NCBI RefSeq assembly: GCF_015711605.1
Contig: NZ_JABTEZ010000003.1
Span: 372,001 to 436,000 of the forward strand
DNA from: Planomonospora sp. ID67723
GTDB lineage: Bacteria; Actinomycetota; Actinomycetes; Streptosporangiales; Streptosporangiaceae
Direction of reading: 5' to 3'
Length of the DNA: 64,000 nt
The notes under the pieces are model-generated. The model worked only from the letters and a program-made list of their open reading frames with translations. It searched no databases and was not told where the DNA came from. Numbering within the stretch: position 1 is the first letter of the stretch; each line of letters begins with the position of its first letter. The position numbers and the translations under genes were made by a program. Positions 1-64,000 of the stretch are shown here, in pieces.

Positions 1-217
1 CGGGAACGATCATGCCCGGCCAGTGCACCGAGCCGGAGTCGGGATGGGCGGCCTCGATCTCCGCGCGGGGTCCGACGGCGATCACCCGGTCGCCCCGGAC
101 GGCGAGCGCGCCGTCGGCGACCGGCGGTCCGGAGACGGGCAGCAGCAGCGGGGCGCTGTGCACCGTCACCGCGGAGAGCGCATGCGTGCCGAGGAGGCGA
201 CCGGCGCGCATGGGCAT
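1..217 (-). CDS. Amidohydrolase-family protein, N-terminal fragment (cut by window start)
   Basis: The first 72 codons of a minus-strand gene that runs off the left edge. The translation has the N-terminal beta-sandwich pattern of cytosine-deaminase/chlorohydrolase-type amidohydrolases: 'GALAVRGDRVIAVGP', then 'WPGMIVPG' just before the expected metal-binding HxH region, which lies outside the window. I chose the ATG at 217 because an AGGAG sits five bases upstream; an in-frame ATG at 211 is possible. The substrate cannot be told from this part. The family call is fairly secure, the specific function unknown. Confidence 0.7.
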   Translation of the reverse strand, partial: MPMRAGRLLGTHALSAVTVHSAPLLLPVSGPPVADGALAVRGDRVIAVGPRAEIEAAHPDSGSVHWPGMIVP

Positions 218-364
218 AGGCACTCCTGTCCGAAGGTCCTCCGGAGAGACTAGACGGGCCGGTCCGGACTTCTCAAACACCCCGGCTTCCGTGGCGCAGG
301 GAGGTCCTGCTGATTCAAGGAAGGCCGTTGATCTCCGCTTGACTGCTATATAACGTCATTTATC

Positions 365-2458
365 GTGATCAAACCCCCCAGGTTGGCGAAGGCGCTGATC
401 GCGGCAGTGATCCTGCTTCCCCTCGGCCTCGCCTCCATCCCCGCGTCCGCCGAACCGGCTCCCGATCCCGAGCACCCCTGGCGGCTGAACCACTGGCCGC
501 AGCAGCAGCCCTGGCAGCAGGACGCCCCGGCGACCGCGCTGCGGGGCGGCCGCCCGGGCGCCCCCGCCCCGATCGATCCGCAGAACTGGAAGAACCCGGA
601 CCACATGACGTGGGCCGACTACGTCAAGCCCCCGGGAACGAACTGGGCCGACCCGGCGGTCCAGGGCTCCGAGCGCACCTTCCGCGGCGCGCTGGTCCTG
701 CTCGACTACCCCAACCAGCCGTTCGTGGTCACCCGGCCGAAGGGCTCGACGGTCTTCGGCAACCCCAGCGCCGAGGCCCACGACGTCCCGCGCGAGGAGG
801 TCGCCCGGTTCTACAAGGACTTCCTCAACACCCCCAACCAGCTCAACCGCGGCCACACCATCCATGAGTACTGGATGGAGGACTCCGGCGGGCGCTACGG
901 CGTCGACCTGACCGCCTTCGGGCCGTACCAGATGCCCGGCAAGTCCCACGAGTACGCCATGGAGTTCCAGGGCGGCACTGCCTGCCCGGCAGGGGACACC
1001 TGCACCAGGAACATCAGGACCGACGGGCGGGCCGCGTGGACCGCCGCCGAGGGGCCGGAGGTCCCCGCCGGGTTCGATTTCGTCTTCTATCTGAGCGCCG
1101 GGCAGGACGAGTCGGCCACCTGGCAGGAGTTCGGGCCGATCAAGTTCCCGACGAAGGAGGCGGTGACCGACGAATTCGGCCCGCCGGACCCGGCCCTGCC
1201 CAACTGGGCCAGGACCCGCTACGTCGAGTGGACGTCCTGGGCCTCGGCCGCCTCCATCTGGCCCAACGCCGGAGGCGGCTCCTCCACCCAGGCCGAGAGC
1301 TCGGGCCAGGGCGTCTACGCCCACGAGCTCAGCCACATCCTGGGCATCGGCGACAACTACAACAACCCGTTCGGGGTACCGCCGCGCCGCGCCTACACCG
1401 GCATCTGGGAGATGCTCAGCCGGGGCAGCTTCAACGGCCCCGGCGGCCCGCACAGCCGTTGGATGATCCCGCCCACCGGCGGCGGCTCGATGGGCGCCCA
1501 GCACATGCTCCGCAACAAGATCAAGCTGAAGATGGTCGACGAGAAGAACGTCCTGCGCCTGTCGCGCGAGGCGCTCGACGAGTCCGGGCCGGTGGTCGCC
1601 AGGGTGACCGCCCGCGCCGTGCAGCCGGGCGAGAAGGGGTTGTCGGGCGTCAACGTCGCCTTCGACACCGGCGACAGGAGCCCGGCCTGCGACGTGGCCA
1701 CCGACCCGTTCTGCGACGGCGGCGGCTACGAGAACTACACCGTCGAGGTCGTCGACCGGATGGGTTCCGACTCCTTCACCCCGGACTCCGGAGTCCTGCT
1801 GGCCAAGACCAAGAACGAGGACCGGGCCCCGTTCGAGTGGGTGATCGACGCCAACCCGCAGGACATCGGGATGACCGACTACGTCCTGCCGGACGGCACC
1901 GCGGTGCCGATCACGGTCGGCGACTACCGCCAGCTCTCGGACGCCCTCTTCCACGCGGGGACCGGTTCCGGCAGCGAGTTCGAGTACGTCGACGAGGCCA
2001 ACCGCCTGCACTTCTACGTGCTGGACGTGCACCGTGACCGCACGGGCGTGCTCGCCTACACGGTCGCGATCCGCTCCCTGGACGGGGCGGGTCCGGCCAG
2101 GCGCGGCGTGCGGCTGCTCCCGGCTGTGGGGAGGCCCGCTCAGGGTTACTCCACCTGCAGTTTCCCGCTGTTCAACACCGGAGGGAAGGCCCCCGCCCAG
2201 GGACGGCATCCCGAGGACGTGAGCGCCTACCTCGGCAGTGACGTCTACCGGCTCTCGGCCACCGTCGAAGGCCGCGGCTGGACGGCCTCGGTGCCCAACG
2301 AACTGGCGACCGCGAAGGCGGGAGCCCGCACGCAGGCGGTGGTCCACGCCGAGCGGGCCCCGGGCGGCAGCCGGCTGGCCACGGTCACGCTGACCGCCGT
2401 CTCCGAGAGCGACCCGTCCAGGACGGCCAGGGCGACCTGCCACGTGGTCGGCCTGTAG
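365..2458 (+). CDS. Secreted M6-type zinc metalloprotease (immune inhibitor A-like)
   Basis: A 697-residue protein opening with a Sec signal peptide (basic start, hydrophobic AVILLPLGLAS, cleavage after ASA near residue 29). The zinc site is HELSHILGIGD: H320, E321, H324 and a likely third ligand D330, the HExxHxxGxxD pattern of M6 proteases. A long beta-rich region without recognised repeats follows. It is probably exported to degrade protein outside the cell. The GTG at 365 has no Shine-Dalgarno. A TTGACT at 339-344 with TATCGT at 361-366 would place transcription start after 365, so the in-frame TTG at 383, which also leaves a complete signal peptide, is a serious alternative. It converges on the dehydrogenase at 2627 with a strong terminator between them. 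Confidence 0.85.
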   Translation: MIKPPRLAKALIAAVILLPLGLASIPASAEPAPDPEHPWRLNHWPQQQPWQQDAPATALRGGRPGAPAPIDPQNWKNPDHMTWADYVKPPGTNWADPAVQGSERTFRGALVLLDYPNQPFVVTRPKGSTVFGNPSAEAHDVPREEVARFYKDFLNTPNQLNRGHTIHEYWMEDSGGRYGVDLTAFGPYQMPGKSHEYAMEFQGGTACPAGDTCTRNIRTDGRAAWTAAEGPEVPAGFDFVFYLSAGQDESATWQEFGPIKFPTKEAVTDEFGPPDPALPNWARTRYVEWTSWASAASIWPNAGGGSSTQAESSGQGVYAHELSHILGIGDNYNNPFGVPPRRAYTGIWEMLSRGSFNGPGGPHSRWMIPPTGGGSMGAQHMLRNKIKLKMVDEKNVLRLSREALDESGPVVARVTARAVQPGEKGLSGVNVAFDTGDRSPACDVATDPFCDGGGYENYTVEVVDRMGSDSFTPDSGVLLAKTKNEDRAPFEWVIDANPQDIGMTDYVLPDGTAVPITVGDYRQLSDALFHAGTGSGSEFEYVDEANRLHFYVLDVHRDRTGVLAYTVAIRSLDGAGPARRGVRLLPAVGRPAQGYSTCSFPLFNTGGKAPAQGRHPEDVSAYLGSDVYRLSATVEGRGWTASVPNELATAKAGARTQAVVHAERAPGGSRLATVTLTAVSESDPSRTARATCHVVGL

Positions 2459-2509
2459 GAGGGACCGGGCAGGAAGTCCGAGCAGGAGGACGGCGGGCGG
2501 CAGGACACT

Positions 2510-2543
2510 GAGAGGGGGTACGGCGCGCGCCGCACCCCCTCTC
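2510..2543. terminator. Bidirectional hairpin between convergent genes
   Basis: Ten-base arms GAGAGGGGGT / ACCCCCTCTC, one A-C mismatch, then a self-complementary CGGCGCGCGCCG core. It lies midway between the converging stop codons at 2458 and 2627. Confidence 0.75.
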
Positions 2544-2626
2544 CGAGCCGGGAGGTGAGGGCCGGCACGGGCGGTGGCCGGTCCGCGCCGGGGAGCCGCC
2601 GCGAACCGGCCGGGCCCGGAGACGCG

Positions 2627-3772
2627 CTAAAGGCCGAGGTCGCGGCCGATGAGCTCGCGCATGATCTCGTTGGACCCGGCCCAGATGCGGGTCACCCGCC
2701 CGTCCATCCAGGCGCGGGCCACGCGGTACTCCTTCATGTAGCCGTAGCCGCCGAACAACTGCACACAGCCGTCCAGCACCTCGTTCTGCACCTCGGAGGT
2801 CCACATCTTGGCCTTGGCGGCGTCGACCGCGCTCAGCTCGCCCTCGGCGTGGGCGGCGATGCACTGGTCCACGAAGGCCTGGGAGACCTCGATCTTGGTC
2901 ACGAGGTCGGCCAGGACGAACTTGTTGTGCTGGAAGGAACCGACGGCCTGGCCGAAGGCCTTGCGTTCCTTGACGTAGACCAGGGTCTCGGCGAGCACCG
3001 CGGCCGCATGCGCCAGGTTCGCCACCGCCGAGCCCAGCCGCTCCTGCGGCAGCCGTTCCATCATCGCGATGAAGCCCCGGTCCACCTCGCCGATCACGTT
3101 CTCCCCGGGGACGCGCACGTTCTCGAAGAACAGCTCGGCGGTGTCGGCCTCCGGCTGGCCCACCTTGTCCAGCTTGCGGCCCCGGGTGAAGCCTTCCATC
3201 CCGGTCTCCAGCGCCAGCAGCGTGATGCCCTTGGCCCGCTTCTCCGGGCTGGTCCTGGCGGCGACCACGACCAGGTCGGCGCAGTAGCCGTTGGTGATGA
3301 AGGTCTTGGAGCCGTTGACGATCCAGTCGGAGCCGTCGCGGACGGCGGTGGTGCGCAGCGCGGCCAGGTCGGAGCCGCCGCTCGGCTCGGTCATGCCGAT
3401 GGCCGTGATCATCTCGCCGGAGCAGAAGCGCGGCAGCCAGCGCTTCTTCTGCTCCTCGGTGGTCAGCTCGACCAGGTACGGCGCGACCACGTCGTAGTGG
3501 ATGCCGAAGCTGGAGGACAGGGCCGCGCTCTGGCCGGACAGCTCCTCGCCCAGCACCGCGTTGAAGCGGTAGTCCCCGGCCGCGCTCCCGCCGTACTCCT
3601 CCGGGACCTCCAGCCCGAGGAAGCCCTGCCGCCCGGCCTCCAGCCAGATCTCGCGGTCGATCATCCGGTTCTCGATGAACTCCTCGGCACGGGGGGCGAC
3701 CGAGCGGGCGACGAACTCCCGGACCGAGGCGCGGAAGGCGTCGTGGTCGGGACCGTAGAGAGTACGTTTCAT
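2627..3772 (-). CDS. Acyl-CoA dehydrogenase (long-chain/LCAD-like)
   Basis: A 381-residue flavoenzyme of full family length that would oxidise an acyl-CoA to the trans-2-enoyl-CoA. Visible signatures are MTEPSGGSD (FAD/substrate contact), ERKAFGQ, and the C-terminal GGYGYMKEYRVAR and IWAGSNEIM. The position holding the catalytic Glu in medium-chain enzymes is Ala here (WAG rather than YEG). The helix-G motif LPQERL carries the Glu that serves this role in LCAD/IVD enzymes, so it is probably active. It stands alone, with no electron-transfer or thiolase genes beside it. A perfect 16-base palindrome 12 bases upstream of the start implies control by an unlinked TetR repressor. Confidence 0.9.
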   Translation of the reverse strand: MKRTLYGPDHDAFRASVREFVARSVAPRAEEFIENRMIDREIWLEAGRQGFLGLEVPEEYGGSAAGDYRFNAVLGEELSGQSAALSSSFGIHYDVVAPYLVELTTEEQKKRWLPRFCSGEMITAIGMTEPSGGSDLAALRTTAVRDGSDWIVNGSKTFITNGYCADLVVVAARTSPEKRAKGITLLALETGMEGFTRGRKLDKVGQPEADTAELFFENVRVPGENVIGEVDRGFIAMMERLPQERLGSAVANLAHAAAVLAETLVYVKERKAFGQAVGSFQHNKFVLADLVTKIEVSQAFVDQCIAAHAEGELSAVDAAKAKMWTSEVQNEVLDGCVQLFGGYGYMKEYRVARAWMDGRVTRIWAGSNEIMRELIGRDLGL

Positions 3773-3784
3773 GACATATCAGTG

Positions 3785-3800
3785 TACCGACCGGTCGGTA
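3785..3800. promoter_or_regulatory. Perfect TetR-type operator upstream of the acyl-CoA dehydrogenase
   Basis: TACCGACCGGTCGGTA is a perfect 16-base palindrome, 12 bases upstream of the ATG at 3772. Its composition and size match operators of TetR-family fatty-acid regulators. No TetR gene is present in the window, so the cognate regulator must lie elsewhere. Confidence 0.7.
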
Positions 3801-3899
3801 TCGCCTTCGGAGGGGGACCGCCGGCTTTGCGTCTGCTTGAATGAATCTTGAAAGCAGCATGCCGGCCCCGCCGGGGCGCGGTCTTCCTCGGGGGAGCAG

Positions 3900-6527
3900 A
3901 TGCCCGGGTCGTCACAGGTTCCCGATCGCCGGAAGGGCAGGCCGCCCGGCGGGCCGCCGCGCCGTACGATCTCGCTGGCGGCGCCCGCTGCGGCCGGAAT
4001 CGCCGCCGCGGTGGCCAGCATCCTCGCCACGTCGCTGGACGTGTGGGACCTGCCCACCATGGCGAAGGTCGCCGTCACCGTGCTCGCCGGACTCCTGGTC
4101 GGCCTGCTCACCTGGGCCACGACCGACCGGCGGTCCGCGCTGCCCGCCGCCCCGCCCGACCACTCCTGGCGCCCTCCCGACCAGTGGCCGCCGGTCCCCG
4201 CGCACTTCACCGGCCGGACCGACGCGCTGGCCGAGTTGCGCGAGGTGTTCGCCCGGCGCCGACCGCGCGGCCGGGACGAAGGCGCCTCGCCGCTGGTCGT
4301 CTCGGTGTACGGCAGGGGCGGCGTCGGCAAGTCCATGCTGATGACCAGGTTCAGCCACGAGATCGCCGGCCGCTTCCCCGACGGGCGGCTCTACGCCGAT
4401 CTGCGGGGCGCGGTGGACGCCCCGATCCGGCCCGAGGAGGTGCTGACCGGCTTCCTGCGGGCGCTCGGCGTGCGGCTCACCACCGACCCGGGCGGCCTGG
4501 ACGAACTGCGCAAGCTCTGGCTGACGTGGACCAAGGGCAGGCGCATCCTGATCGGCCTGGACAACGCCGAGAGCGGCGACCAGGTCAAGGATCTGATCCC
4601 GGCCGAGCCGGGCTGCGCGGTCATGATCACTTCTCGGCATCCGCTGCACCTGCTCAACACCTACGACAAACGGCTGTCGGTGTTCGGCGAGGCCCAGGGC
4701 GTGGAACTGCTGGCCCGGCTGGCCGGGGACGACAGGGTCGCCGCCGATCCGGAGTCCGCCCGGGAGATCGTCCACATGTGCGACCACCTGCCGCTGGCCA
4801 TCAGCATCTGCGGCGGGCGTCTGGCCACGCGGGAGAACTGGTCGCTGCGCGAGCTGGCCGGCCGGCTCAGGGACGAGCGCCGCCGCCTGGACCAGCTCGA
4901 GCTGGCTCCCAGCCTGGACAAGAGCGTGCGTGCCTCGCTCCAGCTCAGCTACGACGCCTGCACCGGCATCCAGCGCCGCCTGCTGCGCGGGCTCAGCCTG
5001 CTCACCGCCCCGGACGTGCCCGGCTGGGTCGCCGGCGAGCTGCTCGCCACCTCCGAGCTGGACGGCGCCGACCAGCTCGAGGCGCTCATCGACACCCAGC
5101 TCGCCGAGTGCTCGGGCGTCGACTCCTCCGGCACGATGCGCTACCGGCTGCACGACCTGGTCCGGATCTTCGCCCGCGAGCTGGCCGGCTTCCACGACGC
5201 CGACGACTCCGGCCGGGCCGCCGTCGAGCGCGTGCTCTCCGGCTACCGGCGCCGGGGCGAGGCGGCCGCCATGGCCCGCTGGCCGCAGGACTGGGGCCGC
5301 AGCGGCCGCAGCGGCCGCAGCGGCCACAACAGCCACAGAGGGCAGCACGACGGGGACCAGGCGGCCACGGCGCGGGCCCAGAGTTCGGCGGCCGACTGGC
5401 TCAACGCCGAGCGGCTGACCGCGGTCGCCATGATCAACGAGGCGCGGAGCCTGGAGCTGTGGGAGCTGACCTGGGGCCTGAGCCGGGCCTTCTGCTCGCT
5501 GTGCCACTCGCTGCGGGCCTACTGGTCCGACTGGCGGGCGGTCGCCGAGATCCTGTGCGAGGCCGCCGAGAACATGGAGGACCGGCGGGCGCTGGGCATC
5601 GCGCTGCTGGACCGGGCGGCGGTGACCGGCGGGCAGGGCAGCCACCAGACCGCCCGCGAGGACGCCGAACGTGCGCTGGCCGTCTTCACCGACCTCGGCG
5701 AGCGGTGGTGGGCCGCCCGGGCGATGCGCTCGGTCGGCATGACCCTCTTCAGCGACGGCAGCCTCGACCGGGCGCAGGGCTACCTCGTCGGCGCGATCGC
5801 CGCCTTCAAGGGCGAGGAGGACCGGTGGTGGTCGGCGAGGACCCAGCGCAACCTGGCCGAGCTCCGGCTCGCCCAGCGCCGGCCCGAGGAGGCCATGCAA
5901 CTGCTGGAGGAGGCCCTGGCGGTCTTCGAGCACGACCGCAACCGCTACTCCGAGGCGCAGACGCTGCGCGCCTACGGCGAGGTGCTCGGCGCCACCGCGC
6001 GGAGCCTGCGCGAGCGAGGGGAGCTCCGCGCCGCCCAGGACCACTTCACCCGGGCGGGGTTCAGCCTGGACCGCGCCGCGGAGATGTTCCGGCTCCGGGG
6101 GGAGGAATGGGAGTTCGCCCGCTGCCTGCGCGCGGCCGGCGAGGTCGGCAACCCGGCGAACCGGCTGAACGAGCTGAAGTACATCCGGCAGGCCGCCGAT
6201 CTGCTGGACAAACTGGGCGACTCCTGGGGTGTGGCCAGGACCGAGCTCTCCGCCGGGCGGGTGCACGCGCGGACGGGCCGGATCCGGGAGGCCGAGCGCT
6301 CGCTCCGGCAGGCCGTGACCGCCTTCGAGGAGCTGGAGGACCGGTGGTGGATGGCGCGGGGCCTGCGCTACCTCGGAGAGGCGCACCTGGACGCCGGGGA
6401 GTGCGAGGCGGCGATCCCGCCGCTCAGCGACGCTCTGGAGATCTACCGCAGCCTCGGCAACCAGTCGGGGATGGGCCGGACCCTGGACTTCCTGCACCGC
6501 GCCAGGCAGTGCCCGGACCGGACCTGA
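3900..6527 (+). CDS. Membrane-anchored STAND (NB-ARC) ATPase with TPR repeats
   Basis: An 875-residue signalling ATPase. Two hydrophobic segments (about residues 27-45 and 56-74) would anchor the N-terminus. A P-loop GRGGVGKS (138-145) and Walker B RILIGLDN follow, with a winged-helix/sensor region around 330-450 and TPR-like helices to the end, including the repeated phrase 'EDRWWxAR'. The architecture resembles the AfsR/NB-ARC class but there is no SARP or HTH DNA-binding domain. Membrane segments replace it, so its output is probably protein-protein. A GRS repeat linker (DNA 5295-5327) separates the ATPase from the TPR part. The start has a GGGGGAG ribosome site. It converges on the gene at 6622. 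Confidence 0.85.
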   Translation: MPGSSQVPDRRKGRPPGGPPRRTISLAAPAAAGIAAAVASILATSLDVWDLPTMAKVAVTVLAGLLVGLLTWATTDRRSALPAAPPDHSWRPPDQWPPVPAHFTGRTDALAELREVFARRRPRGRDEGASPLVVSVYGRGGVGKSMLMTRFSHEIAGRFPDGRLYADLRGAVDAPIRPEEVLTGFLRALGVRLTTDPGGLDELRKLWLTWTKGRRILIGLDNAESGDQVKDLIPAEPGCAVMITSRHPLHLLNTYDKRLSVFGEAQGVELLARLAGDDRVAADPESAREIVHMCDHLPLAISICGGRLATRENWSLRELAGRLRDERRRLDQLELAPSLDKSVRASLQLSYDACTGIQRRLLRGLSLLTAPDVPGWVAGELLATSELDGADQLEALIDTQLAECSGVDSSGTMRYRLHDLVRIFARELAGFHDADDSGRAAVERVLSGYRRRGEAAAMARWPQDWGRSGRSGRSGHNSHRGQHDGDQAATARAQSSAADWLNAERLTAVAMINEARSLELWELTWGLSRAFCSLCHSLRAYWSDWRAVAEILCEAAENMEDRRALGIALLDRAAVTGGQGSHQTAREDAERALAVFTDLGERWWAARAMRSVGMTLFSDGSLDRAQGYLVGAIAAFKGEEDRWWSARTQRNLAELRLAQRRPEEAMQLLEEALAVFEHDRNRYSEAQTLRAYGEVLGATARSLRERGELRAAQDHFTRAGFSLDRAAEMFRLRGEEWEFARCLRAAGEVGNPANRLNELKYIRQAADLLDKLGDSWGVARTELSAGRVHARTGRIREAERSLRQAVTAFEELEDRWWMARGLRYLGEAHLDAGECEAAIPPLSDALEIYRSLGNQSGMGRTLDFLHRARQCPDRT
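5295..5327 (+). repeat. In-frame 9-base tandem repeat encoding a Gly-Arg-Ser linker
   Basis: GGCCGCAGC occurs three times plus a partial copy inside the STAND ATPase gene and encodes GRSGRSGRSG, a flexible spacer between the NB-ARC and TPR parts. Copy number may vary between strains. Confidence 0.8.
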
Positions 6528-6559
6528 CCCGGCCCCCGTCTCCGGTGCCCCGTTCCACA

Positions 6560-6575
6560 GGCTCCGCGCGGAGCC
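6560..6575. terminator. Possible terminator palindrome between convergent genes
   Basis: GGCTCCGCGCGGAGCC is a perfect 16-base palindrome in the 94-base gap between the converging stops at 6527 and 6622. It is short for a strong hairpin. Confidence 0.4.
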
Positions 6576-6621
6576 CCGCAGGGACGCCCGGTCGCGGGTC
6601 GCCGGTTCCGGAGGGGCCCGG

Positions 6622-7497
6622 TCACGTCCTCCCGGTGCCGGCCAGGTGCCCTGCGGCCCGGCGGGCCTCCTCCATGCTCTCCAGGAACAGCTCCCTGATC
6701 TGCCGTGCCTGGCCGGTCATCTCCTCCAGGCGCGGTACGGCCAGCTCGTCGCCGGCCGTCTCGGCGAGCAGGTCCTCGTACTGCGAGGTCCGCTCGGCCA
6801 GCAGTTCCAGTTGCCGGTAGGAGTGGTAGACCGCGTCGGCCCTGCGGACCTGGGCGGCGTACTCCTCCAGCGCCCGGACCCGCTCGGTCAGGGAGTCCGC
6901 GACCCGCTCCAGCGCCCTGGAGTAGGGGGCGAAGGCCTCGGCCACCTCGGGAGGCGGCGTGCCCGGGACGATCCGCCGGTGCTCGGCCCTCATGGCCGAG
7001 AGCCGGGCCAGCTTCGTGGCGATCTGCCATACCTGGTCGGGCAGGGTCACCGCGTTGTCGATCGCATCGAGCAGGCCGGCGCGGTTGACCTGGGAGCCGA
7101 GCACGGTCTCGGCGGCGTCCTGCGCGCGGCGCAGCAGCGCGCCGCAGCCGGCGTCGAGGTCCTCGGGCAGGATGAACCGGTTGCCGTGGTCGAGGGCCAC
7201 CCGCATGCGGCGCCGTGCCTGCCGGGCCGCGGGGTCGGCCGTCAGCCGGCGCATCCCGGTGAGGGCGCCGACCACGACCAGGAGGACGAGCATGCCCGCC
7301 AGGCTGGTCAACGCCCAGACCAGTCCCAGCAGGGCGGTGACCGAGAACACCTTGACCGGGTCCGGCCCCGGGGCGGAGGGGATGTCGCCCAGCCGGACCG
7401 AGCGGAGGATTTCGGGGCTGGAGCGCAGCACGGAGGAGACGGAGGCGGGGAGGGAGGGATCGACGACCAGGCTGGGGGGACGGGTGCGTGGCTCCAC
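6622..7497 (-). CDS. Unknown membrane protein with long helical cytosolic domain
   Basis: A 291-residue protein I do not recognise. About 50 polar residues precede one long or two short membrane segments (about 48-83: VFSVTALLGLVWAL.., MLVLLVVVGAL). About 200 residues of charged, probably coiled-coil helix follow (VADSLTERVRALEEYAAQVRRADAVYHSYRQL). No enzyme motif is visible. The GTG start at 7497 follows GAGGAGG by four bases. It is divergent from the tyrosine phosphatase gene (158 bases apart) and may share its control region. A structural or stress-related membrane role is possible but unproven. Confidence 0.7.
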   Translation of the reverse strand: MEPRTRPPSLVVDPSLPASVSSVLRSSPEILRSVRLGDIPSAPGPDPVKVFSVTALLGLVWALTSLAGMLVLLVVVGALTGMRRLTADPAARQARRRMRVALDHGNRFILPEDLDAGCGALLRRAQDAAETVLGSQVNRAGLLDAIDNAVTLPDQVWQIATKLARLSAMRAEHRRIVPGTPPPEVAEAFAPYSRALERVADSLTERVRALEEYAAQVRRADAVYHSYRQLELLAERTSQYEDLLAETAGDELAVPRLEEMTGQARQIRELFLESMEEARRAAGHLAGTGRT

Positions 7498-7655
7498 ACG
7501 ACCTCCTCGCGGTGAGAATCGTCAGGTGCTTCCCACTTTTAAGCATCCTGAGCGTTGTGGAGCAATTTAGGACGCTAGAGGATGAACATTGGCATTTTCG
7601 GTAATACACCCTGTCTGCTAACTGTGCGGTCATATACCGATGTATAGACTCGTCC

Positions 7656-8456
7656 GTGATGAACGACTTCACGCGATGGATCGATCTTGACGGTGCCGTC
7701 AACGTGCGCGACCTCGGCGGGCTCGCCACCGTAGACGGCGGGACCACACGATTCGGCCGGGTGTACCGGTCGGACAACCTGCAGGGGCTGACCGAGCGCG
7801 ACGTCGAACGCCTCGTCGCCGAGCTCAAGCTCCGCCATGTCATCGACCTGCGCTCGGGCCCCGAGGTCTCCCTGGAAGGGCCCGGCCCGCTCACCAGGGT
7901 CCCCGAGGTGAGCATCCACCACCTCACCCTCTTCGCCGAGGGGGGCAAGCACACCGACGTCGACGCCGACACGATCGACGCCGACCGGGTGCTGCCCTGG
8001 CAGCAACGCGCCGAGGAGGACCTGGCCGAGCTGCGGGTCACCGGTTTCTACTACGCCTACCTGCGCGACCGCCCCGACTCCGTGGTGGCCGCCCTGCGTG
8101 CCATGGCCCACGACGACGGTGCCGCGATCGTGCACTGCGCGGCGGGCAAGGACCGCACCGGCGTGGTCTGCGCCCTCGCTCTGGAGGTCGCCGGGGCCAC
8201 CCGCGAGGCCATCGTCGCCGACTACGTCGCCACCGGCGAACGCATCGAGGGCATCCTGGCCCGGCTGCGCGCCAGCTCCACCTACCGCGACGACCTCGAC
8301 ACCCGCTCGGCCGACGAGCACCGTCCCCGCCACGAGTACATCGAGCAGTTCCTCCGCGTGCTGGACGACCGCTTCGGCGGGCCGCTGGAGTGGCTCGCCG
8401 CCCAGGGCTGGACCGAGGCCGACTCCCGGGCGCTGAAGTCCCGCCTGCGCGACTGA
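7656..8456 (+). CDS. Protein tyrosine/lipid phosphatase, MptpB-like
   Basis: A 266-residue phosphatase with the P-loop HCAAGKDRTG (catalytic Cys161, Arg167). The Lys and Asp inside the loop are characteristic of the MptpB/LipA-type tyrosine- and phosphoinositide-phosphatases. The N-terminal VRDLGG and VYRSDNL motifs fit that family. It would dephosphorylate phosphotyrosine or a phospholipid head group in the cytosol, as no signal peptide is present. GTG 7656 and ATG 7659 are both usable and neither has a good ribosome site. It converges on the gene at 8590 across a strong hairpin. Confidence 0.85.
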   Translation: MMNDFTRWIDLDGAVNVRDLGGLATVDGGTTRFGRVYRSDNLQGLTERDVERLVAELKLRHVIDLRSGPEVSLEGPGPLTRVPEVSIHHLTLFAEGGKHTDVDADTIDADRVLPWQQRAEEDLAELRVTGFYYAYLRDRPDSVVAALRAMAHDDGAAIVHCAAGKDRTGVVCALALEVAGATREAIVADYVATGERIEGILARLRASSTYRDDLDTRSADEHRPRHEYIEQFLRVLDDRFGGPLEWLAAQGWTEADSRALKSRLRD

Positions 8457-8503
8457 GACCCCGGCAGCGGGGAGCCTCCGCGACCGGAAGCCCGGCGACC
8501 GGT

Positions 8504-8532
8504 GCTTCCCCGGCCACGGCGGCCGGGGAAGC
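8504..8532. terminator. Bidirectional terminator hairpin
   Basis: Perfect 12-base arms GCTTCCCCGGCC / GGCCGGGGAAGC with a five-base loop, between converging stops at 8456 and 8590. Confidence 0.7.
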
Positions 8533-8589
8533 GCGGACCGGGAACCCGCCCACGGTGGTGGGGGGCCGAGGCGAGGACGACGGCGGGGC

Positions 8590-9639
8590 CTACGGGGCGG
8601 GGCGCAGGGAGACGGTCACGCCCTCGGCGGCGGAGCGGCGGGCGGCTTCCAGGACGGTGAGGGCCTCGACCGCCTCCTCGACGCCGACCGGGGGCGGAGC
8701 ACCCTCGCGGAGAGCCGCGGCCACGGCCCGGTAGAAGCCGAGGTAGTCGCCGGGCTCGGTGCGGATCCTGCGGCTGTCGGCGTCGGTGCCGAGCACGCCC
8801 CAGCGCTCCTCGGGGTCGTCGCCGAAGCCGGGCGAGTCCGGGGTGAGACCCGCGCGCAGGCGGTCCTCCTGGACGTCCAGGCCGTGCTTGACGTAGGCGG
8901 CTCGCGAGCCCAGCACGCGGAAACGCGGCCCGAGCTGCGGGGTCACCGCACTGACCCACAGGTGCGACCGGGCGCCGCTCGCGTGGGCGAGGGCGATGAA
9001 GGTGTCGTCGTCGGAGACGACCTGGGACCGGCGGACGTCGGACTCGGCGTAGACCGAGACGGCCGGGCCCAGCAGGTGCAGGGCCTGGTCGACCAGGTGG
9101 CTGCCGAGGTCGTACAGCAGGCCGCCGACCTCCTCCGCGCCGCCCAGCTCCCGCCAGCCGCCCTTGGGGACCGGTCGCCACCGCTCGAAGCGGGACTCCA
9201 GCCGGTTCACGGTGCCGAGCTCGCCGGAGGCGACCAGCCGCTCGATCGTCAGGAAGTCGCCGTCCCATCGCCGGTTCTGGAAGACGGTCAGCATCAGCCC
9301 GCTCTCACGGGCCAGCCGCAGCAGGCCCCGCGCCTCCTCCGCGGTCGCCGCCAGCGGCTTGTCCACCACCACCGGCAGCCCCGCCTTCAGGGCCGCCTCG
9401 GCCAGTGGGACGTGGGTGCGGTTGGGGGAGGCGACCACGACCAGATCGACGGAGTCGTTCAGCTCGGCGGCGTCGGCCACCGGCCGCGCGCCGTACCGGG
9501 CCGAGACCTCGTCGGCCCGCCCGGGGTCACGGGTCACCACGGCCGACAACCGCAGGCCGGGCGTGGCGGCGATCAGCGGGGCGTGGAAGAACGCTCCGGC
9601 CACGCCGTACCCGACCAGGCCGACACGCAGTTCAGTCAT
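8590..9639 (-). CDS. Gfo/Idh/MocA-family NAD(P)-dependent oxidoreductase
   Basis: A 349-residue sugar/inositol-dehydrogenase-type protein. The N-terminus has a Rossmann motif (VGLVGYGVAG), then VVVASPNRTHVPLAEAALKAGLPVVVDKPLA, whose EKP-like DKP motif holds the conserved Lys, and a C-terminal substrate domain (GSHLVDQALHLLG). The ATG at 9639 is chosen because the Rossmann fold begins directly after it; the open frame extends further upstream. The start lies inside the end of the PAC2 gene (8-base overlap, stop at 9632), so translation is probably coupled. The natural substrate is unknown. Confidence 0.88.
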   Translation of the reverse strand: MTELRVGLVGYGVAGAFFHAPLIAATPGLRLSAVVTRDPGRADEVSARYGARPVADAAELNDSVDLVVVASPNRTHVPLAEAALKAGLPVVVDKPLAATAEEARGLLRLARESGLMLTVFQNRRWDGDFLTIERLVASGELGTVNRLESRFERWRPVPKGGWRELGGAEEVGGLLYDLGSHLVDQALHLLGPAVSVYAESDVRRSQVVSDDDTFIALAHASGARSHLWVSAVTPQLGPRFRVLGSRAAYVKHGLDVQEDRLRAGLTPDSPGFGDDPEERWGVLGTDADSRRIRTEPGDYLGFYRAVAAALREGAPPPVGVEEAVEALTVLEAARRSAAEGVTVSLRPAP

Positions 9640-10540
9640 TGCGGCGCTCGTCCCGTTCGGCCAGGAAGGCCTCGAACTGGGCGGCGAGCTCGTCACCGGT
9701 GGGCATCTCGGCCGGCTCGGCGATCAGGTTCTCCCGCTCGGAACCGGCGGCGAAGGCGTCGTACTGCTGCTCCAGGCCGCTGATCGCGGTGGACAGCTCC
9801 TCGGACGCCTCGATCTGCGCGGCGATCTCCGCGGTGGTGCGGCTCGCGGCCTCACGCAGGCTCTCCAGCGGGAAGACCAGGCCGGTGCCGCCGGTGACCG
9901 CCTCCAGCGCGGTCACCGCGGCCGTGGGGTACTCGGCCTGGGCGAGGTAGTGCGGGACGTGCACGGCGTAGCCGAGGGCGTCGTGGCCCTTCGCGCCGAG
10001 CCGGAACTCGATCAGGGCGGCCGCGCTCCCCGGGACCTGGACCTTGCCGAAGGCGCTGGTCTGCCCGGAGACCAGCTCGGGACGGCTGGCGTGACCGGTG
10101 ACGCCCAGCGGGCGGGTGTGCGGGACGGCCATCGGGATGCCGTGCGTGGTGACCAGCTTGCCGACGCCCAGACGGATGACGAGGGCCTCGACGGCGGCGG
10201 TGAACAGCTCCCACTCACGGTCCGGCTCGGGACCGGACAGCAGCAGGAACGGCGTGCCCGTCGCGTCGTGGACGAGGCGCATGACGAGCTGGGGGCTCTC
10301 GACGTCCACCCATCGGTCGGTGTCGAACGTCATGACCGGGCGCCGGGACCGGTAGTCGAGCAGGCGGTCCACGTCGAAGGTCGCGATGACCCGGTGCTCC
10401 AGCTCGGCGAGGAGATGGCCGACGGCGAGCCGACCGGCCCCGCCCGCGTCCACGAAACCGTCGAAGTGGTAGAGCAGCACCGGATCGGTCAGCTCAGGAA
10501 GGTCTTCGCTGAGCCGGTAGAGATCCGTCGGGTCGGACAC
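9632..10540 (-). CDS. PAC2-family protein (proteasome assembly chaperone-like)
   Basis: A 302-residue member of the actinobacterial PAC2 family, relatives of archaeal and eukaryotic proteasome-assembly chaperones. Family features are VLLYHFDGFVDAGGAG near the start, LLLSGPEPDREWE, and THGIPMAVPHTRP. I chose the GTG at 10540 ('VSDPTDLYRL') from the family's usual length; the open frame continues far upstream without homologous sequence, and AAGG lies about ten bases before this start. It overlaps the downstream oxidoreductase by eight bases. No proteasome genes are nearby, so its partner is not indicated. Confidence 0.85.
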   Translation of the reverse strand: MSDPTDLYRLSEDLPELTDPVLLYHFDGFVDAGGAGRLAVGHLLAELEHRVIATFDVDRLLDYRSRRPVMTFDTDRWVDVESPQLVMRLVHDATGTPFLLLSGPEPDREWELFTAAVEALVIRLGVGKLVTTHGIPMAVPHTRPLGVTGHASRPELVSGQTSAFGKVQVPGSAAALIEFRLGAKGHDALGYAVHVPHYLAQAEYPTAAVTALEAVTGGTGLVFPLESLREAASRTTAEIAAQIEASEELSTAISGLEQQYDAFAAGSERENLIAEPAEMPTGDELAAQFEAFLAERDERRND

Positions 10541-10642
10541 CGTTTCCAGCCTTTCGTCGATCGTCTCTTCAGATGAACCCGCGGGATGCCCGGTGAATTC
10601 CGGCGGTCCCGGCGACACTGGAGGGCACCCTACCGGGGCACA

Positions 10643-11035
10643 ATGGTTTGCATGCAGTCCGACCCGGAGCTCGAGGAGTTCGCCACCCGCCTGTTCGACC
10701 TGGCCAGGCGCGGGGAGACCGAGCACCTGCGCGCCTACGTCGAGGCCGGCGTCCCGGCGAACCTGACCAATGACAGGGGCGACACGTTGCTGATGCTCGC
10801 CGCCTACCACGGTCACACGGAGACGGTCCGGGCGCTGGCGGTGCTGGGCGCCGACCCGGGGCGGCCCAACGACCGCGGCCAGACCCCGCTCGCCGGAGCC
10901 GTCTTCAAGAAGGAGTCCGAGGTGATCCGGGCGCTGCTGGAAGCGGGCGCGGATCCGGACGCCGGCACGCCGTCGGCGTCCGACGCGGCGCGGATGTTCG
11001 GCCAGGACGAGTATCTTGAATGGTTCGGTCAATAG
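10643..11035 (+). CDS. Small ankyrin-repeat protein
   Basis: A 130-residue cytosolic protein made almost entirely of three to four ankyrin repeats: 'RGDTLLMLAAYHGHTETVRALAVLGADP', 'RGQTPLAGAVFKKESEVIRALLEAGADP'. Such proteins bind a protein partner and have no catalytic site. ATG 10643 is preceded by GGGG; ATG 10652 ('MQSDPELEEF') is also plausible. It is divergent from the PAC2 gene about 100 bases away. No partner gene is evident. Confidence 0.85.
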   Translation: MVCMQSDPELEEFATRLFDLARRGETEHLRAYVEAGVPANLTNDRGDTLLMLAAYHGHTETVRALAVLGADPGRPNDRGQTPLAGAVFKKESEVIRALLEAGADPDAGTPSASDAARMFGQDEYLEWFGQ

Positions 11036-11080
11036 CCGAAAGGCTAGGCTGTCCGTTATTCCACGTATATAGGAAATTTT

Positions 11081-12103
11081 GTGGCCTTCGGCCATGCTTG
11101 TTCTGTGGCACTCCCTCCGGCGAACCTGTCCTGCCAGCCCCTCCAGCTCCCCCCGCTGTCCTGCCCCTTCCCCAGTGAGGTGAGTCCCTACGCGGAGCGG
11201 GTCGACAAGGAGACCATCGTCTGGGCCGCCGGAGCCGGACTGCTGGACGGCACCGAGATGCTGTCCCGCTACAGGCAGGCGAGGTACGGCTGGCTGGGAG
11301 CCCGGACCTACCCTTACGCCGCCTACCACACCCTTCGCCTCGTGACCGACTGGTGTGTGTGGCTGTTCGCCTTCGACGACGTCTTCTGCGAGACCGACCG
11401 GCACGCCGCCGAGATCGCCCGGGCGCTGCCGCAGTTCGTCGCCGTCCTCGACGATCTCGAGGCGGGGCAGGACGACGGGCAGGTGGAAAACGTGTTCGCC
11501 CGGGCGCTGCTGGAGCTCAAGGGCCGGGTCTCCCGGTACGGCGGGGCCGACCAGGTCGACCGGTGGCGCGGCGTCACCAAGGACTACCTGTTCGCCCAGG
11601 TCTGGGAGGCGGCCAACCGGCAGGACAAGGTGGTGCCGACCTTCGACGACTACATCCTCATGCGGCGGCGGACCGGGGCGATGCTCACCGTCTTCGCCCT
11701 CATCGACGTCGCCTCCGGGCTGCGCCTCACTCCGCAGGAGTGGCGCCATCCAGACGTGCGGGCGATCACCGAGAGCGCCAACGACGTCGTGGTCTGGGAC
11801 AACGACCTCATCTCCTACCCCAAGGAGCGAGGCGCGGGCAACTCGGTCAACAACCTGGTGAACGTGCTGGCCCGGCACCGCGGCTGCTCCTTCCAGGAGG
11901 CCATGGACGAGATCGGCGGGATGAGGAACCTCGCCGTCGGCCGGATGGTCGGGCTGGGGACGTCGCTGGCGGAGCTCGGCTCGGAGGCGGTGGACGCCTA
12001 CGTGCGAGGGCTGGAGTACTGGGTCAGCGGAAGCATCGACTATTCGCTGAGCAGCCCTCGCTACACCACCGCCTGGAAGGGGGACGGTCTGCGCGCCGGG
12101 TGA
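11081..12103 (+). CDS. Class I terpene synthase (sesquiterpene-synthase type)
   Basis: A 340-residue terpene cyclase with all ionisation motifs: DDVFCE (D99, D100, E104), an NSE metal-binding motif NDLISYPKE (N241, S245, E249) and a C-terminal RY pair (R327, Y328). These residues bind three Mg2+ and the diphosphate of farnesyl or geranyl diphosphate. Length and the N-terminal LPPLSCPFPSEVSPYAERVD fit bacterial sesquiterpene synthases of the pentalenene/epi-isozizaene type. The product cannot be read from sequence. GTG 11081 follows AGGAAA by four bases; GTG 11105 is an alternative. No P450 or prenyl-diphosphate synthase adjoins it, so it may act alone. Confidence 0.9.
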   Translation: MAFGHACSVALPPANLSCQPLQLPPLSCPFPSEVSPYAERVDKETIVWAAGAGLLDGTEMLSRYRQARYGWLGARTYPYAAYHTLRLVTDWCVWLFAFDDVFCETDRHAAEIARALPQFVAVLDDLEAGQDDGQVENVFARALLELKGRVSRYGGADQVDRWRGVTKDYLFAQVWEAANRQDKVVPTFDDYILMRRRTGAMLTVFALIDVASGLRLTPQEWRHPDVRAITESANDVVVWDNDLISYPKERGAGNSVNNLVNVLARHRGCSFQEAMDEIGGMRNLAVGRMVGLGTSLAELGSEAVDAYVRGLEYWVSGSIDYSLSSPRYTTAWKGDGLRAG

Positions 12104-12148
12104 CCCGGACCGGGGGGTCAGAAGGGACGGCGCATCCGGACCGGCGGT

Positions 12149-14269
12149 TCAGATCGGGGAGAACGGGTCTTCCGGTTCGGGGTCGTCGCCGAGGGCGAGC
12201 TCGATCAGCTCGTCCAGGTTGAGCTTCTTGCCCCGGGCGAACATCTCCTCGTGCTCCTGCTCGCCGAGGAGCCGCTTGCACTCCTTGATGGCCTGGTCGT
12301 GCTCGGTGTTGAAGAACGGCGAACCCAGCCGCGGCATCCCGAACGCCCGCCAGTTCTGCTGGCCGCCTCCCATCAGCTGCGACGCGAGCGCGGGACGGCC
12401 CTCGTCCAGGGTCAGCCTGGCGATCAGCTCGACCGTCAGGCCGATGCCGAGCAGGTCGTGGAAGTAACGCTTGAGCCGCAGCGACTCGCGGGCGTGCGCC
12501 ATCGCCTCGTCCGCCCGGCCGAGCCCGTGGAAGGCGGTGGCCAGGGCGTAGATGGCGTAGGAGCGCAGCCAGACCTCGCCGCGCTGGGTGCACACGGCGA
12601 TGCAGTCGCGCAGCAGCACCTCGGCCTCGGCCGGGTCGTTCTGCATGAGCAGCACCATCGAGAGCTCGACGATCGAGGGGAGCAGGCCGGGGTTCAGCTC
12701 GCGGCCGCTCTTGTGGAACTCGATCGCGACGCCGAGCAGCGCGCTGGCCTTCTGCAGGTCGCCCTGGAGGAACGCCGCGGTCCCCAGCATCTTGGTGGCC
12801 AGGATGACGGCGCCCGAGTCGCCCACCCGGACCGCGTCGGAGCTGCACTGCTCCGCGGCCTCGATGGCGCCCTTGGTGTTGCCCTGGCTGCTGTGGATGT
12901 AGGACAGCACCCACAGGGCCTTGCACCGCTCGGAGCTGGGGTTGGGGACCAGCGAGAGCGCCTTCTCCAGGTAGAGCCTGCCCTCACGGGCCAGCCCGCA
13001 GGCCACCCACATGAACCAGAGTGAGGAGAGCAGCCGCAGGCCGGCCTCCGCTTCGCCGGGTCTGTTCAGGCAGTAGTCGAGCGCGACGCGGACGTTGTCG
13101 TGCTCGTGCCGCATCCGGACGTACCAGTAGACCTGGCGGGGGCCGGACCAGGCCTCCTCGCCGCGTATGGCGAGCTGCAGGTAGTAGTCGCGGTGCCGCT
13201 CGCGCACCGCGTCGGTCTCGCCGAGCTTGTCCAGCCACTCCTCGCCGTACTGGCGCAGGGTGTCGATCAGCCGGTAGCGGTGCCCCGAGGGGGTGCCGTC
13301 GCTCAGCAGGATGGACTTCTCCACCAGGCTGGAGATGAGATTCATGATCCCTTCGCCGGGGAGGTTCTCCCCGGCGCAGACGTAGCGGGCGGCGTCCAGT
13401 TCGAAGTCCCCGGCGAAGACCGAGAGCCGGGCCCAGAGCAGCCGTTCGGCGGGTTCGCACAGCTCGTGGCTCCACCCGATCGCGGCGCGGAGCGTCTGGT
13501 GCCGGGGCAACGCCGTGCGGCTGGCGCCGGCCAGCAGGCTGAAGCGGTCGGCCAGCAGCGCGAGGATCTGCTCCACCGACAGCGCCCGCATCCGGACCGC
13601 CGCCAGCTCGATGGCCAGGGGGATGCCGTCCAGCCGGCGGCAGAGCTCGGAGACCGGGCCGATGTTGTGCTCGTCGAGCGTGAAGCTGGGCAGGACCGCG
13701 CCGGCCCGGGCGGCGAAGAGCTGCACCGCCTCGTTGGTGAAGGGGTTCTCCCCGGGGGCGTCGCCGGGGACGGCCAGCGGCGGGATGGTGACGGTGTATT
13801 CGCCCCGGGCGTTCAGCGACTGGCGGCTGGTGGCCAGGATGGTCAGCCCCGGCGCGTGGGACAGCAGGTCCTCGAAGAGCGCCGCGCAGGCGTCGACGAG
13901 GTGCTCGCAGGTGTCGATGATCAGCAGGATCTCGCGGTCGCCCAGCCACTCGACCAGCGTCTCGTCCGCCGAGCGCGGCGACTGGTCGGCGATCCCGAGC
14001 GCGGACGTGATCGTGTGCCGGACCATCCCCTGGTCCTGGAGGCGGGCCAGGTCGGCGAACCACACGCCGTCCTTGAACTGGCCGCGCACCATGTGCGCGA
14101 TGCGCAGCGCGGTCCGGGACTTGCCGACACCGCCGATCCCGGTGACGGTGACGAGGCGGTGCTCCTGCAAACGCTGGCGCAGCGTCGTCAGCAACCTGGT
14201 GCGTCCCACGAAGCTCGTGAGCTCGTTGGGGAGATTGCCCTCTCGCCGCCATCCTGATGGCGTTGCCAT
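12149..14269 (-). CDS. STAND (NB-ARC) ATPase with TPR domain, no HTH
   Basis: A 706-residue signalling ATPase beginning NLPNELTSFVGR, the opening typical of actinobacterial LuxR/AfsR-type STAND regulators. It has a P-loop GIGGVGKS (44-51), Walker B EILLIIDTCEHL, the family motif LDGIPLAIELAA, a winged-helix region (AERLLWARLSVFAGDFELDAA) and a TPR-rich C-terminal half. Close relatives normally end in a LuxR-type HTH of about 65 residues. Here the protein ends with acidic DDPEPEDPFSPI and has no HTH at either end. It converges on the terpene synthase (45-base gap), so no co-transcription is implied. Confidence 0.88.
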   Translation of the reverse strand: MATPSGWRREGNLPNELTSFVGRTRLLTTLRQRLQEHRLVTVTGIGGVGKSRTALRIAHMVRGQFKDGVWFADLARLQDQGMVRHTITSALGIADQSPRSADETLVEWLGDREILLIIDTCEHLVDACAALFEDLLSHAPGLTILATSRQSLNARGEYTVTIPPLAVPGDAPGENPFTNEAVQLFAARAGAVLPSFTLDEHNIGPVSELCRRLDGIPLAIELAAVRMRALSVEQILALLADRFSLLAGASRTALPRHQTLRAAIGWSHELCEPAERLLWARLSVFAGDFELDAARYVCAGENLPGEGIMNLISSLVEKSILLSDGTPSGHRYRLIDTLRQYGEEWLDKLGETDAVRERHRDYYLQLAIRGEEAWSGPRQVYWYVRMRHEHDNVRVALDYCLNRPGEAEAGLRLLSSLWFMWVACGLAREGRLYLEKALSLVPNPSSERCKALWVLSYIHSSQGNTKGAIEAAEQCSSDAVRVGDSGAVILATKMLGTAAFLQGDLQKASALLGVAIEFHKSGRELNPGLLPSIVELSMVLLMQNDPAEAEVLLRDCIAVCTQRGEVWLRSYAIYALATAFHGLGRADEAMAHARESLRLKRYFHDLLGIGLTVELIARLTLDEGRPALASQLMGGGQQNWRAFGMPRLGSPFFNTEHDQAIKECKRLLGEQEHEEMFARGKKLNLDELIELALGDDPEPEDPFSPI

Positions 14270-14408
14270 GGCCGCCTCACGGGGGTAGCTGACACCTGCT
14301 CTGGCATCGTACAGCTTGGGCCGTTGACTGTCTTTTGTGCTGTGGGCGCGTACTGCGGGCTTTACCTGGGTGGTCGTCGCCGATCGTGACGCTCGTTACC
14401 ATGGACGG

Positions 14409-14576
14409 GTGACAGAGCAGCACCCAGACGACCTGCGCACCGTCGACCTCTTCGAGGACGGACCGGAGATCCTGCCCGACCAGACCTCCGACGACACCGA
14501 CCTCGGGTGGGGCGAGTGGCGCGGCTCCGGCGACGACGACCGGCTGCTGGAGGACCGCCCGCCCCACTGGGGGTAG
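14409..14576 (+). CDS. Small conserved acidic protein
   Basis: A 55-residue acidic protein ending DDDRLLEDRPPHWG, a tail I recognise from small uncharacterised actinobacterial proteins. Codons end almost always in G or C, supporting expression. The GTG at 14409 is preceded by GGACG. Function unknown. Its stop lies only six bases from the converging stop of the ABC permease gene. Confidence 0.75.
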   Translation: MTEQHPDDLRTVDLFEDGPEILPDQTSDDTDLGWGEWRGSGDDDRLLEDRPPHWG

Positions 14577-14582
14577 GCGGCC

Positions 14583-15518
14583 CTACGACACCACGTCCTT
14601 GCTCCGGAACCGGCGGAAGGCGAAGGCGACCAGGATCGCCGAGTAGGTCACCGAGACGGCCACGCCCTTGATCATGCCGCTGAAGTCGGGCTGGGGCGTG
14701 AGCGCGTCCAGCCAGGCCGTGTTCCAGAACGTCGGAAGGAACTCGCGGAGCGCGCCGAGCGCGTCCACCGCCTGCAGGATGCTGCTCACGATCACCAGCC
14801 CGACCGCCCCGCCGACCGCCCCCAGCGGGGAGTCGGTGCCGACGGAGAGCAGGAAGGCCAGCGAGGCGACCACGAGCTGGCTGACCAGGGCGTAGCCGAT
14901 CACGATCCCGAACCGGGGCAGCACGTCCAGCGCCGCGATGGTCTCGCCCGTCCCCGGGACGCGGACGTCGTTCCAGCCGAAGGCGAGGGTCCCGGCGAGC
15001 AGCGCCATCAGCGGCAGGCAGATCACCGCCGCCGCCGAGTAGACCAGCGCCACGATCAGTTTCTGCCGGAGCAGCCGGTCGCGGGGGATCGGCGCGGCCA
15101 GCAGGTAGCGCAGAGAGGACCAGTCGGCCTCGCTGGCCACCGTGTCCCCGCAGAACAGCGCCACCGCGACCACCAGCAGGAAGCTCGCCGAGACCGAGAG
15201 CGCGAACGCGGCGAAGTTCAGCCCGCCCTCGGTGGCCAAGTCGGAGATGCGCAGGGTGGCGCCACCGGGCCGCCCCCATCCGCCGCCGACCTTGAACGCG
15301 ACCACCAGCACCCACGGCAGCGCCAGCAGCAGGCCGAACATCACCATGGTCCGGCGGCGCCTGAACTGCCGGACGATCTCCACACCGAGGGGGAGCGTGT
15401 GCCCCGGCGCGTATCCGCGGGCCGCCCCGTGAGCCGTGTCGTGGCCGCGGGGTCCGGCGAGAGCCGTACCGGAGCCGTCCGTCCCCGCAGCGGCGCCCGT
15501 GCCGTTGGCGTCGTTCAT
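14583..15518 (-). CDS. ABC-2 type transporter permease
   Basis: A 311-residue membrane protein with a disordered N-terminal tail and six predicted membrane segments (e.g. VMFGLLLALPWVLVVAFKV, FAAFALSVSASFLLVVAVALF, LGAVGGAVGLVIVSSI). The pattern SEADWSSLRYLLAAPIPRDRLLRQKL is typical of ABC-2 permeases between segments two and three. The ATG at 15518 overlaps the TGA of the upstream ATPase gene by four bases (ATGA), so the two are translationally coupled and form one exporter. The cargo is unknown; the partner's hydrolase half suggests a peptide or ester-containing compound. Confidence 0.88.
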   Translation of the reverse strand: MNDANGTGAAAGTDGSGTALAGPRGHDTAHGAARGYAPGHTLPLGVEIVRQFRRRRTMVMFGLLLALPWVLVVAFKVGGGWGRPGGATLRISDLATEGGLNFAAFALSVSASFLLVVAVALFCGDTVASEADWSSLRYLLAAPIPRDRLLRQKLIVALVYSAAAVICLPLMALLAGTLAFGWNDVRVPGTGETIAALDVLPRFGIVIGYALVSQLVVASLAFLLSVGTDSPLGAVGGAVGLVIVSSILQAVDALGALREFLPTFWNTAWLDALTPQPDFSGMIKGVAVSVTYSAILVAFAFRRFRSKDVVS

Positions 15519-18220
15519 GCCTTCTCCCCGATCAGGTCCAGGAACACGTCCTCCAGGCGGGTGGCCGTGCCGTCGGCGGTCGTGCGGTCGCGCAGCAGCT
15601 CGCTCACCGGGCCGGCCGTGACGAGGCGGCCGCGGTGCATGACCACCACGTGGCTGCACGTCTGCTCCACCTCGGCGAGCAGGTGGCTGGAGACGATGAC
15701 GGTACGGCCCCGCTCCGCGTAGCGGATCAGGACCTCGCGCATCTCACGGATCTGGGGCGGGTCGAGACCGTTGGTGGGCTCGTCGAGGACCAGCAGGTCG
15801 GGCAGGCCGAGCATGGCCTGGGCGATGGCCAGGCGCTGGCGCATGCCCTGCGAGTAGGTCCGCACGGCGCGCTCCAGGGCGGCGCCGAGCCCGGCGATCT
15901 CCAGGGCCTCCTCGAAGCGGGCGTCCCCGGCGGGGCGGCCCGTGGCCTTCCAGTACAGCTCCAGGTTGGCCCGGCCCGACAGGTGCGGGAGGAACCCGGC
16001 GCCCTCGACGAACGAGCCCAGCCGGGACAGGACCGGCGCGCCGGGGACGACCCGGTGGCCGAAGATCCTGATCTCGCCGGCGTCGGGGTGGATCAGGCCC
16101 ATCATCATGCGCATCGTGGTGGTCTTGCCCGCGCCGTTGGGGCCGAGCAGACCGAGCACCTGGCCCTGCTCGACGGTGAAGGACAGGTCGTTCACCGCGA
16201 GCTCGCCGTTGCGGTAGGCCTTGGTCACCCCTTCGATCCGCAGGGGTACGGCCTCCAGCGCCGGCTCGTGGTCGTCGCGCAGCCGACGCCGTCCGGTGAG
16301 GATCAGGGCCGCCGCGGCGACCACGGAGACCAGCGGCAGGGCCCAGGTCCACCAGGCGGGGCCGGTGGGCGGGGTGCGCAGGGCGGTGGCGGTGGGCGCG
16401 GTCAGCGCCGGGGCGGCCAGGCCGACCTGGTAGACGGCCGGGGCGTCCGGGGTGTCGTAACCGAGGTCGGTGGTGGTGAAGGTGACGCGCAGCCGGTGGC
16501 CGACGTCGAAGCGGTGATCGACGGCGGGCAGGACGACGGTGGCCTCTCCCGCGCCGCCCCCGGGCACGGTGATCCTGACCGGGGCGACGAGCCCTTCGGG
16601 CAGGACCGGGGCCTGGGCCCCGCCGGCGGCGTCGTACAGCTTGGCGAACAGCGTCACCTCCCGCGGGCCCGCGGCGTCCCCTCCCGGGGCCCCCTCCGCG
16701 CCGCCGTCGCCGGCGCCCGTCTCGGCGGGGGTGGCGACCCGGACCCTGACCTTGACCGTGGAGGAACCGGTGACCTGCAGGGGGGAGGCGAGGGGCGCGG
16801 ACTCGAAGCTCGCGCTCTGGCCCGCCATGTCCGTCGACACGCTCAGATTGCCGGCTCCGGCCAGGCCGCCGAAGCCGGGGATGGCCGAGATCGAGGAGGG
16901 GGAGCCGCCGGGCGGGTTGGCCACCGGCTGCTCGGGACCGCTGAGGGGGACGGAGACCCGCTCCGCTCCCGCCAGGCCGGAGTAGGCGCCGGAGGTGGCG
17001 TGCAGCCGGACCTGCTGGCGGGTGCCGGGGTCCCGGCCGCCGTCACGGGTGACGGTGAACGGGCTGACGCCCTCCGGCAGCCGCGCCGATCCGGGCCGGG
17101 CCGTTCCCGCGGTGTTCCCCGCGGGAGCCTGCTTCAGATAGTGGTCGAACCAGCCGAGGGTCTGCTCGTGCAGCCAGTCGATCTCACCGTTGCCGCCGTC
17201 GTGTCCGCCGTCGAACCAGGCGACGCCGACTGGGGCGCCGGTCGCCGCGACGGCTCTGGCGTTGGCGTCGGCGTGACCCAGCGGGAACAGCGAGTCGCGC
17301 TGTCCCTGGATCAGCAGGGTCGGGATCCTGATCCTGCCCGGCACGGAGACCGGGCTGGACCTGCGCAGCGTCGCCACGGCGGCGGCGGTCGCCCGGCCGG
17401 TCTCGGCCACCTGCTGGTACATGTCGCAGATCTCCGGCAGGAACCGGCCGCACCTGACCTCCTCGGCGGTCGGCGGCCTGGCCGTCGCCGGATCCGCGCG
17501 GTCCTGCCCGGCCCGGTCGTCCGCGTCGTTTCCGCCGGAGCCGCCCTGCCCGGTCAGCGCCGCCAGGCCGCCCCCCGCCTGGGGGCCGCCCCGGCTGAAG
17601 AACAGCCCGGCCCACATCCGCTTGAACACGCCGTTCTCCGGACCCTGCCCGCCGGCGTCGGGGAAGAGGGCGTCGGCCAGGTCGTGCCAGGTGATCTGGG
17701 GGACGATCGCGTCGATCCGGCTGTCGTGGGCGGCGGCCATCAGCGCGATGGCTCCGCCGTACGACCCGCCCGCGATGCCCACGCGCGGGTCGCCGTCGCC
17801 GTCGAGCCGGACCTCGGGCCGGCCGGCCAGCCAGTCGACGAGCTGGCGGACGTCCTTGACCTCGTAGTCGGGGGAGTTGAGCGCGATCTGCCCGGTCGAG
17901 CGGCCGAATCCCCGTGCCGACCAGGTCAGCACGGCGTACCCCTCCCGCGCCAGCCGGAGGGCGGCCTCGCGGACGCTCTGCTTGCTGCCGCCGAAGCCGT
18001 GCGCGAGCAGCACCGCCGGTGCCTTGCCGCCCTCCGCAGGAGGGAAGAAGCTCGTGTCGAGCGTGACCCGCTGGTCGTCGGCGGGCCCGTCGACCACCGT
18101 GATGGCCTGGTCCTGAACCCGTATCCGCGGCTCGGACGGCCACACCACCCAGGTCGTGACGGCGACGACCAGCACGACGGCCGCCGCGGTCCAGGCGGCA
18201 CGTCTCCCCGAAAGCCTCAT
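15515..18220 (-). CDS. Fusion: secreted-type S15/alpha-beta hydrolase + membrane segment + ABC ATPase
   Basis: A 901-residue two-enzyme fusion. After a TM/signal segment (about 9-27) comes an X-Pro dipeptidyl-peptidase-like alpha/beta hydrolase: HGFGGS oxyanion region, nucleophile GGSYGG (S153), acid D309 (QRDSLFP), H340 (GGHDGG), followed by the beta-sandwich C-domain of that family. A second membrane segment (TWALPLVSVVAAAALIL) links to a complete ABC ATPase with Walker A GPNGAGKT, a signature-like YSQGM and Walker B LLVLDEPTNGLD. The hydrolase would lie outside the membrane and the ATPase inside, joined to the coupled permease. No Shine-Dalgarno; TGTAAT eight bases upstream suggests a leaderless message. 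Confidence 0.88.
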   Translation of the reverse strand: MRLSGRRAAWTAAAVVLVVAVTTWVVWPSEPRIRVQDQAITVVDGPADDQRVTLDTSFFPPAEGGKAPAVLLAHGFGGSKQSVREAALRLAREGYAVLTWSARGFGRSTGQIALNSPDYEVKDVRQLVDWLAGRPEVRLDGDGDPRVGIAGGSYGGAIALMAAAHDSRIDAIVPQITWHDLADALFPDAGGQGPENGVFKRMWAGLFFSRGGPQAGGGLAALTGQGGSGGNDADDRAGQDRADPATARPPTAEEVRCGRFLPEICDMYQQVAETGRATAAAVATLRRSSPVSVPGRIRIPTLLIQGQRDSLFPLGHADANARAVAATGAPVGVAWFDGGHDGGNGEIDWLHEQTLGWFDHYLKQAPAGNTAGTARPGSARLPEGVSPFTVTRDGGRDPGTRQQVRLHATSGAYSGLAGAERVSVPLSGPEQPVANPPGGSPSSISAIPGFGGLAGAGNLSVSTDMAGQSASFESAPLASPLQVTGSSTVKVRVRVATPAETGAGDGGAEGAPGGDAAGPREVTLFAKLYDAAGGAQAPVLPEGLVAPVRITVPGGGAGEATVVLPAVDHRFDVGHRLRVTFTTTDLGYDTPDAPAVYQVGLAAPALTAPTATALRTPPTGPAWWTWALPLVSVVAAAALILTGRRRLRDDHEPALEAVPLRIEGVTKAYRNGELAVNDLSFTVEQGQVLGLLGPNGAGKTTTMRMMMGLIHPDAGEIRIFGHRVVPGAPVLSRLGSFVEGAGFLPHLSGRANLELYWKATGRPAGDARFEEALEIAGLGAALERAVRTYSQGMRQRLAIAQAMLGLPDLLVLDEPTNGLDPPQIREMREVLIRYAERGRTVIVSSHLLAEVEQTCSHVVVMHRGRLVTAGPVSELLRDRTTADGTATRLEDVFLDLIGEKA

Positions 18221-18264
18221 GAAGGGAGATTACAGAGCGGAGCTGAGAGATCGCTGAGACGGGT

Positions 18265-18780
18265 TCAGCCGGTGGCCTGAACCATCCGGTAGTGCACCTC
18301 GGGGACCGGGAACGGCAGGCCGTCCACGTCCTGGACGCGGCCGGAGAGGGTGAAGCCGAAGCGCTCGTAGAACCGGCGGGCGCGGGCGTTGCCCTCCAGC
18401 ACCCACAGGCCGGTCTCGCGGTGCCCCAGCGCGGCCAGGTGGCCGGTCGCGCGTGTCATCAGGGCCCGGCCGAGCCCCGTGGACCAGTGCCCGGCGAGCA
18501 CGTAGATCGCGTATATCTCTCCGCCGCCGATCCGCTCGTCCTCCGCCGGGCCGTACAGGGCGAAGCCGGAGACTTCCCCGGCCGTCTCGCCGACCACGAG
18601 GCGCTGCGCGCCGGAGCCGATCCGCGCCCGCCAGGTCTCCACCGCCCGGGGCGTGACGCTCAGCCCGTCGAGGAAGTCCTGCGGGAGCAGGCCGCGGTAG
18701 GCGGTTCTCCAGGTCTCGTTCTTGATCCGCAACACGGCCTCGACGTCGCCGGGAGCTCCTTCTCTCACGAAAGCTCTCAC
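18265..18780 (-). CDS. GNAT-family N-acetyltransferase
   Basis: A 171-residue acetyltransferase of normal length. It has the GNAT core: beta4 'EIYAIYVLAGHWSTGLGRALM' with the acetyl-CoA loop (Q/RxxGxG/A-like GHWSTGLG), then LWVLEGNARARRFYERFGF, the canonical end motif. Substrate unknown. The GTG at 18780 has no ribosome site, but a TAATCT -10 box (18787-18792) lies six bases upstream, so the message is probably leaderless. It is divergent from the membrane protein at 18858. Confidence 0.85.
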   Translation of the reverse strand: MRAFVREGAPGDVEAVLRIKNETWRTAYRGLLPQDFLDGLSVTPRAVETWRARIGSGAQRLVVGETAGEVSGFALYGPAEDERIGGGEIYAIYVLAGHWSTGLGRALMTRATGHLAALGHRETGLWVLEGNARARRFYERFGFTLSGRVQDVDGLPFPVPEVHYRMVQATG

Positions 18781-18786
18781 ATCTGG

Positions 18787-18792
18787 AGATTA
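18787..18792 (-). promoter_or_regulatory. -10 box of leaderless GNAT transcript
   Basis: TAATCT on the minus strand, six bases from the GTG start, fits the TANNNT box of actinobacterial leaderless genes. Confidence 0.5.
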
Positions 18793-18857
18793 TCGATCGA
18801 GGTCTCGGGGATGTCCCTGATTGCGGTCTTCATCAAGGCCGGGCATCATTTCGACGC

Positions 18858-20003
18858 GTGAAGCCAGCAGCGAGTATGAGAAGAACCGCCACCTCGGTCA
18901 TCGGGTGGGCACTGCCGTACTGGACTCGTGGGGAGGCAGGCAGGCAGACCCCCGAGGACCTGTTCCGGGTTCTCTACCTCGGCTGGCTGGTCGCGTTCTC
19001 CTTCAAGGTGCTCGGGGCGTCCTGGGACGTCTCCTGGCACTTCAAGTGGCTCCGTGACGACCTGGCGCCGCCGCACCTGCTCAACAGCGTCGGCACGGTC
19101 ATCGTGATCGCGCTGACGATCATCCATGTCTACACGGGCTACGGCGTCGACAAGACGGCGCAGCGCCTCATCCAGTGGGGCACCGCGACCTTCCTGATCG
19201 CCGTCCCGCTGGACCTGATCAACCACCAGATCAACGGGCTCGACATCACCTCGTGGAGCCCGTCGCACATGCTGCTGTACATCGGCACGTTCTTCATGAT
19301 CTGCGGGGTGATCCGCGGCTGGTTCACCGGGGCGCCGCCCGGCCGGACGCGCACGCTCGTCCTGAGCGCCCTGTTCGTGTTCATGTTCGAGAACGTCTGG
19401 TTCCCCGCCCAGCACCAGGAGTACGGCGTCTTCGGGATCAGGGCGTGGGACGCGGGCAGGCCGGAGGCCGAGCCGATCCTGCTGCAGTTCGCCGCCGACC
19501 AGATGGGCCGCCCGGTGGACCGGGAGATGGTGGTCAACTTCTCGCTGCCGGTGCCCGACCAGGTCTACCCGCTCTACGCCGTGGCCGTCGCGATGATCGT
19601 GCTCGTCTTCGCCCGGGCGATGATCGGCCGGACGTTCGCCGCCACCGCCGTGATCGGCGTCTACGTCGCCTACCGGACCCTGATCTGGCCGCTGCTCGCG
19701 GTCGCCGACTTCCCTCGCTCGGCGGTCCCCGCCTTCCTGATCGCCGGGGCGGTCGCCATCGACCTGGCGTTCCTGCTCCGCAGCCCGATCCTGCGGGCAC
19801 TGGTCGGCTCCCTGCTCGCGACCATCGTGGTGGACCAGGCGCTCCGGCTGCAGAACGCGTGGCTGGCCTCCCCGCCCCTGATCAGCCCGGTGACCGTGGC
19901 GATCGGGGGAGCCGGGCTCGCCGTCCTTTGGCTGGGCGGTGAGTGGTTCCTCAGCCGGTACCGGCTCCGCGCCCCGGCGGCGGAGGCCGTGGCCGCCGGG
20001 TGA
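18858..20003 (+). CDS. Polytopic membrane protein, unknown function
   Basis: A 381-residue integral membrane protein with about nine hydrophobic spans (e.g. VLYLGWLVAFSFKVLGASW, TVIVIALTIIHVYTGYGV, LYAVAVAMIVLVFARAM, AVLWLGGEWFLSRY). I do not recognise a named family. Conserved-looking polar positions inside or near spans (SWDVSWHFKW, NHQINGLD, SPSHMLLYIG, ENVWFPAQHQEYG) include several His residues, so a metal or haem-related role is conceivable but unproven. GTG 18858 lacks a ribosome site; ATG 18876 is an alternative. It ends at a strong bidirectional terminator. Confidence 0.75.
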   Translation: MKPAASMRRTATSVIGWALPYWTRGEAGRQTPEDLFRVLYLGWLVAFSFKVLGASWDVSWHFKWLRDDLAPPHLLNSVGTVIVIALTIIHVYTGYGVDKTAQRLIQWGTATFLIAVPLDLINHQINGLDITSWSPSHMLLYIGTFFMICGVIRGWFTGAPPGRTRTLVLSALFVFMFENVWFPAQHQEYGVFGIRAWDAGRPEAEPILLQFAADQMGRPVDREMVVNFSLPVPDQVYPLYAVAVAMIVLVFARAMIGRTFAATAVIGVYVAYRTLIWPLLAVADFPRSAVPAFLIAGAVAIDLAFLLRSPILRALVGSLLATIVVDQALRLQNAWLASPPLISPVTVAIGGAGLAVLWLGGEWFLSRYRLRAPAAEAVAAG

Positions 20004-20010
20004 GCCGGTC

Positions 20011-20044
20011 CGGAGATCCCGCCGCAGCGGCGGCAGGATCTCCG
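20011..20044. terminator. Strong bidirectional terminator
   Basis: Nine-base arms CGGAGATCC / GGATCTCCG, one mismatch, five more pairs and a four-base loop, between converging stops at 20003 and 20082. Confidence 0.8.
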
Positions 20045-20081
20045 CCCGGGCCCGCGGGGCCGTGCGGCTCCTCCCGGCGGT

Positions 20082-21332
<1,251 letters not shown>

Positions 21333-21471
21333 CTGGACGCCTCCAGGTGGGGGGATGCCGCCATCTTCGGCTTTCGGGGCATCCCGGCCCACGTGGTTCA
21401 CCATCACTCTCCGGAGATGTGATATGGCGTGGATCACCATCCTCCGCGGAGACGCCGGCGCCGCGACCGGG

Positions 21472-22515
21472 TCAGGCGATGAGGGCCGTGGTCAGCGCCA
21501 CCGCAACGCCGTAGGCCAGCCCCATCACGGTGACCTCGGCCGCCGCCCACCCGACGACGGCCGTCGCCTCCCGCCGCTCGATCCGCGGCAGGAGGCGGAA
21601 GCGGATGTGGGCGGCGAGCGGGACCAGCAGGGCCATGGCCGCCGTCTTGGCCACCACCAGCAGGCCGTACTCGCTGGTCAGCAGGGCGCCGGGCAGTTCG
21701 ACCGTGGGGGTGAGCGCCATGGTGGCCAGGCCGTTCACCAGGCCGGAGACGCCGACCAGGACCAGCGCCGTGGTCGCCAGCCGGGAGAACTTGGGCAGCA
21801 CGCGGGCCAGCAGCTCGCGGTCGCGGGCGGCGAGCAGTGCGATCGCGGCCAGCCCGCCGGTCCACGCCGCCGAGCCCAGCACGTGCAGCTCCATCGAGAT
21901 CATGATGGGGTCGTGCCAGACCGAGTCCACCGCGTGGCCGGTGACCGGGATCGGCAGCAGGCCGAACATGGCGACCACGATCCGCAGCTCGGCCGGGACC
22001 TTCTCGCCGAACCGCACCGCCAGCAGGCCGATCCCGGCGTAGGCGAGCGCGCAGGCGGCGGTGAACAGCATGCCCTGGCCCGCGCCCACGCTGCCGACGT
22101 ATCCGGCGATCATCCCGGGGGTGGGAACCTGTCCGGGGTTCAGCTCGGCGGTCTGGAACACGATGACGGCCAGCGCCAGCAGCGCCCAGGCCCAGGCGAA
22201 GGAGACGGCCAGCGGCCGGGCCCGGCGCATCACCGGCTCGGTGCGCTCCGGGTCGTCGAAGCCGAGCAGTTTGGGAAGCAGGCTCAGCCCGACCACCGCC
22301 ACCGCCGCCAGGTCCAGCAGGACCCGCAGCACCGGCAGGCCGTACACCACCAGGGGGCCGGGCAGCACGATGCCCGGCACCGCCTCCTCGGCGCCGAGCG
22401 CCGTCGCGACGAGGACGGAGACGACGGCTCCGGAGACGAGGCCGCCGAGCAGCAGTCTCCTGACCGCGCCCCGCTCGGAGGTGTGACCCCCGGCCGGTCC
22501 GGTGGTCGCGGTCAC
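21472..22515 (-). CDS. CopD-family copper-resistance/transport membrane protein
   Basis: A 347-residue polytopic protein with about eight spans and the CopD signature region MELHVLGSAAWTGGLAAIALL plus PVTGHAVDSVWHDP. Its His and Met residues near the membrane surface are typical copper ligands in CopD. It would move copper across the membrane with the periplasmic-type CopC partner encoded immediately upstream. The GTG start at 22515 overlaps the CopC stop (GTGA, four bases), so the pair is co-translated. An operator was not identified. Confidence 0.85.
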   Translation of the reverse strand: MTATTGPAGGHTSERGAVRRLLLGGLVSGAVVSVLVATALGAEEAVPGIVLPGPLVVYGLPVLRVLLDLAAVAVVGLSLLPKLLGFDDPERTEPVMRRARPLAVSFAWAWALLALAVIVFQTAELNPGQVPTPGMIAGYVGSVGAGQGMLFTAACALAYAGIGLLAVRFGEKVPAELRIVVAMFGLLPIPVTGHAVDSVWHDPIMISMELHVLGSAAWTGGLAAIALLAARDRELLARVLPKFSRLATTALVLVGVSGLVNGLATMALTPTVELPGALLTSEYGLLVVAKTAAMALLVPLAAHIRFRLLPRIERREATAVVGWAAAEVTVMGLAYGVAVALTTALIA

Positions 22516-23126
22516 TCCGCGGCCTCCCGTTCCCGGCTGCGGCGCAGCGCGACGACGGTGGCGCCGCCGAGCACGACCAGGGACACGGCGATCCAGAGCA
22601 CGGCCATGCCGGCGCCGCCGTTCTGGGCGGCCTCGGCCGCCTGGGCGCTCAGGTCGGGGGTGGTCGTCGCGGGTGCTGCGGTGGCGGCCGGGGCGGTGGC
22701 GGCGGGGGGCGCCTGGGAGGCGGCCCCCTGACCCGGCGTGGTCAGGGTGAAGGCCACCTTGCCGGCGACCGGATGGCCGTCGGAGGAGAGGATGCGGTAG
22801 CCCACGGTGTATTCCCCGGCCGGGCCGAGGGGGCCGACGCCGATGGTGACCTTCTCGCCGTTGACGGCGGCCTCGCCGTCCTCCCAGCGGGTCCCGTCGG
22901 GGCCGGTAACGCTGATCTTCGCGAAGCCCTGCCGCACCGGCTGGTCGAAGGTGAGCGTGATCCTCTCCGGGCCGGCGGCGAGCCGGGCGCCGTCTTCGGG
23001 ATCGCTGCCGATCAGCACGTTGTGGGCCTGCGCCGGGGTCCCCGCGCCGAGCAGCGTGGCACCGGCCAGCAGCAGGACGGTGAGCAGCCGCATCGCCGAT
23101 CGCGACCTTGTGTTGGGTGTCCTCAT
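22512..23126 (-). CDS. CopC-domain copper-binding protein, membrane-anchored
   Basis: A 204-residue exported protein. After a signal peptide (MRLLTVLLLAGATLL..AQA) the mature part begins AHNVLIGSDPEDG, the CopC opening where His at or next to the N-terminus binds Cu(II). The second copper motif is DGHPVAGKVAF. An Ala/Pro/Thr linker and a C-terminal membrane helix (AVLWIAVSLVVLGGATVVAL) follow, with a basic tail. ATG 23126 gives an eleven-residue extension; ATG 23093 starts exactly at the signal peptide and is about equally likely. It is coupled to copD downstream. Confidence 0.85.
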   Translation of the reverse strand: MRTPNTRSRSAMRLLTVLLLAGATLLGAGTPAQAHNVLIGSDPEDGARLAAGPERITLTFDQPVRQGFAKISVTGPDGTRWEDGEAAVNGEKVTIGVGPLGPAGEYTVGYRILSSDGHPVAGKVAFTLTTPGQGAASQAPPAATAPAATAAPATTTPDLSAQAAEAAQNGGAGMAVLWIAVSLVVLGGATVVALRRSREREAAE

Positions 23127-23171
23127 AACCCAACCATGTTCCCATCCCGGCCGGGCGCCCCGGGAACGCGG

Positions 23172-23205
23172 CCCGCCCCCGCCCGGAGAACCGGGCGGGG
23201 GCGGG
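23172..23205. terminator. Chitinase terminator hairpin
   Basis: Perfect 15-base arms CCCGCCCCCGCCCGG / CCGGGCGGGGGCGGG with an AGAA loop, about 70 bases past the chitinase stop on the minus strand. Confidence 0.8.
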
Positions 23206-23273
23206 GGTTCCGTCACCGGCGGACCGGCGGACGCCTCAGCGGGCGCTGTGGCGCGGGCGTCCCGCCGGGTGCC

Positions 23274-25583
23274 TCAGCAGGGGCCGAGATCCTTCCAGAC
23301 GCCCCACTCGCCGGTGGTGCCGGGCTCGTTGTTCTGAGTCCACCACCGGGCCTCCCAGTTGCGGTCCTCGTGCGAGACCCTGTCACCGCCGTTGTAGATC
23401 TTCCCGGGCTCCCAGGCCGGGTGGGCGCAGTCGCCGCCCGGGTCCTGGGTGACGGTCGGCGTCGGGCTCGGGTCGGGCTCGGTGGCGCCCCGGGCGTTGT
23501 CCATGGCCAGGCCGTAGGTCTTGCCGCCGAAGGTCAGCGTGTGGTTGGCGGTGCCCGGGGTCGGCAGGTAGTAGACGTAGTCCATGGTCACCGAGGCGCC
23601 CGGGGCCAGGGACTGCCAGGCGGGGAGCTTCACCGAGACCCGGTGGAAGTCGCCCTTCAGCCCGCCGACGTTGCCGGCGGTGGAGTGCTCGCTGCTGATG
23701 ATCTTGAGTCCGAAGCCGGACTGGTCCTTGGCGTTGTTCGGCGCGGCGGTGGCGTAGTCCCACTGGAACTCGGCTCCGCCGGGGACCGTCAGCGAGGACT
23801 TGTTGGTGATGGTCAGCTTGGGGCTGATCGGGTAGTTGCTGTCACCGGCCGGGAAGTTCCCGGCCTCGATCCGCACGTCGAGCTTCTGGCCGGGGATCGC
23901 GACCTTGGACCGGGCCGCGCCGTACGGTGCGGCGGTCTTGAGCTTGTCGTACATCAGGGTCGTGAGCGTGTCGCCCATGAAGTACTCGCCCTTGGCGGCG
24001 TCCCAGTCGTAGTCGCCGGCCAGCTCCCAGATCATGATGCCGCCGATGCCCTTGTCCTTGACGTAGTCGATCTTGGTGCCGATCGACTTCTCGTTCTCGG
24101 TGGACAGGAAGACCTTCTTGGCGGGGTTCCACAGCCACGGCGCGGCCATGGTCGGGTCGTAGTGCTCGGTGTAGGTGCCGGTCAGCCTGTCCTCGGGGTC
24201 GTTCGGGTCGAGCCCGTAGACGGGGGCGTAGGAGCCGATGCGGCCCTCGGCGAGGTTCCTGGCGTGCCAGAGCGGGTTGCCGCCGCCGCTGACCTCCTTG
24301 TCGTTCTCCAGGTCGTGCCAGAGGTTGTCGACGCCGCGCGCGCCGTCGCCGCAGGCGGTCAGGCCGGTCGGGCAGTTGGAACCGACCGCCTTGCCCCACA
24401 GGCCGTTGGTGCCGCCGGTGACGTTGCGCCAGCCGCGCGTGTAGTACGGCACGCCGATGTTGATCCGGCCGGACTGCATGGCGCCGCGGAAGTAGTGGTA
24501 GGCCCAGTCGGTGTTCAGATAGCCGATCCCGCCGTACTGGGAGGTCGTGTAGACGCCCCACTTGGCCAGCTCGGCGTCCTTGCCGTCGTCGTAGAGGGCG
24601 GCGTTGGGGCCGACGAACTCGTTCCAGGCGCCGTGCAGGTCGTAGGACATGATGTTGACGTAGTCCAGGTACTGGGTGACCTGGAAGGTCTCCATGCCGC
24701 GCAGCAGGTAGCCCGAGGACGGCGAGGCGATCGTCAGCATGTAGTACCTGCCGTCGGCCGCGGAGGCGGTGTTGAGCTTGTCGCGCAGGGTCTTCATCAG
24801 CGCGGCGTAGCCCTTCATCAGCGAGCCGCGGCGGGCGTTGGCGATCTGCCAGTCCAGCGGGTGGCCGGCGTCCTTCATCGAGGTCGGGTACTCGTAGTCG
24901 ATGTCGACGCCGTTGAAGCCGTACTTCCGGATGAAGTCCACCGTGGAGGAGGCGAAGGCGTCGATGCCGGCCTGGTTGACCGAGCCGTCGGCGTTGGTGG
25001 TCATCGAGTAGAAGCCGCCGGAGGCCACGCGGCTGCCCGAGTCGTCGAAGTAACCGCCGGTCTCGGCCCAGCCGCCGACGCTGATCAGCGTCTTGACGTC
25101 GGGATTGGCCTTCTTGTACTTGTTCAGCAGGTTGAAGTGGCCCTTGTACGGCAGGGCCGGGTCGAGCGTGTCGATTCCCGGCCACTCCATGCCGGTGGCC
25201 GCGTTGCCCGGCCCGTCGGCGCCGACCGAGATCCTGTTGTCCCTGCCGACGTGCGCGAACGCGTAGTTGATGTGGGTGACCTTGCCCCACGGGATGTCCT
25301 TGGCCAGGTAGGACGGCTGGCCGTTCTTGCCGGTGCGCCAGCTGGTGAAGTAGCCGATGATGCGGCGCGGGTGGTCGGCGCCCATCTTCTCCCGGCCGTT
25401 CTCGTCGTAGGCCTGGCAGTAGGGGACGTCGACGCCCGGTGTCTTGTAGAGGCCGTCCGGGCGGCAGGTCTCGTGGTCGGCGGCCGCGGCGGCCGTTCCG
25501 GAGAGCGCTCCGGTGAGCGCTCCGGCGAGGAGCGCGAGGGACGCACCGGCGGCTGCGAAGCCGGTGCGCAGGCGTGAGGACAC
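23274..25583 (-). CDS. Secreted GH18 chitinase with ChiC-type and CBM5/12 domains
   Basis: A 769-residue exported chitinase. Signal peptide about 1-36, then a GH18 barrel carrying GVDIDYEYP with the DxDxE triad D227, D229, E231 (acid/base Glu), plus SVGGW and YDLHGAW. A beta-domain like the 'chitinase C' module follows (about 525-690), then a Pro/Thr linker and a C-terminal aromatic chitin-binding CBM5/12 module (AWEPGKIYNGGDRVSHEDRNWEARWW). It would cleave chitin to chito-oligosaccharides. I chose GTG 25583 because AAAGGTGG lies eight bases upstream. No DasR-type box is evident upstream. Confidence 0.92.
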   Translation of the reverse strand: MSSRLRTGFAAAGASLALLAGALTGALSGTAAAAADHETCRPDGLYKTPGVDVPYCQAYDENGREKMGADHPRRIIGYFTSWRTGKNGQPSYLAKDIPWGKVTHINYAFAHVGRDNRISVGADGPGNAATGMEWPGIDTLDPALPYKGHFNLLNKYKKANPDVKTLISVGGWAETGGYFDDSGSRVASGGFYSMTTNADGSVNQAGIDAFASSTVDFIRKYGFNGVDIDYEYPTSMKDAGHPLDWQIANARRGSLMKGYAALMKTLRDKLNTASAADGRYYMLTIASPSSGYLLRGMETFQVTQYLDYVNIMSYDLHGAWNEFVGPNAALYDDGKDAELAKWGVYTTSQYGGIGYLNTDWAYHYFRGAMQSGRINIGVPYYTRGWRNVTGGTNGLWGKAVGSNCPTGLTACGDGARGVDNLWHDLENDKEVSGGGNPLWHARNLAEGRIGSYAPVYGLDPNDPEDRLTGTYTEHYDPTMAAPWLWNPAKKVFLSTENEKSIGTKIDYVKDKGIGGIMIWELAGDYDWDAAKGEYFMGDTLTTLMYDKLKTAAPYGAARSKVAIPGQKLDVRIEAGNFPAGDSNYPISPKLTITNKSSLTVPGGAEFQWDYATAAPNNAKDQSGFGLKIISSEHSTAGNVGGLKGDFHRVSVKLPAWQSLAPGASVTMDYVYYLPTPGTANHTLTFGGKTYGLAMDNARGATEPDPSPTPTVTQDPGGDCAHPAWEPGKIYNGGDRVSHEDRNWEARWWTQNNEPGTTGEWGVWKDLGPC

Positions 25584-25716
25584 GGGGGGTGCCACCTTTC
25601 GAAGAAGGCGTGGACGATGCCGCAACCCGCCCCCGTTCGGGTTGTTGATCGTGAAGCTAAACGCTCCCACCAGGCACGTCAATGCTTTCTTTTAGGAAAC
25701 TTTATTGATAATTAGA

Positions 25717-25761
25717 CGCAGGGCCCGCCTCCCGCCGGATGGCGGGGAGGCGGGCCCTGCG
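25717..25761. terminator. Terminator hairpin downstream of small basic protein gene
   Basis: Near-perfect 20/21-base arms, starting CGCAGGGCCCGCCT, with a single bulged C and a short loop, 24 bases past the stop at 25785 on the minus strand. It insulates the chitinase promoter from the gene to its right. Confidence 0.8.
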
Positions 25762-25784
25762 TGGCGGCGCCGCGGCGGGCGGTG

Positions 25785-26018
25785 TCACGGCTGGCGGTTG
25801 GTCCCGGTGTGCTGCGCCCGGCGCAGCGGCATCGACTGCTTGGCGAGGCGCTGGGTCTGGCGCTGCGCCTGGGGCCCGCCGGACCCCTTGCCGCCCTGGG
25901 CGCCTGCACCCCGCTCCTCGCGGAGCTGGGCGGAGGTCACCGGGCCCGGACCCTTGCGGACCGGCTCCGCCCTCTTCTGCTCGTGCTGAGCCTTCGTCTG
26001 GCGCGACTTCGAACTCAT
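25785..26018 (-). CDS. Small basic protein, unknown
   Basis: A 77-residue Lys/Arg/Gln-rich protein (MSSKSRQTKAQHEQKR..., QAQRQTQRLAKQSMPLRR) with no hydrophobic segment and no Cys. Low complexity suggests disorder and possibly nucleic-acid binding. The ATG at 26018 has GGGGG six bases upstream, and a strong hairpin follows the stop, both supporting a real single-gene transcript. I recognise no domain. Confidence 0.6.
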   Translation of the reverse strand: MSSKSRQTKAQHEQKRAEPVRKGPGPVTSAQLREERGAGAQGGKGSGGPQAQRQTQRLAKQSMPLRRAQHTGTNRQP

Positions 26019-26114
26019 CGGAAACCCCCGAGGCATATTTGACTTATATGCCCTTATGTCCGTTTGGTCTTGTGGGAAACGCGGACGGGTCGACCGGCTG
26101 CGCGGAAGAGTCCC

Positions 26115-27143
26115 TCAGGGGGCCGGGGGGAAGGGGTGGGGCGGGGCCGTGCTCTCGCGGACGATGAGTTCGGTGGCCAGTTCGACCCGCCGGAGCTCGG
26201 GCGCCTCGCCGCGGCCCATGGCCAGCACGGTCCGGGCCGCCAGCGCGGCCATCTCCTGGAGCGGCTGGCGGACGGTGGTCAGCGGCGGCCACGCCGAGCG
26301 GGAGAGCGGCAGGTCGTCGAAGCCGACCACGGACAGGTCCTCGGGGACGCGCAACCCGCGCTGGCGGGCCGCCTCGAAGACGCCGAAGGCCTGCAGGTCG
26401 CTCCCGGCGAAGATCGCGGTGGGCGGGTCGTCCAGGGAGAGCAGGGCGTGGCCGTGGTCGTGCCCGGAGTCCACCAGGAAGGTGCCGCGGCGGATCAGCT
26501 CGGCCGCCGCCTCGACTCCGGCGGTCTCCAGCGCGGCGCGGTAGCCGTCGATCCTGGCCTGGCTGCAGAGCATGTCGGCGGGACCGCTGATCATGCCGAT
26601 CCGCCGGTGGCCGAGCTCCAGCAGGTGCCGGGTGGCGGCGAGGCCGCCGTGCCAGTTGGTCGCGCCGACCGAGACGACGCCGGGCGCGGGCTCGCCCTCG
26701 GGGTCGACCACGACGAACGGCAGGGAACGGGCGCTGAGCTGCGCCTGCACCGTGGTCGAGAGCTTGGAGGCGACGATCACCACCCCGTCGGTGCGCCGGG
26801 CGGCGAGCCGCTCCAGCCAGTCGCGGCCCGGCCCCGCATGGGTGTGCAGCACGGAGATGACGACGCTGGCGCCCGCCTCGTGGGCCGCGTCCTCGGCGCC
26901 GCGCACGATCTCCATGGCCCACGGGCTCTCGATCTCGGCGAAGACGAGGTCGACCAGGCCGGCGGGGCCCTCGTCCTGGCTGACGCGGCGCTGGTAACCG
27001 TGCTTGTGGAGCAGCCGCTCAACCCGGTGGCGGGTCGCGGGGGCCACCTCGGGCCTGCCGTTGATGACCTTGGACACCGTGGGCACCGAGACCCCGGCCT
27101 CTTCCGCGATCTGAGCGATCGTTACCCGCCTCTTGCTGGACAT
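26115..27143 (-). CDS. LacI-family sugar-responsive repressor
   Basis: A 342-residue regulator. The N-terminal HTH/hinge is complete (VTIAQIAEEAGVSVPTVSKV), followed by a periplasmic-binding-protein-type effector domain (VVDPEGE, HLLELGHRRIGMISGP, VVGFDDLPLS). It is divergent from the sugar transporter operon. Its own ATG (27143) has no ribosome site but a TAGACT -10 box seven bases upstream, so it is probably leaderless. The operator CCGAAACTTTCGG at 27158-27170 adjoins that -10 box, implying autorepression. The effector is probably the oligosaccharide imported by the neighbouring system. Confidence 0.9.
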   Translation of the reverse strand: MSSKRRVTIAQIAEEAGVSVPTVSKVINGRPEVAPATRHRVERLLHKHGYQRRVSQDEGPAGLVDLVFAEIESPWAMEIVRGAEDAAHEAGASVVISVLHTHAGPGRDWLERLAARRTDGVVIVASKLSTTVQAQLSARSLPFVVVDPEGEPAPGVVSVGATNWHGGLAATRHLLELGHRRIGMISGPADMLCSQARIDGYRAALETAGVEAAAELIRRGTFLVDSGHDHGHALLSLDDPPTAIFAGSDLQAFGVFEAARQRGLRVPEDLSVVGFDDLPLSRSAWPPLTTVRQPLQEMAALAARTVLAMGRGEAPELRRVELATELIVRESTAPPHPFPPAP

Positions 27144-27150
27144 GCGCGGC

Positions 27151-27156
27151 AGTCTA
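27151..27156 (-). promoter_or_regulatory. -10 box of the LacI regulator gene
   Basis: TAGACT on the minus strand, seven bases from the ATG and one base from the operator at 27158, fits a leaderless, self-repressed promoter. Confidence 0.5.
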
Positions 27157-27157
27157 T

Positions 27158-27170
27158 CCGAAACTTTCGG
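27158..27170. promoter_or_regulatory. LacI operator O1 (perfect CCGAAA-C-TTTCGG)
   Basis: A perfect 13-base palindrome with an unpaired centre, directly upstream of the regulator's -10 box. It matches the CGAAA-N-TTTCG pattern I recall for the BxlR repressor of Streptomyces. Confidence 0.7.
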
Positions 27171-27224
27171 GATCTGTGGCCGTCCAGCCTGGTGGCCGAT
27201 CCCAAGCTGTGTCCTCACCTTCTA

Positions 27225-27254
27225 TTGACGTGTAACCGGCATTTTACCTAGGCT
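27225..27254 (+). promoter_or_regulatory. Promoter of the sugar ABC operon
   Basis: TTGACG (27225-27230), 18-base spacer, TAGGCT (27249-27254). The predicted transcription start falls at about 27261, at the edge of operator O2. Confidence 0.55.
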
Positions 27255-27260
27255 TCGGGC

Positions 27261-27273
27261 ACGAAACATTCGG
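27261..27273. promoter_or_regulatory. LacI operator O2
   Basis: ACGAAACATTCGG matches the O1 consensus at 11 of 13 positions. It covers the predicted transcription start of the transporter operon, where bound repressor would block initiation. Confidence 0.55.
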
Positions 27274-27280
27274 GGGTTAA

Positions 27281-27293
27281 CCGAAATTTTCAA
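27281..27293. promoter_or_regulatory. LacI operator O3
   Basis: CCGAAATTTTCAA matches O1 at 11 of 13 positions. Its centre is 20 bases from that of O2, close to two helical turns, so both could be bound on one DNA face. Confidence 0.55.
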
Positions 27294-27318
27294 CGCGACG
27301 CGGAAAGGATTGACGGCG

Positions 27319-28605
27319 ATGTCACTGCGTCGACGCGGTCTGGTCATGGGTGCGGCGATAACGGCGGCCTCCCTCCTTCTCGGAGGCTGCGGCGGCGGCT
27401 CAGAGAACGGGTCGGAGGCCTCCCCCGGAGGCAAGGTCACCATCGAGTGGTGGCACATCGGCACCGCCGAGCCCAACAAGACGATCTATGACGGGTGGGC
27501 CAAGGCGTACCAGGCCCAGCACCCGAACGTCACCATCAAGGTGACCCCGATGGAGAACGACGCGTTCAAGTCCAAGATGGCCACCGTCACCACGGCGGCC
27601 AGCGCTCCCGACATCTTCTCGACCTGGGGCGGGGGCGTTCTCAAGCAGCAGCTCGACGCCGGGATCGTCAAGGACTTCGGCGACGTGAACGCGATAGGGA
27701 AGTTCACCTCGGCGGCCCTGGCGGCCTACCAGATCGACGGCAAGACCTATGGAATCCCCGTCGACGTCGGCATGGTGGGCTTCTGGTACAACAAGAAGCT
27801 CTTCGCCGAGGCCGGCGTCACCGAGCCGCCCGCGACCTGGCCGGCCTTCCTCGACGCGGTCAAGAAGCTCAAGGCGGCGGGGATCACCCCCATCGCGCTG
27901 GCCGGCAAGGAGAAGTGGCCCGGCCACTACTACTGGACCTACCTCGCCATGCGCATGGCCGGGCTCGACGCGCTCAAGCAGGCGGCGACCACCCACGACT
28001 TCACCGGGGCCGGCTTCGTCGCGGCGGGACGGAAGCTCAAGGAGCTGGTCGACCTGGAGCCCTTCCAGAAGGGCTTCCTCAACGCGGCCTACAGCACGCC
28101 CGACGGGCAGGCCGCCACGGTGGGCAGCGGCAAGGCCGCGATGGAGCTGATGGGCCAGTGGGCCCCGTCCGTGCAGAAGGACGCCGGTGGCGGCATCGGC
28201 GAGGACCTCGGCTTCTTCCCCTTCCCGGCGGTCGAGGGCGGCCAGGGCGCGGCCACCGAGGCGCTCGGCGGAGGCAACGGCTTCGCGATCGGCGCGGACG
28301 CCCCCGCCGAGGCCGTGGACTTCCTGAAGTTCATCTCCCAGATGGACAACCACAAGAAGTTCGTGGAATCCGGCGCCGGGCTCCCCGCCCTAGCCGGAGG
28401 CGAAGAGGCCATCAAGGACGCCAACCTCAAGACCGTGGCCACCACGCTGGCCGGGGCGACCGGCTTCCAGCTCTACCTGGACCAGGCCTACCCGCCCGCG
28501 GTCGGCCAGGAGATCAACGACAGCGTGGCCGGGCTCATCGCAGGGTCCAAGACGCCCGAAGAGGTCGCGGCCGCCATCACCGAGACGGCCAAGGCCGAAG
28601 GATAA
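27319..28605 (+). CDS. Sugar ABC transporter substrate-binding lipoprotein
   Basis: A 428-residue extracytoplasmic binding protein with a lipobox LLGGC near residue 24, so it is lipid-anchored after cleavage. The family-1 solute-binding pattern is clear: VTIEWWHIGTAEPNKTIYDGWAKAYQ, GKTYGIPVDVGMVGFWYNKKLF, GKAAMELMGQWAP, DAPAEAVDFLKFIS. It would capture a sugar or oligosaccharide for the two permeases downstream. ATG 27319 has GGAAAGGA nine bases upstream. No ATPase gene is in the cluster, so a shared MsiK-type ATPase is likely. A strong hairpin follows the gene. Confidence 0.92.
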   Translation: MSLRRRGLVMGAAITAASLLLGGCGGGSENGSEASPGGKVTIEWWHIGTAEPNKTIYDGWAKAYQAQHPNVTIKVTPMENDAFKSKMATVTTAASAPDIFSTWGGGVLKQQLDAGIVKDFGDVNAIGKFTSAALAAYQIDGKTYGIPVDVGMVGFWYNKKLFAEAGVTEPPATWPAFLDAVKKLKAAGITPIALAGKEKWPGHYYWTYLAMRMAGLDALKQAATTHDFTGAGFVAAGRKLKELVDLEPFQKGFLNAAYSTPDGQAATVGSGKAAMELMGQWAPSVQKDAGGGIGEDLGFFPFPAVEGGQGAATEALGGGNGFAIGADAPAEAVDFLKFISQMDNHKKFVESGAGLPALAGGEEAIKDANLKTVATTLAGATGFQLYLDQAYPPAVGQEINDSVAGLIAGSKTPEEVAAAITETAKAEG

Positions 28606-28626
28606 CCACCTCCGGCAGTGACATCC

Positions 28627-28666
28627 GGTACGGCGGGCGGGCCGGAGCAGGCCCGCCCGCCGTACC
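28627..28666 (+). terminator. Intra-operon attenuation/mRNA-stabilising hairpin
   Basis: Perfect 17-base arms beginning GGTACGGCGGGCGGGCC with a six-base loop, in the 85-base gap between the binding-protein and first permease genes. Such hairpins protect the upstream mRNA and lower downstream expression in ABC operons. Confidence 0.7.
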
Positions 28667-28690
28667 ACCCCCCGACACGGAGCAACGCAC

Positions 28691-29692
28691 ATGACACATC
28701 CGGCGTTGACGGAACGCCCGGAGAAGCGGCCGCGGACCGGGGCCCGGCCCGGGCCCGGCCCGGGCCCGGCCACGGTACGCCGCCGCCGGCTCAGGGGCCT
28801 GGCGACCGTCGCCCTCTTCATCCTTCCCGCCCTCGTGCTGTACGGCCTGCTGGTGCTGGCACCCATCGCGATCGCGGCGTACACCAGCATGTTCCGCTGG
28901 AACGGACTGGGCGGGTGGCCCGAGGACTTCGTCGGCCTCGACAACTTCACCCGCCTCTTCGACAGCGACGTCTTCCACGGCGACCTGCGCAACGGTCTGA
29001 TCATCATCGTCCTGTCGCTGCTGGTCCAGCTCCCGTTCGCCCTGGGGCTGGCGCTCCTGCTCAACCGGCGCATGCGCGGCAGGGCGGTCTACCGGCTGCT
29101 GTTCTTCGCGCCCTACGTCCTCTCCGAAGTGATCACCGGCGTGCTGTTCTCGCTGATCCTCTCGCCGGAGAGCGGCCTGGCCAACCAGCTCCTGCGCGCG
29201 GTGGGACTGGAGGAACTGGAGCGCGCCTGGCTCGCCGACCCGTCCACGGTCCTGCCCGCCCTCTTCGCGGTCATGACCTGGAAGTACTTCGGCTTCTACA
29301 TGATCCTGTTCCTGGCCGGACGGCAGGGCATCCCCGCCGAGCTCGGCGAGGCCGCCGCCATCGACGGCGCCACCGCCTGGGAGCAGTTCCGCCACGTCAC
29401 GCTCCCGCTGCTCGGCCCGACCATCCGCATCGCCGCCTTCCTCTCGATCATCGGCACGGTCCAGCTCTTCGACCTGGTCTGGGTGCTCACCGGAGGGGGA
29501 CCCGACCACGCCTCCGAGACGCTGGCCGTGACCATGTTCCAGTTCGGCTTCAAGCGGACCCAGGTCGGCTACGCCAGCGCGATCAGCGTGGTGATGTTCC
29601 TCCTCAGCATGATCTTCGCCCTCGCCTACCTGCGCTTCGTCATGCGGCGCGACACCCAGGGCGCCGTCACGACGATGGGAGACCACCGATGA
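28691..29692 (+). CDS. Sugar ABC transporter permease (MalF/UgpA-type)
   Basis: A 333-residue inner-membrane permease with six spans and the cytoplasmic EAA loop GEAAAIDGATAWEQFRHVTLPLL that contacts the ATPase. The N-terminus is a Pro/Gly-rich basic tail (RPGPGPGPATVRRRR) encoded by a small GC repeat. It pairs with the next gene to form the channel. ATG 28691 has ACGGAG eight bases upstream. Its TGA overlaps the next ATG by four bases. Confidence 0.92.
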   Translation: MTHPALTERPEKRPRTGARPGPGPGPATVRRRRLRGLATVALFILPALVLYGLLVLAPIAIAAYTSMFRWNGLGGWPEDFVGLDNFTRLFDSDVFHGDLRNGLIIIVLSLLVQLPFALGLALLLNRRMRGRAVYRLLFFAPYVLSEVITGVLFSLILSPESGLANQLLRAVGLEELERAWLADPSTVLPALFAVMTWKYFGFYMILFLAGRQGIPAELGEAAAIDGATAWEQFRHVTLPLLGPTIRIAAFLSIIGTVQLFDLVWVLTGGGPDHASETLAVTMFQFGFKRTQVGYASAISVVMFLLSMIFALAYLRFVMRRDTQGAVTTMGDHR

Positions 29693-30534
29693 GCCGTCGC
29701 CGGCCCGCCGGACCGTCGCGCGCCAAGGGGCTCTCCCTGCACCTGCTGGCCGTGCTCCTGGCCGCGTTCGTCCTCGTCCCGATCCTGTTCGGCGTGCTCG
29801 GCGGGTTCAAGGACAACGCCCAGCTCGCCACCAACCCCTTCGGGCTGCCCGCGCCCTGGCACCCGGAGAACTACACGGAGGTCCTCGGCTCGGTCTCCTT
29901 CTGGCGGCAGATCGGCAACAGCGTCCTCGTCGCACTGGCCACCACGGTGCTCGTCGTCGGGCTCTCGGCGCTGGCCGCGTTCGCGTTCGCGCGCTTCGCG
30001 TTCCGGGGCCGGGAGGTGCTCTTCACGATCTTCACGGCCGGCCTGATGTTCCCGTTCGCGGTGGCGATCCTGCCGCTCTTCGTCCTGATGCGCGCCTTCG
30101 GGCTGCTGGACAACCCGCTCGGGGTGATCCTGGTCCAGGCGGCGTTCGGCCTGCCGATGACGATCATCATCCTGCGTGGCTTCTTCGCGGGGGTCCCGCG
30201 CGAGGTGGAGGAGGCCGCCGTCATCGACGGCTGCACGCCGTTCGGCGTCTTCTGGCGCGTCCTGCTGCCGATGGCGCGGCCCGCCCTCGCCACCGTCTCG
30301 GTGCTGGCGATCGTGGCGAGCTGGAACAACTTCTTCCTGCCGCTGGCGGTGTTCAACGACCCCGACTGGTGGACCATCCCGCTGGGCGTCCAGCAGTTCC
30401 AGGGACAGTACTCCAGCGACATCGCCCGGACCCTCGCCTACGTCGTCTTGGCCATGGTGCCCGCGCTGGCCTTCTACGCGGTCGCCGAACGCCACCTGAT
30501 CAGCGGACTGACCGCTGGAGCTACGAAGGGATGA
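29689..30534 (+). CDS. Sugar ABC transporter permease (MalG/UgpE-type)
   Basis: A 281-residue permease, six predicted spans, EAA loop VEEAAVIDGCTPFGVFWRVLLP. The ATGA overlap with the preceding permease gives coupled translation and equal stoichiometry. It ends four bases before the start of the GH5 gene, so importer and hydrolase are made together. Confidence 0.92.
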   Translation: MSRRRPAGPSRAKGLSLHLLAVLLAAFVLVPILFGVLGGFKDNAQLATNPFGLPAPWHPENYTEVLGSVSFWRQIGNSVLVALATTVLVVGLSALAAFAFARFAFRGREVLFTIFTAGLMFPFAVAILPLFVLMRAFGLLDNPLGVILVQAAFGLPMTIIILRGFFAGVPREVEEAAVIDGCTPFGVFWRVLLPMARPALATVSVLAIVASWNNFFLPLAVFNDPDWWTIPLGVQQFQGQYSSDIARTLAYVVLAMVPALAFYAVAERHLISGLTAGATKG

Positions 30535-30538
30535 ACGC

Positions 30539-31927
30539 GTGACCCTGCATGTGTCCGGAACCCACCTCGTCACCGCCGACGGCACCCCGGTACGGCTGCG
30601 CGGAGTGGGCCTCGGGGGCTGGATGAACATGGAGAACTTCATCACCGGCTACCCCGCGAACGAGTCGGCGATGCGCGAGGCCGTGGCGGAGGCGATCGGC
30701 GAGGACCGCGCCGAGCTGTTCTTCGACCGGCTGCTGACCTCCTTCTTCACCGAGGCCGACGCGGCGCTCCTGAGCGAGATCGGCATGAACTGCGTGCGGA
30801 TCCCGGTCAACTACCACCACTTCGAGTCCGACGAGCGGCCTCTCGAGATCATCGAGCACGGCTTCCGCCACCTGGACCGGGTGATCGACCTGCTCGGCCG
30901 GTACGGCATCTACAGCGTGATCGACCTGCACGCGGTGCCGGGCGCGCAGAACCAGCACTGGCACTCCGACAACCCGACGCACGTGGCCTCCTTCTGGCGG
31001 CACCGCCACTTCCAGGATCGGGTGGTCCACCTGTGGGAGGTCATGGCGGACCGGTACAAGGACAACCCCTGGGTGGCCGGGTACAACCCGGTCAACGAGC
31101 CCGGCGACCCCACCGGCCGCGCGGTCGGCCCGTTCTACGACCGGCTGGTCAAGGCGGTGCGCGCCGCCGACCCGCACCACGTGCTCTTCCTCGACGGCAA
31201 CACCTACTCCACCGACTTCTCGGTCTTCCGCGAGCTCTACGAGAACACCGTCTTCGTCTGCCACGACTACGCCCTGGCCGGCTTCGCGCACGGCGGGCCG
31301 TACCCCGGCCACACCCGGGGCGAGTGGGTGGACCGGGAGCGGCTGGAGCGGACCTTCGACAAGCGAACGGTCTTCCAGCGCCAGACCGGCACGCCGATCT
31401 GGGTGGGGGAGTTCGGCCCCGTCTACACCGGGGACCCGGAGGTGGACGCCCAGCGCTACCAGATCCTCCGCGACCAGCTGGAGATCTATGACGCGCACGG
31501 GGCCGGCTGGTCGCTCTGGACCTACAAGGACGTCGGGCTGCAGGGCCTGGTGACGCCGGACCCGGCCGGGCCGTACCTGGAGCGGTTCGGGCCGTTCATC
31601 GCCAAGAAGAACCGGCTGGGCGCCGACCGGTGGGGCTCCACCATGGAGGAGTCGGCCGGCGTCCTGGCACCGCTGCACGAGCTGGTGGTCACCGAGTTCC
31701 CGGACTGGGACCCCTACCCGTGGGGCGCCCGCTACCAGACCGACGACCTCATCCGGCACATCCTGCTCGCGCAGGCGCTGCTGCCGGAGTACGCGGCCCT
31801 GTTCAAGGGCCTGTCCGACGAGGAGCTGCTCGCGCTGGCCGACTCGTTCGCGCTGTCGGCCTGTGTGCGCCGTGAGCCCCTGATCGAGCTGCTCGCCGGG
31901 AACCTGGGAGCCTCCGGAGAGCGCTGA
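30539..31927 (+). CDS. Intracellular GH5-family beta-glycosidase
   Basis: A 462-residue cellulase-superfamily (GH5) enzyme with acid/base Glu in YNPVNEP (E187) and nucleophile in WVGEFGPV (E291). Other supporting motifs are GMNCVRIPVNYHHFE and VIDLHAVPGAQN. There is no signal peptide, so it acts in the cytosol on the oligosaccharide brought in by the three upstream genes, probably a beta-linked gluco- or related oligosaccharide. The GTG at 30539 follows AAGGGATG at good spacing. A 14-base-stem terminator ends the operon. Exact specificity cannot be assigned by eye. Confidence 0.9.
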   Translation: MTLHVSGTHLVTADGTPVRLRGVGLGGWMNMENFITGYPANESAMREAVAEAIGEDRAELFFDRLLTSFFTEADAALLSEIGMNCVRIPVNYHHFESDERPLEIIEHGFRHLDRVIDLLGRYGIYSVIDLHAVPGAQNQHWHSDNPTHVASFWRHRHFQDRVVHLWEVMADRYKDNPWVAGYNPVNEPGDPTGRAVGPFYDRLVKAVRAADPHHVLFLDGNTYSTDFSVFRELYENTVFVCHDYALAGFAHGGPYPGHTRGEWVDRERLERTFDKRTVFQRQTGTPIWVGEFGPVYTGDPEVDAQRYQILRDQLEIYDAHGAGWSLWTYKDVGLQGLVTPDPAGPYLERFGPFIAKKNRLGADRWGSTMEESAGVLAPLHELVVTEFPDWDPYPWGARYQTDDLIRHILLAQALLPEYAALFKGLSDEELLALADSFALSACVRREPLIELLAGNLGASGER

Positions 31928-31939
31928 CAGCGGGGACGC

Positions 31940-31983
31940 ACGGCCGTCCGGGAGGCAACCCGACATGGATCCCGGACGGCCGT
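31940..31983 (+). terminator. Terminator of the sugar-uptake operon
   Basis: Perfect 14-base arms ACGGCCGTCCGGGA / TCCCGGACGGCCGT with a 16-base loop, 13 bases after the GH5 stop. Confidence 0.75.
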
Positions 31984-32056
31984 ACGCCGCTCGGCGGGCC
32001 CGGCCGCGCGACCGCCGGCCGCACCGCCGGACCGGGCGCGCGGACCGGGCGGCGCT

Positions 32057-32890
32057 TCAGCCGCGCAGCCGCCGGACGGCGAGCGCGGCCACCCGGACCG
32101 CGGCCGAGGGCGAGAGCCGTACCCCGCGCCAGGCCAGGCGGCCCGAGGCCGGGGCCACGATGAGCGCCCGGTTGCGGGCGACGCCCTTGATGATGTCCGC
32201 CGCCAGGGCGTCGACGGAGTAGAGCCGTCCCATGGTCCTGGTCGCGGACTCGCGGGCGCCCGCACCCGTCGCGGTCTGCGGCAGGCCGGGGTTGGCGTGG
32301 TCCAGCAGCGGGGTGTCGGTGAAGCCGGGGCAGACCACGCTCACCCGTACGCCGTGCGTCCGGGCCTCGGCCCGCAGCGCGAGCGAGAGCCCGACCACCG
32401 CGTGCTTGGTCGCGGTGTACGGCAGCATCAGCGGGGCGGGGGTCAGCCCGGCCAGCGAGGCGGTGTTGACGATGTGGCCGTGACCCTGCTCCACCATGAT
32501 CGGGTAGGCGGCGTGCACGCCGTGCACCACGCCGCGCAGGTTCACGTCGATCGTACGGTTCCAGTGGTCGAGGGTGAGCTCCTCGGTGGTGCCGCCGACC
32601 GCGATCCCGGCGTTGTTGAACACGAAGTCGAGTCGCCCGCGCTCGCCTCGCACCCTTTCGACGAGTTCCCGTACGGCCTGCGCGTCGGTGACGTCGAGCC
32701 GGGCGCTCGCGCAGCCGAACTCCTTGGCCGTGCGCTCGGCCCCCGCCTCGTCGAGGTCGGCGGCGACCACGTGCACGCCGCGTCTGCTCAGCTCGCGGCA
32801 GACCGCCCGGCCGATGCCGGACGCGCCCCCCGTCACGATCGCCGTCCTGGCCCCGGGCCGGGCCCCGCCGCTCTCAGATGGTCCGCTCAC
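32057..32890 (-). CDS. Short-chain dehydrogenase/reductase (SDR)
   Basis: A 277-residue classical SDR: cofactor motif TGGASGIGRA, NNAG, catalytic S in NTASLAG, and YTATK (Tyr, Lys). Asp after the second strand (VVAADLDE) favours NAD(H). The C-terminal extension (ARNRALIVAPASGRLAWRG) resembles mycobacterial SDRs of lipid/steroid metabolism. The GTG start overlaps the stop of the upstream diiron-protein gene by four bases, so the two probably process the same substrate in sequence (oxygenation, then oxidation/reduction). Substrate unknown. Confidence 0.9.
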   Translation of the reverse strand: MSGPSESGGARPGARTAIVTGGASGIGRAVCRELSRRGVHVVAADLDEAGAERTAKEFGCASARLDVTDAQAVRELVERVRGERGRLDFVFNNAGIAVGGTTEELTLDHWNRTIDVNLRGVVHGVHAAYPIMVEQGHGHIVNTASLAGLTPAPLMLPYTATKHAVVGLSLALRAEARTHGVRVSVVCPGFTDTPLLDHANPGLPQTATGAGARESATRTMGRLYSVDALAADIIKGVARNRALIVAPASGRLAWRGVRLSPSAAVRVAALAVRRLRG

Positions 32891-33879
32891 CGCGCCGCTT
32901 TCCTGGTAGGGGGGTCGTCGTAGATGCCCATCATCTTCCAGACCCTGCGCTGGAGCGAGTTCATCATGCCCAGCTCGGCGCAGAGCTCCCGGGTCTTGCC
33001 CACCGAGTCGCGGATCTCCGCGGCGGCGTCGGGGTTGTCGGTGTAGACCTCCCTGACGACCTGGTCCGGGATGCGGAACGCCCTGATCATGGGTCCGGGC
33101 GGGGAGAGCATGATCCGGGCCATGAGGCCCAGGACGACCGGGGAGACCAGCCCCAGCACGAAGCGGCGGTAGCGGGGCATCCGGGGAACCCTGCGGCGCA
33201 GGTAGTGGCGGGCGAAGGAGATGTGCCTGGCCTCCTCCGCGATGTGGATGCGCATGATGGTCTCCTCAAGCGGGTGCTTGATCTGACCTTCTTTGAGGGT
33301 CTTGCGCTGCACGTGGTCGATCGGGTCCTCGCCGCCGAGCACGAAGATGAAGAACAGCTCGGTGGAGATCAGCGGGATCCACGGGGCGACCTGGGCGAGC
33401 AGGCTGAGCGGGCCGGGCATGCCGCGGATCGGAAGCTTCGTGCGGTTGACGAACTCCTGGAACATCATCCCGTGATGTCCCTCTTCGATGGTCTCGTGGT
33501 AGACGTAGCGGAACTCGGGGGAGCCGTTCGGCAGCCGGTAGGCGTAGTTGAGCAGGCCGCGCTTGAGCAGGTTCTCGAACTGCAGGCCGATCTTCATGGC
33601 GGTCGCCACCCGCCAGAGACCGATCTTGGCGCGGACCTCGGGCGGCTGGGCCCGGTACCACGGGTGGCCGCCCAGCTTGTCGACCCCGGGCAGCTCCCAG
33701 CGCGGGTCGTCCTGGCGGACCAGGAAGTCCGGGTCGTCCCAGGGGATGTCGACGTAGGGCTCCCAGTGCTTGTCGACCGAGGCCTTCGAGAGGCGCTCGA
33801 TGACCGCCTCGTAGGCGCGTTTCTCCGCGACCTGCTGGTCGTTCTCTCTGGCGGCGGTGGTGCTCGGAGCGGGTGTCAT
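32887..33879 (-). CDS. AurF-like diiron oxygenase
   Basis: A 330-residue helical protein with two Glu/His iron-ligand clusters, ETIEEGHHGMMF and HIAEEARHISFARHYL, in the spacing of ferritin-like diiron oxygenases of the AurF (p-aminobenzoate N-oxygenase) family. It would use O2 and two iron ions to oxidise an amine or a hydrocarbon. ATG 33879 has GGGAG six bases upstream. It is coupled to the SDR gene downstream. The family contains true N-oxygenases and mycobacterial relatives of unknown role, so the reaction is unassigned. Confidence 0.8.
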   Translation of the reverse strand: MTPAPSTTAARENDQQVAEKRAYEAVIERLSKASVDKHWEPYVDIPWDDPDFLVRQDDPRWELPGVDKLGGHPWYRAQPPEVRAKIGLWRVATAMKIGLQFENLLKRGLLNYAYRLPNGSPEFRYVYHETIEEGHHGMMFQEFVNRTKLPIRGMPGPLSLLAQVAPWIPLISTELFFIFVLGGEDPIDHVQRKTLKEGQIKHPLEETIMRIHIAEEARHISFARHYLRRRVPRMPRYRRFVLGLVSPVVLGLMARIMLSPPGPMIRAFRIPDQVVREVYTDNPDAAAEIRDSVGKTRELCAELGMMNSLQRRVWKMMGIYDDPPTRKAAR

Positions 33880-33903
33880 CGTGCACTCCCATCGGATGTC
33901 CTG

Positions 33904-33921
33904 CTCCGTAATTGTACGGAG
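33904..33921. promoter_or_regulatory. Operator dyad covering the diiron-gene promoter
   Basis: CTCCGTAATTGTACGGAG has seven-base arms around ATTG. On the minus strand its centre reads TACAAT, a good -10 box, so a bound regulator would occlude the diiron/SDR promoter. Confidence 0.5.
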
Positions 33922-33953
33922 AATCCAATAGGCCGGGAAGTCCTCTGGGGGGT

Positions 33954-34009
33954 GTGACGTCCGTCACTCTGCGTAGCTCGGGAGCCGTCTGGGGGTGAGA
34001 GGTCTCTCA
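33954..34009. promoter_or_regulatory. Two further small dyads in the divergent spacer
   Basis: GTGACG-TC-CGTCAC (33954-33967) and TGAGAG-GT-CTCTCA (33996-34009) share the same 6-2-6 geometry in the 226-base gap between the diiron gene and the EamA gene. They may be binding sites, but their sequences differ. Confidence 0.3.
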
Positions 34010-34105
34010 TGCCGGAGGGATGTCCTTAACTCAGGGTTGTATTCAGTCCACTCCCGATCCTCCGCGTCAGCTCTCGGTTGCTCGCGGTGATGCCACTCTT
34101 CCCTT

Positions 34106-35008
34106 ATGACAGCAGCGACCGCTCCCCGGCCCCTTGTGGGAGCCGTGCTCCTGTTGTTCGTCAGCGCCGCCTGGGGGTCGGCCTTCCCGCTGATGAAAGA
34201 CCTCATCGAGCGCATCCCGGTCGCCGACCTGGTCGCCGAGCGGTACGCCCTGGCCACGTTGGCGCTGCTCGTGCTGCGCCCGAGCTGCCTGCGGGGGCTG
34301 CCGGAGAACACCTGGCTGACCGGCATCCTGCTCGGCCTGCTGTTCGGGGTGGGGCAGACCGCCCAGGCGGTGGCCCTGCACGACCTGCCCTCGTCGGTCT
34401 CGGGGTTCACCGTCGGGTCCTACGTGGTGATCACCCCGGTCCTCGGGCTGGTCGTGCTGGGCGCCAGGCTCTCGGGGCGGACCTGGGCGGCGGTGGCCCT
34501 GGCGATGGCCGCGATGACGGTCTTCACCCTGCTGCGCGGGGCCGAGGGCGCCGACATCTCCCTGCCCGCCCTGGTCGTCACCCTGCTGTCCGCGGTGCTG
34601 TACTCCGCGCACACCCTGGTGCTCGGCGCATTCGACCGGGGACGCCAGGACGCCTACGCGATCGCGGTGATCCAGCTCGGCGTCATCGCCGTCATGACGG
34701 GGGTGCTCGCCGTACCGGACGGGCTGACCCTCCCGGAGACCCCCGCGGACTGGGGGATCCTCGGCCACCTGTCGATCGTGGCCTGCGCCCTGGGGTTCCT
34801 GGCCCGCTCGTTCGGCCAGGTCCACGTCCCGCCGGTGCCCGCGGCGGTGATCCTGTCCGCCCAGCCGATCTGGGTGACCGCCCTGGCCACCCTGGTGTAC
34901 GGCGAGTCGCTCACCTGGACCGTCTTCCTCGGCGGCGGGCTGATCGCCGGGGCGATGCTCCTGGTGGTCCTGCCCGGCGGGCGGACGCTCCGGGCGCGAT
35001 CTCAATAG
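34106..35008 (+). CDS. EamA/DMT-family metabolite exporter
   Basis: A 300-residue, ten-span drug/metabolite transporter with two EamA halves. The first begins LLLFVSAAWGSAFPLMK; the second contains SAQPIWVTALATLVYGESLTW, the end motif of the family. It would export an amino acid or small metabolite by proton antiport. The ATG at 34106 has no Shine-Dalgarno, so the message may be leaderless. It precedes the FadE-FadE-FadD operon by 63 bases. A dyad at its stop codon suggests the operon has its own promoter. Confidence 0.88.
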   Translation: MTAATAPRPLVGAVLLLFVSAAWGSAFPLMKDLIERIPVADLVAERYALATLALLVLRPSCLRGLPENTWLTGILLGLLFGVGQTAQAVALHDLPSSVSGFTVGSYVVITPVLGLVVLGARLSGRTWAAVALAMAAMTVFTLLRGAEGADISLPALVVTLLSAVLYSAHTLVLGAFDRGRQDAYAIAVIQLGVIAVMTGVLAVPDGLTLPETPADWGILGHLSIVACALGFLARSFGQVHVPPVPAAVILSAQPIWVTALATLVYGESLTWTVFLGGGLIAGAMLLVVLPGGRTLRARSQ

Positions 35009-35019
35009 AGCAATGCTCT
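35007..35019. promoter_or_regulatory. Candidate operator AGAGC-AAT-GCTCT
   Basis: A 13-base dyad overlapping the EamA stop, immediately upstream of a weak promoter (TGTACG 35019-35024, 17 bases, TAGAGT 35042-35047) for the acyl-CoA operon. TetR-like in form; the regulator is not in the window. Confidence 0.4.
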
Positions 35020-35071
35020 GTACGGCTGATCGCCCGCTCGTTAGAGTAAGTGAGCACTGATTGGAGCGGGC

Positions 35072-36301
35072 ATGGATCTTGAGGACTACCGGCGGCGGGC
35101 CAGGGCCTGGCTGGAGGCCAACGCCCCCGACGCCAGGGCCGAGGGCACCCCCGACGAGAGCGGAGTCGCCGCGGCGAAGGCGTTCATGGCGAAGCTGTAC
35201 GACGCGGGCTACTCGGGGATCACCTGGCCCGAGGAGTGGGGAGGCCAGGGCCTGACCCAGGCCGAGGACCGCGCATTCGCCGCCGAGGCCGCGGCCTTCA
35301 CGCTGCCGACCTACGTGTTCTCCATCGGCCTGGGCATGTGCGGGCCGACCCTGGTCGACCTGGGCACCGACGAGCAGCGCCGCCGGTACGTCCGGCCGCT
35401 GCTGCGCGGCGAGGAGATCTGGTGCCAGCTCTTCTCCGAACCCGGCGCCGGCAGCGACGTCGCGGCGCTGCAGACCCGCGCGGTCCCCACCGACGGCGGC
35501 TGGGTGGTCGACGGGCAGAAGGTCTGGACCTCCGTGGCCCAGCACGCCGACTGGGGCCTGCTGCTGACCCGCACCGACGTGGACGTGCCCAAGCACAAGG
35601 GCCTGACGATGTTCATCGTGGACATGCACGCCCCCGGCGTCACCGTCCGGCCGCTGCGGGACATGACCGGCCGCGCCCACTTCAACGAGATCTTCTTCGA
35701 CGGCGTGCACATCCCGGCCGAGAACCTGGTCGGGCAGGTGGGCGGCGGCTGGAGCTGCGCGGTCACGACCCTGCTGCACGAGCGCCTGTCGATCTCCAGC
35801 GGGGTCGGCATGAGCGGGCAGAAGGACAACCCGGCCGCCTTCGAGGCGCTGCGCGCCGCCTTCGCCGACAACGCGGGCGGCACCGGTGACCCCCTGATCA
35901 GGGACCAGCTCGTCGAGCTCTACGTCCGCTCCCGCGCCCTCGCCCTGTTCAACCAGCGGCTCGCCCAGGAGACCAGGGCCGGGATCTTCCCCGGCGCCCG
36001 GGGCAGCGCCGCCAAGCTGCTGCTGGCCGAGCTGACCCTGTTCCAGGCCGACCTGGCCACCTCGCTGGCCGGGCCGGAGGCCGTCGCGTACTCCGGCGAC
36101 GGGGGCGGCGGTGACGGGGGCGAGCGCGGCGCACGGCTGGCCAACGCGATCGCGCTCGCCCCCGCCATGGCCCTGGGCGGCGGGACCAACGAGATCATGC
36201 GCAACATCGTGGCCGAGCGGGTGCTGAACCTGCCCCCCGAGCCCCGCACCGACAAGAACGTGCCGTTCAGGGACCTGAGGACGAGCGGGTCCTCCTCGTG
36301 A
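35072..36301 (+). CDS. Acyl-CoA dehydrogenase, FadE type (larger subunit)
   Basis: A 409-residue acyl-CoA dehydrogenase: FSEPGAGSDVAAL (FAD/substrate segment), WVVDGQKVWTS, RDMTGRAHFNEIFFDGVHIP, C-terminal ALGGGTNEIMRNIVAERVLNLP. It begins with the longer N-terminus typical of mycobacterial FadE proteins of steroid and branched-chain breakdown. With the adjacent shorter FadE it probably forms a mixed alpha2beta2 enzyme, as known for paired FadE proteins. ATG 35072 follows GGAGCGGGC. First gene of the operon. Confidence 0.9.
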   Translation: MDLEDYRRRARAWLEANAPDARAEGTPDESGVAAAKAFMAKLYDAGYSGITWPEEWGGQGLTQAEDRAFAAEAAAFTLPTYVFSIGLGMCGPTLVDLGTDEQRRRYVRPLLRGEEIWCQLFSEPGAGSDVAALQTRAVPTDGGWVVDGQKVWTSVAQHADWGLLLTRTDVDVPKHKGLTMFIVDMHAPGVTVRPLRDMTGRAHFNEIFFDGVHIPAENLVGQVGGGWSCAVTTLLHERLSISSGVGMSGQKDNPAAFEALRAAFADNAGGTGDPLIRDQLVELYVRSRALALFNQRLAQETRAGIFPGARGSAAKLLLAELTLFQADLATSLAGPEAVAYSGDGGGGDGGERGARLANAIALAPAMALGGGTNEIMRNIVAERVLNLPPEPRTDKNVPFRDLRTSGSSS

Positions 36302-36332
36302 CGCCGGCGACCACCGCGGAAGGGCGGTTCGT

Positions 36333-37409
36333 GTGAAACTCGTGCTCACCCAGGAGCAGCGGGAGCTGCGCGAGGCCGTCCGAGGCTTCCTGGCCGCCGC
36401 CTCGCCGCTGCCCGCCGTACGGGCCGCGATGGAGTCGGAGACGGGCCACGACCCGGCCGTCTACCGGCGGCTCGGCGGCGAGCTGGGACTCTGCGGACTG
36501 ATCATCCCCGAGGAGTGCGGCGGAGCCGGGGCCGGGTACGCCGAACTCGCGGTCGTCCTCGAGGAGACCGGGGCGGCGCTGCTGCCGGGACCGTTCCTGG
36601 CCACCACCGCCGCCGCCATCGCGCTCACCCAGGTCCAGGCGCCCGACAAGGAACTGCTCGGCGGCATCGCCGGAGGCCGCGTGACCGCCGGGTTCGCCCC
36701 CGCCTCGGGCGTGACCGCCGACGCGCTGAGCGGGGACGGGCGGGCCGCGCTGAGCGGCGTCGTGCCGCAACTGATCAACGGCATGGACGCCGACGTGCTG
36801 CTGGTCGAGGCCGCCGCGGCCCAGGGCCCCGTGCTGGTGGCGGTCGAGGCCGGCGGCGAGGGCGTCACCCGCGAGGCGCTCACCACGCTCGACCCCACCC
36901 GCCGCCAGGCCAGGGTGACCTTCGGCGGGGCCACGGGCCGGGTGCTCTCCGAGGGCGACGCGGCCGGTCTGGCCAGGGCGCGGGACCTCCTGGCGGTGGC
37001 GGTGGCGGCCGAGCAGCTCGGGGTGCTGCGGGCCTCGCTGGAGGCGATCGTGGCCTACAGCGGCATCCGGGTCGCCTTCAACCGGGTCATCGGCTCCTAC
37101 CAGGGCGTCAAGCACCGGCTCGCCGACATGCACTGCAAGCTTGAGCAGGCCGAGTCGATCGTCCGCCACGCCGCCTGGGCCGCCGACGAGGACCCCGCGG
37201 AGCTGCCCGTCGCCGCCGCGCTCGCCCAGGTCTACGTGGGCCGGGCCTGCTTCGAGGTGGCCCGCGACAGCCTCCTGCTGCACGGCGGCATCGGCTTCAC
37301 CTGGGAGCACGACGCCCACCTGTTCTACAAGCGGGCCAAGGCGGACGAACTGCTCCTCGGCCCGGCTCGGACCCACCGCACCCGTCTCGCCGACCTGCTG
37401 GAGCTGTAG
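36333..37409 (+). CDS. Acyl-CoA dehydrogenase, FadE type (smaller subunit)
   Basis: A 358-residue dehydrogenase homologue, shorter than its partner. It has the fold markers LIIPEECGGAGAGYAELAVVLEE and the FAD-binding end GGIGFTWEHDAHLFYKRAK. The middle segment corresponding to the substrate-binding TEPxxGSD is degenerate, as in the non-catalytic or complementary subunit of heteromeric FadE pairs. The GTG at 36333 follows GGAAGGGCGG. The 31-base gap from the first FadE and the immediately following ligase indicate one operon. Confidence 0.88.
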   Translation: MKLVLTQEQRELREAVRGFLAAASPLPAVRAAMESETGHDPAVYRRLGGELGLCGLIIPEECGGAGAGYAELAVVLEETGAALLPGPFLATTAAAIALTQVQAPDKELLGGIAGGRVTAGFAPASGVTADALSGDGRAALSGVVPQLINGMDADVLLVEAAAAQGPVLVAVEAGGEGVTREALTTLDPTRRQARVTFGGATGRVLSEGDAAGLARARDLLAVAVAAEQLGVLRASLEAIVAYSGIRVAFNRVIGSYQGVKHRLADMHCKLEQAESIVRHAAWAADEDPAELPVAAALAQVYVGRACFEVARDSLLLHGGIGFTWEHDAHLFYKRAKADELLLGPARTHRTRLADLLEL

Positions 37410-37421
37410 AGGAGAGAACCC

Positions 37422-38894
37422 ATGGCCGACATCAGCGGGCTGCCCGGCTTCTACCGGATCGCGCAGGCCGACCCGGACCGCCGGGCGGTGATCGACACCG
37501 ACGGCGCGGTGACGACCTACGGCGAGCTGCTCGTCCGGGTCAACCGGATCTCGCACGGGCTGCGGGCACGCGGGCTCGGCCGGGGGGACGCGATCGCGGG
37601 CGTGCTGCCAAACGGGATCGACGCGGTGACCATGCTGATGGCCACCGGGCAGATCGGGCTGTACTACGTCCCGGTCAACTGGCACCTCACACAGAGCGAG
37701 ATCGACTACATCGTGCGCGACAGCGACGCCCGGCTGGTCGTCACCCCCGACTCGGGAGGAGCCGCCGCCCTGGCCGAGGGGCAGCCGGAGACCGAGCCCG
37801 CCGACCGGACCGCCGGCGCCGTGATGTGGTACACCTCGGGCACCACCGGCTTCCCCAAGGGGGTGCGGAGGCCGCTGACCGGGGCCGAGCCGGAGGCGGC
37901 CGTCCCGCTCTACACCTGGTTCCTCGGGGAGGTCTGCGACCTGCGGCCGGGTGACGAGGTCCACCTGGTGACCTCGCCGATGTACCACTCCTCCCCGTGC
38001 GCGCACACCGCCTTCGCGCTGCACCTGGGGCACACGCTGGTCATCGCGCCCAGGTTCGAGCCGGCCGTCATCCTGGAGCTGGTCGAGCGGTACCGCGTCA
38101 CCAACGCCATGATGGTGCCGACCATGTTCCACCGGATGCTGCTCATGCCGCCGGAGGTCCGGGCGCGCTACGACGTGTCCTCGCTCCGCCAGGTGGTCCA
38201 CACCGGAGCCGCCTGCCCGGTGGCGGTCAAGAAGGGGATCATGGACTGGTGGGGGCCGGTCCTGTACGAGTACTACGGCTCCACCGAGTCGGCCATCGCC
38301 TTCGCCGTCAAGCCGCACGAGTGGCTGGAGCGCCCCGGCACGGTCGGCCGGCCGGTCCCGACGTTCGAGGCGAGGATTCTCGACGAGAACGGGGCCGAGC
38401 TCCCCCCGGGCGAGCCCGGCATGATCTACGTCAAGTCGGGGCTCGGCGGCTTCGAGTACCACAAGGACCCCGGCAAGACGGCCGCCAGCATGCGGGGGGA
38501 GTGGTACGCCCCCGGCGACATCGGCTTCCTGGACAAGGAGGGCTACCTGTTCCTCTGCGACCGCCGTACCGACCTGATCGTCTCCGGCGGGGTGAACATC
38601 TACCCCGCCGAGGTCGAGGCGGCGCTGCTGGAGCACCCGGCGGTCGCCGACGTCGCGGTGATCGGCGTGCCCGACGCCGAGTGGGGCCACGTCGTGGTCG
38701 CGCTCGTCCAGGCCGTGCCCGGCCCCCGGCCTCCGGCGGAGGAGCTGCTGGAGCACCTCGGCCCGCGCATCGCCCGCTTCAAGCACCCGAGGGTGATCGA
38801 GTTCCGCGAGGAACTGCCCCGCACCCCCACCGGGAAGCTCTCCCGGTCCAAGGTCCGCGAGCAGTATCTGTCCGGAGGCGTCACGGAGAGCTGA
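37422..38894 (+). CDS. Acyl-CoA synthetase (FadD-type, AMP-forming)
   Basis: A 490-residue ANL-superfamily ligase that would activate a carboxylic acid to its CoA thioester for the two dehydrogenases upstream. Visible are the P-loop MWYTSGTTGFPKGV, YEYYGSTES, GEWYAPGDIGFLDKEGYLFLCDR and the catalytic Lys near the end in PRTPTGKLSRSKV. It is on the short side for FadD. The ATG at 37422 has GAGGAGAG seven bases upstream. Its last 14 bases overlap the 3' end of the opposing AraC gene. Confidence 0.92.
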   Translation: MADISGLPGFYRIAQADPDRRAVIDTDGAVTTYGELLVRVNRISHGLRARGLGRGDAIAGVLPNGIDAVTMLMATGQIGLYYVPVNWHLTQSEIDYIVRDSDARLVVTPDSGGAAALAEGQPETEPADRTAGAVMWYTSGTTGFPKGVRRPLTGAEPEAAVPLYTWFLGEVCDLRPGDEVHLVTSPMYHSSPCAHTAFALHLGHTLVIAPRFEPAVILELVERYRVTNAMMVPTMFHRMLLMPPEVRARYDVSSLRQVVHTGAACPVAVKKGIMDWWGPVLYEYYGSTESAIAFAVKPHEWLERPGTVGRPVPTFEARILDENGAELPPGEPGMIYVKSGLGGFEYHKDPGKTAASMRGEWYAPGDIGFLDKEGYLFLCDRRTDLIVSGGVNIYPAEVEAALLEHPAVADVAVIGVPDAEWGHVVVALVQAVPGPRPPAEELLEHLGPRIARFKHPRVIEFREELPRTPTGKLSRSKVREQYLSGGVTES

Positions 38895-39837
38895 TCAGCT
38901 CGGCGCCGGCGTTCCTGCGGTGCTCCTGGGGGCTGACGCCGCGCACGCGCTTGAAGGCGGTGCTGAGTGCGAAGGCGCTGCCGTATCCGACCCGCGCGGC
39001 CACCGCGCCCACGGTGGCGTCGGAGCCGCGCAGCAGGTCGGCGGCGAGCGTCAGCCGCCAGTCCGTCAGGTAGGCCATGGGCGGCTCGCCGACCAGCGAG
39101 GTGAAGGAACGGGCCAGGGCGGCCCGGGAGACGCCCACCTCGGCGGCGAGCCCGGCCACCGTCCAGGGCCGCGCCGGGTGGGTGTGAATCAGCCGGAGCG
39201 CCCGGCCCACCACCGGGTCGCCGAGGGCGTGGTACCACGCCGGGGTCTCGGCCTCCGGGCGGGAGAACCAGGCGCGCAGGACGGCGATGAGCAGCAGGTC
39301 CAGCAACCGGTCCAGGACGACCTCCTGGCCGGGCTCGTCCTTGACGATCTCCTGCCCGAGCAGCGGGACGAGCGGGCTGTCCAGGGACTCGCCGGGCAGG
39401 ACCAGCAGCGCGGGCAGCGCCCGCAGCAGCCGGTGGCTGATCTCCGAGTGCGGCTGGTAGGTGCCCACCAGCATCACCACCTGCCCGTCCGGGTCGTTCC
39501 CCCAGCTCCGCACGCCCAGGGTCATCGCCTCGGACAGGTCCTCACCCTCCGGGCTGGTGCAGCGCTGCCCCGGATGGACGATGACCTGGGGAGGGGTGGC
39601 CGGGTCGTCGGCGAAGGTGCAGGGGTCGGGACCGCGGGTGATCGCCACGTCCCCCGGGCGCAGCAGCACCGCCTCGCCGCGGTCGGGGATCACCCAGATC
39701 TCGCCGCGGACCACGGCCGTCAGGGAGAGCGGCGCCCGGTCCTCGATCCGCACCGACCACGGGGGGCTCAGCATCGCGCGCAGCAGGAACGCCTCCCGCG
39801 CCCTCGGCCCGTCCAGGAGCCCCGTCAGTGCGTCCAT
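38881..39837 (-). CDS. AraC-family regulator with cupin sensor domain
   Basis: A 318-residue regulator. The N-terminal beta-domain (LSLTAVVRGEIWVIPDRGEAVLLRPGDVAI) is the cupin-type AraC sensor. The C-terminal pair of HTH motifs is complete (WTVAGLAAEVGVSRAALARSF, VGAVAARVGYGSAFALSTAFKRVRGVSPQEHRR). ATG 39837 is chosen because a TATGCT -10 box lies seven bases upstream, suggesting a leaderless message; ATG 39849 gives four more residues. It is divergent from the NmrA-like gene, its probable target. Confidence 0.88.
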   Translation of the reverse strand: MDALTGLLDGPRAREAFLLRAMLSPPWSVRIEDRAPLSLTAVVRGEIWVIPDRGEAVLLRPGDVAITRGPDPCTFADDPATPPQVIVHPGQRCTSPEGEDLSEAMTLGVRSWGNDPDGQVVMLVGTYQPHSEISHRLLRALPALLVLPGESLDSPLVPLLGQEIVKDEPGQEVVLDRLLDLLLIAVLRAWFSRPEAETPAWYHALGDPVVGRALRLIHTHPARPWTVAGLAAEVGVSRAALARSFTSLVGEPPMAYLTDWRLTLAADLLRGSDATVGAVAARVGYGSAFALSTAFKRVRGVSPQEHRRNAGAELISSP

Positions 39838-39931
39838 GCCGCCCAGCATAGATCACGAGATAGACGAACAGACATGGAATTGAGCATCTCGGCCATGGAG
39901 CGTCTCATGGTGAACGGGGTTCACTGGGGTC

Positions 39932-40756
39932 ATGACAGAGAAGACGACGTTGGTCATCGGAAGCAACGGCAAGACGGGCCGGCGGGTGGCCGACCGGCTC
40001 CGGGAACGCGGCGTGACGGTGCGGGCCGGCTCCCGCTCGGGGAACCCGCCGTTCGACTGGGCCGATCCGGCCACCTGGGATCCCGCGCTGCGGGGCGCGG
40101 AGTCGGCGTACATCACCTACTACCCCGACCTGACGGCCCCCGGAGCCGTGGAGGCGGTCGGCGAGCTGGCCCGGCGGGCGGTGGGCGCCGGCGTACGCCG
40201 CCTGGTGCTGCTGTCCGGCAGGGGCGAGGATGCGGCCCTGCGCAGCGAGGAGGCGGTGCGGGATTCCGGCGCCGAGTGGACCGTGGTGCGTGCGAGCTGG
40301 TTCGCCCAGAACTTCGACGAGGGCCACCTGCTGGAGCCGGTGCTCGGCGGCACGATCGCACTCCCGGCGGGGGAGGTCGCCGAGCCGTTCGTCGACGCCG
40401 GGGACATCGCGGACGTCGTGGTCGCGGCGCTCACCGGGGACGGGCACGCGGGCCAGGTCTACGAGGTGACCGGCCCCCGGCTGCTGACCTTCGCCGAGGC
40501 GGCCGCGGAGCTCTCCAGGGCGTCCGGGCGGGAGGTCCGGTACGTGCCGGTGTCCGCCGACGGCTACGCGGCCACGCTGGTGGAGTACGGCGTGCCGGCC
40601 GGGGAGGCGGAGATGCTGGCAGGTATGTTCGCCGAGATCCTGGACGGCCGCAACGCCAGCCTGGGCGACGGCGTCCAGCGCGCGCTGGGCCGCCCGCCCC
40701 GCGACTTCGCCGACTACGCGGTGGAGGCCGCCGCCACCGGCGTCTGGAAGGACTGA
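39932..40756 (+). CDS. NmrA/SDR-a5-like NAD(P)-binding protein
   Basis: A 274-residue atypical SDR: N-terminal GSNGKTGRRVADRLRERG cofactor loop, VRASWFAQNF and VDAGDIADVVVAAL, features of NmrA-like and quinone-reductase-2-like proteins. No classical SDR Tyr-Lys pair is evident, so it may be a redox sensor or a reductase of the NmrA/QorB type. ATG 39932; the GGGG six bases upstream may serve as ribosome site. It is divergent from the AraC regulator, which probably controls it. It converges on the dipeptidase. Confidence 0.82.
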   Translation: MTEKTTLVIGSNGKTGRRVADRLRERGVTVRAGSRSGNPPFDWADPATWDPALRGAESAYITYYPDLTAPGAVEAVGELARRAVGAGVRRLVLLSGRGEDAALRSEEAVRDSGAEWTVVRASWFAQNFDEGHLLEPVLGGTIALPAGEVAEPFVDAGDIADVVVAALTGDGHAGQVYEVTGPRLLTFAEAAAELSRASGREVRYVPVSADGYAATLVEYGVPAGEAEMLAGMFAEILDGRNASLGDGVQRALGRPPRDFADYAVEAAATGVWKD

Positions 40757-40812
40757 CGGGCCCTCGCGGGTGCGGAGCCGTCACGCAGCCGGGTGCGGAG
40801 CCGGGCGGAGAA

Positions 40813-40845
40813 CCGGTCACGTGACCGGGAGCGGGGCCGGCCCCG
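40813..40845. terminator. Pair of palindromes between convergent genes
   Basis: CCGGTCACGTGACCGG (40813-40828) and CGGGGCCGGCCCCG (40832-40845) are adjacent perfect palindromes between converging stops at 40756 and 40848, a likely bidirectional terminator. Confidence 0.5.
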
Positions 40846-40847
40846 GC

Positions 40848-41888
40848 TCAGGCGGGCCGGCCCAGCTCCGCGCGGAACAGGCGCAGCACGTTGTCGCCCA
40901 GGATCTTGACGATCTCCTCCTCGGCGAAGCCGTGCTTGTCCAGCGCCTCGGTGAGCAGGGGCAGGCCGCGCGGCCCGTCCAGGCCGGGCACGGCCGCCAT
41001 CGCGTCGAGGCCGCTGACGGTGAACTCGCAGCAGGGCGGGGTCACGTCGTGCAGGACCTCGCGGACGAAGTCGGGGCCGAGTCCGACGTGGTCGATCCCG
41101 GCGACCCCCGCGACGTGCGCGATGTGGTCCACCAGCCGGTCCACCGTGTACTCGGCCGGGTCCTCCGACAGGAAGGCGGCCAGGAAGTTCACGCAGACCA
41201 CGCCGCCGGTCGCGGCGACGCCCCGGATCTGCTCGTCGGTCAGGTTGCGGTGGTGGTCGCGCAGGGCCCGGGCCGCCGAGTGCGTCGCCATGACCGGGCG
41301 GCCGGCGAGCTCCAGTACGTGCTCGACCCCCGAGGCGCCCAGGTGGGAGATGTCGAAGATCATGCCGAGTCGCTCCATCTCCCGGACCACCGCCACGCCC
41401 GCCGCCGTCAGCCTGCTCCCGGTGGCGTCCTCACCGCTGCCGTCGGCCAGAGCCGTACGGCCCCAGTGCGCGATCGAGGCGATCCGCACGCCCAGCCGGT
41501 GCAGCGTGGGCAGCAGTTCGACGCTCGCGTCCAGGCCCGGCATGCTCTCCAGCGCCAGGACCAGGGCGATCCTGCCCTCCGCGAGCGCCTCGTCGACCTC
41601 GGCGCCGTCGGTGCAGAGCCGTACCTCGTCGGGGTTGCCCTCGGCCAGCGTGTGCGCGCACTCGATCATGCGCAGGGTCTGCCGGAGCGCCCCCTCGGGC
41701 CGGTACTGCTCGTCGACGAAGACCGGCAGCACCTGCAGGTCCACCCCGCCCTCGCGGAGCTGGGGCAGCCAGCGCTCGCGGAAGAACGACGCCCACCGCT
41801 CCGGAGGCCGGGCCGTCACTCCCATCAGCAGGTCGTTGTGGGTGTCGGCGACCACGGCGTCGTGGTGGAGGTCGGCAGCGGCGGACAC
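40848..41888 (-). CDS. Membrane dipeptidase-like protein (peptidase M19)
   Basis: A 346-residue renal-dipeptidase-family zinc enzyme. It has the N-terminal DTHNDLL (HxD metal ligands), the metal-bridging Glu in ALESMPG, MATHSAARAL and HVGLGPDFV. It would hydrolyse dipeptides or beta-lactam-like amide bonds in the cytosol; there is no signal peptide or lipobox. The GTG at 41888 has GAGGAGGG eight bases upstream. The flavin monooxygenase gene lies upstream on the same strand across a 128-base gap. Confidence 0.88.
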   Translation of the reverse strand: MSAAADLHHDAVVADTHNDLLMGVTARPPERWASFFRERWLPQLREGGVDLQVLPVFVDEQYRPEGALRQTLRMIECAHTLAEGNPDEVRLCTDGAEVDEALAEGRIALVLALESMPGLDASVELLPTLHRLGVRIASIAHWGRTALADGSGEDATGSRLTAAGVAVVREMERLGMIFDISHLGASGVEHVLELAGRPVMATHSAARALRDHHRNLTDEQIRGVAATGGVVCVNFLAAFLSEDPAEYTVDRLVDHIAHVAGVAGIDHVGLGPDFVREVLHDVTPPCCEFTVSGLDAMAAVPGLDGPRGLPLLTEALDKHGFAEEEIVKILGDNVLRLFRAELGRPA

Positions 41889-42016
41889 GGGCGGGTCCCT
41901 CCTCGCGGGGTGGCTGTGCCCGGGACACTACCGGCCCCGCGTCGCGGCGGCACCCCCGCTCCCACCCGCGCCCGGCGTCTGCGCGGCCTCACCCGCGCGG
42001 GCCGTACCGCCGCCGC

Positions 42017-43453
42017 TCAGCGCGCGAAGTGGAACGCCGCCGGGCGCGGGGTACGGGTGAGCCGCCGGTAGAGGGGGGTCGGGCCCGGCCAGTTGTTGGT
42101 CACCCGGCCCGCCGCGTTCTTGTACCAGCTCGTGCAGCCCGCCTGCCAGACCGTGCCGCCCATGGCCCGCTCCAGGCTCCGCCGCCAGGAGTCCATCGCC
42201 TCGGGCCGCACCTCCATCGGTCCGCGGTCCGCCAGGTACGGCAGGCAGCCCATGATGTAGCGGACCTGGCACTCGATCATGAAGACGATCGAGTTGTGGC
42301 CGAGGTTGGTGTTCGGCCCGTAGAGCAGGAACAGGTTCGGGAAGTGCGGCACCGCGATGCCGAGGTAGGCCTCGGCGCCGTCCTTCCACTCGTCACCGAG
42401 GCGGCGGCCCTGCCTGCCGGTGACCTCGATCGGGGACAGGAAGTCGGTGCTCCGGAAGCCGGTCGCGTAGACGATCACGTCGGCCTCCCGCAGGCCGGCC
42501 GAGGTCTCCACACCCTCCGGGACGATCCGGGCGATCCTGTCGGTGACGACGTCGACGTCCGGCCGGGCCAGCGCGGGGTAGAACCTGCTGTCGATGATGA
42601 CCCGCTTGCAGCCGACCGGGTAGTCCGGGGTGAGCCTGGCCCGCAGCTCCGGGTCGGGGATCTGGGCGTGCAGGTGGTCCAGGGCGCGCTTGCGCAGCAG
42701 GCCGGTGCTCCACCCGCCGGTGAGGGCCCGGTAGAGGGTGCCCTCGGCGTAGCGGTAGATCCACTCGCGGTAGGCCCGCTGCAGGAGCGGAAGGCGGAAG
42801 GCGGCCCGGGCGGCGGGGGCGAAGACGGCGTCCGGCTTGGGGATCACCCAGTTGGGGGTCCGCTGGAAGACGTCCACATGCGCGGCGGCCTCGGCCACCG
42901 GCGGGATGAGCTGGGCGGCCGACGAGCCGTTCCCGATCACGGCCACCCGTCTGCCGGTCAGGTCCACCGAGTGGTCCCAGCGGGCGGAGTGGAAGGATCG
43001 GCCCGCGAAGGAGGACATCCCCGGCAGGTCGGGCAGGTGCGGCTGGTTGAGCTGGCCCACGGCCGAGACCACCACGTCGAACAGCTCCTCTCCGGAGGCC
43101 GTGCGCACCCGCCACTTCCCCAGCGCCTCGTCGAAGGCGGCCGAGACGACCTCGGTGTCCAGCCGGATGTGCGGGCGCAGGCCGTACTTGTCGGCGCACA
43201 TCTCGAGGTAGGCGAGGATCTCCGGCTGGCCCGGGTAGCGGCGGGTCCAGCTGGAGTACCGCTCGAAGGAGTAGGAGTAGAGGTGGGAGGGGATGTCGCA
43301 GCCCGCCCCGGGATAGGTGTTGTCGCGCCAGGTGCCCCCGACGTCGTGGCCCTTCTCGAAGACCGTGTAGGAGCGGAGGCCCGCCTGCTGCAGCCGGATG
43401 GCCATGCACAGCCCGCCGAACCCGGCACCGATGATCGCGACAGTAGGACTCAT
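42017..43453 (-). CDS. Flavin-binding monooxygenase, Baeyer-Villiger type
   Basis: A 478-residue NADPH- and FAD-dependent monooxygenase. The first Rossmann motif is IGAGFGGLCMA, then DVGGTWRDNTYPG, the BVMO fingerprint FAGRSFHSARWD (FxGxxxHxxxW with D in the last position), the second Rossmann motif VIGNGSSAAQ, and YATGF. It would insert oxygen next to a ketone or hydroxylate a lipophilic compound. ATG 43453 has GGAGGG seven bases upstream. It is divergent from the Nif3 gene 107 bases away. Confidence 0.9.
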   Translation of the reverse strand: MSPTVAIIGAGFGGLCMAIRLQQAGLRSYTVFEKGHDVGGTWRDNTYPGAGCDIPSHLYSYSFERYSSWTRRYPGQPEILAYLEMCADKYGLRPHIRLDTEVVSAAFDEALGKWRVRTASGEELFDVVVSAVGQLNQPHLPDLPGMSSFAGRSFHSARWDHSVDLTGRRVAVIGNGSSAAQLIPPVAEAAAHVDVFQRTPNWVIPKPDAVFAPAARAAFRLPLLQRAYREWIYRYAEGTLYRALTGGWSTGLLRKRALDHLHAQIPDPELRARLTPDYPVGCKRVIIDSRFYPALARPDVDVVTDRIARIVPEGVETSAGLREADVIVYATGFRSTDFLSPIEVTGRQGRRLGDEWKDGAEAYLGIAVPHFPNLFLLYGPNTNLGHNSIVFMIECQVRYIMGCLPYLADRGPMEVRPEAMDSWRRSLERAMGGTVWQAGCTSWYKNAAGRVTNNWPGPTPLYRRLTRTPRPAAFHFAR

Positions 43454-43560
43454 TGCGCAGCCCTCCGGGGGGAAGTCAGGATCCACTTACAGTAGGCGAT
43501 CCGTGCCCGCCCGGGAACAGGTCCGCGCCCGCCGGGGGAGGGGGCCGATAGTCTGCGCAC

Positions 43561-44412
43561 GTGTCTACGCTTGCCGACGTCGTCAGAGAGCTCGAATCCC
43601 GATATGACCCCCGGTGGGCGGAGTCGTGGGACGCGGTCGGGCTCGTCTGCGGCGACCCGTCCCAGCCCGTCACGAAGATCCTGTTCGCGGTCGATCCGGT
43701 GGCCGCCGTCGCCGACGAGGCGATCTCCTGGGGCGCCGACCTGATCGTCACGCACCACCCGCTCTACCTGCGCGGCACCACGAGTGTGGCCGCCACCACC
43801 TTCAAGGGCCGCCTGGTCCACACCCTGATCAAGAACGACATCGCCCTCTACACCGCCCACACCAACGCCGACGTCGCCGATCCCGGCGTCTCCGACGCCC
43901 TGGCCCGCGCGGTCGGCCTGACCGGGCCGCTGGTCCCGCTGAGCCCTTCCGCCGACGACCCCCGTCGCGGGCTCGGCCGTGTCGGCTCCCTGCCGTCCCC
44001 GACGCCTCTGCGCGACTTCGTCCGGCGGGCCGCCGCCGGCCTGCCCGGTACGGCGGGCGGGCTGCGCGTCGCCGGGGACCTCGACCGCGAGGTCCTGCGG
44101 ATCGCGGTGAGCGGGGGAGCCGGAGACTCCCTGCTCGGTACGGCCCGCGCCGCCGGGGTGGACGTGTTCCTCACCGCGGACCTGCGCCACCACCCGGCGA
44201 GCGAGTTCGTCGAGGCCGCGGCAGGGGGCGACGGGGACGGCCCCGCCCTGATCGACGCCGCCCACTGGGCCACCGAGTGGCCCTGGCTGGCCGAGGCGGC
44301 ACGGCTGCTGGCGTCCGGGCTGGCGTCCGGGGGGATTAATGTTGAGACGCGCGTCTCCGAGACGGTCACGGACGCCTGGATAACAACAGCAAAGTGCGAG
44401 GAACTCACGTGA
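43561..44412 (+). CDS. Nif3-like dinuclear metal-centre protein
   Basis: A 283-residue member of the NIF3/YbgI family, which assembles into hexameric rings with a two-metal centre. Metal-site motifs are DLIVTHHPLY, YTAHTNAD and, near the end, DAAHWATEW. Biochemical role is unsettled; GTP cyclohydrolase I type 2-like activity has been suggested for relatives. It heads a three-gene operon: its TGA overlaps the next GTG by four bases. Confidence 0.9.
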   Translation: MSTLADVVRELESRYDPRWAESWDAVGLVCGDPSQPVTKILFAVDPVAAVADEAISWGADLIVTHHPLYLRGTTSVAATTFKGRLVHTLIKNDIALYTAHTNADVADPGVSDALARAVGLTGPLVPLSPSADDPRRGLGRVGSLPSPTPLRDFVRRAAAGLPGTAGGLRVAGDLDREVLRIAVSGGAGDSLLGTARAAGVDVFLTADLRHHPASEFVEAAAGGDGDGPALIDAAHWATEWPWLAEAARLLASGLASGGINVETRVSETVTDAWITTAKCEELT

Positions 44413-45149
44413 AAGCAGCCCCGGCAGCCCAGAAGCGCCTGCTCGACCTGGCCGAACTCGACTCCGTGATCGACCGGCTGGCTCACCGCCGCCGCACCCT
44501 GCCGGAGCTGGCCGAGATCGACGAGCTCGCCGCCCGCGTGGCCCGGCTGGCGACCCAGGTGATCGCAGCCGAGACCGAGGCCGGAGACCTCGCCCGGGAG
44601 CAGGTCAAGGCCGAGAGCGACGTCGACTCGGTCCGCATCCGCGCCGAGCGCGACCAGAAGCGCCTCGACTCCGGCCAGGTCTCCTCGCCGAAGGACCTGG
44701 CCAGCCTCCAGTCGGAGATCGTCTCGCTGACCCGCCGCCAGAGCGACCTGGAGGAGGTCGTGCTGGAGATCATGGAGCGCAGGGAGGCCGCCGACGGGCA
44801 GGTGGCGAAGCTGGCCGCCGAGCGCGACGAGCTCGCCGCCGCCCGCGGCGCCGCCGAGGACCGCAGAGACGCGGCCTTCGTCGAGATCGACAAGGAGAAC
44901 GCCGAGGCCAAGGGCAGGCGCGCGGGCATCGTCGGCGACATCCCGGCCGACCTGCTCGCCCTCTACGAGAAGCTCCGCGAGCAGTCCGGCGTGGGCGCCG
45001 CGATGCTCCAGGGCGGCCGCTGCCTCGGCTGCCGCACGAGTCTGTCCATCGCCGACCTCAACCGCATCAAGGCCGCCCCGCACGACGAGGTGGTCCGCTG
45101 CGAGGAATGCCGCCGCATCCTGGTCCGCACGCCGGAATCGGGCCTGTGA
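44409..45149 (+). CDS. Coiled-coil protein with C4 zinc ribbon
   Basis: A 246-residue protein. About residues 10-185 form a long antiparallel coiled coil (Glu/Arg/Ala-rich heptads). A C-terminal zinc ribbon follows with CLGC and CEEC ligand pairs about 20 residues apart. Such proteins are found next to nif3 in actinobacteria and are thought to bind nucleic acid or act as adaptors. The GTG start has GAGGAA upstream and overlaps the Nif3 stop; its own stop overlaps the next GTG (both four bases), so all three genes are coupled. Confidence 0.88.
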   Translation: MKAAPAAQKRLLDLAELDSVIDRLAHRRRTLPELAEIDELAARVARLATQVIAAETEAGDLAREQVKAESDVDSVRIRAERDQKRLDSGQVSSPKDLASLQSEIVSLTRRQSDLEEVVLEIMERREAADGQVAKLAAERDELAAARGAAEDRRDAAFVEIDKENAEAKGRRAGIVGDIPADLLALYEKLREQSGVGAAMLQGGRCLGCRTSLSIADLNRIKAAPHDEVVRCEECRRILVRTPESGL

Positions 45150-46441
45150 CCTCGTACGTCGTCGAGGCCGACGGCGGGTCGCGGGGCAATCCGGGGCCCG
45201 CCGGCTACGGCGCGGTGGTCAAGGACGCCGCCGACGGCCAGATCCTCGTCGAGGACGCCGCGGCGATCGGCACCGCGACCAACAACGTCGCCGAGTACCG
45301 CGGCCTGATCGCCGGCCTGCGGGTCCTGCTCGACCTGGCCGGTGACGGCGCCGTCGCCGAGGTCCGGATGGACTCCAAGCTGGTGATCGAGCAGATGGCG
45401 GGCCGCTGGAAGATCAAGAACGAGGGCCTGCGCCCGCTCGCGATGGAGGCCGGGACGCTGGCCCGCCGTCTGAGGGTCACCTGGCGCTGGATCCCCCGCG
45501 AGAAGAACAAGGACGCCGACCGGCTGGCCAACGAGGCGATGGACGCCGCCGCCAAGGGCGTCCCCTGGCACTCGACCGTCTCCACCGTCTCCGGCGGCCC
45601 GGCCGCCTCCAGTGCCCTGAGCGCGGGCGCCGGGCGTCCCGGCGCGCAGGCCGTCGCGCAGGCCGTGGTCACCGCAACGGCCACCGCAACGGCCACCGCA
45701 ACCCGGACGGGGCGGGAGGGCGCAGCGCAGGAGTCCCTCTTCGACTCGACTGATATTTCCGAAATATCGTCAGATGCGCCTGTGGTCACGGGCAAGGGCG
45801 CCACCGGCTGGCGGCCGCCCACGACCACCGCCACCACCCTGATCCTGCTCCGCCACGGCGAGACCCCGCTCTCCGTCGAGCGCAGGTTCTCCGGACTCGG
45901 CGACCCCGAGCTCACCCCCAACGGCGTCGCCCAGGCCGAGGCCGCCGCGGCCAGGCTCTCGCGGGAGCCGTACGGCGTGCAGGTGATCGTCAGCTCCCCG
46001 CTCAGGCGGGCCCGCGCCACCGCCGGGGCCGTCGCCGCGAGGACCGGCCTGGAGGTGATCGTCGAGGAGGGCCTGCGAGAGGCCGACTTCGGCGACTGGG
46101 AGGGCCACACCTTCACCGAGATCCAGCGCCGCTGGCCGGACGAGCTGGCGGCCTGGCTCGCCGACCCGTCCGTCGCGCCCCCGGGCGGGGAGAGCTTCGA
46201 GTCGGTGGCCCGGCGGGTGCAGGAGGCGGGGGACCGGCTCGTCGAGCGCTACGAGGGACGGACGGTCCTCGCCGTCACCCACGTCACGCCGATCAAGACG
46301 CTGCTCCGGCTTGCGCTGCTGGCCCCGCCCGCGGCGCTGTACCGCATGCACCTCGACCTGGCCTGCGTCTCGCTGATCGAGTACTACGCCGACGGCCCCG
46401 CCGTGGTGAAGGCGTTCAACGACATCTCGCACCTGCGCTGA
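45146..46441 (+). CDS. Bifunctional RNase H type I / histidine phosphatase
   Basis: A 431-residue fusion. Residues 1-140 are an RNase HI-like domain: YVVEADGGSRGNPGPAGYG, NNVAEYRGL, VRMDSKLVIEQM and DADRLANEA supply the acidic metal ligands. An Ala/Thr linker (VTATATATATATRTG) leads to a phosphoglycerate-mutase-like acid phosphatase from about 235: LLRHGETPLS, SSPLRRARATA, EEGLREADFGDWEG, VTHVTPIK. Mycobacterial relatives cleave RNA in hybrids and dephosphorylate alpha-ribazole-type phosphates. It ends the Nif3 operon and lies just before rnpB. Confidence 0.92.
   Translation: MTSYVVEADGGSRGNPGPAGYGAVVKDAADGQILVEDAAAIGTATNNVAEYRGLIAGLRVLLDLAGDGAVAEVRMDSKLVIEQMAGRWKIKNEGLRPLAMEAGTLARRLRVTWRWIPREKNKDADRLANEAMDAAAKGVPWHSTVSTVSGGPAASSALSAGAGRPGAQAVAQAVVTATATATATATRTGREGAAQESLFDSTDISEISSDAPVVTGKGATGWRPPTTTATTLILLRHGETPLSVERRFSGLGDPELTPNGVAQAEAAAARLSREPYGVQVIVSSPLRRARATAGAVAARTGLEVIVEEGLREADFGDWEGHTFTEIQRRWPDELAAWLADPSVAPPGGESFESVARRVQEAGDRLVERYEGRTVLAVTHVTPIKTLLRLALLAPPAALYRMHLDLACVSLIEYYADGPAVVKAFNDISHLR
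45671..45706 (+). repeat. In-frame 12-base tandem repeat (Ala-Thr linker)
   Basis: ACCGCAACGGCC is repeated about three times and encodes the alternating Ala-Thr hinge between the RNase H and phosphatase domains. Confidence 0.85.
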
Positions 46442-46480
46442 TCCGGCGACGTCCCGGGGGTGCCGGGCGGAGGACCCTCC

Positions 46481-46510
46481 CCGGCCGGGCGGGATCCTCC
46501 GCCCGGCCGG
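46481..46510 (+). terminator. Terminator of the Nif3/RNase H operon
   Basis: Perfect 12-base arms CCGGCCGGGCGG / CCGCCCGGCCGG with a six-base loop, 40 bases past the stop and 33 bases before rnpB. Confidence 0.7.
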
Positions 46511-46543
46511 AACCCGCCCGGGAGCCGTTAAGCTTGGAAACAC

Positions 46544-46946
46544 GGCGGACGAGTCGGCCGGGCGGCCGCGTCGGGTCTTTTCGAAGGCCCGCCGAGGAAG
46601 GTCCGGGCTCCACAGGGCAGGGTGGTCGGTAACGCCGACCCGGGGTGACCCGCGGGACAGTGCCACAGAGAGCAGACCGCCCCTCCTCGCGGAGGGGTAA
46701 GGGTGAAAGGGTGGTGTAAGAGACCACCAGCGCCCACGGTGACGTGGGCGGCTAGGTAAACCCCACCCGGAGCAAGGTCAAGAAGGGACGCCCTCCGGGG
46801 CGTCCCGCGCGCGGCGTTCGAGGGCGGCCCGCCCGAGTCGCGCGGGTAGACCGCTTGAGGCCGCCGGCAACGGCGGTCCTAGATGGATGGTCGCCCCTTC
46901 GCGCAAGCGAAGGACAGAACCCGGCCTATAGGCCGACTCGTCCGCC
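46544..46946 (+). ncRNA. rnpB: RNase P RNA, bacterial class A
   Basis: About 403 bases with all hallmark segments of class A RNase P RNA. The ends pair as P1 (GGCGGACGAGTCGGCC at 46544-46559 with GGCCGACTCGTCCGCC at 46931-46946). Inside lie GAGGAAGGTCCGGGCTCCAC, GACAGTGCCACAGAGAGCAG, AGGGTGAAAGGGTGG, GTAAACCCCACCCGGAGCAA, TAGATGGATGG and the 3' ACAGAACCCGG. It makes the catalytic RNA that trims tRNA 5' leaders. Its last 32 bases recur at 49805-49836 and appear to be an attachment site, so the present 3' end may have been supplied by an integrated element. Confidence 0.97.
46915..46946 (+). repeat. attL: rnpB 3'-end copy 1 of direct repeat
   Basis: The 32 bases from CAGAACCCGG through the rnpB P1 strand. 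The same segment recurs at 49805-49836 with two differences (TATA here, CACA there). This is the copy inside functional rnpB. Confidence 0.75.
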
Positions 46947-47002
46947 TTCTCCGCCCCTGACCTGCGGCGGAGGCTGTGCCCGGCATGATCGAAGCGCTCA
47001 GA

Positions 47003-47020
47003 GGGCACAATGGGGGCACA
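47003..47020 (+). repeat. Integrase arm-type repeat, copy 1
   Basis: GGGCACA twice, starts 11 bases apart (one helical turn), between attL and the stop codon of the integrase fragment. Confidence 0.6.
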
Positions 47021-47021
47021 T

Positions 47022-47513
47022 TCAGGTGAGCCCGGATGCGGCGGCGAAGGCGTCGTCCAGTGCCGTCCGCGCCCGCCCGGAGGCCTCCGGGACCAGATGC
47101 CCGTACAGGTCCACGGTCGTGGTGATGGACTCGTGCCCGAGCCACCGGGACACCTCGGAGATCGGCACACCCTCGGCGAGCGCCGTACTGGCGAAGGTGT
47201 GCCGCAGATCGTGGAACGTCATGTCCACCGGCACCCCGGCCGCGAGGATCGCGGGCTTGAGGATGTCGGCGTTGAAGTAGTCGCGGCGGATCAGGTTGCC
47301 GCGCGTCGTGCGGAGCAGCACGTCCTCGGGCTTGTGCCGGTCGACGTGCCCGGTCAGCGCGTCGGCGAGGACGGCCGGCATCGGGACGTCGCGGACGGAG
47401 GCCTTCGTCTTCGGCGGGGCCAGCACCGGACGGCGATCGATCACCACGACCTGCCGGTCCACCGTCAGCATGCCCTCGGCGAAGTCGATCCGGTCGACGG
47501 CCAGGCCGAAGGC
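47022..47513 (-). pseudogene. 5'-truncated tyrosine recombinase (integrase)
   Basis: The C-terminal 163 residues of an actinophage/ICE-type integrase. Present are RQVVVIDRRPVLAPPKTKAS, the FHDLRHTFAS box (HxxR), LGHESITTTVDLYGHL (second His and the nucleophile Tyr) and a normal C-terminus. The first catalytic Arg box and everything before it are missing: homology stops at 'AFGLAVDRIDF' near 47513, where the sequence switches to an XRE regulator on the opposite strand. The fragment therefore cannot recombine. It reads toward rnpB, as expected for an element integrated there. Confidence 0.85.
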
Positions 47514-47792
47514 ATTGACGACGGCATGGCCGCCAAGATCCGTAACGTGATGGTGCTGTACCGGCCGCTCCGGCAGGTCGAGGGCGTCGAGATCCGGCTT
47601 CACCGCACGGTGTTCTACAACTCGATCTACCGCAGGGACGATCAGCTTCTCGTCAACACCCACGTGTACGGCCAGCCCGCCGCCAACGCGCCGGTCTTCC
47701 ATCTGCGCAAGGTGGCCGGCGGGGACATGGTCTCCACCTACACCGGCAGTTTCGAAGCCGTCTGGGCCGACGCCGTCCCCATAGACTCCTGA
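47514..47792 (+). pseudogene. 5'-truncated XRE-family regulator (C-terminal domain only)
   Basis: The C-terminal 92 residues of an actinobacterial XRE/HTH regulator of the DUF5919 type (KIRNVMVLYRPLRQVEGVEIRLHRTVFYNSIY..., WADAVPID). The HTH and the first two-thirds are lost at the junction with the integrase fragment (about 47513/47514). The remaining codons are still G/C-ending and free of stops, so the truncation is fairly recent or translation from ATG 47526 persists. Its stop is two bases before the NUDIX start, showing the original regulator-NUDIX pairing. Confidence 0.7.
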
Positions 47793-47794
47793 TC

Positions 47795-48271
47795 ATGGCC
47801 CGCCGCATCGACTTCTACGACGATCCCGCCGCGCCCGCGCCCAACAGCCTGGTCCCGTCGGTCAACGTCGTGGTCACCAACGACGCGGGCGAGATCCTGA
47901 TGATCCGCCGCAGCGACAATGACAACTGGGCGGTGCCCGGCGGTGCGATCGACCTGGGCGAGTCCCTGCCCGAGGCGGCGATCCGGGAGACGCTGGAGGA
48001 GACCGGCGTCCGGTGCGAGATCACCGGGATCGTCGGCACCTACACCGATCCCAAGCACGTCATCCTCTACACCTCCAACGGCGAGGCCCGGCAGGAGTTC
48101 TCCATCGTGCTCACGGGCCGCGCCGTCGAGGGCGAGCCGACGCCGAGCGATGAGTCCCGCGAAGTGCGCTGGGTGTCCCGCGGGGAGGTCGAGACGCTGA
48201 CGATGGACCGGTCAATGAGTTTGAGGGTCGGCTATTTCCTGGCCGGCCGGGCGGTGCCGCACATCGGGTGA
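47795..48271 (+). CDS. NUDIX hydrolase
   Basis: A 158-residue pyrophosphohydrolase with a complete Nudix box: GAIDLGESLPEAAIRETLEETGV (Gly, the REtLEE metal ligands and final Gly-Val all present). It would cleave a nucleoside diphosphate derivative. The ATG at 47795 directly follows the stop of the truncated regulator, with which it was presumably co-transcribed; its current promoter is uncertain. A decayed copy of its last 15 or so codons lies at 49868-49919. Confidence 0.9.
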   Translation: MARRIDFYDDPAAPAPNSLVPSVNVVVTNDAGEILMIRRSDNDNWAVPGGAIDLGESLPEAAIRETLEETGVRCEITGIVGTYTDPKHVILYTSNGEARQEFSIVLTGRAVEGEPTPSDESREVRWVSRGEVETLTMDRSMSLRVGYFLAGRAVPHIG

Positions 48272-48329
48272 GATCAACGCTGGTCGAGGATGTGCCGCCT
48301 CTTCGGAAGCCAGTGAACAAGGTTGCCGC

Positions 48330-48479
48330 TCATGCAGCTTCCGCGAACTCGCACATCAGCCCTACGCGCCTCTTCTGTCTCGTGGGATCCACGCCCGCCA
48401 TGGTGGAGTTGTCCCAGAGACCTCCAGGGGCGAGGAACCGAGCCGCGTGTTCGGTCGCGTGCAGCTCGTCCAGGTACAT
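48330..48479 (-). CDS. Possible small gene or gene remnant, unrecognised
   Basis: Minus-strand frame of 49 residues (MYLDELHATEHAARFLAPGGLW...GLMCEFAEAA) with about 70% G/C in third positions. That is lower than neighbouring core genes but above chance for this frame. No ribosome site. It could be the tail of a lost gene (the open frame extends to 48596). No homology recognised. It lies in the 262-base gap between the NUDIX gene and the next ORF, which otherwise shows nothing. Confidence 0.25.
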   Translation of the reverse strand: MYLDELHATEHAARFLAPGGLWDNSTMAGVDPTRQKRRVGLMCEFAEAA

Positions 48480-48533
48480 CTGATCTTTCAGGTCACTGGA
48501 GCTGTTTTGAGCCGGGGCGGGGATGATGGGCTG

Positions 48534-48947
48534 GTGGATCTTTCCAGTCTGGAGCGTCAGCGTCTGGTGGCGGTCACCGCGGCTCTGTTCACCCATGGAA
48601 TCGATGCCCCCGAGCTACTGCACGTGTGGCTCCATCTGGAGTCGGTGACCGTCGTGGTTCGTGTCACCGCTGACTGGACACTCCACATCACGCCTGACGA
48701 GCCGGGGGAGAGCTACACGATGCCTGAGCTCGGCAGTCGTGTTGATGTCGTTCCTACTCCTGCCGATGCCCCCTTTGTGCGACATGTCGGAGAGCGGCTT
48801 GTGCGCGTGGTCGAGGGGTTCGACATCGACCAGCCCGCTCAACGTGTGCAGGCGCGGTTCGTCTTTGAGACGGGAAGTGTGGTCGCGTGGAGCTTCGAGG
48901 GTGGCCTCCACCTGGTCGGCGGTGAGTCGTCGGGGCTGTTGGAGTAG
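48534..48947 (+). CDS. Orphan protein with atypical codon use
   Basis: A 137-residue protein, acidic, predicted alpha/beta (LVAVTAALFTHG, LLHVWLHLESVTVVVRVTADWTLHI, FVFETGSVVAWSFEGG). I recognise no family. Many codons end in T or A (GAT, CTT, AGT, CGT, GCT), unlike the core genes around it, which suggests recent transfer. GTG 48534 is chosen for GGGATGATGGG upstream; the open frame reaches back to 48447. It is cargo of the rnpB-associated element. Confidence 0.6.
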   Translation: MDLSSLERQRLVAVTAALFTHGIDAPELLHVWLHLESVTVVVRVTADWTLHITPDEPGESYTMPELGSRVDVVPTPADAPFVRHVGERLVRVVEGFDIDQPAQRVQARFVFETGSVVAWSFEGGLHLVGGESSGLLE

Positions 48948-48991
48948 CCGCTCACAGTTGAGATCGTGTGTCATTGCTGGAAAACCCCGCA

Positions 48992-49009
48992 GGGCACATC
49001 CAGGGCACA
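48992..49009 (+). repeat. Integrase arm-type repeat, copy 2
   Basis: GGGCACA twice with starts 11 bases apart, framed by near-identical AAACCCCG on both sides (48970s and 49020s). It lies in a 311-base gene-free stretch (48948-49258) that holds only this repeat and the hairpin at 49063-49098. Confidence 0.6.
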
Positions 49010-49062
49010 TGATCGGGAGAAACCCCGAGGATCAGTGGAAGATGCCGAGAGGTGAAATGCGC

Positions 49063-49098
49063 CCTGACCAGGCCTGCCGTACGTAGGACCTGGTCAGG
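49063..49098. terminator. Hairpin inside the element
   Basis: CCTGACCAGG (49063-49072) and CCTGGTCAGG (49089-49098) form a perfect ten-base stem with a 16-base loop. It may be a terminator or a recombination-related dyad. Confidence 0.45.
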
Positions 49099-49258
49099 AC
49101 AATGCCGTTCGCGCTACATCGGCAAGCGTGGGAAGCCAGGTCGGGAGCGTGCTCGGCAGGCTGAGGGCGGAACGCGGCTCGACGGAAAACAGCTCGATCC
49201 CGCCCGCGACAGACGGGTACCTTCCTGATCGGAGCAGGCCGATCCCGCAGGAGGGGTG

Positions 49259-49636
49259 TTGAGGCGTAGGAGTCCACAAGAGAAGAAGCGCCTGAACTAT
49301 GCCAAGGACCGCCGCAACGCCTACGGGGAGAACGACAAGAGCTCCCGCAAGAACATCCGGCGCAACAAACGCGCTCCTCACCGGGCGAACCGGCACCGCG
49401 TGAACCAGGTCCTCGAAGCGGCCGTCGGCGCCGTCGACGAGGGCGCCGAAGAGGAGGTCGAGCGGCGGCTGCTGACGAAGCGGCCGAAGTCCTGGGAGAA
49501 GTCCCCGGACGCGCCTCTGGGGGAGATCGTTCAGTACACCCTGCGGCGACGGATGACGTTGGGGACCGGTGATCCGGGGCGGGACGCCGCCCGTCTGGAA
49601 CGCGTCCGTCGGCGGACTCGGCAGCCGGCCGACTGA
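49259..49636 (+). CDS. Small very basic conserved protein
   Basis: A 125-residue protein rich in Lys/Arg: RRRSPQEKKRLNYAKDRRNAYGENDKSSRKNIRRNKR, then an acidic helix (DEGAEEEVERRL) and a basic C-terminus. Similar short proteins occur scattered in actinomycete genomes, but I know no function; charge suggests nucleic-acid binding. AGGAGG at 49249-49254 leaves four bases to TTG 49259 and only one to GTG 49256, so TTG is preferred. It sits inside the rnpB-flanking element. Confidence 0.65.
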   Translation: MRRRSPQEKKRLNYAKDRRNAYGENDKSSRKNIRRNKRAPHRANRHRVNQVLEAAVGAVDEGAEEEVERRLLTKRPKSWEKSPDAPLGEIVQYTLRRRMTLGTGDPGRDAARLERVRRRTRQPAD

Positions 49637-49685
49637 GCGTGCCCCACTCAGGCACCGCTGCTCGCCTCTCAAGAGACCCTGCGGA

Positions 49686-49703
49686 GGGCACATCGGGGGC
49701 ACA
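49686..49703 (+). repeat. Integrase arm-type repeat, copy 3
   Basis: GGGCACA twice with starts 11 bases apart, about 100 bases before attR, mirroring the position of copy 1 next to attL. The gene-free stretch 49637-50018 holds this repeat, attR and a NUDIX remnant. Confidence 0.6.
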
Positions 49704-49804
49704 CCGCATCCGCAGGCGGTGGCAGACAACGTCAAGCGACGAAAGCGTTCCTGTAGCTCTACAGCTTGATCACCAGCCCCGTACAGGTCACGGGAAGGCT
49801 GAAT

Positions 49805-49836
49805 CAGAACCCGGCCCACAGGCCGACTCGTCCGCC
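49805..49836 (+). repeat. attR: rnpB 3'-end copy 2 of direct repeat
   Basis: 30 of 32 bases match the rnpB 3' end at 46915-46946, and the next 30 or so bases are also partly similar. No other part of rnpB is present, so this is a displaced 3' end, not a second gene. Confidence 0.75.
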
Positions 49837-49867
49837 CCACCCGCCCCGAACCGCGGCGGAGCTGCGC

Positions 49868-49919
49868 GCCTGCGGATCGGCCACTCCCTTGCCGGCCGGG
49901 CGGTGCCGCACGCCGGACA
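49868..49919 (+). pseudogene. Remnant of a NUDIX gene 3' end
   Basis: Reads LRIGHSLAGRAVPHAG, nearly the C-terminus of the NUDIX protein at 47795 (LRVGYFLAGRAVPHIG), and shares an uninterrupted 21-base match (49891-49911 with 48242-48262). No Nudix box precedes it. It lies just outside attR. Confidence 0.6.
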
Positions 49920-50018
49920 GCTCATCCCGGCGCGGATGAGCGCCATCACCGGCCACGCACATGCTCCGGCGACGAGGCATCATGATCAGAGAAGGCGCCG
50001 GCCGACGCGGGAGAACCG

Positions 50019-50855
50019 ATGCGGGACAGATCGCTCAAGGCGCTGAGCAAGTGTGTGGACCGCGTCGTCGACACTGAAGACCCCTCCCACGTTCTCGACC
50101 CGGTGATGCTCGAACACGCCCGCCGCCTAGTCGCCTCCTACGACGACGAGCGGCCCGACACCGAGATCCTGTCAGCTGTGGGCCTGTTCCACTGGCTCCG
50201 GTTCACCGCGCGCGGCGGGGAGGATCCCGAGGAAGCAGCGATCGCGTTCTGGGCGTTCGCCCGCTGCATGATCTACGACGACGAACCTCCACCTCGAAAG
50301 CTGATCCCTCATGTCCTGCCGGAGGCCGTGAACCTGGCCACCGGCCTGTTGCAGCGGGCAGCCGAATCTGATGATCTGCACCTGACCGAGCAAGCCGTGG
50401 ACGCATGGCAGCGCATCGAAACCGCCACCCCCGCCGACCACCCCGATCAGGCCGTGATGTGGGCCAACCTCAGGGTCGCGTTGCTGCTGCGGTTCGGGCA
50501 GACCGAGGATCCCGCGGACCTGGAGGAGGCGATCCCGGTATGGGAGCAGGCGCTGGAGGCCCTTCCCGCCGATCACCCCGACAGAGCGGATCTGCTGTCG
50601 CAGCTCGGTTGCGCGTTGCTGACACGGTTCGAGCGGGCTGAGACGCCCCAGGATCTGGAGAAAGCCATCGCCGCGTGGAGGCAGGCGGTTCAGATCACCC
50701 CCGCCGGCCGCCCCGATCGAGCGGTGCACCTGTTCAACCTCAGTACCGGGCTGCGGATACGGGCCGATCTGACCGGAACGCCTGCAGATCGGGAGGAGGC
50801 GGCCACCGTCGAGGAACAGGCGGCACGGGCCAGGAGAGAGAACGATCTCCAGTGA
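50019..50855 (+). CDS. TPR-like repeat protein (CHAT-protein-like repeats, no CHAT domain)
   Basis: A 278-residue helical protein. From about residue 105 it has repeats of about 43 residues (LRVALLLRFGQTEDPADLEEAIPVWEQALEALPADHPDRADLLSQLG; then CALLTRFERAETPQDLEKAIAAWRQAV). These are diagnostic of the TPR arrays of actinobacterial CHAT-peptidase proteins, which usually have ten or more repeats and a C-terminal protease. Here the protein ends after three repeats and a charged tail. The N-terminal 100 residues match the usual start of such proteins. ATG 50019 has GGGAG five bases upstream. It may be a free-standing adaptor or a shortened relic. Confidence 0.75.
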   Translation: MRDRSLKALSKCVDRVVDTEDPSHVLDPVMLEHARRLVASYDDERPDTEILSAVGLFHWLRFTARGGEDPEEAAIAFWAFARCMIYDDEPPPRKLIPHVLPEAVNLATGLLQRAAESDDLHLTEQAVDAWQRIETATPADHPDQAVMWANLRVALLLRFGQTEDPADLEEAIPVWEQALEALPADHPDRADLLSQLGCALLTRFERAETPQDLEKAIAAWRQAVQITPAGRPDRAVHLFNLSTGLRIRADLTGTPADREEAATVEEQAARARRENDLQ

Positions 50856-50937
50856 TGCCCGTGACACGGGGATTCAGCGCAGACCCTCGCGTCGCCGGCT
50901 TCATGCGGTCGGACGGCCGTCTGCCTCGGGGAGTCGG

Positions 50938-51312
50938 CTATCTCCGCATGAACGGAACTTCGTAGGAGGGCGGCTGCCCGTTCATCAGGTCGGTCAGCTC
51001 GGCCTCGTCGAGATCGAGAACGAGGGCGCTGCCCGCCTGCTGCGGCTCCCAGCCACGTTTCAGGGCCGTCCGTACGGTCTCCGCCACGAGCGCCGGTCGT
51101 ACGGCCATGGCGCGCTCCCCGGACCAGGCGTCCGGCCGGGAGCAGGGAAGCGATACCAGAAGCACGCGGCCCGGCCGCTCGGCCGCCTCCACCGCGAAGG
51201 TCAGCGGCCCCCAGCTGTTCCCCTGGCAGTAGGTGGGCCTGCGGCGGATCCGCCAGCGGTAGGTGGCGCCGTCGACCGTGATGAGCCGTGAGCCCTTTTT
51301 GGGGATCGCCAT
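50938..51312 (-). CDS. Conserved hypothetical actinobacterial protein
   Basis: A 124-residue protein (MAIPKKGSRLITVDGATYRWRIRRRPTYCQ...) of a type I have seen in actinomycetes without known function. Predicted beta-rich first half and a helical DLDEAELTDLMNG end. ATG 51312 has GGAGG seven bases upstream. It stands alone; the 213 bases to the next gene show nothing recognisable. Confidence 0.7.
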   Translation of the reverse strand: MAIPKKGSRLITVDGATYRWRIRRRPTYCQGNSWGPLTFAVEAAERPGRVLLVSLPCSRPDAWSGERAMAVRPALVAETVRTALKRGWEPQQAGSALVLDLDEAELTDLMNGQPPSYEVPFMRR

Positions 51313-51525
51313 GAAGCGGCCTCCGTTTTCGTCCCGTCACCTGTTCCGCGCGAGCCGGGAACCAGCGAGAAGCGACATGAGACGCCCGCAAGGGTAACCC
51401 CCGCCCGAGGACGTGATCGAGCCGTTTTCGCGGCAGGCGACCGGGACCGGCGCCGGAGGTCATCCCGGTCTGCGGGGCCATGGCGGACGAGGGCATGAGA
51501 CGGCCGACGGGCGTGGACCCCGCCG

Positions 51526-51993
51526 TCATGCGGGGCTGATCGTCGCGGCGATCGTGGCGCCGAGTTCCCAGCAGGCCGCCAGGTCGTCCTTGCCCGGCGC
51601 GCCCGTCACCGTCACCGGCCGGTGGACCGGCTCCCAGTCGAGCCCGGAGGCGATCGACTCCACCGCGCGGACGGCGCCGGCCGTGTTGTCGTTGCCGTGC
51701 ACGTACAGCGCGTACGGCAGACGCCGGGTCTCCTCCAGGCAGGGATAGTAGACCGTGTCGAAGAAGTGCTTGAGCGCTCCGCTCATGTAGCCGATGTTGA
51801 CCGGGGTGCCCAGGACGATCCCGTCGGCCTCGAACACGTCGACGGCGGTGGCGCGCAGCGCCGCTCGGGCGACCACCTCCACCCCTTCGACCTCGTCGGT
51901 GGTGGCGCCCCGCCGTACCGCCTCGAAGAGTTCCCGCAGCGCAGGAGAGGCGGTGTGGTGCACGATCAGCAGACGCCGGACATCTCGCGACAC
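51526..51993 (-). CDS. Flavodoxin-like / NAD(P)H-dependent FMN reductase family protein
   Basis: A 155-residue flavodoxin-fold protein: N-terminal LLIVHHTASPALRELFEAV (phosphate-loop region), GIVLGTPVNIGYMSGALKHFFDTVYY (FMN-ring contact with the family's GSPxYxGxxSxxxKxFxD pattern), LYVHGND. It would carry FMN and transfer electrons or reduce quinones. GTG 51993 has GAGAGG nine bases upstream. Divergent from the AraC-type gene. Confidence 0.8.
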   Translation of the reverse strand: MSRDVRRLLIVHHTASPALRELFEAVRRGATTDEVEGVEVVARAALRATAVDVFEADGIVLGTPVNIGYMSGALKHFFDTVYYPCLEETRRLPYALYVHGNDNTAGAVRAVESIASGLDWEPVHRPVTVTGAPGKDDLAACWELGATIAATISPA

Positions 51994-52170
51994 GGTGCCG
52001 ATCCTCTCATGTCCGTCCGTCCCGGATCAGGTGATCAGGTGAGCACGCAGGCCTCCCCGGCGGACCCGATGTCCTTGAACGTGGAGCAGGCCGGGGCAGA
52101 GCAGACGCGGAGTGAGGGGGGACGCCGGCGGCGCTGGGCAACTCCGGTGCGACGTGGCACGATTTCGCAG

Positions 52171-52620
52171 GTGACCAGCACTCCTGCCGCGGCGCAGCAC
52201 CTGCGCGACCTCGCGCGGCTGCGCCGCGTCCGCGACCGGATCGACCGGGAGTACGCGCAGCCGCTGGACGTCGAGGCGCTCGCCCGCGGCGCGCACATGT
52301 CGGCCGGGCACCTCAGCCGCGAGTTCCGGCGCGCCTACGGAGAGTCGCCGTACGCCTATCTGATGACGCGGCGCATCGAGCGCGCGATGGCGCTGCTGCG
52401 TCGTGGCGACCTCAGCGTCACCGAGGTCTGTTTCGCGGTCGGCTGCTCGTCGCTGGGCAGCTTCAGCACCCGCTTCACCGACCTGGTCGGTGTGCCGCCC
52501 AGCACCTACCGCCGCCACGCGGCACGCGCGGCGGCGGGGATGCCGTCATGCGTGGCGAAACGGGTGACCAGACCGGTCAGGAATCGAGAAGCGCCGGTCA
52601 CCGAGCCGCACCTAGCGTGA
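52171..52620 (+). CDS. Short AraC-family transcriptional regulator
   Basis: A 149-residue protein consisting of little more than the AraC DNA-binding domain: two HTH motifs (LDVEALARGAHMSAGHLSREFRRAYGESP; LSVTEVCFAVGCSSLGSFSTRFTDLVGVPPSTYRRH). No sensor domain, so activity is set by expression level or a partner. GTG 52171 has no clear ribosome site. It is five bases upstream of the VOC gene, its likely co-transcribed partner. Confidence 0.85.
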   Translation: MTSTPAAAQHLRDLARLRRVRDRIDREYAQPLDVEALARGAHMSAGHLSREFRRAYGESPYAYLMTRRIERAMALLRRGDLSVTEVCFAVGCSSLGSFSTRFTDLVGVPPSTYRRHAARAAAGMPSCVAKRVTRPVRNREAPVTEPHLA

Positions 52621-52625
52621 CTGCC

Positions 52626-53036
52626 ATGAACATCACCATCCACGCCAGCTTCCTCCCGCACGACGACCCGGACGCCTCCCTGGCCTTCTACCGCGACATC
52701 CTCGGTTTCGAGGTCCGCAACGACGTCGGATACGACGGGATGCGCTGGATGACGGTCGGCCCCGCCGACCAACCCGGTACGTCCATCGTCCTGGAGCCGC
52801 CGGCCGCCGACCCCGGCATCACCGACGACGAGCGCCGCACCATCGTCGAGATGATGGCCAAGGGCACTTATGCCGGCGTCCTCCTGGCCACCGCCGACCT
52901 CGACGGCGCCTTCGAGCGGGTGCAGGCCGGCGGCGCCGAGGTCGTCCAGGAGCCGGCCGAGCAGCCGTACGGCGTCCGCGACTTCGCCGTCCGCGATCCC
53001 GCGGGCAACCTGATCCGCGTCCAGGAACTGCGCTGA
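52626..53036 (+). CDS. VOC-superfamily protein (glyoxalase/bleomycin-resistance fold)
   Basis: A 136-residue two-repeat VOC protein: ASFLPHDDPDASLAFYRDILGFEV in the first half and YGVRDFAVRDPAGNLIRVQEL at the end. A metal-binding Glu is likely near the C-terminus, and a first-half His (H7 or H12) is available. It is of the glyoxalase-like type that often follows an AraC regulator, as here. Substrate unknown. Confidence 0.85.
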   Translation: MNITIHASFLPHDDPDASLAFYRDILGFEVRNDVGYDGMRWMTVGPADQPGTSIVLEPPAADPGITDDERRTIVEMMAKGTYAGVLLATADLDGAFERVQAGGAEVVQEPAEQPYGVRDFAVRDPAGNLIRVQELR

Positions 53037-53039
53037 GCC

Positions 53040-53160
53040 GTCCGGCCGTCGCGGTCACGACCTGCGAGACGGCGCCGTACCCGGTGCCGCCGCCCTTCGG
53101 CTGGGGCGGCGAGGCGCTGGACGGCCACGCCGTACTGCTGGTTCCGCGCCAACGGAGGGT
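53040..53160 (+). other. Possible decayed coding remnant
   Basis: One frame of the 276-base gap after the VOC gene reads CETAPYPVPPPFGWGG then EALDGHAVLLVPRQRR with G/C-ending codons. It has no start or stop context. It may be a gene tail left by rearrangement; nothing recognised. Confidence 0.2.
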
Positions 53161-53312
53161 CCGCCACCGGTCGTCGGCTGCCGGCATGCTTGCGCCGTTC
53201 GTGTCAGGCCGGGCCGGTCAGATCGAGCCGGGCGACGCCGACTCCGGTCGCCGTGCGGTGACCTGCGCATTCACCGCGCGGCGACCGTCCGGTCCCGGCC
53301 CGGTAGCTCCCC

Positions 53313-54833
53313 TCAGGAACCGCAGACCGTGCCCTCGGCGGGGACCTTCCCGTCGATCAGGTAGGCGTCGGCGACCTTCGTCGTGCAGGTGTTGACCCCG
53401 TAGGCGCCGTGGCCCTCGCCCTTGGACGTCACCAGCACCGCCGTCTTGAGCTGCCTGGTCAGCTTCGGCCCCCACGCGTACGGCGTGGCCGGGTCACTGG
53501 TGGTGGCGACCACCACGATCGGGGCCGAGCCGGTGGCGTCGACCTTCTTGGCCGCGTTGCTGCCGGCGAACGGCCAGGCCGCGCAGAGGCTGCCCAGGCC
53601 GGTGCCGCCGAACATCGGGGAGATTCTCCGTGCCGCGGCCTCGGTCTTGGCCTGTTCTGCGGCGCTGGGCCGCTCAGCGGTGTCGGCGCAGCTGATGGCC
53701 GGGAAGCTGGTCATCAGGGTGGAGTAGGTGCCGTCGGGCTTGCGGCCGGTGTAGCTGTCGGACAGGCCCAGCAGGAGCCGGCCGTCGCCCTTGAGCGCCA
53801 GGCCCAGCGCCTGCTCCAGCACCGGCCAGGCTTGCTGGGCGTACAGCGCCGCCCCGATGCCGGTGACCGCCAGCCCCTGGGTGAGCTCCCTCCGGCCGAC
53901 CTTCAGCGGCTTGGCGTCCAGGCGCTTCCACAGTGCCCGGACCTTGTTACCGGCCGACTTGCGGTCCGCGCCGAGCACGCACTTGCCGGGGCCCTTGGCG
54001 GCGCAGTCGGCGAGGAACGCCTCATACGACCGCTGGAACCCCCTCATCTGGTCGAGGGTGCGCTGCCGGAAGGAGAGCGTCGGATCCAGCGGGGCGTCCA
54101 GCAGGAAGCGACCCACCTTCTCGGGGAACATCGTGGCGTAGATCGCGCCCAGATGCGTGCCGTACGACATGCCGAAGTAGTTGAGCCTGCCCTCGCCCAG
54201 CGCCTCACGCAGCCGTTCCAGGTCCTTGGCGGAGCTGATGGTGCCCACATGCGGCAGGATCTCACCGGAGGTCTCCTGACAGGCCTGGACGAACTCCGCG
54301 GTGACCCGCTTCAGCTGCGCCCGCTCTGCCGAGGTGTCCGGGGTGGAGTCGGCGGCGTTGTACTTCTCCGTCTCTGCGGCGCTGCCGCACCGGACGCCGG
54401 AACTGCGTTCCACTCCGCGCGGGTCGAAGGAGACCAGGTCATAGCGGGTGTTCAGCGCGGTGTAGGCCGGAGCGGCCAGGGGCAGGATGTCCACGCCGGA
54501 GCCACCGGGTCCGCCGAAGTTGAACACCAGCGAGCCCAGTCGCCTGCCGGAACCGGCGGCCTTGATGCGGATCAACGCCAGGTCGATGGTCTCGCCGTCG
54601 GGATCGGCATAGTCGAGGGGGACGGTGAGCGTGCCGCACTCGGTGCCCGCGGGGAGCTTCTGCCCCTCGGCGGGCCGCATGTCGGCGCATGACCCCCAGG
54701 TGATCGTTCCCTGTCCGGTGGCGCCCGAGCCGGTGCTCGCTGCGGAGGCCGGGCCACCGGCGGTGACCAGGGCCAGGGGCAGGGCGGCGGCGATCGTTGT
54801 GATCTTCATGTGACGCGCGGAAGTTCTTCTCAT
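53313..54833 (-). CDS. Secreted alpha/beta-hydrolase peptidase (S33, tripeptidyl-aminopeptidase-like)
   Basis: A 506-residue exported serine peptidase of the Streptomyces SlpD/SlpE/Tap type. A signal peptide ends near ASAA. The hydrolase core has NFGGPGGSG (oxyanion), GMSYGTHLG (nucleophile Ser), TSDPATPY (acid Asp) and GEGHGAYG (His), then the C-terminal Cys-containing cap. It would remove tripeptides or single residues from peptides outside the cell. ATG 54833 and the in-frame ATG 54809 (MKITTIA) are both plausible, the latter giving a tidier signal peptide. Confidence 0.9.
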   Translation of the reverse strand: MRRTSARHMKITTIAAALPLALVTAGGPASAASTGSGATGQGTITWGSCADMRPAEGQKLPAGTECGTLTVPLDYADPDGETIDLALIRIKAAGSGRRLGSLVFNFGGPGGSGVDILPLAAPAYTALNTRYDLVSFDPRGVERSSGVRCGSAAETEKYNAADSTPDTSAERAQLKRVTAEFVQACQETSGEILPHVGTISSAKDLERLREALGEGRLNYFGMSYGTHLGAIYATMFPEKVGRFLLDAPLDPTLSFRQRTLDQMRGFQRSYEAFLADCAAKGPGKCVLGADRKSAGNKVRALWKRLDAKPLKVGRRELTQGLAVTGIGAALYAQQAWPVLEQALGLALKGDGRLLLGLSDSYTGRKPDGTYSTLMTSFPAISCADTAERPSAAEQAKTEAAARRISPMFGGTGLGSLCAAWPFAGSNAAKKVDATGSAPIVVVATTSDPATPYAWGPKLTRQLKTAVLVTSKGEGHGAYGVNTCTTKVADAYLIDGKVPAEGTVCGS

Positions 54834-54987
54834 GATCTGAAAGTCCCTGACGAAGCGAGATGTCCTTACAGGAACGATCTTGTTCTTCTCGTCCGCCCGC
54901 AGACAGTCGTCGATATCACCGGACGCTCGTGAATCTTGCAGGTGAGCTCAATGACAAATGTCAACCGGTCCGAGGGCCCCGCACCGT

Positions 54988-55060
54988 CGCATCCGCAGGC
55001 GACGCCAGATGACGACAGCGTTCCCGCAGCTGGAGGGTTTGGTCACGGGTTCCCGGAGGT
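54988..55060 (+). repeat. Diverged copy of the element's right-arm sequence
   Basis: From GCATCCGCAGGCG onward (14 identical bases including the preceding C), this 70-base stretch resembles 49706-49795, just inside attR, with small deletions (shared CAGA, ACG, TTCC, AGCT, TCACGGG blocks in order). It lies in the 239-base gap between the S33 peptidase and DUF4240 genes. Confidence 0.4.
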
Positions 55061-55072
55061 CGCCCTTCGGGC

Positions 55073-55654
55073 TCAGCCCGCGGGATCGAGGAACAGGGCG
55101 CTGAGACGGGGAAGGCGCCGGCGGGTCTCGTGCTGGTCGTTCACGTCCCAGTTCTCACCCACCGGCTTGCCGGGCCGGTCCATGACCGCCACCACGGCCG
55201 TCACCGCGTCATCGAACGAATCCGACTCTCCCTGGATGCGTTCGTACGCCCACCTCGTCGCGTAGGAGGCGTCCTCGCAGCCGATCCAGGCGTCTCCGGT
55301 ACGGCTCATCCGCACCACGACGGGAAGGCCGGCGAGGGAGTCGGGGTCGGCGACGGCCCGGGTGAACGTCGTACGGCCCAGCAGCATGAGCCCGGTGCGG
55401 AAGTCCATGAAGCCGTCGTCTCCGCAACCGCCCTCGATGAGCTGCGCGGCATTCCACAGCGGCCACCGGTAGGCGGAGTCCTGCAACCGGATGTGAATCC
55501 GCTCGAACGCGATGATCTCGGCAGGTTCCAGCTCCAAGAGCAGGCCGGTCAGGATTTCCACCATCGGATCATCGGGCGGGTTCCGGTCGCCGGCTCGGCC
55601 GCCGGCGGCCTTGCGCGCCCGCTCGATGATGTCCCACCAGGTGTCGACGTCCAT
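55073..55654 (-). CDS. DUF4240 domain protein
   Basis: A 193-residue protein that opens with MDVDTWWDIIERAR, the DUF4240 signature, followed by ELEPAEIIAFERIHIRL and LWNAAQLIEGGCGDDGFMDFRTGLMLLG, which complete the domain. Members resemble immunity-type or WGR-linked proteins of unknown function in actinobacteria. ATG 55654 has AGGG eight bases upstream. Confidence 0.85.
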   Translation of the reverse strand: MDVDTWWDIIERARKAAGGRAGDRNPPDDPMVEILTGLLLELEPAEIIAFERIHIRLQDSAYRWPLWNAAQLIEGGCGDDGFMDFRTGLMLLGRTTFTRAVADPDSLAGLPVVVRMSRTGDAWIGCEDASYATRWAYERIQGESDSFDDAVTAVVAVMDRPGKPVGENWDVNDQHETRRRLPRLSALFLDPAG

Positions 55655-55851
55655 TCCGGTCACCCTAGCGACCGAGGTTCTCCCACCGGACAACGGCGGA
55701 CTCCGCAGCATGGTGACCGTCCCACGGGGGCGAGCGCCACTTCGCCGGCAGGGTCGAGGCGTGGGCCGGACCCCGCTGCACCCGTGTGGCCAGGCCCGGC
55801 GGCGTGGCGCAGGCCTCCGGAGTCACCGTGATCCATCCCGGGGCCGGCGTG

Positions 55852-56232
55852 TCACGGATGGGCCCGCGCCTGCCGGCGGCGGAACTCGTCGAACGGCGTG
55901 CGGTCGAACACGAACCGGTTGTAGACGATCTTCCCGTCGCGGACCGTGACGCACTCGGCCGCCGGTGCGCTCCTGGCCGGGATCGTTTCGGCGTCGTACA
56001 TGAGCACGGCCGTGCTGTCATCCCCGAACGCGGCGATCATCTCCGCTCTGATGAGGAACCGCTCGGCGAAGGGCGCGAGGAAGTCCCGGTACGCCCGGAC
56101 GCCGTCGAGCCGTCCCGCTGGGGCGTCGCACACGACGTCGTCGGCGATGTAACCCATCGCCAGGTCGAGGTCCTTGTCGGTCGTCCACGCGCGGTGGTGG
56201 GCCAGCGCGATCTGCAATGCTGGGCTGGTCAT
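55852..56232 (-). CDS. SnoaL/NTF2-like protein
   Basis: A 126-residue single-domain protein with the cone-shaped NTF2-like fold of ketosteroid isomerases and SnoaL cyclases: LALAHHRAWTTDKDLDLAMGYIADDVVCDAPAGRLDGVRAYRDFL, then DAETIPA and VRDGKIVYNRFVFD. ATG 56232 has AGGAGA three bases upstream. It is divergent from an ECF sigma gene whose product also ends in a SnoaL-like domain, 58 bases away. It may be the sigma factor's target or ligand partner. Confidence 0.85.
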   Translation of the reverse strand: MTSPALQIALAHHRAWTTDKDLDLAMGYIADDVVCDAPAGRLDGVRAYRDFLAPFAERFLIRAEMIAAFGDDSTAVLMYDAETIPARSAPAAECVTVRDGKIVYNRFVFDRTPFDEFRRRQARAHP

Positions 56233-56290
56233 GATGTCTCCTTCCGGTGTTGCTCATTACGACACCGGAGACCCGCGGAACGGAACGGTC

Positions 56291-57271
56291 GTGGCGGAAA
56301 TCGCGTTCGAAGAGCTGATCGTGGCGTACCGGCGCGAACTGCTGCTGCACTGCTACCGCCTGCTCGGCTCGCTGACCGATGCGGAGGACGTGCTGCAGGA
56401 GACGCTGCTGGCGGCCTGGCGCGGCCTGGGCGACTTCCAGGGCCGCGCGTCGTTGCGGTCGTGGTTGTACCGCATCGCCACCAACCGTTGCCTCAACGCG
56501 CTGCGCGACCGTGGCCGGCGGATCCCGCCCGCGCCCAACCCGCCGTTCCGGCCGCCGGAGCCCAGCCGCCACGGTGACGTGCCATGGCTGCAGCCGTACC
56601 CGGACGCGCTGCTGGAGCACGTGCCCGACGCCGGGCCCGGCCCCGAAGCGCGATACACGGCACGGGAGGCGGTCGAGCTGGCGTTCGTCGCCGCGCTCCA
56701 GCGGCTCCCGCCGCGGCAGGCCGCCGTGCTGGTGCTCTGCGACGTGCTGGGCTACCCGCTCGGTGAGGCCGCACCGATGCTCGACACCACGCCGGCCGCC
56801 GTCAAAGGACTGCTGCAGCGGGCGCGGGCCTCGCTCGACCGGCACCGTGGAAACACCCGAGACAGACCGCCCGCACCGGAGTCGTCGCAGGAGCGTCGCC
56901 TGGTCCGCCGTTTCGCCGAGGCCTTCACCGCCGGCGACATCGGCGCGCTGGTCGCCCTCCTCACCGATGACGCGTGGCTGGCCATGCCCCCCGCTCCGCA
57001 CGAGTACCACGGCGCCGCGGCGATCGCCTCGTTCCTGCGCGCGAGCACCGAGTGGCGTGCGCACCGGCGTCTGCTCCTGCGGCCGACCCGCGCCAACGGG
57101 CAGCCGGCGTTCGGCTGCCGCCTCCTGGACGCCGGCGAACGACCCGCGGGACTGATCGTGCTGACGCTCACCGGCGATCGCCTCCACGGCATCACGCGGT
57201 TCCTCGACAACCGGCTCCTGCACCACTTCGAACCGCCGCTCGCCGGCCAGGGCTCCGGCGGCGCGGCATGA
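56291..57271 (+). CDS. ECF sigma factor with C-terminal SnoaL-like domain (SigX5/TIGR02960-like)
   Basis: A 326-residue sigma factor. Region 2 (ELLLHCYRLLGSLTDAEDVLQETLLAAWRGL, LRSWLYRIATNRCLNALRD) and region 4 (LPPRQAAVLVLCDVLGYPLGEAAPMLDTTPAAVKGLLQRAR) are complete. A SnoaL-like domain of about 110 residues follows (FAEAFTAGDIGALVALLTDDAWLAMPP), as in SigJ-type factors where it modulates activity in place of an anti-sigma factor. No anti-sigma gene is adjacent. GTG 56291 follows GGAACGGTC; a longer open frame exists upstream but is not conserved in character. Confidence 0.9.
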   Translation: MAEIAFEELIVAYRRELLLHCYRLLGSLTDAEDVLQETLLAAWRGLGDFQGRASLRSWLYRIATNRCLNALRDRGRRIPPAPNPPFRPPEPSRHGDVPWLQPYPDALLEHVPDAGPGPEARYTAREAVELAFVAALQRLPPRQAAVLVLCDVLGYPLGEAAPMLDTTPAAVKGLLQRARASLDRHRGNTRDRPPAPESSQERRLVRRFAEAFTAGDIGALVALLTDDAWLAMPPAPHEYHGAAAIASFLRASTEWRAHRRLLLRPTRANGQPAFGCRLLDAGERPAGLIVLTLTGDRLHGITRFLDNRLLHHFEPPLAGQGSGGAA

Positions 57272-57424
57272 CCGCGCGCCTGCGACGGCATCCACCGGCT
57301 CGATCCGGTCAGTGCCCGGCCCCACCCGGTCCGGCGCCCGCGTGGATCATTCGTTGGAGTTCCGAAGAGCCGCGGTTGCCGGTGTGAACACGCATCCCCG
57401 CCACTCCGGCCGGGATGCGGCGGG

Positions 57425-58006
57425 TCAGCCGCCGCAGGGGCACGGTCCCGCGGGCCGGATCCCGCTCACGTCCCCGCGAGCGTCGACGGCGACCTGGCAG
57501 CACGACAGCAGCAGGGCGCGCAGCCGGGCCCGCGCCCGCTGGATCCGGGACTTCATCCCCGGAATCGAGATCCCGAGCCGGCGGGCGGCCTCGGCCTGGG
57601 TCAGGTTCTCGTAGTCGACCAGCGTGATCGCCTGGCGGTCGCGCTCCGACAGTCGCCCGAGCATCGGCGCCAGGCATCCGGCCAGCGCGGCCAGCGCGCC
57701 CGGGGCGGCCGTCTCCGGGGTCAGGCTGCGGTCGAAAGCGGCGCGGGCCTGCGCCCGTCCGGCTCGTACGGTTGCGCGGTGGTGATCGATGATCGCGTTG
57801 CGGGTGACCTGGTAGACCCAGGCCTCCAGCCGCCCGGGGTCGCGCGGGCCGGCGGCGGCGCGGCTGATGCGCGCCAGCACCTCCTGGACGATGTCCTCGG
57901 CCTCGTCGGGCCGGTCGATGCGTGATGCGACGAAGGCGACCAGCCGGGTGCGCATGTCCGTGATCGCCGCCGTGGTGTCGGTCGTCGGACCGGGGTGCGT
58001 CGTCAC
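57425..58006 (-). CDS. ECF sigma factor, SigZ-like, with Cys-rich tail
   Basis: A 193-residue sigma factor: region 2 IDRPDEAEDIVQEVLARI and LEAWVYQVTRNAIIDHHR; region 4 LSERDRQAITLVDYENLTQAEAARRLGISIPGMKSRIQRAR. The C-terminus LLSCCQVAVDARG...PCPCGG carries a CC pair and a CPC motif as in SigZ-type factors, which may sense thiol-reactive metals. GTG 58006 has GGAGGAGG just upstream. It follows the CC-repeat protein on the same strand (65-base gap), so both probably respond to the same signal as the divergent flavoprotein operon. Confidence 0.85.
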   Translation of the reverse strand: MTTHPGPTTDTTAAITDMRTRLVAFVASRIDRPDEAEDIVQEVLARISRAAAGPRDPGRLEAWVYQVTRNAIIDHHRATVRAGRAQARAAFDRSLTPETAAPGALAALAGCLAPMLGRLSERDRQAITLVDYENLTQAEAARRLGISIPGMKSRIQRARARLRALLLSCCQVAVDARGDVSGIRPAGPCPCGG

Positions 58007-58071
58007 GATCCTCCTCCTTCTCGGGTGCCCCGGGGCCGGGCGACCGGCCCGGCCCCGGGTCCGTGCGGGTG

Positions 58072-58239
58072 TTACCGGCAGCCGCAGCTGCTGGGCGCTT
58101 CGGCCGGGGCGTCGGCCGGAGTGCCGCAGCAGGCGCCCTTGTCCTCGGGTGCGCAGCAGGTCTGCAGGGTAGTGGTCGGGCAGCAGGCCGCGGCGGGCGC
58201 CTCGGCGCCGGTGACAGTGCCGGTGTCGGTCGTGGTCAT
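58072..58239 (-). CDS. 55-residue protein with three phased CC pairs
   Basis: A tiny cytosolic protein whose eight Cys include pairs at 19/20, 28/29 and 37/38, exactly nine residues apart (ACCPT, TCCAP, ACCGT), and a final CGCR. Such spacing suggests a soft-metal or As(III)/Sb(III) binding scaffold. The TCCAP unit recurs at the N-terminus of the nearby ArsR. ATG 58239 has GGAGG seven bases upstream. It is encoded just upstream of the SigZ-like factor and divergent from the flavoprotein operon. No family name recognised. Confidence 0.8.
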   Translation of the reverse strand: MTTTDTGTVTGAEAPAAACCPTTTLQTCCAPEDKGACCGTPADAPAEAPSSCGCR

Positions 58240-58320
58240 GGCAGATCCTCCGTCTCGGGAAAAACAACTCACAGGGGTAGACGGTGAACCCCGGTAATGG
58301 ATGCACTCCGGTTCACCTGG

Positions 58321-58371
58321 CTGGTTAGGTCGCTGCCTAATTTGACATCTCTCTAACCAGAGTGGCAGTCT
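58321..58371 (+). promoter_or_regulatory. Divergent control region of the metalloid island
   Basis: A consensus -35 TTGACA (58342-58347) with CAGTCT 18 bases on (58366-58371) reads toward the 45-residue gene. Nested dyads surround it: TTAGG-N6-CCTAA (58325-58340) and CTGGTTAG / CTAACCAG (58321-58328, 58353-58360), good candidates for ArsR binding. Confidence 0.5.
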
Positions 58372-58410
58372 GAGTGCTGCTTAGACAAACTTCGAAACAC
58401 GAGGTGTGAG

Positions 58411-58548
58411 ATGCGTTCCCTGTTCCGCCGCCGCCCGGCCGCCGCGATCGTCTCCTTCGACGAGGCCACCGGTGCCGTCTGCGACCGCGCCTGCCGGGCC
58501 GAGGCCACGATCGAGCGGGCCCGTACCGCCGCCTGGCTGGTCCGCTGA
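58411..58548 (+). CDS. 45-residue protein with CxxxC motif
   Basis: Translated directly: MRSLFRRRPAAAIVSFDEATG, then AVCDRACRAEATIERAR and ending AAWLVR. Every codon but a few ends in G or C, and GAGGTGTGAG precedes the ATG, so it is surely coding. The CDRAC motif could bind a metal or form a disulphide; the N-terminus is strongly basic. It is the first gene of the plus-strand operon, 48 bases before the flavoprotein. Similar small proteins accompany this flavoprotein in other actinomycetes as far as I recall. Function unknown. Confidence 0.8.
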   Translation: MRSLFRRRPAAAIVSFDEATGAVCDRACRAEATIERARTAAWLVR

Positions 58549-58596
58549 AGCCCGTCCACCGTCCGAGAACGACCGTCCGACCCAGGAGGAATGATC

Positions 58597-60066
58597 ATGA
58601 GCAGTGGATGCTGCGGCCCGGTGGCCGCTCCCGCCGAGCAGAACGCGCAGGCCGTACAGGTCACGCGCAGCCCGCAGACCGCGGTCCGGCCGCAGGACTC
58701 CGGCTCGCGCCCGGACGCCCTGCCCGTCGTGGTGATCGGTGCCGGGCCGGTCGGCCTGGCCGCCGCCGCGCACCTGGCCGCCCGCGGCCTGGACTTCCTG
58801 CTGCTGGAGGCCGGAGCCCAGGCGGGCGCCTCGATCGCGCAGTGGGGGCACGTACGGACCTTCAGCCCGTGGAAGTACAACCTCGACGCCGCCGCGCGCC
58901 GCCTGCTGGAGGCCGGCGGCTGGACCGCGCCGGATGAGGACTGGCTGCCCACGGGCGCCGAGCTCATCGAGGGCTATCTCGCCCCGCTGGCGGCGCACCC
59001 GGCCGTCGCCCCGCACCTGCGCCTGAACGCGAGGGTCGCCGGCATCAGCCGCGCCGGGTTCGACCGGGTCCGCACCACCGGCCGCGAGGCCGCGCCGTTC
59101 CTGATCCGCCTGGCCGACGGCGAGGAGATCTCCGCCCGCGCCGTCGTGGACGCCTCCGGCACCTGGACGACGCCGAACGTGCTGGGCGCCTCCGGCCTGC
59201 CGGCCCACGGCGAGCACGAGGCCGCCGCGTTCGTCGACCACGCCCTGCCCGACGTGCTGGGCGCCGACCGGGAGACCTACGCAGGCAGGCACACCCTGGT
59301 CGTCGGCGCCGGCCACTCCGCGGCCACCACCCTGCTCGCCCTGGCCCGCCTGGCCGAAGAGGCGCCCGACACGCGCATCACCTGGGCGGTCCGTGCCGGG
59401 AACGCGACCCGTACCTACGGCGGCGGCGCGGCCGACGCCCTTCCCGCCCGGGGAGCACTCGGCGCCGGCCTGCGCGAGCTGGTCGAAACCGGTCGCATCA
59501 CCCTGCTGACCGGGTTCTTCACCCACACCGTCGTCACCGACGCCGAGACGGTGACGGTGATCAGCCGTGACCCGTCGGGGAACGAGCAGAAGGTCACCGT
59601 CGACCGGATCGTGGCCGCCACCGGATACCGGCCCGACCACTCGATCTCCAGCGAGCTGCGTCTGGACCTGGACGCGATCCTGGGCTCCACCCGGGCGCTG
59701 GCCCCGCTGATCGACCCCAACCACCACTCCTGTGGCACGGTGCCCGCGCACGGGGCCGACGAGCTGGCCCATCCGGAAGCCGGTTACTACGCCGTCGGGG
59801 TCAAGAGCTACGGCCGTGCCCCGACCTTCCTGATGGCCACCGGATACGAGCAGGTCCGCTCCGTCGTCGCCGCTCTCTCGGGCGACTGGGAGGCGGCCCG
59901 AGACGTCCGGCTCGACCTGCCCGAGACCGGGGTCTGCTCCTCCAGCCTGGCCGCGGCCCAGGAGGCCCGCGTCGGGCTGGCCACCGGCATCAGCGGCGGC
60001 CTGCTGGCCGCCCCGCTTCCCCTCGCCGGAGTCGGAGCGGCCGGGACCGGCGGCTGCTGCGGTTGA
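58597..60066 (+). CDS. FAD-dependent oxidoreductase with a CC pair at each terminus
   Basis: A 489-residue flavoprotein: FAD Rossmann motif VVVIGAGPVGLAAAAHL, active-site region SIAQWGHVRTFSPWKYN, NADPH motif VVGAGHSAATTLLAL and ATGYRPD. N-terminal MSSGCCGPV (C5, C6) and the C-terminal GGCCG (C487, C488) are additions outside the flavin fold, resembling mobile dithiol tails that bind or relay metals. The setting (ArsR, MFS, second flavoprotein) suggests oxidation or reduction of an arsenic or other metalloid compound. ATG 58597 has AGGAGG seven bases upstream. It overlaps the MFS start. Confidence 0.85.
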   Translation: MSSGCCGPVAAPAEQNAQAVQVTRSPQTAVRPQDSGSRPDALPVVVIGAGPVGLAAAAHLAARGLDFLLLEAGAQAGASIAQWGHVRTFSPWKYNLDAAARRLLEAGGWTAPDEDWLPTGAELIEGYLAPLAAHPAVAPHLRLNARVAGISRAGFDRVRTTGREAAPFLIRLADGEEISARAVVDASGTWTTPNVLGASGLPAHGEHEAAAFVDHALPDVLGADRETYAGRHTLVVGAGHSAATTLLALARLAEEAPDTRITWAVRAGNATRTYGGGAADALPARGALGAGLRELVETGRITLLTGFFTHTVVTDAETVTVISRDPSGNEQKVTVDRIVAATGYRPDHSISSELRLDLDAILGSTRALAPLIDPNHHSCGTVPAHGADELAHPEAGYYAVGVKSYGRAPTFLMATGYEQVRSVVAALSGDWEAARDVRLDLPETGVCSSSLAAAQEARVGLATGISGGLLAAPLPLAGVGAAGTGGCCG

Positions 60067-61349
60067 GCGACCGCGTGCGTAAGCCGATCCCATCCGCCGC
60101 CCCGGTTCCTGCCGCGCCCTCCGGCGGAAGCGGCGGAGACGGCAGGAGCCGGGACCGGTACGGCGGGCGGCTGGTCGCGGCGCTGGCGATCACCCAGACC
60201 GCCGGGTACGGCGTGCTGTACTACGCCTTCGCCGTCCTGCTCACTCCCATGCAGCGCGACCTGCACGCCGGCACCGGCCAGATCGCCGGGGCGCTGACGG
60301 TCTCGGTGCTGACCACGGCGCTGGCCGCGCCGCTGGTCGGCCGCCTGCTGGACGCCCGCGGCGGCCGGAGCCCGATGACCGCCGGGTCCGCGCTCGGTGC
60401 GGTGGCGGTGCTGGCCTGGTCGCAGGTCACCACCCTGGTCCAGTTGTACGCGGTGCTGGCCGTCGTCGGCCTGGCGGCGTCCATGGTGCTGTACGAGGCG
60501 GCTTTCGCCGTCGTCATCGCCGTCTCCACCCCCGCGCGCCGGCCCCGGGCACTGCTGGCGATCACCATCGTGGCGGGCTTCGCCTCCAGCGTGTTCCTGC
60601 CGCTGACCGGGTTCCTGGTCGGAGAGTTCGGCTGGCGCACGGCCCTGACGCTCCTCGGCGCGGCCTACGGTCTGCTGGCCGTCCCGTTGCACGCGCTGAC
60701 CCTGCCCGGTCGCGACCGCGTTCGCGGCCGGGCCGGTCCGGCGCCGGGGCCGCACCGGTCCGAGCTCGTGCGCACGGCCCTGCGCGGGCGGGCTTTCTGG
60801 CTGCTGGCCGCCGCCTTCCTGGCCCAGACCGGTGCGGTCGCCGTGATGGGGGTACTCCTGGTCGCCTACCTGATCGCCCTCGGCCATCCGCCGCTGCTGG
60901 CCGCCACCGTGGCCGGGCTGCTGGGCGTTCTGTCGGTCACCGGCCGCCTGGTCAGCACCGCGCTGTCGACTCGCTGGCCCGTCGCCCTGGTCACCGCCGC
61001 GATCTTCACCCTGGAGGGCGCCGCGGCCGTCCTGATGCCGCTGATCGGCCGCAGCACCGCCGGCGCGGTCGTGGCGGTGACGCTGTTCGGGCTCGGTTTC
61101 GGGGTGGCGACCATCGCCCGGCCCGCCCTGCTGGCCGAGCGGTACGGCACCAGCGCCTACGGCAGCATCAGCGGCGCTCTGGCCCTGCCGGTCATGGCGG
61201 CCAAGGCCGGCGCCCCCCTGCTCGCCGCGACGATGGTCCCGATCGTCGGGTACACCACCGTGATGGCCGGGGTGGCGTTCGCCTGCGGTCTGGCCGCGGT
61301 CGCGCTGACGGCCTACTACCGCGTACCATTTAGACCAGCGTCGAAGTAA
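60063..61349 (+). CDS. MFS transporter of the metalloid island
   Basis: A 428-residue, 12-span major-facilitator protein. Recognisable parts are LAITQTAGYGVLYYAFAVLL, the loop 2-3 motif LVGRLLDARGGRSPM (GxLaDrxGrr-like), and a central cytoplasmic loop (GRDRVRGRAGPAPGPHRSE). The probable TTG start overlaps the flavoprotein stop by four bases (TTGA), so expression is coupled; GTG 60075 is an alternative. It likely exports the product of the flavoproteins. It does not obviously match Acr3, ArsB or ArsJ, and no GAPDH partner of ArsJ is present. Confidence 0.88.
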   Translation: MSDRVRKPIPSAAPVPAAPSGGSGGDGRSRDRYGGRLVAALAITQTAGYGVLYYAFAVLLTPMQRDLHAGTGQIAGALTVSVLTTALAAPLVGRLLDARGGRSPMTAGSALGAVAVLAWSQVTTLVQLYAVLAVVGLAASMVLYEAAFAVVIAVSTPARRPRALLAITIVAGFASSVFLPLTGFLVGEFGWRTALTLLGAAYGLLAVPLHALTLPGRDRVRGRAGPAPGPHRSELVRTALRGRAFWLLAAAFLAQTGAVAVMGVLLVAYLIALGHPPLLAATVAGLLGVLSVTGRLVSTALSTRWPVALVTAAIFTLEGAAAVLMPLIGRSTAGAVVAVTLFGLGFGVATIARPALLAERYGTSAYGSISGALALPVMAAKAGAPLLAATMVPIVGYTTVMAGVAFACGLAAVALTAYYRVPFRPASK

Positions 61350-61360
61350 GGAGTCTTCCC

Positions 61361-61708
61361 ATGGCCGCCCCCACCGCCACCTGCTGTGCCCCGATCGCCC
61401 GCGAGCCGCTGGCCGAGACCGAGGCCGCCGAGCTGGCGGTGCTGCTCAAAGCGGTCGCCGACCCGGTCCGGCTGCGCCTGCTGTCGATGATCGGCTCCCA
61501 CGCCGGCGGAGAGGCCTGCGTGTGCGACCTGACCGACGCCTTCGACCTGACCGCCCCGACCATCTCCCACCACCTCAAGGTGCTCCGGACGGCCGGGCTG
61601 ATCGACTGCGAGCGGCGCGGCACCTGGGTGTACTACTGGATCGTCCCGGCCGCCGTGGCCAGGCTGGGGGAGTTGTTCTCCCCGCTGGCCGAACCCGCCG
61701 CCGTCTGA
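61361..61708 (+). CDS. arsR: ArsR-family metalloregulator with N-terminal CC pair
   Basis: A 115-residue winged-helix repressor: LLKAVADPVRLRLLSMI, ACVCDLTDAFDLTAPTISHHLKVLRTAGLIDCERRGTWVYYW. Cys8-Cys9 (TCCAP) with Cys53/Cys55 (CVC) matches the As(III) site of Corynebacterium glutamicum ArsR, where an N-terminal CC pair and Cys55 are the ligands. It would release DNA on binding As(III)/Sb(III). ATG 61361 has AAGGAG seven bases upstream. It lies 11 bases after the MFS gene and 3 bases before the ArsO-like gene, inside one operon. Confidence 0.9.
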   Translation: MAAPTATCCAPIAREPLAETEAAELAVLLKAVADPVRLRLLSMIGSHAGGEACVCDLTDAFDLTAPTISHHLKVLRTAGLIDCERRGTWVYYWIVPAAVARLGELFSPLAEPAAV

Positions 61709-61711
61709 GCC

Positions 61712-62779
61712 GTGCCCGCCACCGCTGCCCCGCACCTGGTCGATGTACTGGTCATCGGCGCAGGTCAGGCTGGCCTGGCAGCCGGCTATCACCTGCGTCG
61801 CGCCGGGGCCGGTTTCGTCGTCCTGGACGCCCAGGAGGAGCCGGGCGGGGCCTGGCGGCATGCCTGGCCGTCGCTGCGCCTGTTCTCCCCGGCCCAGTAC
61901 AGTTCGCTGCCGGGCCGGATGATGCCCGTCCCCGAGGGCGGCGGCTATCCGAGCGCGGCCGAGGCGGTCGCCTACCTGGCCGACTACGAGCAGCGCTACG
62001 AGCTGCCGGTCATCCGGCCGGTGCGCGTGCGGGCCGTCCGCGACGGCGGCGAACGCCTGGTCGTGGAGACCGACGCCGGAACCTGGCACGCCCGTATCGT
62101 GATCAGCGCCACCGGCACCTGGTGGCGGCCGTACGTGCCGCACTGTCCCGGCATCGGCGACTTCGGCGGCCGCCAGCTGCACACCGCCACCTACCCGGGC
62201 CCGGAACCCTTCCACGGCATGAGCGCGGTGGTCGTGGGCGGCGGCAACTCCGCCGCGCAGATCCTGGCCGAGCTCTCCACCGTGGCCGCCACCACCTGGA
62301 CCACCCTGCGCCCGCCCCGGCTGCTGCCCGACGAGATCGACGGCCGGGCGCTGTTCGACCTGGCCACCCGCCGCGCCCGCTCCGCCGACGCGGTGAGCAT
62401 CTCCGATCTGGGCGACATCGTCGCCACGGCGGCCGTGCGCGAGGCCCGCGACCGGGGCGTTCTCAAGGCCGACCCGATGTTCACCCGCCTCACTCCGACC
62501 GGTGTGGCCTGGGCCGACGGAACCGAACTGGCATGTGACGCGATCATCTGGTGCACCGGGTTCCGGCCCGCCCTCGGACACCTGGCCCCGCTGAGGCTCC
62601 GCGGCTCCGACGGGGTGATCCCGACCGACGGCACCCGCGCGCTCGGCGAACCCCGCCTGCACCTGCTCGGCTACGGCGACTGGACCGGGCCCGCCTCCGC
62701 GACGCTGATCGGCGCCGGTCGCAGCGCCCGCGCGGCCGTCGCCGAGATCGCGCGGCAGCTCACCCCGTACAGGACCTGA
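61712..62779 (+). CDS. ArsO-like flavin-dependent monooxygenase
   Basis: A 355-residue FAD/NADPH enzyme: VLVIGAGQAGLAAGYHL, EPGGAWRHAWPSLRLFSPAQYSSLPG, SATGTWWRP, VVGGGNSAAQI, WCTGFRP and final GDWTGPASATLIGAGRSAR. The length and order match the flavoproteins (ArsO) found in actinobacterial ars operons next to ArsR. It probably oxidises a trivalent arsenical or makes a reactive flavin product that helps export; activity of this family is poorly settled. GTG 61712 lies directly after the ArsR stop. Last gene of the operon. Confidence 0.85.
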   Translation: MPATAAPHLVDVLVIGAGQAGLAAGYHLRRAGAGFVVLDAQEEPGGAWRHAWPSLRLFSPAQYSSLPGRMMPVPEGGGYPSAAEAVAYLADYEQRYELPVIRPVRVRAVRDGGERLVVETDAGTWHARIVISATGTWWRPYVPHCPGIGDFGGRQLHTATYPGPEPFHGMSAVVVGGGNSAAQILAELSTVAATTWTTLRPPRLLPDEIDGRALFDLATRRARSADAVSISDLGDIVATAAVREARDRGVLKADPMFTRLTPTGVAWADGTELACDAIIWCTGFRPALGHLAPLRLRGSDGVIPTDGTRALGEPRLHLLGYGDWTGPASATLIGAGRSARAAVAEIARQLTPYRT

Positions 62780-62932
62780 CTCCGGCTCCCGCCACGCGCG
62801 GGAATCCGGGCTCCGGCCCACTCTCGATCATCGCGGTGGCGCGGAGCGAGAGGCGATGGCCGGCTGTGGAGGGAGGGCGCGAATCCTCAGGAGGCCGGAG
62901 CCGGCCGCGTGGCGTTCGAGGTCCCGTACCGG

Positions 62933-64000
62933 TCAGGGCGTCTCGCTCTCGTCCGCAGGCGGTGCCGCACCGGCACCGGCACCGGCACCGGCAGCGGTGG
63001 CGGTGGCGGAGGCGGAGGGCAGCGTGAAATGAAACCGCGACCCTCCGCCGGGGTTGTCCTCGACGCCGATCGAGCCGCCGTGCCGTTCGACGATGCGCTT
63101 GCAGATGGCCAGGCCGAGCCCGCTGCCGGTGTAGGAGCCGTCCTGGTGCGCCCGGTGGAAGTTCTCGAAGATCACCTCGTGCTGTCCCGGCGGGATGCCG
63201 ATACCGCGATCGGCGATCTCGGTCCGGATCCACCCCGGTCGCTCGGGCGCGGAGCTGACGGTGATCTCCGGCCGCACCCCCGGGGCGGTGTACTTCACCG
63301 CGTTGCCGATCAGGTTGTCCAGCAGCTGGCGCACCAGCGCCCGGTCGGCCCGGACCGTGTCCAGGTCGCCGATGTGGAAGACCGGCTCCCACGCCTGGTC
63401 GGGACCCGCCGGGAGATCGCCGCGGGCGGCGGCGATCTCCCGCACGACCCGTCCCAGATCGACCGGGACGGGGATGATCGGCGCGTCCCGGGCGGCGGTG
63501 TGGGCCAGCAGGTCCTGGATCAGCTCCCGCATCCGGGCCGAGGCCCGCTGGATACGGCCGATGCTGTCACCCACCCCCCCCGGGACGTCGTCGCCGGCCT
63601 CGGCCTCCACCGCGGCGGCCAGGATGTGCATCCAGCCGTCGATGGTGGTCAGGGGGTTGAGCAGGTCGTGGGCCACCACGCCGGCGAAGGCGGTCAGTTC
63701 GTCGCGGTGCCGCCGCTCGGCGGTGACGTCGTGGAAGACCACGACCGCCGCGCCGTCGTCCACCGGCAGCCGGGTGGCACTGACGTTGAGCATGCGCTCC
63801 TCGGCCATGCCGGGTACCCGCACGAGCACGTCCATGTCGCGCACCTCCTGTCCGGCCAGAGCCAGCCGGTACGGCATCCGCTCCGCCCCGATGGGCGTCC
63901 CGTCCGGGTGGAACAGGCGGTGGTCGGCGACGCTGCCCGTGACACCGTCGACACCGAGCAGGCGCCGGGCGGCTGGGTTGCTCATGACGAAACGTCCGTT
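62933..64000 (-). CDS. PAS sensor histidine kinase, 5' part beyond window
   Basis: At least 355 residues of a cytosolic two-component sensor. The visible part has the end of a PAS domain (RFVMSNPAARRLLG...VVFHDVTAERRHRDEL), the HisKA helix with phosphorylated His in VVAHDLLNPLTTIDGWM, and a full ATPase domain (N box LLDNLIGNAVKYT, DRGIGIP, GSGLGLAICKRIVERHGG). The tail is an Ala/Gly repeat encoded by CACCGG hexamers. The frame stays open past 63985 with PAS-like residues (NGRFVM), so the true start lies beyond 64000. No response regulator is in the window. Confidence 0.9.
   Translation of the reverse strand, partial: NGRFVMSNPAARRLLGVDGVTGSVADHRLFHPDGTPIGAERMPYRLALAGQEVRDMDVLVRVPGMAEERMLNVSATRLPVDDGAAVVVFHDVTAERRHRDELTAFAGVVAHDLLNPLTTIDGWMHILAAAVEAEAGDDVPGGVGDSIGRIQRASARMRELIQDLLAHTAARDAPIIPVPVDLGRVVREIAAARGDLPAGPDQAWEPVFHIGDLDTVRADRALVRQLLDNLIGNAVKYTAPGVRPEITVSSAPERPGWIRTEIADRGIGIPPGQHEVIFENFHRAHQDGSYTGSGLGLAICKRIVERHGGSIGVEDNPGGGSRFHFTLPSASATATAAGAGAGAGAAPPADESETP
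62969..62992. repeat. Hexamer repeat in kinase C-terminal tail
   Basis: Four copies of CACCGG, read on the minus strand as alternating Gly-Ala codons near the end of the histidine kinase. Confidence 0.8.

Follow-up and report, generated by a model that had tools for sequence, protein, structure and literature searches.

The segment at 46947-49836 of the window (the whole stretch of 64,000 nt of Planomonospora sp. ID67723 DNA analysed here) is very probably a decayed actinomycete integrative and conjugative element (AICE), from a clade with an integrase that uses the 3′ end of rnpB as its recombination site, a reading to which we give a probability of about 0.93. This reading is directly supported by the homology of both ends to elements of relatives, a repeat that stops exactly where rnpB does, an arginine missing from the integrase, and the occurrence in relatives of complete elements and of tandem copies, whereas the order of events in the history of the remnant is inferred; its limits are that no relative with an empty site and the same flank was found, and that the two cores differ at 2/32 bases. 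The preliminary description, made from the letters of this DNA, had proposed an integrative-element remnant with an integrase targeting the rnpB 3′ end, and this part stands, as relatives hold near-full-length integrases, full AICE modules, att pairs and tandem copies there; its assignment of the two core variants and its clean empty site are not supported. The features are as follows.

46550..46946, plus strand: rnpB, class A RNase P RNA (Rfam RF00010, 291.6 bits, full model)
46915..46946, plus strand: attL core, rnpB 3′ end, TATA variant (repeat; identity drop past the last base of rnpB in 35 copy pairs)
47003..47020, plus strand: left GGGCACA-N4-GGGCACA pair, +57/+68 past the core (motif scan)
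47022..47513, minus strand: integrase 3′ fragment, approximately residues 220-381 of the 398 of a relative, reading toward rnpB, without catalytic Arg217 (PF00589, 55.5 bits)
47508..47519, no strand: deletion scar, integrase gene fused to the interior of a regulator-like gene (L031 homology ends at 47513, L086-gene homology starts at 47507; sequences compared)
47514..47792, plus strand: 3′ part of a regulator-like gene (homology to the longer L086 gene)
47795..48271, plus strand: intact NUDIX hydrolase ORF, 158 aa, element cargo (PF00293, 85.4 bits)
48330..48596, minus strand: gene fragment, an ORF matching just the C-terminal end of DUF6000 (PF19463, 33.3 bits, profile 134-181 of 185)
48534..49836, plus strand: AICE right-end module, with ORFs within 48447-48947 and 49256-49636 (84.5% to L032; 86% to L035)
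48992..49009, plus strand: third GGGCACA-N4-GGGCACA pair, within the right end, also in P. venezuelensis (L032 6067; motif scan)
49686..49703, plus strand: right GGGCACA-N4-GGGCACA pair, -119/-108 ahead of the core (motif scan)
49805..49836, plus strand: attR core, CACA variant (repeat, both-strand scan)
49837..51434, no strand: probable older second remnant, comprising an AICE-left-end-like flank, a NUDIX-gene tail (49871-49916), a TPR ORF (50019-50855) and an ORF on the minus strand (50938-51312)

As previously described, the 32-base 3′ end of rnpB (46915-46946) is repeated at 49805-49836 with 2 mismatches and a start-to-start distance of 2890 nt, and a scan of both strands of the window allowing ≤3 mismatches gave these 2 copies and no more (0.00 expected, 100 shuffles). 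Fainter similarity extends 3′ of the repeat, to 48 nt in total at 83%, and no tRNA or tmRNA genes were detected in the window using ARAGORN. Among 195 genomes of the family showing the rnpB-end pattern, at least two copies were present in 50/195. A comparison of 35 copy pairs, drawn from 26 genomes (that of the window included), gave an identity of 31/35 at the last base of rnpB, 19/35 at the next base and lower thereafter. The boundary of the repeat is the last base of rnpB, and the host-side attachment site consists of the final 27–32 bases of the gene. The copies are spaced by 0.8 to 20 kb in relatives and enclose differing contents, and an identical 2.9 kb in every relative, which the preliminary description had named as evidence to the contrary, was therefore not what was found. 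That the second copy is an ordinary duplication or a misassembly, with an unrelated integrase, has nothing in its favour beyond the bare possibility and is extremely improbable against pairs with the same boundary in 26 genomes and integrase fragments that, in relatives, adjoin second and third core copies as well.

The tyrosine-integrase fragment oriented toward rnpB was confirmed as a minus-strand ORF (47022-47702) with a PF00589 domain (55.5 bits). It is 88.9% identical to residues 220-381 of the P. venezuelensis Int, and is considered a fragment because the part that can be aligned to the full-length relative begins only at residue 219-220; R217, which was invariant in the 4 integrases compared, is absent from it. 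At E ≤ 1e-50 this Int fragment is the only match listed for the genome of the window.

The most informative relative is P. venezuelensis, where a 398-aa Int starts 33 bases past rnpB on L031 and is accompanied by an HTH_17 Xis-like protein, RepSA (560 bits), a DUF2637 protein, an FtsK/SpoIIIE protein (87.8 bits) and a SCO3933-family protein; Int, Rep and Tra are thus all present and int adjoins the att site, which makes this element an AICE by its gene content. Its two ends are on two contigs unjoined in the assembly, both of which (L031 and L032) the element presumably spans. In Planomonospora sp. ID82291 an AICE and both cores are located on one contig, with an Int 99.5% identical to that of P. 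venezuelensis and element DNA 95.9% identical over 7.9 kb. Full-length Ints at ≥81% numbered five in the scan, of which 3/5 sit 33 bases from a copy of the rnpB end, while the other 2/5 are from Herbidospora and are located 1.3 and 5.9 kb downstream of rnpB, ahead of the distal copy and not immediately beside the gene. Open full-length Ints with 61–70% identity were found behind rnpB in G082, G098 and G249. A fragment from Planobispora takensis (L059) lies at 68266-68475, ~12.3 kb downstream of rnpB (55526-55922) and directed toward it, if its contig is G134:C10; it had been listed as an exception without rnpB in its 20 kb, and was dropped as such on the same proviso, as G134:C10 carries rnpB. 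There was no integrase match ≤1.3 kb from rnpB in 53/88 family genomes, with the first GGGCACA box kept in 6/53. In G230 (L090) and some others the flank is shared to 47022 and the integrase is undetectable, and these loci look like element stubs rather than empty sites, since the GGGCACA pair is kept. Viral contigs gave 13 matches to the rnpB-end pattern, none of which was confirmed, and plasmid and phage records gave no match reaching 60% identity; MT836823.1, the single phage record in which an rnpB-like end was seen, was rejected, as it contains a whole rnpB and looks like a bacterial contig.

Both ends of the remnant match the P. venezuelensis AICE at the DNA level, with the left end (46500-47513) 92% identical to L031 until homology stops at 47513, and the right end (48534-49836) 84.5% identical to L032 5608-6911, stopping exactly with the final base of the second repeat; the window also matches L035 at 86% from 49131. 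The middle 1 kb (47514-48533) is without DNA-level match to the AICEs compared. The longer homolog of the regulator-like gene, in G068 (L086), has weak N-terminal HTH matches under the Pfam cut-offs, and the NUDIX hydrolase is possibly Pif-like, with a NUDIX ORF also sitting between both core copies in G249 (L122). No replication initiator or FtsK/TraB transfer protein was found in the 7 ORFs of 47.0–50.9 kb (Pfam, E up to 0.1). The window copy is consequently not an autonomous AICE, being without a complete site-specific recombinase (it starts at approximately residue 220, Arg217 gone), a replication initiator and an FtsK/TraB transfer protein, and has what characterises an AICE remnant: a partial integrase, cargo, two direct repeats and kinship to an intact AICE at the same site.

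The GGGCACA pairs at +57/+68 and -119/-108 (0 expected in shuffles) are placed, at both ends, as in elements whose Int is full-length, and probably represent integrase arm-type sites, predicted from their sequence and placement, to which Int would bind. A TGACCTG motif near the core was dropped as an integrase site, as it was too weak (13/25 class-1, 3/10 other-integrase and 12/53 no-integrase loci). With attL and attR around a segment without its own recombinase, the window copy corresponds by sequence alone to a CIME, and these intact box pairs, together with elements stacked at rnpB in several genomes, would suit a remnant that is still cis-mobilizable, so that a same-clade AICE entering at rnpB could excise or carry the segment including the NUDIX gene. 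We consider this unlikely, as the two core mismatches lie inside the palindrome of the likely overlap, no excised or transferred copy was seen, and only the Int fragment is listed for this genome at E ≤ 1e-50.

The differing core bases are 13 and 15 of 32, within a GGCC-TAYA-GGCC palindrome in which the crossover is expected, and for this reason are uninformative on which side is native. The preliminary description had regarded TATA as imported and CACA as native, which is not supported by the 90 rnpB genes counted in relatives (TACA 82, TATA 8, CACA 0). Among the matches listed, CACA was present in second copies only (G000, G074, G119 and G149), and hence seems to have arisen as a displaced copy decayed; the copy pairs of Herbidospora allow either order of TATA/CACA origin. 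A displaced native rnpB end at the CACA copy, with everything past 49836 as native flank, would fit the general logic of 3′-end integration, and the distal copy does mark the right end of the element. This is nevertheless quite improbable, given the complete absence of CACA from the rnpB genes counted, the resemblance of the DNA from 49837 onward to the left end of another element followed by a NUDIX tail, and the failure to find this DNA joined to rnpB elsewhere (2 candidates scored per genome).

The empty site that had been anticipated, joining rnpB to DNA like that from 49837, was not found among the matches listed when 49837-50936 was searched in 297 genomes (2 candidates scored per genome), of which 26/297 matched, own included (25/296 others); the nearest to rnpB among the matches listed was in G006, where DNA ~14 kb beyond rnpB matches the TPR gene at 70%. 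A wider query (49837-53400, 150 family genomes, 2 candidates scored per genome) was dominated by conserved genes past 52 kb. The opposite arrangement, an empty site with a TATA end and a flank like 46947 onward, was present in none of the relatives examined. For 49837..51434 we infer a probable second, older element remnant, the ORF at 50938-51312(-) having a homolog within the P. venezuelensis element. About 26 kb past rnpB, the genome of the window has a conserved block of genes homologous to L047_4 and L038_7 (C3:444766 onward), which G001, G016 and the G034 stretch also have downstream; no stretch collinear with relatives all the way from rnpB was found between 49837 and this block. The hydrolase gene at 53313-54809 has an 86% homolog ahead of the block in G016, while G110 carries, ~7 kb past its rnpB, DNA that matches 51519-52014 at 92%.

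For the decayed AICE, we propose that the attP of a circular element held a copy of the final ~27–32 bases of rnpB between twin integrase-bound GGGCACA boxes. Recombination with rnpB would have left the gene whole, with its terminal strand at least partly element-derived, and provided the opposite end with a second core. The genes for replication and transfer may later have been lost in a deletion that fused the integrase gene, cut at codon ~220, with the interior of the regulator-like gene; the NUDIX gene, the two attachment sites together with their boxes, and the right end would have survived it.

The intact relative resembles the pSAM2-type AICEs, as described in Ghinet et al. 2011 (PMC3218068), in its Int, Xis-like, RepSA and FtsK/TraB-like genes, and NUDIX cargo and the use of an RNA gene 3′ end for insertion, marked by direct repeats, are likewise shared; these AICEs use a tRNA gene, whereas the site here is rnpB, and rep and tra are missing from the window copy, as is a complete int. 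The DAICEs and remnants of Streptomyces (2022, PMC9513070) share a partial integrase, cargo, two direct repeats at the site and the accretion of several elements at one site, but use tRNA or protein-gene sites rather than rnpB. Neither rnpB nor RNase P is mentioned in the main text of PMC3218068, nor rnpB in that of PMC9513070, and an AICE at rnpB was not encountered in the papers compared. In Clostridium novyi sensu lato a putative PICI splits rnpB (PMC8473940), an integrative element at rnpB as here; it is a clostridial phage satellite and not an AICE, and is likened by its site alone.

In the relatives, mobile elements of several kinds have often inserted at rnpB, and they rebuild its terminal bases on entry; the site is used by three integrase classes, two of them on prophage-like elements, and in other families too. 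It is a tentative suggestion, which we think more doubtful than probable, that rnpB is a dedicated and long-standing actinomycete hotspot, where at least three integrase classes (of AICEs and prophage-like elements) converged on a 27-base core ending at the last base, the 3′ strand of P1 was repeatedly replaced, the remnant is recombination-competent in trans, and the NUDIX protein excludes related elements. An essential ribozyme gene joins the sites used by actinomycete conjugative elements, with the clear rule that repeat and gene terminate on the same base. The rnpB-type integrase clade, with its predicted attP and attB, could serve as an integration tool for Streptosporangiaceae. Finally, the rnpB 3′ ends in this family may follow mobile elements and not species history alone, which is relevant to the use of rnpB as a phylogenetic marker.

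The last 32 bases of rnpB recur at 49805-49836 with two differences, and a minus-strand ORF with a Phage_integrase domain lies just inside the first copy; with both found in the window, what the preliminary description had reported from the sequence alone holds. No third copy of the rnpB end was present in the window at ≤3 mismatches (0.00 expected). The features of the region are:

46550-46946: rnpB
47022-47702, minus strand: ORF with a Phage_integrase domain
3′ of the gene at the integrase scar (47507-47513): NUDIX ORF, 158 aa
within the remnant: DUF6000 gene fragment
last part of the remnant: right-end module
49805-49836: repeat of the rnpB end
49871-49916: NUDIX tail, 83% identical to 48222-48267
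50938-51312: ORF with a homolog within the P. venezuelensis element

An rnpB query gave matches in 55 of the 60 genomes searched (the source genome being among the 60), with several genomes showing an additional match covering only the final ~30 bases, and 20 stretches were taken from relatives for comparison. Planomonospora venezuelensis CECT 3303, of the same genus, is 92% identical to 46500-47513 and has a full-length integrase of 398 aa, and a second contig matches 48534-49836 at 84.5%, the match running no further than the repeat's last base. The proteins of the P. venezuelensis element are Int (PF00589), RepSA (PF20199, 560 bits), DUF2637, FtsK/SpoIIIE (87.8 bits), an SCO3933-family protein, regulators, and a 58-aa HTH_17 protein of the kind expected for Xis, which together are the gene set of an actinomycete integrative and conjugative element (AICE). 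Planomonospora sp. ID82291 carries an AICE of the same type on a single contig, between the second and third copies of the core (the rnpB end). The two Int proteins are 99.5% identical and the element DNA 95.9% over 7.9 kb, versus 86% over 1.2 kb on the rnpB side, a difference which points to recent transfer. RepSA and FtsK were also found behind rnpB in genomes G082 and G098.

The element boundary was located by comparing the proximal with the distal copy in 35 pairs, drawn from 26 genomes that include the window's; 8 pairs came from an earlier comparison and the others from a downstream scan with each rnpB's own last 27 bases (≤5 mismatches), and high identity within these 27 bases is thus by selection. 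Identity drops past the end of rnpB: 31/35 pairs agree at the gene's final base and 19/35 at the one after, and over the following 30 bases 4 to 22 of the 35 pairs are identical, with bumps at +10 (21) and +18 (22). On the 5′ side of the 27 bases it stays at 27-28/35 for three bases, followed by 18, 12 and 4-17. The fall at this position shows that the element rebuilds rnpB up to its final base.

The proposal that CACA is the native rnpB end and that TATA was imported was not borne out. Among 90 of 94 rnpB loci (four were dropped as their last 28 bases did not start with ACCCGG, and two genomes were counted twice), 82 have TACA (6 with a changed preceding base), 8 have TATA and none has CACA, which among the matches listed was confined to second copies in four genomes. 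TATA and CACA each differ from the prevalent TACA by a single base. The core is likely a near-palindrome, CCCGGCC-TAYA-GGCCGAC, which would place the variable bases where strand exchange is expected.

In the window, P. venezuelensis, P. parontospora and two Herbidospora, the core is followed at +57/+68 by two GGGCACA boxes, 11 bases apart, and several other relatives have a single box, or boxes that are shifted or changed. Before the distal core, the pair is found at -119/-108 in the window and -120/-109 in P. venezuelensis and ID82291, with two Herbidospora having the second box only. The whole window contains three such pairs (47003, 48992 and 49686), all within the element, with 0 expected from 100 shuffles. 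The third pair (48992-49009), inside the right end, is kept in P. venezuelensis, its spacing to the terminal pair being 694 bases in the window versus 693. In the 88 family genomes read (window left out), GGGCACA started at +54 to +60 in 15/25 with an integrase of the same clade (class 1), in 0/10 with another integrase and in 6/53 without an integrase match, and at the control position +201 to +207 in none of the three groups. Their position and pairing suggest that the boxes are putative arm-type sites. The pair was not present at the compared ends of elements with two other integrase classes, G016A and G006. Two G016A-type ends (L034 and L036) display a different repeated box, CTGTTCCG, spotted by eye, which perhaps represents that class's own arm sites.

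The window integrase starts at residue 219-220 of P. venezuelensis Int and has therefore lost Arg217, which is invariant among four aligned integrases and which we take to be the first catalytic Arg of a tyrosine recombinase. At 47507-47513 the integrase sequence runs into the middle of another gene, with a longer homolog in G068 that gave only weak HTH matches; since both parent sequences are alike for a few bases at this junction, it probably arose by short-homology deletion. An integrase fragment in G134, at +562 after rnpB, is broken at 47508 versus 47513 for the window scar and is joined to different DNA, reflecting either a common history or two separate deletions that hit the same place. 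A NUDIX ORF likewise lies between the two rnpB-end copies of G249. NUDIX genes are frequent on AICEs and pSAM2 Pif is one, according to PMC3218068, and the window ORF may act in immunity.

Class 1 (61-100% to P. venezuelensis Int) forms a single branch with support of 1.00 in a 15-sequence tree, and a pattern scan of the genome contigs gave 11 loci. All five full-length integrases at ≥81%, two of which are the query rows, sit at rnpB: in three cases an rnpB-end copy is 33 bases away, and the two Herbidospora integrases follow rnpB by 1.3 and 5.9 kb, ahead of a distal copy. A 94% fragment (L060) adjoins rnpB as well, and the 11 loci include an 86% fragment from Planobispora takensis. No rnpB end was found around four integrases at 34-39% in the DNA compared, one contig being only 4.5 kb. 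The element that carries class G016A also encodes a terminase small subunit and a primase, and the one that carries class G006 encodes a major head protein. Across 296 genomes of the taxonomic class, a search identified 26 loci whose integrases match at 33-42%, 22 of these loci belonging to other families; two from other families (L155 and L168) adjoin an rnpB confirmed by Rfam, which was applied to these two, the letter pattern used for the others possibly missing diverged rnpB ends. Four of the 26 have a tRNA gene close by. Genome G059, of another family, has an integrase fragment at rnpB.

PMC8473940 describes an rnpB of Clostridium novyi sensu lato that is split by a putative PICI, so rnpB as an integration site is not new. 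The portions consulted of PMC3218068, PMC9513070, PMC12884075 and PMC9569102 report no insertion at rnpB by an AICE or by another element of actinomycetes, and neither do the other literature excerpts, where rnpB was used for different purposes; TIGER-type surveys may contain some.

The rnpB-end pattern (28 bases, ≤3 mismatches) is present in 195/297 family genomes, 50 of which, the window's included, have at least two copies as counted from the table; a reversed-pattern control gave 0 in each row. Some second copies are on other contigs, and those measured behind rnpB share its strand, at distances of 0.8 to 20 kb. An integrase or fragment reads toward rnpB within 1.3 kb in 35 of 88 family genomes with the flank read, a sample skewed to close relatives and genomes with extra copies, and does so in 7/20 genomes picked from those without an extra copy. 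In G036, two additional stretches downstream of rnpB (L050, 5765-5897 and 6917-7047) partially match the middle of the gene; they are not end copies. MT836823.1, labelled Bacteriophage sp., contains a complete class A rnpB and resembles a piece of bacterial chromosome.

The sequence CCACCCGCCCC-GAACC-GCGGCGGA after 49836 is like the left-end flank of Planomonospora AICEs. Short stretches at other places in the G068 and P. venezuelensis genomes match the NUDIX tail at 91-93%, a homolog of the 50938-51312 ORF is also located just past the distal copy in Herbidospora, and a TPR-gene match in G006 is about 14 kb behind rnpB. We infer that 49837 to about 51434 is probably an older remnant in tandem. 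A conserved gene block is first reached about 26 kb after rnpB. Four genes at 58621-62779 encode two FAD/NAD-dependent oxidoreductases, an MFS transporter and an ArsR-family regulator (Pfam domains), possibly an arsenic-related cluster; in P. takensis, ArsR-like and glyoxalase-like ORFs were seen by eye near the integrase fragment. G118 has a tandem array of four rnpB-end copies (rnpB's own counted) within 10.2 kb, and an integrase fragment accompanies the third. Integrase fragments stand beside second or third copies in several genomes (e.g. G082, G118, G145, G160, G209 and G262), which is accretion at the rnpB end.
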